Part shown: piece by piece, positions 1 through 28,709 of the stretch
How the letters are laid out: each line of letters begins with the position of its first letter
How positions within the stretch are numbered: position 1 is the stretch's first letter
IMG/VR virus record: IMGVR_UViG_3300021519_000751
Span: 1 to 28,709 of that record
Length of the DNA: 28,709 nucleotides
Strand: one strand, 5' to 3'
Source: a virus
The notes under the pieces: generated by a model
The model's database searches: none
Seen by the model: the letters and a program-made list of their open reading frames with translations, nothing else
What the model was told of the DNA's origin: nothing
Translations under genes and position numbers: made by a program

Positions 1-2
1 GT

Positions 3-779
3 ACTGCTGTAACTGCTGGAACTACGTATGCTGTAGTATGTGGGGTTGGCGGTGTTAATATGAATGCTGGTACTGCAAGTTCATTTAATACAAGCACTGT
101 TATTGCAAACGGTGGTCAACCTGGAGGAACTTTTTCTGCACCTACTGGTGGTGCAGGCGGTACTGTAGGTGCTGGTACAGGATTTGCTGGTGGTGCTGGT
201 GGTGCTGGAGTAGGAACTTTTGCTGGGGGTGGCGGTGGTGGTGCTGGCGGTTATACTGCTGTTGGAGGTGTTGGCGGAACTTTTACAGGAACATATCCAA
301 CATTAACTGCTGGTTCTGGTGCCGCATCTGCTACTGGTGGTGCTGGTGGTAGTGCTGGCGGTAGCGCAACAGCTGGGGCATATTTAGGGCCAGGAGGTGG
401 TGGCGGTGGAACTTCACCATTTGGTTCTGTCGCTGTTGCTTCTATTGCTGGTACTTCATTGGCAGGCACACAAAGTAATGCAGGTCGTGGTGGTGGTGGT
501 TCTGGCGGTGTTGCAACAACAGCAGCATTTGGTGTGCAATTAGGCGAAAAAGGATATACTGGAAATGTGAACGTCGCAGGTCAAACACCAAATGGCGGCC
601 GATTTGGTGGAGGAGGTGGAGGAGGCGATGGTGGCAATCCAGGCGGCGCTGCTGGCACTGGTGGTGTTGGTGCGGTAAGAATTATATGGGGAACTGGCCG
701 TGCATATCCAGCAACATTAACCGCAGACAGAGTGTCGGGTTATCCAGCCGCTGTTGGTAATCCAGCTGGTCAACAATAA
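3..779 (+). CDS. Glycine-rich tail-fibre/adhesin-like protein (5' partial)
   Basis: The reading frame is open from position 3, so the gene begins before the window; the first ATG in view (60) is probably internal. The visible part is almost entirely Gly/Ala/Thr/Ser with Gly runs (GGGGGGG), interrupted by short hydrophobic stretches. It ends with a less repetitive tail containing the motif VRIIWGTGRAYP. Long Gly-rich stretches of this sort are known from phage fibre-tip adhesins (T-even gp38 type), where they pack as polyglycine-II helices, and the RIIWGxGRxxP ending is, from memory, common at the C-terminus of marine phage Gly-rich tail proteins. It is followed 12 bp later by a second Gly-rich gene. 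Role in host recognition is inferred; no enzymatic motif is visible. Confidence 0.7.
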   Translation, partial: TAVTAGTTYAVVCGVGGVNMNAGTASSFNTSTVIANGGQPGGTFSAPTGGAGGTVGAGTGFAGGAGGAGVGTFAGGGGGGAGGYTAVGGVGGTFTGTYPTLTAGSGAASATGGAGGSAGGSATAGAYLGPGGGGGGTSPFGSVAVASIAGTSLAGTQSNAGRGGGGSGGVATTAAFGVQLGEKGYTGNVNVAGQTPNGGRFGGGGGGGDGGNPGGAAGTGGVGAVRIIWGTGRAYPATLTADRVSGYPAAVGNPAGQQ

Positions 780-791
780 CGGAGAATTAAT

Positions 792-1535
792 ATGGCAAAG
801 TTAATAAGCGGAACAAGAGTATATGGATCGGCAACAGTTGACGGTGCATTGATTGCAGGTGCTGGTTCAGGATTTATGAATCTTGTGGCGTTTACAACTG
901 GTACTGCTGTTACATATACATTGCCAAGTGCGCTCCAATATGCTGGTGCTAAATTTAAAGCGACAATTATTGGAGCTGGTGGATCAGGCGGCGGAACTGC
1001 GGTTACTGCCGGTCAGATGGGCGGAGGTGGTGGTTCCGGTGCTATTGTTGTTGCTTATATAACTGTAGTATCTAGTGTTTACTCACTAACATATACCGTT
1101 GCTGGTACTACAGCAGCTGGTACTGCTGGTGCTGCTGGTGCAGCAGGCCTTCCATCATCAATCATCTATAACAGCATAACATATTCAGCCGGCGGCGGAT
1201 TAGGTGGTACTCTTGCAACTTCAGTTCTTGCTGGCGGTGCTGGTGGTACTCCAAGTCCTTCAGGTTTTGGTACAGCAAACGTAATGGGATTAACAGGATA
1301 TCCAGGTGGTGCTGGTGGTGTCATGGCAGCAACAACTAATGTCTTTGGCGGTGGAGGTCATACTCCACTGGGTTGGGGACAAGGTGGTGTTATGCCAGAA
1401 ACTGCGGCTGGTCAGGCAGGTCAGCCTGGAACTGGTTATGGCTCGGGTGGATCAGGTGCAAGGAACGGAACTGGTGCTGCTACAACTCGCGCCGGCGGAA
1501 CTGGTGCCCCTGGGTTAATAATAATCGAATACTAA
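792..1535 (+). CDS. Glycine-rich tail-fibre/adhesin-like protein
   Basis: 247 residues. The ATG at 792 follows a GGAGAA ribosome binding site and lies 12 bp after the stop of the preceding Gly-rich gene, so the two are cotranscribed. Residues 1-60 are ordinary sequence (MAKLISGTRVYGSATVDG) with beta-type alternation and could be the attachment part. From about residue 60 the protein is Gly/Ala/Thr-rich with GGGGGSG-type runs, ending in the hydrophobic strand GLIIIEY. This architecture, an ordinary N-terminus, Gly-rich body and short beta C-terminus, fits a phage receptor-binding or fibre-tip protein. The two neighbours resemble each other in composition rather than residue by residue. The gene ends in a strong hairpin terminator. 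Confidence 0.7.
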   Translation: MAKLISGTRVYGSATVDGALIAGAGSGFMNLVAFTTGTAVTYTLPSALQYAGAKFKATIIGAGGSGGGTAVTAGQMGGGGGSGAIVVAYITVVSSVYSLTYTVAGTTAAGTAGAAGAAGLPSSIIYNSITYSAGGGLGGTLATSVLAGGAGGTPSPSGFGTANVMGLTGYPGGAGGVMAATTNVFGGGGHTPLGWGQGGVMPETAAGQAGQPGTGYGSGGSGARNGTGAATTRAGGTGAPGLIIIEY

Positions 1536-1563
1536 AAAAGCCCTGCTATTATGCAGGGCTTTT
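1536..1563. terminator. Bidirectional Rho-independent terminator
   Basis: A perfect stem GCCCTGC / GCAGGGC with a 6-nt loop (TATTAT) is flanked by AAAA on the left and TTTT on the right, which extends pairing to 11 bp. It starts directly after the TAA at 1533-1535 and separates the plus-strand adhesin genes from the convergent minus-strand block ending at 1611. It reads as a terminator on both strands. Confidence 0.92.
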
Positions 1564-1610
1564 CCATTACTGAGGGCAGTTACTGGAGGTGCCGCCCCCA
1601 GTAAATTCTA

Positions 1611-2741
1611 CTAGCGATCCTGGACCGCAGCAACCACGTGCTTACCCGCACCCTTATTGAACTCCTGGAAGTTCTTAAGCTTGCTCGCCTTAAACTGCAT
1701 CTTGTAAGTGGTCAAAGCAGCATGAACAAGCATGACCTGCAATTCAACTCCAAGATTATCCATTACAAAGCGCAGCACATTGTCAAACTGTGCATGGAAA
1801 TGATCGTTACCCTTATCGGTATTGGCGTTCTTATCCCAACACTCCTTAAGCTCATAGCACAGAGCAACTGTCAGTGAATAACAAGCTGCAATGTCCTTGT
1901 TCTTAAGCTCCTTAACCTTACCCTCAAGAATGTGAGTGGGGTTAGGCATGTTAGCACTGACCTTACGATGTGCATTAAACTTAAGTGCAACACCTTCGCC
2001 AACAGTACCAGACACAAGATCAGTGAGCTCAACATCGTTAAGCTCCTCACCCAGCAACTCGCTAACAAAGCTCCACGAACGAGGAGTAGCAAAGCTCTGC
2101 CCGCTCATCTTGGGATCAAAGTTAAAGAGGTCAATCTTGTTAGCAGTAATGTAACCAACAACATCGGGATGGATCTTGTTAGTAATAGCCCAAGTCTGCC
2201 ACGTATCAAAGTCTGGACGCAGTGTAAGATGAATGAAACGATTAGCAAGCGGAGCAGGCATACGATAAGTAACACCACGATCAGTGTCACGGTTACCAGC
2301 AGCAACGACCACAACATTATCAGGCAGTACATAAGTACCAACACGACGATTGAGAATCAACTGATAAGCAGCAGCTTGCGTTGCAGGCGGAGCACTGTTC
2401 ATCTCGTCGAGGAACAATACAACAACAGGGTACTTAGCAGCTTCCTCCATTGTGGGAAGATCGGGCGGAGCACTCCAGGTTGCAGTATGCGCTTCAGTAT
2501 TGTAATAAAGAACACCCTTAAGATCGGAAGGATCCATAAGAGCAAGACGAAGATCGTAAAGCTTGCCCTTCAAATTAGTGCAAATGTCTGCAACCAATTC
2601 GGACTTGCCAATGCCCGGAGGTCCCCAAAGGAACACAGGACGTTTACGCTTCATAGCAACTACAATTTCACGCTTGGCAGCATCAAGAGTAACACTGCGG
2701 GATTCAGTAAGGGATTCGTTTGACTTTGATCTAGTAGACAT
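1611..2741 (-). CDS. MoxR-type AAA+ ATPase
   Basis: 376 residues. Walker A GPPGIGKS is at residues 40-47, Walker B VVVLFLDE ends at residues 112-113, a sensor-1 Asn sits in AAGNRD (about 150), and an arginine-finger candidate in ANRF (about 168). The insert pattern (DPSDLKG, LNRRVGTY) is typical of the MoxR/dynein-related AAA_5 group. MoxR ATPases act as chaperones that remodel partner proteins, often metalloproteins or VWA-domain partners; no VWA gene is visible in this window. The start has a good site (GGAGGT, 7 nt before ATG). It has its own sigma70-like promoter at 2776-2803, overlapping the end of the upstream gene, and ends facing the bidirectional terminator. Family is clear; the phage-specific substrate is unknown. 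Confidence 0.88.
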   Translation of the reverse strand: MSTRSKSNESLTESRSVTLDAAKREIVVAMKRKRPVFLWGPPGIGKSELVADICTNLKGKLYDLRLALMDPSDLKGVLYYNTEAHTATWSAPPDLPTMEEAAKYPVVVLFLDEMNSAPPATQAAAYQLILNRRVGTYVLPDNVVVVAAGNRDTDRGVTYRMPAPLANRFIHLTLRPDFDTWQTWAITNKIHPDVVGYITANKIDLFNFDPKMSGQSFATPRSWSFVSELLGEELNDVELTDLVSGTVGEGVALKFNAHRKVSANMPNPTHILEGKVKELKNKDIAACYSLTVALCYELKECWDKNANTDKGNDHFHAQFDNVLRFVMDNLGVELQVMLVHAALTTYKMQFKASKLKNFQEFNKGAGKHVVAAVQDR

Positions 2742-2775
2742 TTGGCACCTCCAAGTTGTTAACGTCTATATTATT

Positions 2776-2803
2776 ACTATATACTCTTACGCTGGATTGT
2801 CAA
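2776..2803 (-). promoter_or_regulatory. Sigma70-like promoter for the MoxR ATPase gene
   Basis: On the minus strand, TTGACA (2803-2798, perfect -35) is followed by a 16-bp spacer and TATAGT (2781-2776, 5 of 6 match to -10). The -35 overlaps the last codons of the upstream gene ending at 2787. About 30 nt of leader with a GGAGGT site precedes the ATG at 2741, so this promoter gives a normal leadered transcript. Confidence 0.75.
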
Positions 2804-3482
2804 CCTTTGTTCTTACATAATGCAAGCGGGTGATATTTTCCGCAGCATGTTGCTTAATCTTAGCAGTGGTAATTTCAACCACATTGCCTTGCTTAAACTC
2901 ATGATCACCTGCAAAGTTTACAATATTCCCTGCAGATGTCAATGCCGTTGTGTAGTACTTAAACCAATTCTTGCTGTAGATGCAGCTAAGAACTTCAACC
3001 TTACCTTCAAACTTTTCACCAACCGAACCAAAATGGATGGACTTACGCTTGAGTTCATCAACACGATCCCACGTCTTATCATAAGCAATGCTACGTTCCC
3101 AAGCATTTGGCAGACTGGCAATTAGTCCCAAAGTCAGTTGGTCATTGGACACAACAAACTCTTTATAAGCAGCATTGGCAGCACTCATTGTATATGAGTT
3201 AGCTTTACCACTCATAATATCCAACGTCTTGCTCTTGTAGTAATCAATAATCTCACGAGCACGAGTATAATCTGCTTCGCAAGTATTGAAATCGTCATCT
3301 TCAGTTCTATTCAGAACATTAATCATAATATGACGATTAGTCATCTTGTTTGGGGGAGTATTAATACCAGTAGAATTACTAACATAACACTCGTTGGTAC
3401 GCTGGGCAGCAACAGCCGCAGCAAAGACATCCTCGATGGGATAGTTAGTAACAGTATCGATAATGCGTCCACGTTTAGCCAT
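2787..3482 (-). CDS. Conserved-looking phage protein of unknown function
   Basis: 231 residues, not recognised. The start ATG at 3482 has an AGGAG site 6 nt upstream and lies 1 bp after the TAA of the GIY-YIG gene, so the two form one transcript. The N-terminal 80 residues are polar with mixed character; a helical stretch lies around residues 75-130. The C-terminal about 80 residues alternate hydrophobic and polar residues (KFEGKVEVLSCIYSK, GNVVEITTAKIK), as in a small beta-barrel such as an OB-fold; that fold guess is weak. No transmembrane segment, signal peptide or catalytic motif is visible. It lies between the GIY-YIG protein and the MoxR ATPase. Confidence 0.75.
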   Translation of the reverse strand: MAKRGRIIDTVTNYPIEDVFAAAVAAQRTNECYVSNSTGINTPPNKMTNRHIMINVLNRTEDDDFNTCEADYTRAREIIDYYKSKTLDIMSGKANSYTMSAANAAYKEFVVSNDQLTLGLIASLPNAWERSIAYDKTWDRVDELKRKSIHFGSVGEKFEGKVEVLSCIYSKNWFKYYTTALTSAGNIVNFAGDHEFKQGNVVEITTAKIKQHAAENITRLHYVRTKVDNPA

Positions 3483-3483
3483 A

Positions 3484-3810
3484 TTAAGCTCCTCTCTTAT
3501 CGGAATTTAGTGCAGGGTTAAGCTTACGGATAAGGTCACGCTCGTACTCATGTGCTGCTGACTTACCACGTACGACAGCAAGTATAGTATACTCGATATC
3601 TTCCTTGCAGTCAAGCTTGCGAAGTGCTTTGCACAGGAGCCAGTTAAGCCCCTCAGTTTGGGCACGATAGAAGTGCTTGGCAATGCGACTGCGGACACTT
3701 TTGTCTACAGTGCTCTGTGTCTTTGCAGTGACCCCAATGTACGTTTTGCTGTCTACAGCAATTTGGTACACTATGTGGTTCCGATCTGTGCGCTTCTTTC
3801 TCTGTATCAT
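3484..3810 (-). CDS. GIY-YIG family protein (possible nuclease)
   Basis: 108 residues. The N-terminus carries the two short strands of a GIY-YIG core: HIVYQIAV (VYQ in place of GIY) and KTYIGVTAK (YIG). A conserved-type Arg follows in the first helix (SVRSRIAKHF), and the C-terminal helix has the catalytic-type Glu in AAHEYERDLIRKLNP. The whole protein is just one catalytic module without a DNA-binding tail, so it is a stand-alone small nuclease or a derived binding protein rather than a typical homing endonuclease. Its ATG lies 6 nt downstream of a consensus -10 and has no ribosome binding site, so the mRNA may be leaderless. The next gene follows after one base. Confidence 0.72.
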   Translation of the reverse strand: MIQRKKRTDRNHIVYQIAVDSKTYIGVTAKTQSTVDKSVRSRIAKHFYRAQTEGLNWLLCKALRKLDCKEDIEYTILAVVRGKSAAHEYERDLIRKLNPALNSDKRGA

Positions 3811-3816
3811 ACACTT

Positions 3817-3844
3817 ATAATAGCATCTATGGGGGATACGTCAA
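3817..3844 (-). promoter_or_regulatory. Sigma70-like promoter, ATG 6 nt after -10
   Basis: On the minus strand, TTGACG (3844-3839), a 16-bp spacer and TATTAT (3822-3817). Exactly six bases (AAGTGT) separate the -10 from the ATG at 3810, so a normal start point falls on or next to the A of the start codon. No Shine-Dalgarno sequence can fit. Confidence 0.72.
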
Positions 3845-3873
3845 CCAGAAAGATTTTTTGCTAAGTCATTGAA

Positions 3874-4029
3874 TTAGAAGCACATTTGGGCAAGAACTAG
3901 TAGATCCCAGTAAATTTCTGGTCCAAATCTTGCCCAAAGTAGCAGTCCAATTGTAACAAATACTATTACAATTGCAACGCAACAGTTAACCCATTGGGTT
4001 ACGGCGCTTGTCTTCTGCACGAACTTCAC
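3874..4029 (-). CDS. Possible small single-span membrane protein
   Basis: The frame encodes one clear hydrophobic segment (WVNCCVAIVIVFVTIGLLLW) followed by about 20 residues, as in a small phage inner-membrane protein. I chose the GTG at 4029 (MKFVQKTSAV..., 51 residues), which overlaps the upstream gene by about 44 nt; ATG codons further upstream (4050, 4095) in the same frame would overlap it more. None has a good ribosome binding site, so the start is uncertain and the gene itself is not proven. Without it, about 110 bp between 3874 and 3985 would be unused in a very dense genome, which is the main reason to keep it. Function unknown. Confidence 0.42.
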   Translation of the reverse strand: MKFVQKTSAVTQWVNCCVAIVIVFVTIGLLLWARFGPEIYWDLLVLAQMCF

Positions 4030-4255
4030 GCTGCCACAGGGTATAAGCATAGCTGGAGGGTGTAGCGTCCCCTTCCCAAGCATGTAGTGCTGCAAGCTGA
4101 TTTAAAATTAAATTGGCAGCTGAACGCTTAGTAAGCTCTTCAACAACCATCTGTTTCCATTCAATAAGAGGAGTATTCTTCCTTGTATAAACAACTGAAG
4201 TAGGAAGTTTCTCTTCAATGCGCTGCGACCAATTTGGAGTAGTTTTGCTAGCCAT
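3986..4255 (-). CDS. Small protein of unknown function
   Basis: 89 residues, not recognised. It is largely helical-looking and charged, with several Trp residues (PNWSQRIEE, LIEWKQMVVEE, AWEGDATPSSYAYTLWQREVR) and a basic end (RAEDKRRNPMG). The start ATG at 4255 has an AGGAA site about 10 nt upstream. It lies just downstream of the tRNA-Gly gene and probably shares its transcript. No membrane segment or motif of known function is visible. Confidence 0.65.
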   Translation of the reverse strand: MASKTTPNWSQRIEEKLPTSVVYTRKNTPLIEWKQMVVEELTKRSAANLILNQLAALHAWEGDATPSSYAYTLWQREVRAEDKRRNPMG

Positions 4256-4286
4256 TTGTACTGTTCCTTGTTTTGGTCGAAAAAAG

Positions 4287-4360
4287 TGGAGCGGGGTAGG
4301 AGAATCGAACTCCTTTGACTAGCTTGGAAGGCTAGGACACAACCAATATGACAACCCCGC
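4287..4360 (-). tRNA. tRNA-Gly (anticodon UCC)
   Basis: A 74-nt cloverleaf on the minus strand. The acceptor stem GCGGGGT / ACCCCGC is a perfect 7 bp, followed by discriminator U and an encoded CCA. The anticodon arm is CTAGC - CTTCCAA - GCTAG, giving anticodon UCC (reads GGA, and GGN by wobble). The T arm AGGAG - TTCGATT - CTCCT is canonical; the D arm has the GG pair but one weak pair in its stem. It has its own promoter at 4424-4452. The phage's Gly-rich fibre genes use GGA and GGT heavily, which may be why a tRNA-Gly is kept (inference). Confidence 0.93.
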
Positions 4361-4420
4361 ATTTTGTGTAGTTAACCATGACCACACACGAAACTATTGA
4401 GCGTTTAACCTCATTACTAT

Positions 4421-4786
4421 TTAACAATACACTAGATTAACGGCTGTGTCAACATTATTATTTGATAAAGCCATTGCAGTTGCCATATCTGCATGAAAGA
4501 AACTTAGGTTACCTAAACCTATTAGGTGCCATGGATGAGTTATTTTTTTGTCCATAAGAATAATTTCTGACGATGTAATTCTGTTAACACGAAAATTATA
4601 GTTTTTATAGCCAAGATCGCACATAATATCATAACTGCGTTGAGTAAGTCTGAAACCATGTACCTTGTCGGGATTGTACCAAAATAAAGGATACCCCTTA
4701 TCTATTTCTTTAAGACGGGGAATGATATCTCTTGCATACTGTGCAATTTCCATAGTCCAATCAAGTTTGGTACGGAACTCTTCCAT
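4421..4786 (-). CDS. Protein of unknown function
   Basis: 121 residues, not recognised. The sequence is a mix of helix (EEFRTKLDWTMEIAQYARDI) and aromatic-rich strands (YPLFWYNPDKVHGFRL, KNYNFRVNRI), so it looks like a small globular soluble protein. The ATG at 4786 lacks a Shine-Dalgarno site; instead a perfect 8-bp hairpin (4789-4808) ends 2 nt before it, overlapping the stop of the upstream gene at 4795. Translation may be coupled to the upstream gene or governed by that hairpin. Confidence 0.7.
   Translation of the reverse strand: MEEFRTKLDWTMEIAQYARDIIPRLKEIDKGYPLFWYNPDKVHGFRLTQRSYDIMCDLGYKNYNFRVNRITSSEIILMDKKITHPWHLIGLGNLSFFHADMATAMALSNNNVDTAVNLVYC
4424..4452 (-). promoter_or_regulatory. 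Sigma70-like promoter upstream of tRNA-Gly
   Basis: On the minus strand, TTGACA (4452-4447, perfect), a 17-bp spacer and TATTGT (4429-4424, 4 of 6). It overlaps the 3' end of the gene ending at 4421. Transcription would start near 4417, giving about 55 nt of leader before the tRNA 5' end at 4360. Confidence 0.62.
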
Positions 4787-4788
4787 TA

Positions 4789-4808
4789 AAGTATTTAAGG
4801 AAATACTT
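4789..4808 (-). other. Perfect hairpin at gene junction, just before a start codon
   Basis: On the minus strand, AAGTATTT - CCTT - AAATACTT, an 8-bp AT-rich stem with a 4-nt loop. It spans the stop codon of the gene ending at 4795 and ends 2 nt from the ATG at 4786. It is too AT-rich and lacks a good U-tract to be a firm terminator; a processing or translation-control element is possible. Confidence 0.4.
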
Positions 4809-5082
4809 GTTTTCCCTGATCTAATAGTACAACACAGAACTTGTTAGTCTTAAACTTTACATTCAGTTTACGACACAAATTGATAGCATGACCGCTATTA
4901 GAAAAACTAACCTTCTTATACTTTGGTCCAGGATATTGACTGATTAAACTTGTAGTCTTAAGATTGATTGGCTTTTGATCGTAGTAAACAGCCCAAATAC
5001 CTTCACTTGCCAAAACCTGTTCGGACTTGTAAGTTACTTTATTTGCTTGCTCCACTAGGATATTTGGTTTAGGTCTTGACAT
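4795..5082 (-). CDS. Protein of unknown function
   Basis: 95 residues, basic, starting MSRPKPNILVEQ. It has alternating strand-like segments (GIWAVYYDQKPINLKT, KYKKVSFSNSGHAINLC) and a Tyr-Pro-Gly-Pro turn before KYKK. The composition suggests a small soluble alpha/beta protein; I do not recognise the family with confidence. The start ATG at 5082 has only a weak upstream GAG. A T4-type late promoter motif (5110-5117) with a small palindrome lies upstream, so the gene may be expressed late. Confidence 0.7.
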   Translation of the reverse strand: MSRPKPNILVEQANKVTYKSEQVLASEGIWAVYYDQKPINLKTTSLISQYPGPKYKKVSFSNSGHAINLCRKLNVKFKTNKFCVVLLDQGKQVFP

Positions 5083-5109
5083 AACTCATTTACTTTGAAT
5101 AACTGTTAT

Positions 5110-5117
5110 TATTTATC
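5110..5117 (-). promoter_or_regulatory. Candidate T4-type late promoter motif
   Basis: GATAAATA on the minus strand matches the late-promoter core ([N/T]ATAAATA) of T4-like phages, in the gap between genes ending at 5134 and starting at 5082. Directly downstream, at 5110-5098, is the palindrome AATAAC-A-GTTATT at the expected start point. The motif is short and AT-rich, so chance occurrence is possible, but its intergenic place supports it. Confidence 0.5.
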
Positions 5118-5133
5118 ATTGATGAAAACACCC

Positions 5134-5352
5134 TTATTTAAATGGTTTTCCAACCATCTCCACACTGATAACTTCTTGAGTCTGTTGCTTTTCAAGTTGA
5201 CTTTCCAAACTTCTAAGATGTAACAAAAGCTCCATAATCTCACTTTGTAATGCTCGAACTTCCTTATGTTCAAATACTACTTTACCATCACCGTTTAATG
5301 ACTTAACACGCTGATTGAAATTCTGTATGTGATATCCATTAAATGGAGTCAT
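5134..5352 (-). CDS. Small coiled-coil protein, unknown function
   Basis: 72 residues. Residues about 30-58 (EVRALQSEIMELLLHLRSLESQ is part of it) form a heptad pattern with Leu at a/d positions, a likely coiled coil and so a probable dimer. The start ATG at 5352 follows an AAGG site by 7 nt and overlaps the upstream gene by 14 nt. No catalytic motif is visible. Confidence 0.68.
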   Translation of the reverse strand: MTPFNGYHIQNFNQRVKSLNGDGKVVFEHKEVRALQSEIMELLLHLRSLESQLEKQQTQEVISVEMVGKPFK

Positions 5353-5821
5353 TGTATAACCTTAGCTTCTCAGTCATTTCCAACTTAGATTTAAATGGTC
5401 CTTGATATTCATTACGCTGCAATGTAATTAACTTTGGACAAAAACTCTTAACCCAACCATGTTCAAATTTAATGATATAATATCCGGCACAATGATAACT
5501 GTTGCTCTTATTAGTTTTTGTATAAATTGGCAACTTGCGTTCAACATGCCACAATGCATTATATGGTGTATGTGCAGTTGGATAGTCGTAAACTTCATTG
5601 GAAAGTTGTTTAGTAGTTTCCTTAAACTTCTTAATAAAGGTTACGTTGTACTTGGCGGAAAGTTCATTTAAATTGGTAAACATTAAATTTTGATTACCAA
5701 TAACTGCGGTAACTTTATTATCCTTCAAAGAGATAGTGCCAACCCTCTTGCCATCTTCTTCTTCAAGAATCCAAAATTTATTCTCAACAATTGTTTTAGC
5801 TTTCATTTTAGTATTCAACAT
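5339..5821 (-). CDS. Protein of unknown function
   Basis: 160 residues, not recognised. The first 60 residues contain strand-like segments around a GTISLKDNKVTAVIG core, the middle holds His/Tyr-rich sequence (YDYPTAHTPYNALWHVERKLP), and the end has a Cys/Lys/Leu segment (VKSFCPKLITLQRNEY). The start ATG at 5821 has GAGG 7 nt upstream inside the end of the preceding gene (overlap 7 nt); an in-frame ATG at 5806 is an alternative. Base composition is AT-rich compared with the replication genes. Confidence 0.7.
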   Translation of the reverse strand: MLNTKMKAKTIVENKFWILEEEDGKRVGTISLKDNKVTAVIGNQNLMFTNLNELSAKYNVTFIKKFKETTKQLSNEVYDYPTAHTPYNALWHVERKLPIYTKTNKSNSYHCAGYYIIKFEHGWVKSFCPKLITLQRNEYQGPFKSKLEMTEKLRLYNDSI

Positions 5822-6027
5822 CCTACATCCTCATCAATACCTGGATCTTCAACTGTTACTTCTTTCTTCTTAATAGTAAAAGACCCATTCTCATTATCAA
5901 TCCAAGACAAATCAGTACCCTCACTCCATCCCATTTGACTTAGCAAATCTGGGGGAAATGGTAGCATTAGCTCTCCTGTGTCCGGATCTGTTACAACTTC
6001 TACTGTCCATGAATATGGGTTACTCAT
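5815..6027 (-). CDS. AbrB/MazE-like small protein
   Basis: 70 residues. The core reads W-x-V-E-V, D-x-x-T-G-E-L-x-L-P-x-P-x-D-L-L, M-G-W-x-E-G-x-x-L-x-W, G-S-F-x-I-K-K. That order of strand, PxDLL, (M)GWxEGDxLxW, and a final strand ending in Lys is the pattern of swapped-hairpin AbrB/SpoVT/MazE DNA-binding domains. The acidic tail (EVTVEDPGIDEDVGC) is extra. A DNA-binding or antitoxin-like role is inferred from the fold pattern only; no toxin partner is next to it. ATGA overlap with the gene ending at 6024 indicates translational coupling. Confidence 0.6.
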   Translation of the reverse strand: MSNPYSWTVEVVTDPDTGELMLPFPPDLLSQMGWSEGTDLSWIDNENGSFTIKKKEVTVEDPGIDEDVGC

Positions 6028-6488
6028 ACTAATTCCTCATGATAGAAATTAATCTCTAAAACATTATGTGAAGTTTCATTACTAATAACTTCTGCTACTG
6101 TTTTAACTGTAGTTTCAAGTTCATTATCATTAATATTATACATCTCAGCTTGCCCTTGATTATACTTTAAATGTCTATGACTCAGTATATCTTTAAGGAT
6201 AGCTTCTGCATCATGAGTTGCTTTATTTGAATCTAATATAATTTCTGCATAAATTCTAAAATCAATTCCAGATTGATTCCTGCCTCTTTGTAAAGCAGTG
6301 GCAAACTTCCCACGTCCAATCTTCATGTCTCCTCTAACTAAGACATTAAACTCATGATCTTTAAGATGAGCTCTGCCAAAGTAAATTAGATATCTTTCGT
6401 TACCTGCTTTTTCAATTTGAGTAGCGGTTAAATTTTCATTAAGCATACGCATACGCTTATACTCTTGATAACCTTTTCCTTTAATCAT
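6024..6488 (-). CDS. Divergent GIY-YIG superfamily-like protein
   Basis: 154 residues. Residues about 33-75 look like the two strands of a GIY-YIG core of the T5orf172/Mug113 type: RYLIYFGRAH, then MKIGRGKFATALQRGRNQSG. A further strand DFRIYAEIILD and a helix with acidic residues (ATHDAEAILKDILSHR) follow, where the catalytic Glu of this family would lie. The first 30 residues are basic (GKGYQEYKRMRM). The assignment is by motif order and is not strong. The start at 6488 has a GGAG site inside the end of the exonuclease gene (8-nt overlap). If correct, this is the second GIY-YIG-like protein in 3 kb. Confidence 0.6.
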   Translation of the reverse strand: MIKGKGYQEYKRMRMLNENLTATQIEKAGNERYLIYFGRAHLKDHEFNVLVRGDMKIGRGKFATALQRGRNQSGIDFRIYAEIILDSNKATHDAEAILKDILSHRHLKYNQGQAEMYNINDNELETTVKTVAEVISNETSHNVLEINFYHEELV

Positions 6489-7482
6489 TTATTATCTCCT
6501 TTGGAAGTTTCTGACTTAGTATTTCTGCTACGCCCTGTGCATTTTGACTCATACGCTCAAGATCATACTTGCCACAGAACTTTATAAACTTAGCACCAAC
6601 CATGCTAACATTCTTAGGTTCAATGCTCATAAGATAATTGTCAATGTTCTGCTTAATATCCTCAGGCTGACAAGTAAGATCAATCAACGTCTTATTCTGC
6701 TCGTACTTGTCAATAACACGATGCTCAACACCATCATGATCAACCCAACGCTGAAGCATCATATTGTTCCACGCATAGCCCTTCTTATCACGATCTTCAA
6801 ATGCTTCGATAAGACCAACCTTCTTAGCTGTGCCCTTAGTACGCACACCTGGATATGCACTGAATACATTATCAGTGGCATCGCCACGCATGATCTTTTC
6901 AAACAATATCCACTTTGGATCACCAGGAACCTTATGCTCCTTGGTCTTCTTATCCGTTACAGGCTTGCCCTTATCATCGTAGAAGCCATCCAGCTTAATA
7001 GTCTGATTTGTTACACCATTTTCAATAATTACATTTGGTGCGAGAAGCTGGTAAAAATCACTATCAGTACTGCAAATAATATGATCATCGGCAGGATGTA
7101 AAGCAATCCATCGAGCAATAAGATCATCAGCCTCAGCATGATCGCAACGAATAACACTACTATTAGTATTTGCATCAAGCCACTTAACAAGATCATCATA
7201 CGTTTCCCAAAATAACTTGTCTTCTTCTGCTTGAGTTTTACTCATAGCATCCTTAACATCTTGTCTATTACGCTTGTAAGTTTCGGTATGACTCTTACGC
7301 CAACTCCTAGCTTCAAGACAGAAGATAACATGATCAGGCTTAACCTGACGCCATGTCTTCAACAGTGCGTTGAATGTGATGTGGAGACTCATTCCCACTT
7401 TGCTCCAGCTGTCTGCTCCTCGAGCAGCAACGTGACGAGCGCGAAAGAACATGTTTGATGTGTCAACTAGCAAGTATTTCAT
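6481..7482 (-). CDS. rnh: 5'-3' exonuclease / RNase H (T4 Rnh, FEN-like)
   Basis: 333 residues, close to T4 RNase H in length. Metal-binding acidic residues of the FEN/5'-nuclease family are visible: D7 (LLVDTSN), E57 in FCLEARSWRK (where Asp is more usual), E117/D119/D120 (AEADDLIA), D140/D142 (STDSDFYQL) and D201/D204 (GDATDN), followed by a helix-hairpin-helix-like stretch (YPGVRTKGTAKKVG). It should remove RNA primers and flaps on the lagging strand. The start is well fixed by the family N-terminus MKYLLVDTSNMF. The ATG lies 6 nt after a consensus -10 with no ribosome binding site, so the mRNA may be leaderless. It begins a new transcript after the SGNH-like gene. Confidence 0.92.
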   Translation of the reverse strand: MKYLLVDTSNMFFRARHVAARGADSWSKVGMSLHITFNALLKTWRQVKPDHVIFCLEARSWRKSHTETYKRNRQDVKDAMSKTQAEEDKLFWETYDDLVKWLDANTNSSVIRCDHAEADDLIARWIALHPADDHIICSTDSDFYQLLAPNVIIENGVTNQTIKLDGFYDDKGKPVTDKKTKEHKVPGDPKWILFEKIMRGDATDNVFSAYPGVRTKGTAKKVGLIEAFEDRDKKGYAWNNMMLQRWVDHDGVEHRVIDKYEQNKTLIDLTCQPEDIKQNIDNYLMSIEPKNVSMVGAKFIKFCGKYDLERMSQNAQGVAEILSQKLPKEIIND

Positions 7483-7488
7483 AATACT

Positions 7489-7517
7489 AATATATGCTAC
7501 TATTACTGGTTTGTCAA
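7489..7517 (-). promoter_or_regulatory. Strong sigma70-like promoter, ATG 6 nt after -10
   Basis: On the minus strand, TTGACA (7517-7512), a 17-bp spacer and TATATT (7494-7489). The six bases AGTATT separate the -10 from the ATG of the exonuclease gene at 7482. The -35 lies in the last codons of the upstream gene (stop at 7503). Transcription would start at or within one or two bases of the start codon. Confidence 0.8.
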
Positions 7518-8150
7518 GCTCTGAAATATAAGTTTTGTTAAGTTTTTATGACCGTTTACAGTTAAAAATCCATTTGGATTTAGTAAGTTTTCGGTATTTG
7601 CCCAATTTTGGATAGTCTCTTTAAGAAGCCAATTTGCATTTCCTGTGGGTAGTTTTTTATCATTTGAAATCATTAAATGTTTAATACCTTTTGAATCCAA
7701 TATACGACACAGTTCATTAATATTGGATTCAAAAGTAGCATATGCATTGTTCGTTTCAAATGATCTCATATAGTCATACATACTATTTTTAATTATTTCA
7801 TTATCAGCAAGATCATCAATATTGTTGAATATAAATTGATGATACTTTCCATCAATCAAAACTTCTCCATTATAAACAGTTGGCCAGATTATAATGACAT
7901 TTGTTATATTTTCTTTTTCAATTATATTGTATGTATCTCTAAAAATTTTAGAATACGAGTTAAATTCATATGCTTCATTTCGATAAGGTTGGTGTAACAA
8001 TAAACTAAGTATTTTACCAAATGAAACTGTTAAATTAACAGGATGAATTAAATTACCTCGTACTCTTTGATTCTCATCTTGTGATGACCAAGAAAAACTG
8101 CAATTAGCATAACTTGCAGCAGCAAATCCATCACCATTGACATAAATCAT
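7503..8150 (-). CDS. SGNH/GDSL hydrolase-like protein, possibly inactive
   Basis: 215 residues. The N-terminus MIYVNGDGFAAASYA resembles block I of SGNH hydrolases, but the nucleophile Ser is replaced by Gly8 (GDG rather than GDS). A central strand TNVIIIWPTV fits the family's core, and the C-terminal TVNGHKNLTKLIF resembles the block V segment with the catalytic His. The fold call is therefore plausible while catalysis is doubtful, unless a nearby Ser substitutes. The gene is AT-rich. It is the last gene of the long folE transcript and overlaps its upstream neighbour by ATGA. Possible roles include a carbohydrate esterase or a derived binding protein. Confidence 0.55.
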   Translation of the reverse strand: MIYVNGDGFAAASYANCSFSWSSQDENQRVRGNLIHPVNLTVSFGKILSLLLHQPYRNEAYEFNSYSKIFRDTYNIIEKENITNVIIIWPTVYNGEVLIDGKYHQFIFNNIDDLADNEIIKNSMYDYMRSFETNNAYATFESNINELCRILDSKGIKHLMISNDKKLPTGNANWLLKETIQNWANTENLLNPNGFLTVNGHKNLTKLIFQSLTNQ

Positions 8151-8575
8151 GATACTTCAGTCTTCCCCAATCCAAGGTCCTTTTTACTAACTATTTTAGT
8201 GCCAGCTAATGGATTTACTTTGGTTGCTGTACCTGGAAATTGATTCTCAACAATATTTCGGCATACATCATTAAGCCAATTATCAACAATATCTTCGTCA
8301 GTATTACCAACGTAGCCATGTTCAATTAGCAATTCAACAAATTCTTCATTCCAATCTAATTCAATTGATCCAAGTCTAGGATTTCTTGGATCAAAATCAA
8401 ATTTTAGTATATCAACTTTTGGTTCTGCTTTTTCAATTTTCTTTTTAACTTTTGGCTTGGGTTTACGAACTTTCTTAGGCTTAGGAAGCTCTTCTTGTAT
8501 AACAGGAGGAGCTTCGACTGCGGGCTCCTCTTTTTTCTTTTTATTGAACCAGTTGAACATACTGTATTTACTCAT
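8147..8575 (-). CDS. Protein with basic Lys/Pro linker, unknown function
   Basis: 142 residues from the ATG at 8575, which overlaps the queE stop as ATGA; an in-frame ATG at 8632 would lie deep inside queE and lacks support. Residues 1-15 are aromatic (MSKYSMFNWFNKKKK). Residues 16-60 are a Lys/Pro/Glu-rich linker (PKPKKVRKPKPKVKKK). The C-terminal about 80 residues form an acidic globular domain (LDWNEEFVELLIEHGYVG, DIVDNWLNDVCRNIV). No family is recognised. Its place between queE and the SGNH-like gene in one coupled transcript is the only functional hint. Confidence 0.68.
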   Translation of the reverse strand: MSKYSMFNWFNKKKKEEPAVEAPPVIQEELPKPKKVRKPKPKVKKKIEKAEPKVDILKFDFDPRNPRLGSIELDWNEEFVELLIEHGYVGNTDEDIVDNWLNDVCRNIVENQFPGTATKVNPLAGTKIVSKKDLGLGKTEVS

Positions 8576-9402
8576 GCTAGACTTGCATACAAGTGTATTT
8601 GGAGATTTAAAATGTGACCATTGCGAGCACAATACTTTGCAGCATACTCATGATTCTTTTGATTTTCCTTCATATCCAGCAAACCTTCTTCCCAGAAGCT
8701 GATTACTTCATCAACGGCACTGCGCTCTTCCAACGAAATATCATTCTTAGTGCTACGTATTTGCTTGCTCTTCTGAGGTTCCCTATTGTAAATGTTCATA
8801 GGACTAATGAATACTTGTCTAGCTTGTTCTGCCCAGTCTGGAATGCTACTATATGGACTATCGGGATCCGCATTCATAACAAACTTCATGCAATCAGCAC
8901 GGGCAATCATCTTAGGATTAGGCTGTAGATACTTTACAGGCTTGCCATCCTTTTCTAAACACTTAGGACTGACAACTAGTGTAACATAATCTGGAATATC
9001 CTGTACGATGGTTCCGTTGCTTTCAATCTGTACAAATGCAAACTTATGAGCGCAAGTTTCTAGAAATAGAGTTAGATTCTTCTGTAGCATTGGTTCGCCA
9101 CCTGTAACAACAAGACCAATCTTACTAGTACCCCACGAAGGAATCTCGCCGTCGAAGTAATACTTCATTACATTTTGGATACGTTCATGTACCTGCTCGG
9201 GTGTTAGCCAGTCGCCGCCATCAAAATAAGTATCACAGAAGCTACAAGCCAAATTACACTTTGCAAGACGCAGGAACACAGCAGGTTCTCCACGATATGG
9301 TCCTTCACCTTGTAGTGTATAGAAGATGCTAGTAACATATAGCTTATCACCGGCTTTATCAAAATACTTCTGGCCGACAATTTCATTTTTTCCAAACATC
9401 AT
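8572..9402 (-). CDS. queE: 7-carboxy-7-deazaguanine synthase QueE
   Basis: 276 residues. The radical SAM cluster motif C-x3-C-x2-C is CNLACSFC (C49, C53, C56), followed by the QueE-typical D-T. The substrate-side motif LQGEGPYRG (30-38), the TGGEP SAM-binding motif (100-104) and the C-terminal LQIHLYAS are family marks. QueE converts 6-carboxytetrahydropterin to CDG, the first 7-deazaguanine in the pathway. An insertion around residues 140-250 makes it somewhat longer than many bacterial QueE proteins. Two adjacent ATGs (9402, 9399) share an AAGGAA site. It follows queD and two tiny genes in the same transcript. With FolE, QueD and DpdA it forms a DNA-modification pathway. Confidence 0.93.
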   Translation of the reverse strand: MMFGKNEIVGQKYFDKAGDKLYVTSIFYTLQGEGPYRGEPAVFLRLAKCNLACSFCDTYFDGGDWLTPEQVHERIQNVMKYYFDGEIPSWGTSKIGLVVTGGEPMLQKNLTLFLETCAHKFAFVQIESNGTIVQDIPDYVTLVVSPKCLEKDGKPVKYLQPNPKMIARADCMKFVMNADPDSPYSSIPDWAEQARQVFISPMNIYNREPQKSKQIRSTKNDISLEERSAVDEVISFWEEGLLDMKENQKNHEYAAKYCARNGHILNLQIHLYASLA

Positions 9403-9408
9403 AATTCC

Positions 9409-9600
9409 TTATTGATTAAATTGATTAATAAGTGCTTTTCTTGCATCACGTTGATACTGATTATCAAATAGTAAAATAGTTTTACGCAACATTCCAACTG
9501 CTAGTAAAACTAGATCATTCTCATCATCGCACATCATAATCTGTGTTTCGATAGGCATCATCAATCGTTGTATACGCTTTTCCTGTGCTTCTTTATCCAT
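9409..9600 (-). CDS. Small protein, tandem paralogue 2
   Basis: 63 residues, all-helical in appearance. It aligns over almost its whole length with the neighbour at 9600-9782: both share IxxLMxPI, QQ/TQIMMCDD, LxLA and FDxQ blocks. The identical IMMCDD core makes gene duplication clear. The start ATG overlaps the stop of that neighbour (TAATG), and queE follows after 6 bp. The function is unknown; the pair is embedded in the 7-deazaguanine transcript. Confidence 0.72.
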   Translation of the reverse strand: MDKEAQEKRIQRLMMPIETQIMMCDDENDLVLLAVGMLRKTILLFDNQYQRDARKALINQFNQ

Positions 9601-9782
9601 TAGACCATATCCTTAAACATCTTCTTACGACCTTCAATACCAAGCTGACTATCAAAGATTTCTCTTACTCGCTGTAGCATGGCACAAGCAAGCATAAGAA
9701 CATCCTCTCTGTCATCACACATCATAATCTGTTGATCAATTGGCTGCATTAGTTCAGCCATGCGATTTTGAATATCACTCAT
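9600..9782 (-). CDS. Small protein, tandem paralogue 1
   Basis: 60 residues, helical, with the same core as its downstream neighbour (LMQPIDQQIMMCDD, then VLMLACAML and IFDSQ). The ATG at 9782 follows a GAGGAA site formed by the last codons of queD, so it is translationally tied to queD. The invariant Met-Met-Cys-Asp-Asp block could bind a metal or a partner, which is speculation. Function unknown. Confidence 0.72.
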   Translation of the reverse strand: MSDIQNRMAELMQPIDQQIMMCDDREDVLMLACAMLQRVREIFDSQLGIEGRKKMFKDMV

Positions 9783-9784
9783 TA

Positions 9785-10363
9785 TTATTCCTCATAAATT
9801 GCGCTGTTGCCAGCATGTTCAAATACTTCTGCTGACTTAAGACGTACACTCTGACCTACTGGATAACGACTACCGGTCTTCTTATATTCTTCAAGTAGAC
9901 TGTTCATGGCATCATAACACATCTTAGCAAACATTTCACAGCCTACGCCTGGAACAATACGTAGATCGCATAATGCACCAAGTTCAAAAGGTTCCTTCTT
10001 AAGATGAGGAGCAAAATCACGTTCTTTAACAGTCTTACCGCCATCAGGTGATTCGTAAATCTTAGCCTTAATGCCAGTGTTAATCTCAGCCATATTGATA
10101 AAAAAATCTAAATGTGGATCATCAGCAGCAATTACAAGAGTATGATCAAACATAGTTTCTGACCATTCCTTAAACTGCTTGAGACCACCAAAGTCAAATA
10201 CCCAATTGCGATCATCTAGTGTTTCACTCTCGAACACAAGTTTGATACCAATGCTGTATCCATGTAGTGTACTGCAATGACTATGTGTAGCACGCCACTG
10301 ACGGAAACAGCAACTAAGTCCTCGGTCTGTCCCATATGTCTTAGTTGAATAATACTTTGCCAT
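9785..10363 (-). CDS. queD: 6-carboxytetrahydropterin synthase QueD
   Basis: 192 residues, longer than E. coli QueD (about 120) because of a central insertion after DHTLVIAADDP. The zinc/active-site region reads RATHSHCSTLHGYS: Cys30 matches the catalytic Cys, and H27 or H29 plus H34 match zinc ligands, while the usual HGH is HGY. The partner DH pair (D73-H74) and the C-terminal Glu (SAEVFEHAG) are present. The DFGGLK motif is the family's DFxxLK. It should convert dihydroneopterin triphosphate from FolE to 6-carboxytetrahydropterin for QueE. Start follows AAGGAA, with TAATG overlap to the upstream gene. The HGY form appears to be a known long subfamily, so activity is likely but not certain. 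Confidence 0.88.
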   Translation of the reverse strand: MAKYYSTKTYGTDRGLSCCFRQWRATHSHCSTLHGYSIGIKLVFESETLDDRNWVFDFGGLKQFKEWSETMFDHTLVIAADDPHLDFFINMAEINTGIKAKIYESPDGGKTVKERDFAPHLKKEPFELGALCDLRIVPGVGCEMFAKMCYDAMNSLLEEYKKTGSRYPVGQSVRLKSAEVFEHAGNSAIYEE

Positions 10364-10680
10364 TATCGTGTAATTCCTTTACGTAGCATTTCCATTGTGA
10401 TAGCGTGAGCTACACGTTCCTCAAAAACTTCATTTTGACTAATGACATGTAATGAATACTCACTGCGATCCTTAACCATGTCATAATGTCTAAATTCTAG
10501 TACTGTGCCGCCATCAGCGCCGTAGATACTCAGTGTAAGACCATGACTATCTAAACTTCCGTGCCCTGCATATTTTGCACTTGCAACTACCAAAGTACTA
10601 GGATATGGATTTGCTGGCTCATCACGAGTCTCCCAAGCTTCCTTACACTTCTTCCTAAACCAATTATTAAACCACTTCAT
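10363..10680 (-). CDS. Small protein of unknown function
   Basis: 105 residues. A basic/aromatic N-terminus (MKWFNNWFRKKCKEAW) is followed by alternating strands (LTLSIYGADGGTVLEFRHYD, SEYSLHVISQ) and a final helix ending in MEMLRKGITR. The N-terminus could be a peripheral membrane or partner-binding helix. It overlaps the upstream gene as ATGA and the downstream queD as TAATG, so all three are translated together. Family not recognised. Confidence 0.7.
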   Translation of the reverse strand: MKWFNNWFRKKCKEAWETRDEPANPYPSTLVVASAKYAGHGSLDSHGLTLSIYGADGGTVLEFRHYDMVKDRSEYSLHVISQNEVFEERVAHAITMEMLRKGITR

Positions 10681-10910
10681 TCTATTCCCTCATCTTTTTC
10701 CAAATATGAAATCTTTTCACGACGCAGTGTCCTGTTACGCCGACTGCGAATCTCTGCATTTTCCCAAGTCCAACACTCGCCTGTATCATCTTGGAAGACA
10801 ACCCATAGAATATCGTTCTCAGGGCCACTCCAGATCATCCAATGCGCGATTGCTCTGCCTTTGGGAGTCATCAGCGGCATCGGAGGGTCAATCCTAACTA
10901 CGTCTGTCAT
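10677..10910 (-). CDS. Small conserved-type phage protein, unknown function
   Basis: 77 residues. The sequence runs VVRIDPPMPLMTPKG, an AIAHWMIWSGPENDILW stretch, then FQDDTGECWTWENAEIR, ending in a basic tail. From memory a protein of this form, with PPxPLxTPKG and DDTGECWTW, recurs in phages and some bacteria without assigned function. The start ATG at 10910 has a GGAG site 7 nt upstream within the end of the SET gene (17-nt overlap). Confidence 0.75.
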   Translation of the reverse strand: MTDVVRIDPPMPLMTPKGRAIAHWMIWSGPENDILWVVFQDDTGECWTWENAEIRSRRNRTLRREKISYLEKDEGIE

Positions 10911-11295
10911 TTATCTTCTCCACGGTTTGCCAGCCATCATCACATATATTACAATAGTTTAGCGTAAGTTCCTCACCTACATCAATATCCTTATTGGCAA
11001 TGTGAATATATTTTGTAGGACTGATTAGATTAGGAGTGTCGCTATGGTTAATGAATATAATAGTATCAGCATGGCGAATAAACAAATCTAATACTCTGTC
11101 ATAGCAAAAGAAATAATCTACATTCTCAATAAATGCATCATACTTGTTTCTTTCAGCAGTTTTAATATCAATCCAACCATCAATAAGTGGATCATGCCGC
11201 CAGAACACAGAACCGTTTGATATTGGTTCCTTTGCAATTAATCCCAATCCATGTATGCTACTGGATGCCACTTGTGTTCTAAATAACATAGGCAT
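10894..11295 (-). CDS. SET-domain protein (putative lysine methyltransferase)
   Basis: 133 residues, essentially one SET domain. The N-terminal motif SSIHGLGLIAKEPISNGS matches the GxG start of SET domains. FINHSDTPNL matches the N-H-S SAM/knot motif, and IDVGEELTLNYC matches the GEELTxxY catalytic Tyr motif. There is no post-SET Cys cluster except a possible C...C near the end. SET proteins methylate lysines using SAM; in a phage the target could be a host or virion protein. The gene follows folE by TAATG overlap and precedes the 77-residue gene, so it is fully embedded in the 7-deazaguanine transcript. Confidence 0.82.
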   Translation of the reverse strand: MPMLFRTQVASSSIHGLGLIAKEPISNGSVFWRHDPLIDGWIDIKTAERNKYDAFIENVDYFFCYDRVLDLFIRHADTIIFINHSDTPNLISPTKYIHIANKDIDVGEELTLNYCNICDDGWQTVEKINDRRS

Positions 11296-11978
11296 TAACG
11301 AGCATATTCCTGCTGTAGCTTGATATTGTCAAAGAATTCCTTCTTTGTGCCAGCATCAGTATTAAATGCACCCTTAAGCACTGTAGTCTGTGTCAGTGAA
11401 CTATGTGCCATAATGCCTCTGTTCTCACAGCAACCATGCGTTGCCTGTATATAAACAGCAACATTTTCACTGCCAGTAGCTTTTTGAATCTCACGAGCAA
11501 TATCATTGCAAAGCTCTTCCTGCAATGTACCACGTCGAGCACACCACTGTGCAATGCGTGTATACTTGCTAAGTCCAATCAACTTAGTAGCAGCAATGAT
11601 ACCAATGTATGCAACACCAGTAACCGGCTGATGATGATGACTGCACATGGACTTTAGCTCGCTGCGAACAACTAGCATACCAGTATATGCATCACTTCCA
11701 TCATTGGGGAAGCTTGTAGCTTCTGGAGCAGGATTATAACGTCCACTCATTACTTCATTAAAGTACATCTTAGCAAGTCGCTTTGCTGTACCTTTACTGT
11801 TTGGATCTGTTTCTCTGTCAATTACTAATGCATCTAAGACATGTTCAAATGCTTCAGTTGTCTCTTCAATTAGCCTGTCATATTCATCAAAATAGATATA
11901 CTTTGAAATATTATCTCCGGACCAATAACGGCCGCCGTCAGCTTTAATACGATTACGAATAGTTTCTGATACGCTCAT
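11295..11978 (-). CDS. folE: GTP cyclohydrolase I (FolE)
   Basis: 227 residues, normal for the family. The zinc/active-site motifs are MCSHHHQPVTG (C112, H115) and THGCCENRGI (C183 or C184), with substrate-site residues in KLIGLSKYTRI. GTP is converted to 7,8-dihydroneopterin triphosphate, the entry step for QueD. It is the first gene of a long transcript from the promoter at 12022-12050 and has a clear AAGGAA site before the ATG at 11978. The downstream genes overlap one another down to 7503. The Cys-Cys in the second motif replaces a usual Cys-Met and is a minor oddity. Confidence 0.95.
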   Translation of the reverse strand: MSVSETIRNRIKADGGRYWSGDNISKYIYFDEYDRLIEETTEAFEHVLDALVIDRETDPNSKGTAKRLAKMYFNEVMSGRYNPAPEATSFPNDGSDAYTGMLVVRSELKSMCSHHHQPVTGVAYIGIIAATKLIGLSKYTRIAQWCARRGTLQEELCNDIAREIQKATGSENVAVYIQATHGCCENRGIMAHSSLTQTTVLKGAFNTDAGTKKEFFDNIKLQQEYAR

Positions 11979-12021
11979 TTAATTTCCTTATGATCACGCA
12001 GTAGGTATTGCGATATGTTTT

Positions 12022-12050
12022 AATATAGTTTATTTAGGCCTGCACGTCAA
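12022..12050 (-). promoter_or_regulatory. Sigma70-like promoter of the folE-queD-queE transcript
   Basis: On the minus strand, TTGACG (12050-12045), a 17-bp spacer and TATATT (12027-12022). The -35 lies in the last codons of the glycosyltransferase gene (stop at 12034). The start point would be near 12015, leaving about 37 nt of leader with an AAGGAA site before folE. Confidence 0.78.
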
Positions 12051-13116
12051 TAATTGTTTCATACAACTTTGAACCACTAAAAAAGTTTCCAGTTGATGCA
12101 TCATTTAGACTTTTAATAGTACCAGGAAGGTCTACGTTGTTACTACCCATAACATTACGAATTCTTTCCATTAAACGATTCTTGTTACGCAGATAATTAT
12201 CCCAATCCTTAGTCCAATCACTGGGATACTTAAAGAATGTGTCCCACATCTCATCATAGCTAAGACGATTGGGAACCAGTGGATATGTTCCAACAATAGC
12301 ACCTTCGTATACTGAGATGCCCAGTGTTTCCTGCAAGTTGGCACTAAACACAATCTTACTTTCAGCAAGATGTGTATGATATTCATCCTTGCTTAACTGG
12401 TGATCCTGTGCCACAAACCATTCATATTCTGGCATTGATGTAGCAAGATCACGGAATATTTCCAGCTGCTTTTCAGGAGCAAGACGATGAGGGAAGATGA
12501 TCTTATCCTTCTTTGCAGTGTTAACATATGGAGCAAGTATATCATTTAGGTATTCCATTGGCCAGCCAACAATATGAATCTTACCTGGATGCCATTCTAT
12601 CATCTCATCGCTGCTTGGCTCATCAAACAAGTTCAAGCAGAACATATCAAGATGGAATTTAGTAGCAAAGAAGTTATGATCGTAGCAGTAAAACATACTG
12701 GATTCAGCATTACGAACCCATGGAGTATCACCAATCAAACGTCCTAAAAAGTCCTGGGGATCATAGCTGCCAGCGTGCCACATGCCACCTAGCTTAACTG
12801 GAATACCCAATAGTTCGCTCATATACTTTACTTGAATAACAGTTGGATTCCAAGCATCAGTGTATAAGAAGTAATCACCAGCCTTAATTTGACCACTTGC
12901 AAACATCTCAGAAATTTGCAATAGCTGTTGACTCTTATAGCTATTGGTACCGGCAAAGTTAAGGAATGCGCCGGGAGTTGTAGCCTGAGGAACATCGCCG
13001 CCACTAATAACAACAACGTCTAGACCTGCGTCTCTCATTTGCCACGGGAGATACTGCTTCCACTGTGCTGTATAACGAGTTTCAACTGCTTCGAGATCAA
13101 TAATATAAACGGTCAT
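12034..13116 (-). CDS. GT-B fold glycosyltransferase (GT4-like)
   Basis: 360 residues. The C-terminal half has the GT4-type nucleotide-sugar site: KIIFPHRLAPEKQLEIF (about 230), a strand YEWFVAQD, then SKIVFSANLQETLGISVYEG with the E-x7-E-type motif (ETLGISVYEG) and the LVPNRLSY segment. The N-terminal half begins with a Rossmann-like strand (TVYIIDLE) and a Gly-rich loop (ISGGD). It should transfer a sugar from a nucleotide donor; the acceptor cannot be read from sequence. Phage glycosyltransferases are known to modify DNA bases or to alter surfaces. It lies between the oxidoreductase genes and the folE transcript, so modified DNA is a candidate acceptor (inference). Start follows AAGGAA, with ATGA overlap to the upstream gene. 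Confidence 0.78.
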   Translation of the reverse strand: MTVYIIDLEAVETRYTAQWKQYLPWQMRDAGLDVVVISGGDVPQATTPGAFLNFAGTNSYKSQQLLQISEMFASGQIKAGDYFLYTDAWNPTVIQVKYMSELLGIPVKLGGMWHAGSYDPQDFLGRLIGDTPWVRNAESSMFYCYDHNFFATKFHLDMFCLNLFDEPSSDEMIEWHPGKIHIVGWPMEYLNDILAPYVNTAKKDKIIFPHRLAPEKQLEIFRDLATSMPEYEWFVAQDHQLSKDEYHTHLAESKIVFSANLQETLGISVYEGAIVGTYPLVPNRLSYDEMWDTFFKYPSDWTKDWDNYLRNKNRLMERIRNVMGSNNVDLPGTIKSLNDASTGNFFSGSKLYETIIDVQA

Positions 13117-13388
13117 GATGAGTATTCCTTATAATAGTTACTGGACATCCAATGTATTAAACAAATCAGTCCTTGTCCTTCTTGTTTAAATTTTACTGTA
13201 ATTATACGATAATCTTTATACTCAGGATTAATTAATATAACATAATCCTCATACATCTTCAAATTTTCTCTTTGAAATAGTAGTTTCAAACCTGACAATG
13301 TAGCATTACGATTAACCCACCCATCACCTTTACGGTTGATTAATGGAAAATCAACAGCTTCCCAATCTTCACTTAACCATGGTTCCAT
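13113..13388 (-). CDS. Small protein of unknown function
   Basis: 91 residues with many Trp/Tyr residues (EPWLSEDWEAVDFP at the start, LIHWMSSNYYKEY at the end) and two strand-like segments (YVILINPEY, YRIITVKFKQEG). No family recognised. The ATG at 13388 has an AGGTG site only a few bases beyond the U-tract of the terminator at 13402-13426, so its expression depends on read-through or on an unseen promoter. It overlaps the glycosyltransferase gene as ATGA. Confidence 0.68.
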   Translation of the reverse strand: MEPWLSEDWEAVDFPLINRKGDGWVNRNATLSGLKLLFQRENLKMYEDYVILINPEYKDYRIITVKFKQEGQGLICLIHWMSSNYYKEYSS

Positions 13389-13401
13389 AATACACCTAAA
13401 T

Positions 13402-13426
13402 AAAAAGGGCTAGTTTACACTAGCCC
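13402..13426 (-). terminator. Rho-independent terminator / possible attenuator
   Basis: On the minus strand, GGGCTAGT - GTAA - ACTAGCCC (perfect 8-bp stem, 4-nt loop) followed by TTTTTATTT. It ends the transcript containing the gene at 13455-13664. The next gene's Shine-Dalgarno follows immediately after the T-tract, with no clear promoter in between, which suggests partial read-through. Confidence 0.9.
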
Positions 13427-13454
13427 CGTAACTCGTTTCTGGCAGGAAATAGGA

Positions 13455-13664
13455 TTAGTGCTTCGTATTACGGACAAACGCCGCAGCGTCTTCTGTCCAG
13501 TTATTAACTACACGATCCCCACGACGGGCACGTTCAAACTGCCCATATGCGGTATTACGCTTATACAGATCCTTTTCGTCAAAGACGTGACCAAATTCTA
13601 CACAAAATTCACGATATGCATCGAGATCATCGAAAGTACGAGCAACGGTACGGTTCTTAATCAT
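13455..13664 (-). CDS. Small protein of unknown function
   Basis: 69 residues from the ATG at 13664 (MIKNRTVARTFDDLDAY). The frame stays open to 13718, but that extension overlaps the end of the upstream gene, and the 13664 start sits just behind that gene's TAA. The sequence is charged and helical (FDDLDAYREFCVEFGHVFDEKDL, split here in two helices) with a basic patch (QFERARRGDRVV) and an acidic end. No domain recognised. It is the last gene before a strong terminator. Confidence 0.65.
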   Translation of the reverse strand: MIKNRTVARTFDDLDAYREFCVEFGHVFDEKDLYKRNTAYGQFERARRGDRVVNNWTEDAAAFVRNTKH

Positions 13665-13665
13665 A

Positions 13666-14085
13666 TTAGAGTTCCCATTTGATGTTACAGCCATTTTCAT
13701 TATCTTCACTAATTTCAATCTCTATTGCCCTGCCAGGATAACGAGTTGTAATTACTTGATACAAGTCTTCTGCAATCATTTCGCAGCTCTTGAAGTCAAG
13801 TTGTAGTGTAGCTTCATTATAAAGCTTTGTCAACCAGCGTTTAAACTGGATGAATTCAATATCCCTATCTGAATGAAATACCTCAATGGCAACACGGAAG
13901 TGAAAAATGTGGCGATGAGGATATCCGAGGAAGCTGACATCATACTCATCGCCCGTCGCCAGCTTAGGATCATCCAAAGCGGCAGGATACTTGTGGATAC
14001 CTTCACGGGCGAAAGTTACCCAAATCATGCTCTTTCTTAGTACTGGCATACGGTCTGTTACCTTCTTTTTCTTAAAGAAACTCAT
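13666..14085 (-). CDS. T-fold, QueD/PTPS-like protein
   Basis: 139 residues. The pattern is that of a 6-pyruvoyltetrahydropterin synthase-like T-fold: an opening strand (MIWVTFAREGIHKY), a His-rich strand HRHIFHFRVAIEV, then DFKSCEMIAEDLY (position of the conserved helix) and a final strand with Glu, AIEIEISEDNENGC. It lacks the QueD Cys-x3-His-Gly-His block, so it is probably not a second QueD enzyme of the ordinary kind; it may bind pterin or a deazaguanine precursor, or it may be purely structural. The start ATG at 14085 overlaps the upstream stop (ATGA) with an AAGGA site. The fold call is a pattern judgement. Confidence 0.6.
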   Translation of the reverse strand: MSFFKKKKVTDRMPVLRKSMIWVTFAREGIHKYPAALDDPKLATGDEYDVSFLGYPHRHIFHFRVAIEVFHSDRDIEFIQFKRWLTKLYNEATLQLDFKSCEMIAEDLYQVITTRYPGRAIEIEISEDNENGCNIKWEL

Positions 14086-14414
14086 TTTGAATCCTTATGG
14101 AAATCATTATAATCTTCAATATAGTTGTCAAGCACTCGCTTAAAGTTAACAACATCGTCGTGATTGGGAATAACATCATGCCATTCAATATTACCACGAC
14201 CAATAAGGAAGCTGGTAGCCATCTTAAGCCGTTCCCAAAAATTGAGATGACCTTTATCTGACTGAAGCATGAAGTAAAGCTCTGGCTCATCAGTACCAGT
14301 TTGATCAAAATATTTTACTTGGATGATGTGTTCGGGACCATGGCATTGACAGCCAATGTAGATCTCTTCACTCTTATCAATAATCAATTTATCACCGTTA
14401 GTTAGTGTGTCCAT
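14082..14414 (-). CDS. Small conserved-type phage protein, unknown function
   Basis: 110 residues. A CQCHGPEH motif (residues about 22-29) is followed by the strand IIQVKYFDQ, an ELYFMLQSD segment and a helix with W-x-R (NFWERLKMATSFL). From memory the C-x-C-x-x-PEH start with a following ELYF strand recurs in phage proteins without assigned function; a metal site is possible. The ATG lies 6 nt after the -10 of a consensus promoter and lacks a ribosome binding site, giving a probable leaderless mRNA. Downstream overlap with the T-fold gene is ATGA. Confidence 0.75.
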   Translation of the reverse strand: MDTLTNGDKLIIDKSEEIYIGCQCHGPEHIIQVKYFDQTGTDEPELYFMLQSDKGHLNFWERLKMATSFLIGRGNIEWHDVIPNHDDVVNFKRVLDNYIEDYNDFHKDSK

Positions 14415-14420
14415 AGTGTT

Positions 14421-14449
14421 ATACTACTATAATGTTAGAGTGATGTCAA
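14421..14449 (-). promoter_or_regulatory. Sigma70-like promoter, ATG 6 nt after -10
   Basis: On the minus strand, TTGACA (14449-14444, perfect), a 17-bp spacer and TAGTAT (14426-14421, 4 of 6). The six bases AACACT separate the -10 from the ATG at 14414. The -35 overlaps the end of the upstream gene (stop at 14435). This is the third promoter in the window with this geometry. Confidence 0.65.
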
Positions 14450-14887
14450 TGAATATGTTTGAGCAAAGATGTCTTTCTTAATTACACCATAGTCATTAGG
14501 TCCATGCTTTACAATGTAGTCATTGCCAGCAGTATAATTAAGTGGTTCGCCCCAACTAGTATTGACGACACCATCATGGTCAGCTAACTTAGCCATCTTT
14601 ATAATCTTTTTGGGGGTAGCTGTACCATCACCATTATCATCATATAATCCAGCAAACTTCTCAGCAGGAATAGGATACTGCTCACCCTTTGGGCCAGTGA
14701 TGATCTTATAGCCGGTATCATACTTAACAGGACCTTCGAGGGTTTCTAGTGTCCCTGCTGTATTAGCAGTTTCATACTTTACTGGATTAGCCTTCTTATA
14801 TGTTTCAAAGGAACCAGTTTCAAACCAGCCGTCATTGATTGATTCACTTAGCATGTCAATATACTTTCTAAAGAATTTTGGATCCAT
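14435..14887 (-). CDS. Protein with duplicated PGDYG-like module
   Basis: 150 residues. Two related modules are visible: the first around residues 52-85 (GYKIITGPKGEQYPIPAEKF, then AGLYD) and the second around 118-148 (DYIVKHGPNDYGVIKKDIF, then AQTYS). Both follow Y-x-I-x-x-G-P-x-x-x-x-x-x-I-x-x-x-x-F-A-x-x-Y. The second resembles the short PGDYG-type domain found in small bacterial and phage proteins. The first 20 residues (MDPKFFRKYIDMLSES) form an amphipathic helix. The ATG at 14887 has no ribosome binding site and lies 5 nt after a late-promoter-like motif. Function unknown; a structural role is possible. Confidence 0.7.
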   Translation of the reverse strand: MDPKFFRKYIDMLSESINDGWFETGSFETYKKANPVKYETANTAGTLETLEGPVKYDTGYKIITGPKGEQYPIPAEKFAGLYDDNGDGTATPKKIIKMAKLADHDGVVNTSWGEPLNYTAGNDYIVKHGPNDYGVIKKDIFAQTYSLTSL

Positions 14888-14892
14888 GTTAA

Positions 14893-14900
14893 TATTTATT
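14893..14900 (-). promoter_or_regulatory. Candidate T4-type late promoter motif next to ATG
   Basis: AATAAATA on the minus strand matches the T4-like late core. It overlaps the TAA of the upstream gene (14896) and ends 5 nt before the ATG at 14887, so transcription would begin at the start codon. No Shine-Dalgarno is present. Short AT-rich motif, so moderate confidence only. Confidence 0.45.
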
Positions 14901-15417
14901 TTACTTCAGTATCTTTGGTATATTCATCCCAATATGTATACTTGTCATTGCTCATAAGATCATGTAGCTTATGCGTCCATACCCCGGAATTAGTTGCACC
15001 CCAAGTACGATCATCAATCTTAAGTGTTGTGTTATAGTTAAACAACTGAATAAAAGGAAGCTTAACACTGATCATTGGTACAAACTTATTAGATTCACAA
15101 AGTCCAGATTCAAGTAATCCTTCACTCTGTCTAACGTCAAGATCTAGTGTGACCCAGTATTCTGCTTCCAAACAAGGCTTAATTGTTTCTTCCCACTTAG
15201 CCCATTCTGCATAATTGTCATTGTCAATGTCTGGAAAACTTTGACTTGTGCCAAAATAGATATGTTTAACTCTATTTTGTTTTGCCTTTGCTAAGATTTC
15301 ATTTACAGGAGGTGTACCAACGACAAAAAGGGTGTACATACCATGACAAATAGTATGTTCAACTTCATACCCTGTAAAGTATACAACTGCTTGACGCTCT
15401 TCAGTGTTTAATCCCAT
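14896..15417 (-). CDS. Protein of unknown function
   Basis: 173 residues, family not recognised. The N-terminal half alternates strands and helices like an alpha/beta domain (VVYFTGYEVEHT, YTLFVVGTPP, VKHIYFGTSQSFPD). The C-terminal half carries VTLDLDVRQSE, an SVKLPFIQLFNYN strand, KIDDRTWGATNSGVW and an acidic tail. The segment WGATNSGVWTHKLHDL looks conserved in character. The start ATG at 15417 has an AGAGGA site within the end of the dehydrogenase gene (10-nt overlap). A consensus promoter lies inside that upstream gene about 75 nt before this start. It belongs to the block between DpdA and folE, so a role in base tailoring is possible but unsupported. Confidence 0.7.
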   Translation of the reverse strand: MGLNTEERQAVVYFTGYEVEHTICHGMYTLFVVGTPPVNEILAKAKQNRVKHIYFGTSQSFPDIDNDNYAEWAKWEETIKPCLEAEYWVTLDLDVRQSEGLLESGLCESNKFVPMISVKLPFIQLFNYNTTLKIDDRTWGATNSGVWTHKLHDLMSNDKYTYWDEYTKDTEVK

Positions 15418-16319
15418 ATCAAATATCCTCTGCTATAACCCACAGGACGATTTACTCCGTCTTCAAACGCCTGCTGCCATTCTGTACTACGACTATATCC
15501 CCTAGACCAAAAATTGTCAACAACTAGAATACCTTCTTCAATCCAATCCTTTGCAGTAATCATGCAGTAATGGAACATGCTAGTGCGTGGACTTGGGCAA
15601 ATAATAGTTGTGGCATTCCACAGCATTTGACTAAAGTTAGTGGTAATTAACTGTTTCTTTTCGGCAGCAAGTATCCAAATACCCCCAGGTTTCAACAGTG
15701 ACTTATCTAATACACTGCTATCATCCTTAAGATCAACAACAACTTCATACTGACCACGTGGCTCTGAATCTAACGTACATTCCATACGCCACAAATCTTT
15801 ATTACTATTTCCCACAACATGAATATCAAACTTTAATCCATGCGTAAGTATAGTTTGGTAAGCAATCCATGCTAAAAATCCACTGCCGAGTATTAGTAGT
15901 CTTGCACCATTTCCCTGTACACTACGCAACATTGGGAAAGCTTGATTGATTATGTTAATTCCACAAGCAACTGGCTCAAGGATATACTTTGGATCAGCAC
16001 TGGGTACAATTACATACTCGCCATGACGAACATTATAATAATCACTAAAAGCAGGTTCACCCCGAGTAGCAACAATATTGCCAGGTACAATACCAACGAT
16101 ATCTTTTCCAACTTCAATTACTTCCGCTAATCCTTCATGCCCCTGCATATGTATAGGCAATGGTCCAAAGTTACCCTGCATCATGTCAATGTCACTACGA
16201 CAAATACCAGTCATAATAGCTTTGACACTAATTTCATTGTCCTTATGCTGAGGCTTTTCCCAGCTTGTTTCTACAAACTTGCCATCACCTGCTGTATAAA
16301 GAATTCTATTTTTCATCAT
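15408..16319 (-). CDS. Zinc-type alcohol dehydrogenase-like (MDR) oxidoreductase
   Basis: 303 residues, shorter than the usual about 340. The catalytic-zinc motifs of medium-chain dehydrogenases are present: GICRSDIDMMQG (Cys about 40), MQGHEGLAEVIEVG (His-Glu about 60) and LEPVACGINI (Glu about 114). The nucleotide site is ARLLILGSGFLAW (GxGxxA-like). The structural-zinc lobe with four Cys is missing, which explains the short length. It would oxidise or reduce an alcohol/sugar with NAD(P). It overlaps the Gfo/Idh gene by 14 nt. Two adjacent ATGs (16319, 16316) are possible starts. MDR plus Gfo/Idh next to each other suggests a sugar-processing pair. Confidence 0.82.
   Translation of the reverse strand: MMKNRILYTAGDGKFVETSWEKPQHKDNEISVKAIMTGICRSDIDMMQGNFGPLPIHMQGHEGLAEVIEVGKDIVGIVPGNIVATRGEPAFSDYYNVRHGEYVIVPSADPKYILEPVACGINIINQAFPMLRSVQGNGARLLILGSGFLAWIAYQTILTHGLKFDIHVVGNSNKDLWRMECTLDSEPRGQYEVVVDLKDDSSVLDKSLLKPGGIWILAAEKKQLITTNFSQMLWNATTIICPSPRTSMFHYCMITAKDWIEEGILVVDNFWSRGYSRSTEWQQAFEDGVNRPVGYSRGYLIWD
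15492..15520 (-). promoter_or_regulatory. Candidate internal promoter inside the MDR gene
   Basis: On the minus strand, TTGACA (15520-15515), a 17-bp spacer and TATAGT (15497-15492). It lies in the last third of the dehydrogenase coding sequence and would transcribe the gene starting at 15417 with about 70 nt of leader. The match is as good as the intergenic promoters, but coding constraint could produce it by chance. Confidence 0.48.
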
Positions 16320-17193
16320 ATGGCCCTATCATATTGTGTATCCATAGGTCTTGTTCAAGTTGATTCTTCCACCAAGCATTGTTATCTATATTAGCATAAG
16401 CAGTTTCAATCATCTTCTTATATGCAGACTCGGGGCACAGTCCCAGACCAAATCTACGTTCAAAACTATAGAAGAATGAAATACTTTGATCATTTTGTGT
16501 CATGCTACGCCAATCAGCAACCAAATTAAAATGTAGATTATCAACTACCATTCTAATACGACAGTAGTCATCAACATCATACAAGCCATTGGGATCGACT
16601 ACTCCGTAATCAGTATCGAGTACGTGTTCCAGCTTCCAGCGTTGCTCTTTAACATAATTGGATATATTGCAATCTTGATAGTTATCAGGTTTAATCGCAG
16701 CAACCAAACTTAGTAGATGAGGCATTAAGTCTCTGCTTACACCACCAAAGCTATAATGGCTATTGGTAAACCAAGTACCTGGACCAGGAACTCGATTGTA
16801 ATTAATCCACTTTATATCAATGCTAGTGCTTTTACTAGCTAGATCTCGATAAAGTTCAATATCATCTCGATATTGATTGTTCTTAATCATCATGAATTTA
16901 GTTTCAGGGCAGGACTCAACCATAACTTCCCAGTCACGAGCCGTTCTAACACCGGGCTTTTCAATAAGCACCATTCTGCTGTGTTCTGATATGAGATAAG
17001 CTATCTGTTCATGTGTATGATTTGGAGTGCATATAAATGTTGCATCAAACATTTTATGTGCATCTATTGCTAAACCAACACTTTTAAAGTCTGCGGGCTT
17101 TATTGTATCAACTGTAACAACTTCGTGCCCAAGTTCAGTGAGCACTGTTTTGTAAAGTGCTCCAATTCCCATTCCAACGATTAAATTTTTCAT
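16306..17193 (-). CDS. Gfo/Idh/MocA-family oxidoreductase
   Basis: 295 residues. The N-terminus has a Rossmann NAD(P) site (LIVGMGIGALYKTVL, G-x-G-x-G at residues 7-11), the strand ATFICTPNHTHEQI (CTPNxxH is the family's signature) and the catalytic-type EKPG motif at VLIEKPGVR (about 80). The C-terminal part is the alpha/beta substrate domain with a HYSFGGVSRDLMPHLL segment matching the family's GGGxxxDxGxH region (here GG-x-x-R-D-x-x-P-H). These enzymes act on sugars, inositols or related compounds. The start ATG follows GAGTGAG formed by the end of dpdA, so it may be translated from the DpdA transcript as well as from the internal promoter at 17347-17375. Confidence 0.85.
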   Translation of the reverse strand: MKNLIVGMGIGALYKTVLTELGHEVVTVDTIKPADFKSVGLAIDAHKMFDATFICTPNHTHEQIAYLISEHSRMVLIEKPGVRTARDWEVMVESCPETKFMMIKNNQYRDDIELYRDLASKSTSIDIKWINYNRVPGPGTWFTNSHYSFGGVSRDLMPHLLSLVAAIKPDNYQDCNISNYVKEQRWKLEHVLDTDYGVVDPNGLYDVDDYCRIRMVVDNLHFNLVADWRSMTQNDQSISFFYSFERRFGLGLCPESAYKKMIETAYANIDNNAWWKNQLEQDLWIHNMIGPYDEK

Positions 17194-17196
17194 ATC

Positions 17197-18741
17197 TCAC
17201 TCAAACAATGAATTGTAATGTTCTGGTACAATGCTGGCAACTTTCTTTTCTTCAATGATATCAGCTACAGCTTCTTCTACAGATTGTGCAGTTGAAAGTT
17301 CAAAATGTTTATTGTGCATGGTACTAGCATTAATAGTTCTCTTGCCAGTATAACCCCGTTGCCCGATGATGTCAATCCAAAACTTACTATGTTCCTCAAT
17401 AAGATCTAAGCCACGTTGGTTACCTGCGTTCTTAATAACTTCATCAACAAGTTCACGAAAACGTATACCGGTATTCTTTTGAATTAACATACCAGGAACA
17501 ACACCAAGGTCATACTGTTCATTGGCAGTAAGCACGGAATTGATATGCATCCAAACATTATGTGCCATTTGAATAGCATAGCTGAAACTGTCCCAGCTTG
17601 TCTTACCTTCCTTGCCAATCATATTAAGATCACCAGGCTTATAACAACATACATCCTTTACGGAAATATGTTTAGATATATGGCTATCCATAAAGGTAGG
17701 GATAACACCATCATTGCGAGCCACATCTCCATACGGCCGATTGTCCGTTGCATATTTCTTGTTGTCGATCCCTGCTTCCATCCCGTAGGTCCATTTGCCG
17801 CCATGTTCAATCCTTAGTTGATCGTATACTAGTCCTTTGGCATTTGCCATGAATGGACTTGCACAATCAAAACTGATAGTAAAGTCCTCGTTATGATATT
17901 TACGAACAGCACGTTGAACATCAGTTAAAAGTGTAGCCCACTCTAACTTGCTTGTGCCAAGAAAGTGCATCCAATCATGTGTGCCTTTTTCAAGTAATCC
18001 ATCACGGATCATCTGTACAATACGTCGAAGCACCAAGTGAATGTCACACATATTCTGACCGCCCATAGCCCACCCATTAAAGTGTGTTTCTGGATACAGC
18101 TTTGGATCATTGAAGTCCTTCATTTGATTATACCAATCATCTGCTTCAGTATGATTTTCACCTTGTAGCACGTTTAGGAACTTACAACGTCCTGTGCGAT
18201 GTTTCATCCAGTATTCGTTATTGATACGAGTACCTTTTACTGCTTCTTCGTAGGTGCTAATACCAGTAGCACGAGCACCAGCAGGGCTACGAGCGACCCA
18301 AGCGGGAATATCAAGGACCATACCGTAATCCATATAAGCGTCCATCCAACGAAGAACACCATCACGTTTAGCATGAGCCTTAGGACAGTTAGGATCTCTC
18401 CAATCACCTTCCCACACCCCTTTACCAATTTGGAACCCACCTGAATCTCCAAGTACAAAACTATTAGGGTCACGATTACGAACCATTTCTTCTTTTTCTT
18501 CAGGACGCACATCTAGAATGGCATGTCCTGCAGAATACAGACACCAAGGATAATAGAAGTAACTGATATCTGGATCGAGGAAATCTAATCCTCTGATGCC
18601 ATTTTGCATTGACACAGGGATTCTACTGGCCTGCATCTTCTTCCCATACTTACAAATTTGGAAAGTATAAAAACTACTCAGTGCTGGTAAGAACACTGCG
18701 TAGTCTTTCTGTCTTAACTTCATATTATCCTGAGGTATCAT
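17197..18741 (-). CDS. dpdA: DpdA-like DNA-guanine transglycosylase
   Basis: 514 residues. Motifs of the tRNA-guanine transglycosylase fold are present: LGDSGGFQIGKG (D99-Q104, base recognition), LNVLQGENH (188-196), WAMGGQN (224-230) and TISFDCASPF, whose D292 matches the nucleophile Asp of TGT. The CxCx2C zinc motif of tRNA enzymes is not seen, and the protein is longer than TGT, as in phage and bacterial DpdA that place 7-deazaguanines in DNA. It sits 2 bp after the sliding clamp gene and in the same window as folE, queD and queE. The first ATG (18741) has no clear site; ATG at 18723 follows AGGAT and is an alternative start. No clear terminator separates it from the oxidoreductase. Confidence 0.9.
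   Translation of the reverse strand: MIPQDNMKLRQKDYAVFLPALSSFYTFQICKYGKKMQASRIPVSMQNGIRGLDFLDPDISYFYYPWCLYSAGHAILDVRPEEKEEMVRNRDPNSFVLGDSGGFQIGKGVWEGDWRDPNCPKAHAKRDGVLRWMDAYMDYGMVLDIPAWVARSPAGARATGISTYEEAVKGTRINNEYWMKHRTGRCKFLNVLQGENHTEADDWYNQMKDFNDPKLYPETHFNGWAMGGQNMCDIHLVLRRIVQMIRDGLLEKGTHDWMHFLGTSKLEWATLLTDVQRAVRKYHNEDFTISFDCASPFMANAKGLVYDQLRIEHGGKWTYGMEAGIDNKKYATDNRPYGDVARNDGVIPTFMDSHISKHISVKDVCCYKPGDLNMIGKEGKTSWDSFSYAIQMAHNVWMHINSVLTANEQYDLGVVPGMLIQKNTGIRFRELVDEVIKNAGNQRGLDLIEEHSKFWIDIIGQRGYTGKRTINASTMHNKHFELSTAQSVEEAVADIIEEKKVASIVPEHYNSLFE
17347..17375 (-). promoter_or_regulatory. Candidate internal promoter inside dpdA
   Basis: On the minus strand, TTGACA (17375-17370), a 17-bp spacer and TATACT (17352-17347). 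It lies within the last 60 codons of dpdA and would serve the oxidoreductase gene starting at 17193. Both boxes match the consensus well (6 of 6 and 5 of 6), but the location in coding sequence leaves doubt. Confidence 0.48.
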
Positions 18742-18743
18742 TT

Positions 18744-19472
18744 TTACTTGCTCTGTGCTGGTAGAATATAAGTGTACTCAATTAATCCGCTGTCAACAGT
18801 GATCTGACTTGCACCATCATCGCTGAACTTAACAACAGTATCTCCGGCAAGTGTCATGATGCTTAAGAACTTAATAATGGGCCAGCACCATCCCTTAGTT
18901 AATGTGCCAGTTACATCACTCTGAAATACAAAGTTACCAGCATGGCTGCTATGATCGCCAAAGAAAAACTTCAAATCAGTTCCATCTGTCTTTGCAATGA
19001 AAACTGTTTCTTCATTGTTAGCGTTTGCTTGGAACTTAAAACGCTGTACACTAGCAAGACTGGGCTCGATAGTAACATTCCAATTCACACCCTTAAACTT
19101 TGAAGACTTCAACTTTTCATTAATAACTTCGGATGTCATGAACCTATAGTCATTCTTAAAGTCGCCAGTGGCATTTTCAAAATGGATACTGTCTGGAACT
19201 TCTACTCCATTCTTATCCTTCTTGACTAACTCAATTATGGCATTTTCCTTGTACTCAGGAATATTCAAAATTGTGTTCAACCTAGCCAAATTTGGCATTC
19301 CAAACGTGCCATTAAAGTCAGGGTTTGGAGTCTTAAATGTTCCCTTAATTACTACACTCTTATCATCAGCAATTGCTTCAACAACAGTGCTTTTATCATC
19401 GCCGGTAATCTTTACTAATGTAATAGCAATTGGCAATGTGTGGTTAATAATATCTACTAGAAAATCTTTCAT
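18744..19472 (-). CDS. gp45: Sliding clamp, DNA polymerase processivity factor (T4 gp45-like)
   Basis: 242 residues, like T4 gp45. Clamp-type features include the opening helix MKDFLVDIINHTLPIA, strand VVEAIADDKSVVIKGTF, the loop GTFGMPNLARLNTIL and repeated acidic strands, ending VDSGLIEYTYILPAQ. I place the start at ATG 19472 because GAGGT lies 7 nt upstream; an upstream in-frame TTG at 19487 lacks a site and would put that ribosome site inside the gene. gp45 encircles DNA, tethers polymerase and, in T4, also activates late transcription. The polymerase in this window ends with a clamp-binding-type C-terminus (TFESLFD). dpdA follows immediately. Confidence 0.9.
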   Translation of the reverse strand: MKDFLVDIINHTLPIAITLVKITGDDKSTVVEAIADDKSVVIKGTFKTPNPDFNGTFGMPNLARLNTILNIPEYKENAIIELVKKDKNGVEVPDSIHFENATGDFKNDYRFMTSEVINEKLKSSKFKGVNWNVTIEPSLASVQRFKFQANANNEETVFIAKTDGTDLKFFFGDHSSHAGNFVFQSDVTGTLTKGWCWPIIKFLSIMTLAGDTVVKFSDDGASQITVDSGLIEYTYILPAQSK

Positions 19473-19495
19473 TTTTACCTCTTTCAATTTTTAGT

Positions 19496-20341
19496 TTACA
19501 ACAATTCAACATTTTTTTCAATAATTTTCGCAAGGGCGCTGCTTAATTTTATGCGAGGAATTTCTCCTGGCTTTTTACAGAGTATATAAGTCAAATGCCC
19601 AGGCTCTTTATTATTTCGAATAATTTCAAAACCTATATCTTTAAGATGATCAATCAGTTTTGATGTATTAGCTCCATAAAATCCTTTAATACTTCCATAC
19701 TGTTCTACACCCCACCATCTATCCAATGGGTTGTAATTGAACAAGTATACTCCACCTGGCATTAGTAAATTGAATACGCTTTCTGCAATGTTTTTCAAAT
19801 TTACCTCATTTTCAAACATTGTCCAGTGTAAACTATAAACTAACCCAAACATTTTCTGTGGCATTGGTGTCATATCATATTTAGAAATTTTATACTTCAT
19901 TAGTCTTTTTTCAGCAAATACAGTATTGAACTGCTGGGAAACATCTTCCAATAAAGTATTATCCCAATCTGCAATATACAATGGTTCAGCACCAACTACA
20001 CTGGGTAACAGTTTACCTGTTCCTGGAAATAAATCTAAACATGGATAATGCCAGTCGATCATAGAATCTAATATAGATCTATACTGTGATATCTCAGATT
20101 CTGGCATTTCATGTAACAAGAAGAATTTAATTCTATCCAGTCCCGATAATTCTAGTCTCTTCTCATCTAAGAATCTAGCTATATCATCTAAATTCTTTAA
20201 TTCTAATTCTAACCGTGGGATGGCAAAGCTTTTAATATTATGAATAAACTCTAATACATCCCACGGTAAATCTTCACTGTAAACCAATGATTCTAAAGCT
20301 TCACAGTACGCTATATATTTGGATAAGTTAGCAGCAGACAT
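19496..20341 (-). CDS. SAM-dependent methyltransferase (class I)
   Basis: 281 residues. The first 110 residues are a helical domain (many Leu/Glu/Arg). From about residue 112 there is a Rossmann methyltransferase: motif I LDLFPGTGKLLP, motif II strand LYIADWDN with the acidic ribose-binding residue, motif IV region GLVYSLHWTMF, and a post-motif segment LLMPGGVYLFNYNP. There is no DPPY or catalytic Cys motif, so an amino-type N6-adenine or C5-cytosine DNA methylase is not indicated. A small-molecule, protein or modified-base substrate is open. It overlaps the polymerase gene by TAATG and precedes the clamp gene by 24 bp, so it is coexpressed with replication genes. Confidence 0.78.
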   Translation of the reverse strand: MSAANLSKYIAYCEALESLVYSEDLPWDVLEFIHNIKSFAIPRLELELKNLDDIARFLDEKRLELSGLDRIKFFLLHEMPESEISQYRSILDSMIDWHYPCLDLFPGTGKLLPSVVGAEPLYIADWDNTLLEDVSQQFNTVFAEKRLMKYKISKYDMTPMPQKMFGLVYSLHWTMFENEVNLKNIAESVFNLLMPGGVYLFNYNPLDRWWGVEQYGSIKGFYGANTSKLIDHLKDIGFEIIRNNKEPGHLTYILCKKPGEIPRIKLSSALAKIIEKNVELL

Positions 20342-22986
20342 TAATCAAACAAACTTTCAAACGTATTGCTAATATTAGTACTATTAGCAAGATCCCAATC
20401 AAGCACACCCAACAGATTTTCTACTTTCTGTGTAATAATACCTTCTTCCATCAATCCACCGTCAAATGGCATATCCTTAAACCACTGTGGCAAACGCTGC
20501 TCGTCTGTTGGATAAGCGATACTTGTCATGTCTAATGGATTACTACGCAGCTTACATACAATAGCTTTCATACCATCAGTGATCTTCATACTACGATTAT
20601 CGCTGTGCATACGAAGCATATTGTTCCAGTTAATAGCAGCCCTAACATGTCCTGGCATATTAGTTTTGCCATTCTTTGTTTCGAGATCACCATAATGTGT
20701 TAATTTATTAACACGCTTAGGAGTACCTTTCTCCCATGCAGGTCTTTGCTTGAACAGTTCTTTAAACTCTTTAATCTTGTCAACGACCTGCTCTCTTGTA
20801 CCACCTTCTAGAACTTGCTCTAGGATACTGCTTAAAAATTCCTGCACAACTTTTGGAGTGTCACTGCGCTTAAGGTCAAGTCCCATTGCTTTGATCTTGC
20901 CACTCTTGCCTTCAACATCCAAACGCTTGCCTTCAAGATCAATGATCAATGCAGCATAACGCTTCTTAGTAATGAACAAGCTCTTACTGGCAACAAGTTC
21001 TCTGCCGCCTTTAATGATCTTACCATTCTCATAGGGTACATGGAAAGCCTTTTCCATAAATGGAGGAAAGCTAATATTAACTTGGTCAGCAATTTGATCA
21101 TATAGATTGATACAGATATCACTGTTCCATTCTGTGCGTTTAGCTGCAACATCATCTTTTATCACTGGCCATGCACTAAAGTAAACACTGTCGGTATCAC
21201 CGTAGATAACAGCTTTACCAACATGATCATATTCGCCTGTTAAGCATTCATTAACAGTAGCATCCATGTGACGTGCAATGACACGACCACTTAGTGTAGT
21301 ACTTTGACCAATGCGCTTATCGAAGAATCTACAGCCTGGATTAAGAATTGCACCATACAAGCTGTTTAGATTAATCTTCTTTACCAGCTGTCTCTTGTCC
21401 CAAAAGGCTGCTTCTTTTGCATCTTTGGCCTGTTTCTTTTTGGCCTGGAGCTCCTGACGCTCTTTGTACCATTGCTCAAGCAAGCCTGGAACGACACCCT
21501 GTCTGTCAAGAGTGAACAACGTCCCGTTGGCGCTAAGACTCCATGCTTGGTTGGAGTCGAACACCATCCGATATATTTGGGCCGCACTGTACGTTTCACT
21601 GTTTCCATCCTCCCAATCAATTGTAATCTCAGTTCCAATCTCCTGATTCATTACTGCGGTATATTCAATTGTGCCAAACATACCTTCCCATGCATCAGCA
21701 AAGCTGCTACCCTTGTCCATCTTATTTTTGATATAAGTATCAGTCATTATAGGACGCAACTGTCCAATGATAGTTTCAACACTCATATTCAGCGCACGGA
21801 TGGCTGATGGATACAGTGAATTAATATCAATTGCTCCAATCCATTCATGAATACCTTTCTTAGGATAAGCAACATATGCGCCAGCTGCTTGAATCCCATC
21901 TTCATATCCTTTACGAGCAGGAACAACCATTCCACGAGCATGAGCAGCATTGATAATTGCCTGCTCAGTCACAGCAACAGCACCCATAGTTGTTTGTAGC
22001 AGCACGGTATTAGCATGGGCAAGTTCGTTAGCAAGTTCGATAAAGCGCAGCTTCTTATCCAGCTTATCAAGTAGTGCTGTATCCTGTCTGTTGTACTCTA
22101 GAAACTTCTTAAAGTCATCGTTGTACAACTGATCTAAGCTTCCTTCATAAGGAATCTTACGTTCATTGAGCTCGTATTCGCCAATAGCATCTAGTGCATA
22201 GCTATGCCGCTCTTCGTAGGTATACTTGCGATATAGATTCATATAATCCATATGCACCCGACCGACAATATCATATGTTTGACGCTCAAGTCCAAACTTC
22301 TCATATGTACGATCACGGGGCATTTGTCCCCACAAGCAATACCGTCTAGTATCATCCTTGCTTAGTACTCTAGCAGTGCGATTAATCATGTAAGGAATAT
22401 CAAAGCCCTCACTGTTCCAGCCACTGAGGATATCGGCATCTTCAATGAGATCCATAAAGGTCTTTAGTAGGTCTGCTTCTTCCTCAAACAAGTAACAGTT
22501 AGGAATACTCTCACATATTGCCTGTGCATCTTCATGCGACATATTAGGGGGAGCAATGCATAGTGTAATCAATTGATCTAACCAATTGAGGAATACTGTT
22601 ACTGCTGTGACCTTAGTAAATGGATCTTCTGGGCTGCTATATCCACGGACCTTATCAAAATCCGTCTCAATATCGAAAAACGCCACGTTAAGTTCAGGAG
22701 CATCTTGGCCAAGATAGTTTTCAGCTAGACAACGAAAGATTGGATTAACATCACTTTCAAAAAGTGTCTTGCCTTTGAACGCAGCCATTTCCTTACGGAA
22801 GTCTTTGCTGCTTCGTGTGCTTACACGTTTACAAGGCTCTCCCCACAATGTACGAAATTGACCATGTTCGTTGGGATAATAGAATACATAATTTGCGGGA
22901 TAATCGTGGTAAACTCTCTTACCATCTTTACGCTCCACAACGTGGATACGTTCTTTTTCTCGATCGATAATTGCGTCGACGTACAT
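20341..22986 (-). CDS. gp43: Family B DNA polymerase with 3'-5' exonuclease (T4 gp43-like)
   Basis: 881 residues, near T4 gp43 (898). Exonuclease motifs: ExoI FFDIETD (D105, E107), ExoII SGWNSEGFDIPY (N191, D196), ExoIII EYNRQDTALLD (D302). Polymerase motifs: A DINSLYPSAI (D387), B KKINLNSLYGA (537-545 region), C YGDTDSVYF (D597, D599). The C-terminus TFESLFD resembles the hydrophobic clamp-binding peptide of T4/RB69 polymerases. The ATG at 22986 has an AAGGAA site 5 nt upstream, itself preceded by a small hairpin (22998-23015) that may be a translational operator. It is the replicative polymerase and proofreader. Confidence 0.97.
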   Translation of the reverse strand: MYVDAIIDREKERIHVVERKDGKRVYHDYPANYVFYYPNEHGQFRTLWGEPCKRVSTRSSKDFRKEMAAFKGKTLFESDVNPIFRCLAENYLGQDAPELNVAFFDIETDFDKVRGYSSPEDPFTKVTAVTVFLNWLDQLITLCIAPPNMSHEDAQAICESIPNCYLFEEEADLLKTFMDLIEDADILSGWNSEGFDIPYMINRTARVLSKDDTRRYCLWGQMPRDRTYEKFGLERQTYDIVGRVHMDYMNLYRKYTYEERHSYALDAIGEYELNERKIPYEGSLDQLYNDDFKKFLEYNRQDTALLDKLDKKLRFIELANELAHANTVLLQTTMGAVAVTEQAIINAAHARGMVVPARKGYEDGIQAAGAYVAYPKKGIHEWIGAIDINSLYPSAIRALNMSVETIIGQLRPIMTDTYIKNKMDKGSSFADAWEGMFGTIEYTAVMNQEIGTEITIDWEDGNSETYSAAQIYRMVFDSNQAWSLSANGTLFTLDRQGVVPGLLEQWYKERQELQAKKKQAKDAKEAAFWDKRQLVKKINLNSLYGAILNPGCRFFDKRIGQSTTLSGRVIARHMDATVNECLTGEYDHVGKAVIYGDTDSVYFSAWPVIKDDVAAKRTEWNSDICINLYDQIADQVNISFPPFMEKAFHVPYENGKIIKGGRELVASKSLFITKKRYAALIIDLEGKRLDVEGKSGKIKAMGLDLKRSDTPKVVQEFLSSILEQVLEGGTREQVVDKIKEFKELFKQRPAWEKGTPKRVNKLTHYGDLETKNGKTNMPGHVRAAINWNNMLRMHSDNRSMKITDGMKAIVCKLRSNPLDMTSIAYPTDEQRLPQWFKDMPFDGGLMEEGIITQKVENLLGVLDWDLANSTNISNTFESLFD

Positions 22987-22991
22987 TTCAT

Positions 22992-23015
22992 TTCCTTAGC
23001 TGCTTACGGCCAGCC
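22992..23015 (-). promoter_or_regulatory. Ribosome binding site with abutting 5-bp/8-nt hairpin (candidate gp43 operator)
   Basis: On the minus strand, GGCTG - GCCGTAAG - CAGCT forms a 5-bp stem (one G-U pair) with an 8-nt loop, directly followed by the AAGGAA ribosome binding site and the polymerase ATG at 22986. T4 gp43 represses its own translation by binding a hairpin of 5 bp and 8-nt loop at its ribosome binding site (established). The geometry matches; the loop sequence does not match T4. A second hairpin (TGAGGG/CCCTCA, 23027-23050) lies further upstream in the 77-nt leader. Confidence 0.5.
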
Positions 23016-23063
23016 CTGCCACTTCATGAGGGTTTTGAAAGGATCCCTCAACCTTATATATAA

Positions 23064-23336
23064 TTATTCGTCTTCTTGGCGTAGGTTATCTGTGCTGTTT
23101 AAGATACTTTCGATCATATCAAGATCATCACGTACACGATCAAAGTCACGCTTCTGAGCCATCTTAATAGCTCTCTTGAGCAAGCTGGGCTTCAATTCCA
23201 TCTCTTCAGCAATGTGTTTGATGGTATCGTTAAGACCTTCAGTTAGTGTCTCAACTTCAGTCATAACTGTTGAACTCTCACTGATGAGGTTCTTTAGTTT
23301 AGCCTTTTCTTCTGCATTAAAATTACGAGTTGTCAT
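23064..23336 (-). CDS. DsbA-like small protein (possible dsDNA-binding)
   Basis: 90 residues, helical and charged. The core ETLTEGLNDTIKHIAEEMELKPSLLKRAI followed by RDFDRVRDDLDMIESIL has the length and layout of T4 DsbA (89 residues), a double-strand DNA-binding protein that helps late promoters: a helix with ELI-x-x-I, a short turn, a helix with LL-x-x-A, then an acidic helix. I judge this by layout, not by strong identity. The start ATG at 23336 follows AAGGAAG within the end of the preceding gene (14-nt overlap). It is the last gene before the 77-nt leader of the polymerase gene. Confidence 0.62.
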   Translation of the reverse strand: MTTRNFNAEEKAKLKNLISESSTVMTEVETLTEGLNDTIKHIAEEMELKPSLLKRAIKMAQKRDFDRVRDDLDMIESILNSTDNLRQEDE

Positions 23337-23877
23337 GTTCTTCCTTTACTAATGTTTCCAAAAGCTTATATTGTTCATAAGCTGTGCGGTATTCTTCACT
23401 ATTATACTTAGGTTCAATTAATTTTGCATTATTATATTCTTCATATGCGTCTTTAAGTGTGGGGTTCTCAGACATTTTCTTTTTATTAGGTACTATAACA
23501 CTGAACATTTCATTTAGGATTTGGATGTTTTCGTATAATTCATCCAAGTTAATTTTATGTTTCTTAGTTTTAATTGTTGGATCATCACTGTCAATTGCTA
23601 TTGTACCAGTAATTGATACTGTATTAGGACTATAGTTCGTAGTCCAACCAGATGATGTCAAAACACTATTACTAGCACCAATACTAGACATTGGCAATGT
23701 GAATACGTTGCTGATGGGGACGGCAGTAAAGCCACTACCACCACCTCCGCCTCCACCAGTTACATAAACTTTAGAATTTTGACCAGTGGACGGATAGTTA
23801 TAAGTTGTTATGCCGGAATTGTTTGTTATTGATGAAGTAGTAGTTGAAACATTGGATTGTTTAGTTGACCAAAACAT
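23323..23877 (-). CDS. Virion-type protein with Gly run and C-terminal helical domain
   Basis: 184 residues. The N-terminal 100 residues are rich in Ser/Thr/Gly/Asn with a run of seven Gly (about 42-48) and beta-type repeats (NVFTLPM, SITGTIAIDS), as in phage structural proteins. The C-terminal part (about 108-184) is helical, with a KINLDELYENIQILNEMF segment and the pattern LKDAYEEYNNAK ... YRTAYEQYKLLETL, seen widely (from memory) at the ends of phage structural proteins. The start ATG at 23877 has a strong GAGGT site. Likely a minor virion or neck/tail component; function unproven. Confidence 0.65.
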   Translation of the reverse strand: MFWSTKQSNVSTTTSSITNNSGITTYNYPSTGQNSKVYVTGGGGGGGSGFTAVPISNVFTLPMSSIGASNSVLTSSGWTTNYSPNTVSITGTIAIDSDDPTIKTKKHKINLDELYENIQILNEMFSVIVPNKKKMSENPTLKDAYEEYNNAKLIEPKYNSEEYRTAYEQYKLLETLVKEEHDNS

Positions 23878-23899
23878 AAGATTACCTCAGTGTCCAAGG

Positions 23900-24253
23900 T
23901 TAGATCTTTGCTGGTTGACCTTCTCTTGACTTCTTATATTTTATAGCATATGAGTCAGGAGTGCAAGAAAATTTTGCAACAAAATCCTTATGAAGTTGCT
24001 CAGGCTTAACTCTAAACTTCTCAGAGATATGTTTCATTAATATATCAATTGATTCATAATCAGTTTTTGGTATATGCTTTAGATTATGCTCAAGTTGATC
24101 AACTGCGCCCCGCCCTAGATCTTTATGATTATCCTCAACTGATTTACTATAACGGAATCTTGCACCCATAAGCCCACGAGCACCAGGACTAACAGGCCAT
24201 TTGCTCTGTAGTCCAACACTCATTGATGCTTCTAATATTTCCTTAAAACGCAT
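23900..24253 (-). CDS. Small protein with capsid-targeting-like N-terminus
   Basis: 117 residues. The N-terminus MRFKEILEAS resembles the T4 internal-protein capsid-targeting peptide (MKTYQEFIAE type), and ILE followed by Ala fits the T4 prohead protease rule ([L/I]-x-E). The rest is basic and probably DNA-binding in composition (GARFRYSKSV, KYKKSREGQPAKI), with a helical middle. If cleaved, about 109 residues would be packaged inside the capsid and injected. The start overlaps the upstream stop as TAATG. This is an inference from the N-terminal motif shared with its neighbours. Confidence 0.62.
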   Translation of the reverse strand: MRFKEILEASMSVGLQSKWPVSPGARGLMGARFRYSKSVEDNHKDLGRGAVDQLEHNLKHIPKTDYESIDILMKHISEKFRVKPEQLHKDFVAKFSCTPDSYAIKYKKSREGQPAKI

Positions 24254-24444
24254 TAGGCTTTTCCGTTTGTTTTTAGCTTTGGTGGTCCATCATTACTTAT
24301 ATTAAATCCTAACTTAGCAGCTTGCTTCTTATCTTCTCCTGGGCCAACATCAACTGTTAGTGCATTTGCCCAGCGTGGATCTTTAGCTTCTTCATCATTA
24401 ACTGGAATATGTCCGCTTGATTCATATATCTCAATGAGCCTCAT
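24253..24444 (-). CDS. Small protein with capsid-targeting-like N-terminus
   Basis: 63 residues from the ATG at 24444 (MRLIEIYESS), which overlaps the upstream stop as TGATG. An in-frame ATG at 24456 is possible, but the 24444 start gives the MxxxEIxE form shared with the neighbouring genes. IYE followed by Ser fits the T4 prohead protease rule. The remaining 55 residues are polar (HIPVNDEEAKDPRWANALTV, then GPGEDKKQAAKLGFNISNDG) with no known domain. Candidate internal capsid protein (inference). Confidence 0.6.
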   Translation of the reverse strand: MRLIEIYESSGHIPVNDEEAKDPRWANALTVDVGPGEDKKQAAKLGFNISNDGPPKLKTNGKA

Positions 24445-24587
24445 CAACAGTTCCATTTTCTCAAAGCTAATGCTTTTCTTGTTGGTTTACCATTTGGCTT
24501 TTTCATTGCACCCTTCATCCCGCCCATACGGGCACAGAAACTCTTGCGACGCTTTGCTGCTTCTGAAATAATATCTTTAACTTTCAT
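24444..24587 (-). CDS. Small basic protein (47 residues) with capsid-targeting-like N-terminus
   Basis: The peptide is MKVKDIISEA at the N-terminus, then a basic segment (AKRRKSFCARMGGMKGAMKK) and a C-terminus TRKALALRKWNC. From memory, a KSFCARM-GGMK block with a terminal LRxWxC recurs in small phage proteins of unknown role. ISE followed by Ala fits the T4 prohead protease rule. The ATG at 24587 overlaps the preceding stop (ATGA) and the stop overlaps the next start (TGATG), so it is translationally coupled on both sides. Strongly basic and probably nucleic-acid-binding. Confidence 0.72.
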   Translation of the reverse strand: MKVKDIISEAAKRRKSFCARMGGMKGAMKKPNGKPTRKALALRKWNC

Positions 24588-24733
24588 GGCGCACCTTGTC
24601 CTCTATATTTCTTAAAACTACGCTTCTTATGTTTATTCATTGAACTTAATTTAAGATTTCCAATACCCTGGCTAGTGCCTTTATTATTCTTGACTCTTTC
24701 TACTTTTACTTCTTTAGTTACTTTACTGGCCAT
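24584..24733 (-). CDS. Small basic protein (49 residues)
   Basis: The product begins MASKVTKEVKVERVKNN, contains GIGNLKLSSMNKHKKRSF, and ends KKYRGQGAP. It is highly basic and low in hydrophobic residues, so likely to bind nucleic acid or a partner. From memory, the GIGNLK-x-SSMNKxKKRSFKxYRGQG core recurs in phage genomes as a small gene near head genes. The ATG at 24733 has an AAGGAG site 8 nt upstream. The stop overlaps the next ATG (ATGA). Confidence 0.78.
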   Translation of the reverse strand: MASKVTKEVKVERVKNNKGTSQGIGNLKLSSMNKHKKRSFKKYRGQGAP

Positions 24734-24755
24734 TTGTTGAACTCCTTTTTAATAA

Positions 24756-26684
24756 TTATATACCGCCAACCATTTTTTTGCCGGGCTTACCTTTGTCTTT
24801 ACCTTTGTAATAACCAGTGAACTTTGGACCTTGACCTTCATCTTTACCTTCATCTTTACCTTCACTTTGTCCTTTTACAAAGCCAATAAAAGCATCTTTT
24901 GATGTCATAAGATTCTTAATTGTTTCATGCTTTTCTACAGGACGCATAGCATCAATTTTAGCTAATGCTGCTCTTGCAATAGAAGGCTTAATTGCTAATG
25001 TACTACCATCTCGGAATGTTAATGGCTTACCAGTAGCTGTATCTAAATTAGATTTAAGCTGAAGTAGTATGTTTGACTTATCAGTTGTGTCGCCACGTGG
25101 TGCTACATATCCACCTAATCCTGTTTTTGGATCATATTTGTTAGCTTTGTACATAGGTGCTGCACGATCAGGGTCATGCCCAAATTTAGAAGCAGTTCTT
25201 GCTCTCATGGTTGGTGTAGAAATGCCAGATCCAAATCCTGCTTCTGCTACACTCTCACCATAGTTCTTACTACCAAATGAATCATCCTTATAGCCTGCCA
25301 TATATTCAGCTATCTCTGCAGGATCGGTTAACTTTACTCTCATACGCTTACCGGTTTCATCAGTGATTACTTTATGAGGATTTGGTGGACGACCGTAATA
25401 TCCATCTGCTATACCACGTGCTTTTGGACCGTAATCACCACCTTCTGATTCACCAAGCCCTTGCTTTAATTGTAGAATGGAATGAACTAACTTCCCACGC
25501 ATCTCAGCTTGTGAATGCCCTTGAGCCCACCCACCTTCTGCCCAGTTAGCAATCATTGCTGCATCGTTAGGTGATAGATTTGAAAATTCTTGTGTTAAAT
25601 CCTGTGCATTATATTGCCCATAACGTCCCCAAATAGCTTTTGCTTCTGGATTTTTCAATGCTGCGTCTGCATCTGCACGACTAACCATCATTCCTTCACC
25701 AATTTTCTTCTTACGCTTCTGCATACCAATACCGCCACTGGCAAATCCAGTTGGACTAGCACCCATGCCGCCTGCACTGCTTGCGCCTGCGCTTGCACTC
25801 TCAGCAACTATCTTCATACCCTTATGATCTTTACAATGACTGAATCCAGTCTGATGCGGAGCAGTTAATCTACTACCACTAAATCCTTTACCACATTGAC
25901 TACAATGAACTACCTTAGCTTTTGGTTTGTCTGAACTCTCTCCAATTACATAGTAACCTTGCTTTTGATGATTTACGATATCAGTTGGCTTAACTATGAT
26001 TGGAGTACCCAACGGCTGCTTGTCTGGACCAAGCTTTGCCATCTTTACCATACCATCTGCTGTTGCCATTGGACCTGCACCGCCTGTTTGTGGAGTTGCA
26101 CTTGCTTGTCCTGGCTTTAGTTGCTGTGTTTGCTGAGGAGCACCTGGTGCTTGAGGCTGTTGTTGCTGCTGCCCGCCCAATGCCATCGGCTGTTGATTTG
26201 CAACATTTTCTTCAGCTTCTGGGTTAGTTGAATTTTGACCAGGACCATATGCTGCTGCTTCGTCAACTTCACCGTTGCCGTGCATCTCATAATCAAAGTA
26301 ATGATAAACACTTTCTAGATAGTCAGCTGCTTTAGTAATCTTAGCCTGTACCCAACCTTCGATACCCTGCTGTTCGCTAACTTGTTGTAGCATCTTTTCT
26401 AAAGCCATTGCAGATTTGCCAGCACGATAAAGATCACTGCGGGCCATGCTAACTTCATGATCAGGGTGGTCTGTGGGAGCAGGGTGATTTTCTTTCTCTG
26501 CCATTGGCATATTCTGTTGAATTGCATATTCTTCATTTACCTTAGCAAGAGCTGCTTCTAGCTTTGCCAGCATTGCATCTGCACCAGATGATTGTGATTC
26601 AGTTAAATTTGAATTTTTAAGTTGATGAATACGGCGTTCAATGGCAAAACGCTGTGTAAGAAGTTTAACGAGGTTATCGCTCAT
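24756..26684 (-). CDS. Multidomain virion-type protein, Gln/Gly-rich, with zinc-finger-like module
   Basis: 642 residues. Residues 1-60 contain a coiled coil. Residues about 77-135 (VSMARSDLYRAGKSAMALEK, then WVQAKITKAADYLESVYHYFDYEM) are a helical module that, from memory, recurs in large-phage structural proteins. Residues 150-210 are a Gln/Pro/Gly linker (QQQQQPQAPGAPQQTQQ). C261, C264, H277, C284 and H287 form a zinc-finger-like cluster. Further blocks cover 330-480 and 480-600, and the C-terminus has a GKDEG repeat. [L/I]-x-E sites resembling T4 prohead protease targets occur near 29, 249, 330 and 412. A late promoter motif lies upstream. Likely a packaged or scaffold-like protein (inference). 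Confidence 0.75.
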   Translation of the reverse strand: MSDNLVKLLTQRFAIERRIHQLKNSNLTESQSSGADAMLAKLEAALAKVNEEYAIQQNMPMAEKENHPAPTDHPDHEVSMARSDLYRAGKSAMALEKMLQQVSEQQGIEGWVQAKITKAADYLESVYHYFDYEMHGNGEVDEAAAYGPGQNSTNPEAEENVANQQPMALGGQQQQQPQAPGAPQQTQQLKPGQASATPQTGGAGPMATADGMVKMAKLGPDKQPLGTPIIVKPTDIVNHQKQGYYVIGESSDKPKAKVVHCSQCGKGFSGSRLTAPHQTGFSHCKDHKGMKIVAESASAGASSAGGMGASPTGFASGGIGMQKRKKKIGEGMMVSRADADAALKNPEAKAIWGRYGQYNAQDLTQEFSNLSPNDAAMIANWAEGGWAQGHSQAEMRGKLVHSILQLKQGLGESEGGDYGPKARGIADGYYGRPPNPHKVITDETGKRMRVKLTDPAEIAEYMAGYKDDSFGSKNYGESVAEAGFGSGISTPTMRARTASKFGHDPDRAAPMYKANKYDPKTGLGGYVAPRGDTTDKSNILLQLKSNLDTATGKPLTFRDGSTLAIKPSIARAALAKIDAMRPVEKHETIKNLMTSKDAFIGFVKGQSEGKDEGKDEGQGPKFTGYYKGKDKGKPGKKMVGGI

Positions 26685-26707
26685 GAATAGAATCCTGTTG
26701 TTAGTAA

Positions 26708-26715
26708 TATTTATT
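26708..26715 (-). promoter_or_regulatory. Candidate T4-type late promoter motif
   Basis: AATAAATA on the minus strand, 23 nt upstream of the ATG at 26684, with an AGGA site in between. The position fits a late promoter with a short leader. It overlaps the stop of the preceding gene at 26711. It supports late (structural) expression of the 642-residue protein. Confidence 0.55.
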
Positions 26716-27013
26716 GAATTTCAAAAGAATATGTGAAGTCATTTATGTTACGAGTTACTGTATTATCCACAGCAACATCAGTGATGAATACACGATTACT
26801 TGTTAAGTTTTCAATTGTTAATTCATAGTGGTTATTTTCTAAATTTAAGAAAACATTCTCTTCTAACTGTTCATCTTGCCGTAGATCTTCTGGGTAAAAT
26901 CTTTCAGTTAGCATAAAGTCATTAAGATATATCCTGTATTTTGCACCAGGATACTTAAAATTCATCATATCTAATATTCTAATGTCCAGTCGTATTCTAA
27001 GAAAAACTTCCAC
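26711..27013 (-). CDS. Small beta-rich protein, virion-type, unknown function
   Basis: Up to 100 residues. The frame opens with GTG at 27013, four bases after the upstream stop; ATGs at 26968/26965 are alternatives with only weak sites. The sequence alternates strands (YRIYLNDFMLTERFYPED, NVFLNLENNHYELTIENL, VFITDVAVD), as in an Ig-like or carbohydrate-binding beta-sandwich, and keeps this pattern before the ATGs (VFLRIRLDIRILD), which favours the longer form. No catalytic residues stand out. Its place among virion-like genes suggests a structural decoration or fibre-associated role; this is weak. Confidence 0.55.
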   Translation of the reverse strand: MEVFLRIRLDIRILDMMNFKYPGAKYRIYLNDFMLTERFYPEDLRQDEQLEENVFLNLENNHYELTIENLTSNRVFITDVAVDNTVTRNINDFTYSFEIQ

Positions 27014-27016
27014 AGA

Positions 27017-27307
27017 TTACTTATGGAAGTTAAAAGCGCACTGTAGTTGTTTGGCTAATTCTATACCGCGATGTCGCTCTTCTTTCTTATCACTGGTTTT
27101 CATTTTATGAGCTTTTGCAAGAAGACTACGGAATTCAGTGCGTGTTAACTTCTTGCCAGCATCTGTACCAAGATAGACAGCAGCTTTACGTTTTAGTGTT
27201 CCTGTACGATAAACAGGTTTAGGTTCTTGTGAGAATTCTTCCCACAACGATATAATGAGTTCCCAGTCATGATTGTCATTGAGATTGCCGTAATTTGAAA
27301 AATGCAT
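27017..27307 (-). CDS. Protein of unknown function
   Basis: 96 residues from ATG 27307 (MHFSNYGNLNDNHDWELI), chosen because a GAGGAG site lies 7 nt upstream; an ATG at 27343 would lie inside the preceding gene. The body is helical, basic and rich in Lys/Arg (RTGTLKRKAAVYLGTDAGKK, then LLAKAHKMKTSDKKEERHRG). The tail ends QLQCAFNFHK. No family is recognised. It is expressed with the multidomain gene upstream (10-bp gap). Confidence 0.68.
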   Translation of the reverse strand: MHFSNYGNLNDNHDWELIISLWEEFSQEPKPVYRTGTLKRKAAVYLGTDAGKKLTRTEFRSLLAKAHKMKTSDKKEERHRGIELAKQLQCAFNFHK

Positions 27308-27317
27308 GGTAAACTCC

Positions 27318-28709
27318 TCATTTTGGAACTCCCGACTTAGCAATACTTGTTAGTATAGTTGCTACCTTAGGAAACGCTGAATCTTCATACTTGATGCCAA
27401 TTCCGCCTGCTGCTTTCCACTTGTTGATGTTTGTACCAAAGTCATCAACTAGGATACTGGCCACGCCATTGTGTTGAGCACGTTCCGCTTTATTGTGCGT
27501 TAACACTACTTCTGCAGGAGGCATATCGGCAAAATGCTTGTTGATCCAAGCAATCTTGCCAGGCTTACTACGTCCATCACCAGCTAACGGTGTTGAACAA
27601 ATTCGATATTCACCATATTTTTCAATTACTGTTTTTACTAATGCCCTTGCATTGGGCAACAAAGGAAGATCAATCCAAAATGTTGGATGATCTCTTACTA
27701 ACTGCAATGCTTGTTCAACATTGCCGATATCTTTATAATGACTTACACCTGATATCTTAGACCAATCGCCAAAGAAATCAGCAAGTACACCATCCATGTC
27801 TAGATAGACAAGTGGCTTTGCACTTTCATCTTCTGTTATACTTTCACTTACAGCATTCATTGCTACCCAAGCTGGTCCACGATACCCATTGGGAAATTGA
27901 GCAAAGTGCTGTATAGTACGATGCCATCCTTCAATCAATTCAAATCCTTGAGGAGTCATCTTGCCGATCACAGGCTCTTTGCGAACACCGCCTTGTTGTT
28001 GAGCAAGTGCTGCTTGTGTGGCATGTCGTTCAGCATCCTTAGGAACATTCATTGGATTAGCACTGCCGCCTGCTCTGATATTAATGCGACGCTGAGTATC
28101 AGGATGTAGCTTTTCCATCTTAAATTCAAAGTTAGGAATAAGCTTCCATTGTGTTTGTGCTGACATACCTTCGCCAGCTAAACTCCTATCAACAACTTCT
28201 TTAGGATGTTCAGGTGGGTTGTGTTCCTTAGCAGTTAGCCCTCTGTAAAGCCAATCACGCAGTACATACTCTGGCCAAGTTGGTAGATAACTCTTGAGCC
28301 AGTTCAATGCACCTTCTCTTGTTTCAGTCAAGTCATAAAACTTACTATCAATTTCCTTTTTAAGATCAGCAATTGCTTCATCTTCGCTGCGGCCCTTAGC
28401 AATCAATGTCTTTAACGCACCGTCAATAATAGTTTTTGGCTTCTTAGGCTTCTTCTCTTCGATGACACTTTCCTGTGCTACTCTTTTGAACGTATACCCT
28501 TTATCACCATTAGCAAATCCAGAATCAATTAACTTATATTCTGGGAGATAACGACCAATATTCTTTGCGATCATATCATATAACTTGATACGTCCTGCGT
28601 CTGATGATTTTCCACTGAAACTTATATAAGGTGGCTTACGTTTAGCAACAAACTGCTTGACAATAGAACCTACAGTGGCAAACACACGGAAGTCATCGCC
28701 CTTGCCAGT
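27318..28709 (-). CDS. Multidomain protein with C-terminal HAD 5'-nucleotidase (5' partial)
   Basis: The frame is open to the window edge; GTG at 28685 is in frame but the preceding codons continue the same sequence, so the gene probably starts outside. Numbering below starts at that GTG. Residues 1-70: an unknown alpha/beta module. Residues 78-160: helical linker. Residues 165-280: a module with a ParB-like core (GFELIEGWHRTIQHF, then GPAWVAM). Residues 290-455: a HAD phosphatase close to deoxyribonucleotidases, with motif I YLDMDGVLADF (D296, D298), a CST loop near 365, Lys about 399 and motif IV LVDDFGTN (D414, D415). Acidic Ser-Glu-rich spacers (VSESITEDES) separate the modules. The HAD part should dephosphorylate nucleotides or similar. 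Confidence 0.8.
   Translation of the reverse strand, partial: TGKGDDFRVFATVGSIVKQFVAKRKPPYISFSGKSSDAGRIKLYDMIAKNIGRYLPEYKLIDSGFANGDKGYTFKRVAQESVIEEKKPKKPKTIIDGALKTLIAKGRSEDEAIADLKKEIDSKFYDLTETREGALNWLKSYLPTWPEYVLRDWLYRGLTAKEHNPPEHPKEVVDRSLAGEGMSAQTQWKLIPNFEFKMEKLHPDTQRRINIRAGGSANPMNVPKDAERHATQAALAQQQGGVRKEPVIGKMTPQGFELIEGWHRTIQHFAQFPNGYRGPAWVAMNAVSESITEDESAKPLVYLDMDGVLADFFGDWSKISGVSHYKDIGNVEQALQLVRDHPTFWIDLPLLPNARALVKTVIEKYGEYRICSTPLAGDGRSKPGKIAWINKHFADMPPAEVVLTHNKAERAQHNGVASILVDDFGTNINKWKAAGGIGIKYEDSAFPKVATILTSIAKSGVPK

Follow-up and report, generated by a model that had tools for sequence, protein, structure and literature searches.

A possible QueC-independent 7-deazaguanine DNA hypermodification cassette of large tailed phages

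With deazaguanine bases, phages can protect their DNA against restriction, and the conversion of GTP to 7-carboxy-7-deazaguanine (CDG) by the FolE, QueD and QueE families is established chemistry. The DNA of the Cellulophaga phage phiST reportedly contains 2'-deoxy-7-deazaguanine (dDG), formed via a proposed CDG decarboxylase named DpdL, as Cui et al. are said to have described in 2023. We know of no report of a sugar-bearing 7-deazaguanine in DNA, and our literature search returned no paper on glycosylated deazaguanine in phage DNA. Phages 9g, CAjan and nt-1, with their DpdA/DpdA2 preQ0 systems, rely on QueC or Gat-QueC and obtain dPreQ0 or dG+ (Hutinet 2019, PMC6884629).

The window analyzed here is a complete IMG/VR record of 28.7 kb, and this record is itself a fragment of a virus genome, so that relatives must decide on missing genes. 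Like the 9g, CAjan and nt-1 systems, it encodes FolE, QueD and QueE as well as a transglycosylase of the type inserting deazaguanine in DNA; unlike them, it is devoid of QueC and features a QueD-fold protein (c3) and a glycosyltransferase (GT). FolE, the QueD-like protein, QueE and the remote DpdA-type transglycosylase are located in a single minus-strand operon (8572-18741), which also holds c3, the GT, a further protein (c2) and an oxidoreductase pair, with intergenic gaps of -53 to +66 bases and every gene on the minus strand. The initial annotation had described this span as a 7-deazaguanine DNA-modification system with FolE, QueD, QueE and DpdA but no QueC in view, and domain and motif matches confirmed each of these assignments; what it missed were c3, the GT and c2 as near-universal partners. 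The relevant features are:

20341..22986, minus strand: family B DNA polymerase, with which the syntenic block begins (PF00136 E 6.9e-36, PHROG 262 E 7.5e-200)
18744..19487, minus strand: clamp-like protein, immediate upstream neighbour of dpdA (synteny kept in relatives, 55/55 loci)
17197..18741, minus strand: DpdA-type guanine transglycosylase, 514 aa (TGT-type motifs and remote homology to phage DpdA-like proteins)
16306..17193, minus strand: Gfo/Idh/MocA oxidoreductase, candidate sugar-tailoring enzyme (PF01408 E 1e-7)
15408..16319, minus strand: MDR-type dehydrogenase, candidate sugar-tailoring enzyme (PF08240 E 8.6e-9; Paride 0168 E 2.2e-76)
14896..15417, minus strand: c2, 173 aa, near-universal partner (64/66 flank-adequate loci)
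13666..14085, minus strand: c3, QueD-fold paralogue and candidate CDG decarboxylase, DpdL-like (fold, kept residues, occurrence)
12034..13116, minus strand: GT4-like (GT-B type) glycosyltransferase (EX7E motif; PF00534 in relatives; 49/50 loci)
11295..11978, minus strand: FolE, GTP cyclohydrolase I (PF01227 E 2.6e-39)
9785..10363, minus strand: QueD-like CPH4 synthase, phage variant (PTPS PF01242 E 1e-13, PHROG QueD-like E 8.7e-34)
8572..9402, minus strand: QueE, CDG synthase (radical SAM PF04055 E 2.3e-7, PHROG 2076 QueE-like E 1.3e-49)

Three other phages illustrate how the parts are combined elsewhere. In the Acidovorax phage ACP17, gp119-gp126 bring together QueD, FolE, c2, a DpdA-like protein, GT, c3 and QueE, again without QueC; however, the DpdA-like protein is of the phi-Grn1_0234 type (probably nt-1 DpdA2) and the block contains no MocA/MDR pair. 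Phage phiST shares FolE, QueD, QueE and a c3 homologue in a whole genome without QueC, but it lacks c2 and any GT of the window family, and its candidate transglycosylase is a different one. Xanthomonas phage PhiXhv-12 resembles the window in that a deazaguanine gene has a Gfo/Idh/MocA (PF01408) protein and a member of this GT family as neighbours, but this gene is Gat-QueC, accompanied by a PIG-L de-N-acetylase, and c3 is missing.

In the pathway we propose, GTP would be converted to CDG by three enzymes assigned by homology, namely FolE, QueE and the phage variant of QueD. In place of QueC, c3 would then act on CDG and most likely remove its carboxyl group, which would yield 7-deazaguanine. 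The DpdA-type transglycosylase would then put 7-deazaguanine into DNA in exchange for guanine. As suggested by gene linkage, the GT4-like enzyme could add a sugar to the inserted base; in this genome, the Gfo/Idh/MocA and MDR enzymes may be responsible for producing or tailoring this sugar. The modified DNA would be protected from host nucleases. Taken as a whole, we give this QueC-independent hypermodification cassette of large tailed phages an even chance of being correct. Should c3 do no more than decarboxylate CDG, the GT would have no evident hydroxyl, amine or carboxyl group to act on other than N2 or C7, and either the c3 step or the GT step may consequently be misread. Phage DNA carrying a QueC-free glycosylated 7-deazaguanine with an unusual sugar (provided by MocA/MDR or sugar-nucleotide enzymes), perhaps as a C7 C-glycoside, is put forward tentatively, with slightly less than even confidence; the cassette agrees with the earlier view that the final base need not be derived from preQ0 and may be a new one.

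The cassette was found again in at least 80 viral contigs among the matches listed, its relatives in metagenomes amounting to at least 599 matches, and also in the phage isolates Paride/PA5oct, Phosso and ACP17. Counting only related loci with enough flank, with denominators that differ per gene, same-strand partners were c2 (64/66), c3 (55/55), GT (49/50), QueE (33/35) and FolE (30/38), and c2, c3 and GT were all present in 48/50 loci, synteny among close relatives being non-independent evidence. The Phosso homologue of the clamp-like protein is annotated as sliding clamp.

With respect to the early steps, QueE features the CX3CX2C motif at residues 49-56. According to an alignment with E. 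coli QueD, the protein encoded at 9785-10363 keeps the catalytic Cys, Asp-His and Glu (C30, D73-H74, E182), but only the middle His of the zinc triad His16/31/33 is retained and the other two are changed. Due to this incomplete triad, and since QueC-bearing phages have a QueD of this type too, we refer to it as QueD-like. This variant also occurs in QueC-bearing phages without c3 (RHEph04, R7M and phiSM) and is thus independent of c3.

The fold of c3 is that of QueD (Foldseek E 5.8e-5, prob 1.00, TM 0.62/0.71 to 4ntk; Z 10.9 and rmsd 2.7 over 109 residues in comparison with the QueD structure). Residues H31, H57, H59 and E127 are kept and correspond to H16/H31/H33/E110 of E. coli QueD, while the positions conserved in c3 do not include the QueD catalytic Cys27 and D70-H71. 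In phages picked for either gene, c3 was present in 11/11 c3-sampled and 0/7 QueC/Gat-QueC-sampled genomes. The homologue in phiST (tblastn E 1e-7; E 1.5e-22 with an HMM from c3 loci alone) adjoins MazG, FolE, QueE and QueD, and may be the gene named DpdL. A decarboxylase would fit the fold of c3, its altered active site, its homology to the phiST gene and its presence in phages devoid of QueC. CDG or the base derived from it appears reasonably likely as the substrate of c3; its specific role as CDG decarboxylase is a possible assignment, to which we give somewhat less than an even chance.

The DpdA-like protein had no sequence match in Pfam, PHROG or PDB, and phage 9g DpdA did not align with it. 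It does, however, contain the TGT-type motifs DSGGFQ (99-104), FLNVLQG (188-194), GGQN, HFLGTS and FDCASP (291-296), the last of which includes D292 as candidate nucleophile. Remote homology was detected to the DpdA-like counterparts in ACP17, X1 and BUCT-ZZ01 (hhalign 87%, E 3.7e-6) and to phi-Grn1_0234 (E 1.6e-5). Members of its subfamily occur in Paride/PA5oct, Phosso and Vibrio 2.275.O, although the dpdA gene of Phosso is a long way from the c3/GT block. From these similarities, we infer that the enzyme swaps guanine in DNA for deazaguanine.

The GT has the EX7E motif expected of GT4-like retaining glycosyltransferases (E263-E271), which is invariant in 18 sequences. By Pfam, the family assignment is weak, as PF00534 matched 9/18 GT relatives with a best E of 7e-4 and the window GT reached only E 0.2, below the cut-off. 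The GT is linked to DpdA/c3 in ACP17, X1, BUCT-ZZ01 and Paride and to c3 in Phosso, and this linkage spans two DpdA types (ACP17/X1/BUCT-ZZ01 vs. Paride/Phosso). Within its operon 0167-0169, Paride encodes a homologue of the Gfo/Idh/MocA oxidoreductase (E 5.5e-50). Furthermore, sugar-nucleotide genes are found upstream of dpdA in many relatives, including those for a cytidylyltransferase (35/55), a PMM-like protein (32/55) and an epimerase (25/55). Whether the GT decorates the modified base is, in our view, evenly poised. Such a system would work like T4-type glucosylated hydroxymethylcytosine DNA, where sugar is added to the base in DNA, although in T4 the modified base is a pyrimidine and other enzymes are involved.

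The initial annotation had considered that QueC might merely be out of view. As the window is the whole record and offers no further sequence to search, relatives were examined instead. Besides the 28.7-kb window, QueC was absent (E <= 1) from the whole genomes of Paride (287 kb), Phosso (469 kb) and ACP17 (156 kb), isolates carrying the same cassette, as well as phiST, RHph_I1_18, Ahp1, Bakedbeans, BUCT-ZZ01 and MA9V-3; relatives on long metagenomic contigs, for instance G013 (357 kb), had none either. QueF gave no match above the cut-off in c3 phages, and weak matches fell at FolE, a related fold, where checked. Together with c3, which the cassette carries instead and which is found in QueC-less phages, these genomes speak against a QueC that is simply out of view, and the cassette probably does not use this enzyme. 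An ordinary or divergent PP-loop QueC in the unsequenced remainder of the genome is accordingly improbable, even though the record is a fragment and some other relatives show weak PP-loop matches, and only these, tens of kb from dpdA. For one of them (L084), the score of 21.9 falls just short of the cut-off of 22. By eye, the QueC-like matches in L081-L085 and X1 are other PP-loop or divergent proteins, those of L081-L085 being encoded separately from the cassette in a different gene neighbourhood. The c3 carrier Vibrio D479 has a partial QueC match (E 6.4e-9). Vibrio 2.275.O does have a true QueC (E 1.7e-51) beside a DpdA of the same subfamily, but neither c3 nor GT, while complete relatives with both have no QueC. 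Alternatively, host QueC could supply preQ0 (or ADG), leading to dPreQ0/dADG, with c3 as second QueD or QueD accessory subunit. Many hosts possess QueC, and phage 9g DpdA alone placed dPreQ0 in E. coli plasmid DNA (PMC6884629); moreover, c3 has zinc histidines partly missing from the window QueD, which renders a joint enzyme conceivable. We nevertheless consider this option quite unlikely, as a host supply of preQ0 would leave FolE, QueD and QueE superfluous and c3 did not occur in any of the seven QueC-bearing phages. A joint c3-QueD enzyme is itself unlikely, given that phages with QueC but no c3 have this type of QueD as well.

Another option is the insertion of CDG itself or plain 7-deazaguanine, with the GT acting elsewhere, e.g., on host envelope or virion glycans. 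The c3 pathway is independent of the GT in six c3 phages without it (phiST, RHph_I1_18, Ahp1, Bakedbeans, D479 and MA9V-3), and unrelated GTs are common in phages. Yet in 49/50 loci the GT is a direct or close neighbour of dpdA/c3, and so it is in five isolate lineages, which between them have two DpdA types, while in a sixth its neighbour is Gat-QueC; this explanation is therefore unlikely. A transglycosylase acting on tRNA, as part of a queuosine-like tRNA modification, is hardly credible. It could draw on a weak remote alignment with E. coli TGT (E 0.0016), but the tRNA-TGT family of Pfam, judged by family-profile match only, was unmatched even at E 1 by the DpdA-like protein and 17 relatives (n = 18), in contrast to the placement among tRNA transglycosylases that had been named as counter-evidence. 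In addition, the gene is located between the replication clamp and sugar genes, and related phage enzymes are DNA-directed (PMC6884629).

Returning to the QueC-independent pathway, the cassette would join deazaguanine chemistry to glycosylation and replace the QueC step. The lack of QueC, the changed QueD-like protein and the GT suggest that the DNA may hold an undescribed sugar-decorated base, which might represent a new hypermodified purine class. Carriers are abundant in metagenomes, and the cultured ones include Paride, which infects the laboratory strain PAO1, so that the prediction is a concrete one for the DNA of existing phages.

The gene product c8 was considered as second QueD by size, but was rejected as it is a phosphoribosyltransferase. 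The structural model of c2 (pLDDT 87) gave no significant fold match, the best hit having Z 7.1 and B. subtilis QueE Z 6.0. Homologues of c2 are present in Paride and ACP17, and the trio MocA-MDR-c2 was found again as Paride 0167-0169.

The initial annotation had described a deazaguanine DNA-modification system of FolE, QueD, QueE and DpdA, with no QueC in the window; these four enzymes were borne out as real and lie in one gene row. The sequence of 28,709 bases is the complete IMG/VR record and represents a fragment of the virus.

Packed gene row of the window
22986 down to 8572, minus strand: single tight row, family B polymerase to QueE
First half, minus strand: polymerase, possible methyltransferase, clamp-like protein, DpdA (17197-18741), Gfo/Idh/MocA oxidoreductase, MDR dehydrogenase, c2 (14896-15417, 173 aa)
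Middle, minus strand: PGDYG protein, 110-aa protein, c3 (13666-14085, QueD fold), 87-aa and 91-aa proteins, glycosyltransferase (GT, 12034-13116), FolE (11295-11978)
End, minus strand: SET-domain protein, two small ORFs, QueD (9785-10363), two small ORFs, QueE (8572-9402)

Metal motifs are present in FolE and QueE. QueD retains the catalytic Cys, Asp-His and Glu, with two of the three zinc histidines altered, and since QueC-bearing phages lacking c3 (RHEph04, R7M, phiSM) use a QueD of the same type, it should work alone. Sequence searches against Pfam, PHROG and the PDB gave no match for the DpdA-like protein. Its sequence shows the series of transglycosylase motifs, in which D292 occupies the TGT nucleophile position. 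Remote alignments link it to the DpdA-like proteins of ACP17, X1 and BUCT-ZZ01 (E 3.7e-6) and to phi-Grn1_0234 (E 1.6e-5), and a weak one links it to E. coli TGT. The gene of phi-Grn1_0234 lies between FolE and QueF/QueC genes and is probably the equivalent of DpdA2 of phage nt-1, the DNA of which contains dPreQ0 (PMC6884629). The proteins of ACP17, X1 and BUCT-ZZ01 belong to this phi-Grn1 type (E 1e-45), which differs from that of the window. Two further members of the row deserve mention, i.e., a possible class I methyltransferase judged by eye (281 aa, 19496-20341, minus strand; no Pfam match; 9 of 81 loci) and, between QueD and FolE, the SET-domain protein (10894-11295, minus strand; PF00856, E 1.8e-10), which is unusual for a phage operon and has no relative among 80 loci.

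One scan with the window DpdA matched at least 599 viral loci, 80 of which were kept; matched isolates were exclusively jumbo phages (the Paride/PA5oct group, Phosso and Vibrio 2.275.O). After clustering of all ORFs and counting only loci with enough flank, c2 was found in 64/66, c3 in 55/55, GT in 49/50, FolE in 30/38 and QueE in 33/35 loci, always on the same strand. As synteny inside one virus group is weak evidence alone, other lineages were examined. ACP17 carries QueD, FolE, c2, the DpdA-like protein, GT, c3 and QueE in a single block, and GT, the DpdA-like protein, c3, FolE and QueE are grouped in Xanthomonas X1 and Synechococcus BUCT-ZZ01. Of 41 loci with sufficient flank, 37 contain a phosphoribosyltransferase (e.g., L041, 7484-8041) alongside the cassette; homologues occur in Paride (0120), BUCT-ZZ01 and phiST, and none was seen in the window. 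This enzyme could salvage guanine freed by DpdA. ORFs of about 940 aa, possibly mobile inserts, interrupt the cassette of two close relatives at differing places (L001, ~10660-13580; L003, ~8780-11730).

QueC was absent from the whole genomes of Paride, Phosso, ACP17, phiST, RHph_I1_18, Ahp1, Bakedbeans, BUCT-ZZ01 and MA9V-3. Vibrio 2.275.O, of the window's DpdA subfamily, encodes a true QueC (E 1.7e-51) and QueF, and has neither c3 nor GT. Furthermore, c3 occurred in 11/11 phages sampled through c3 and in 0/7 sampled as QueC or Gat-QueC carriers, counts which describe non-overlap of sets picked by those genes and not a rate. A partial QueC match was seen in D479. Outside the dpdA cassette, L081, L083, L084 and L085 encode PP-loop proteins with a C-terminal Cys motif (CWWC or CFWC), scores around the QueC cut-off and radical SAM-like neighbours.

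The AlphaFold model of c3 is confident (pLDDT 87) and best matches E. coli QueD and other 6-pyruvoyl-tetrahydropterin synthases in the PDB (Foldseek E 5.8e-5; Z 10.9 over 109 residues). In a profile alignment H31, H57, H59 and E127 pair with QueD H16, H31, H33 and E110; the QueD catalytic Cys27 and Asp70-His71 dyad have no counterpart, and H71, R74, E77 and S100-C101-E102 are newly invariant. Because fold and metal residues match and catalytic residues do not, we infer that c3 is paralogous to QueD and has a metal site, a purine/pterin-type pocket and different chemistry. In phiST, the c3 homologue adjoins MazG, FolE, QueE and QueD. In work by Cui et al. in 2023, phiST DNA reportedly contains 2'-deoxy-7-deazaguanine, and DpdL was proposed as its decarboxylase of 7-carboxy-7-deazaguanine (CDG). 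Via this homologue, we take c3 to be a candidate for DpdL; such decarboxylation would account for QueC being dispensable.

The GT (360 aa) has an invariant EX7E motif and weak but repeated matches to GT families 1/4; its homologues in Phosso and PAC2 are annotated as glycosyltransferases. PhiXhv-12 (L135, 6705-10791) encodes, in order, Gat-QueC (PF06508, E 2.3e-49), a PIG-L GlcNAc de-N-acetylase, a GT family member (E 6.5e-23) and a Gfo/Idh/MocA protein, possibly a glycosylated archaeosine system. The Gfo/Idh/MocA and MDR pair adjoins dpdA in the window and forms, with c2, the Paride operon 0167-0169, ~27 kb from dpdA; other relatives have cytidylyltransferase, PMM-like and epimerase genes directly upstream of dpdA. 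On our reading, the pair and these sugar-nucleotide genes would provide the sugar that decorates a deazaguanine. Chemistry is where this reading is weakest: plain decarboxylation leaves C7 without an obvious acceptor group, so either GT acts on the carboxyl of CDG, N2 or C7, or c3 does not decarboxylate.

The observation made initially is confirmed; its interpretation is supported in part. The analysis shows the gene content, its conservation, the lack of QueC in the whole genomes of relatives and the fold of c3, and we infer every reaction in the proposed pathway. The cassette is a previously undescribed variant among the known deazaguanine DNA systems, and there is a fair chance that the phage DNA carries a sugar-bearing base not described before. 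Elsewhere, the window encodes a tRNA-Gly (tcc; 4287-4360, minus strand) and a protein with a C-terminal 5'-nucleotidase domain (27318-28685, minus strand; NT5C, E 3.2e-9).
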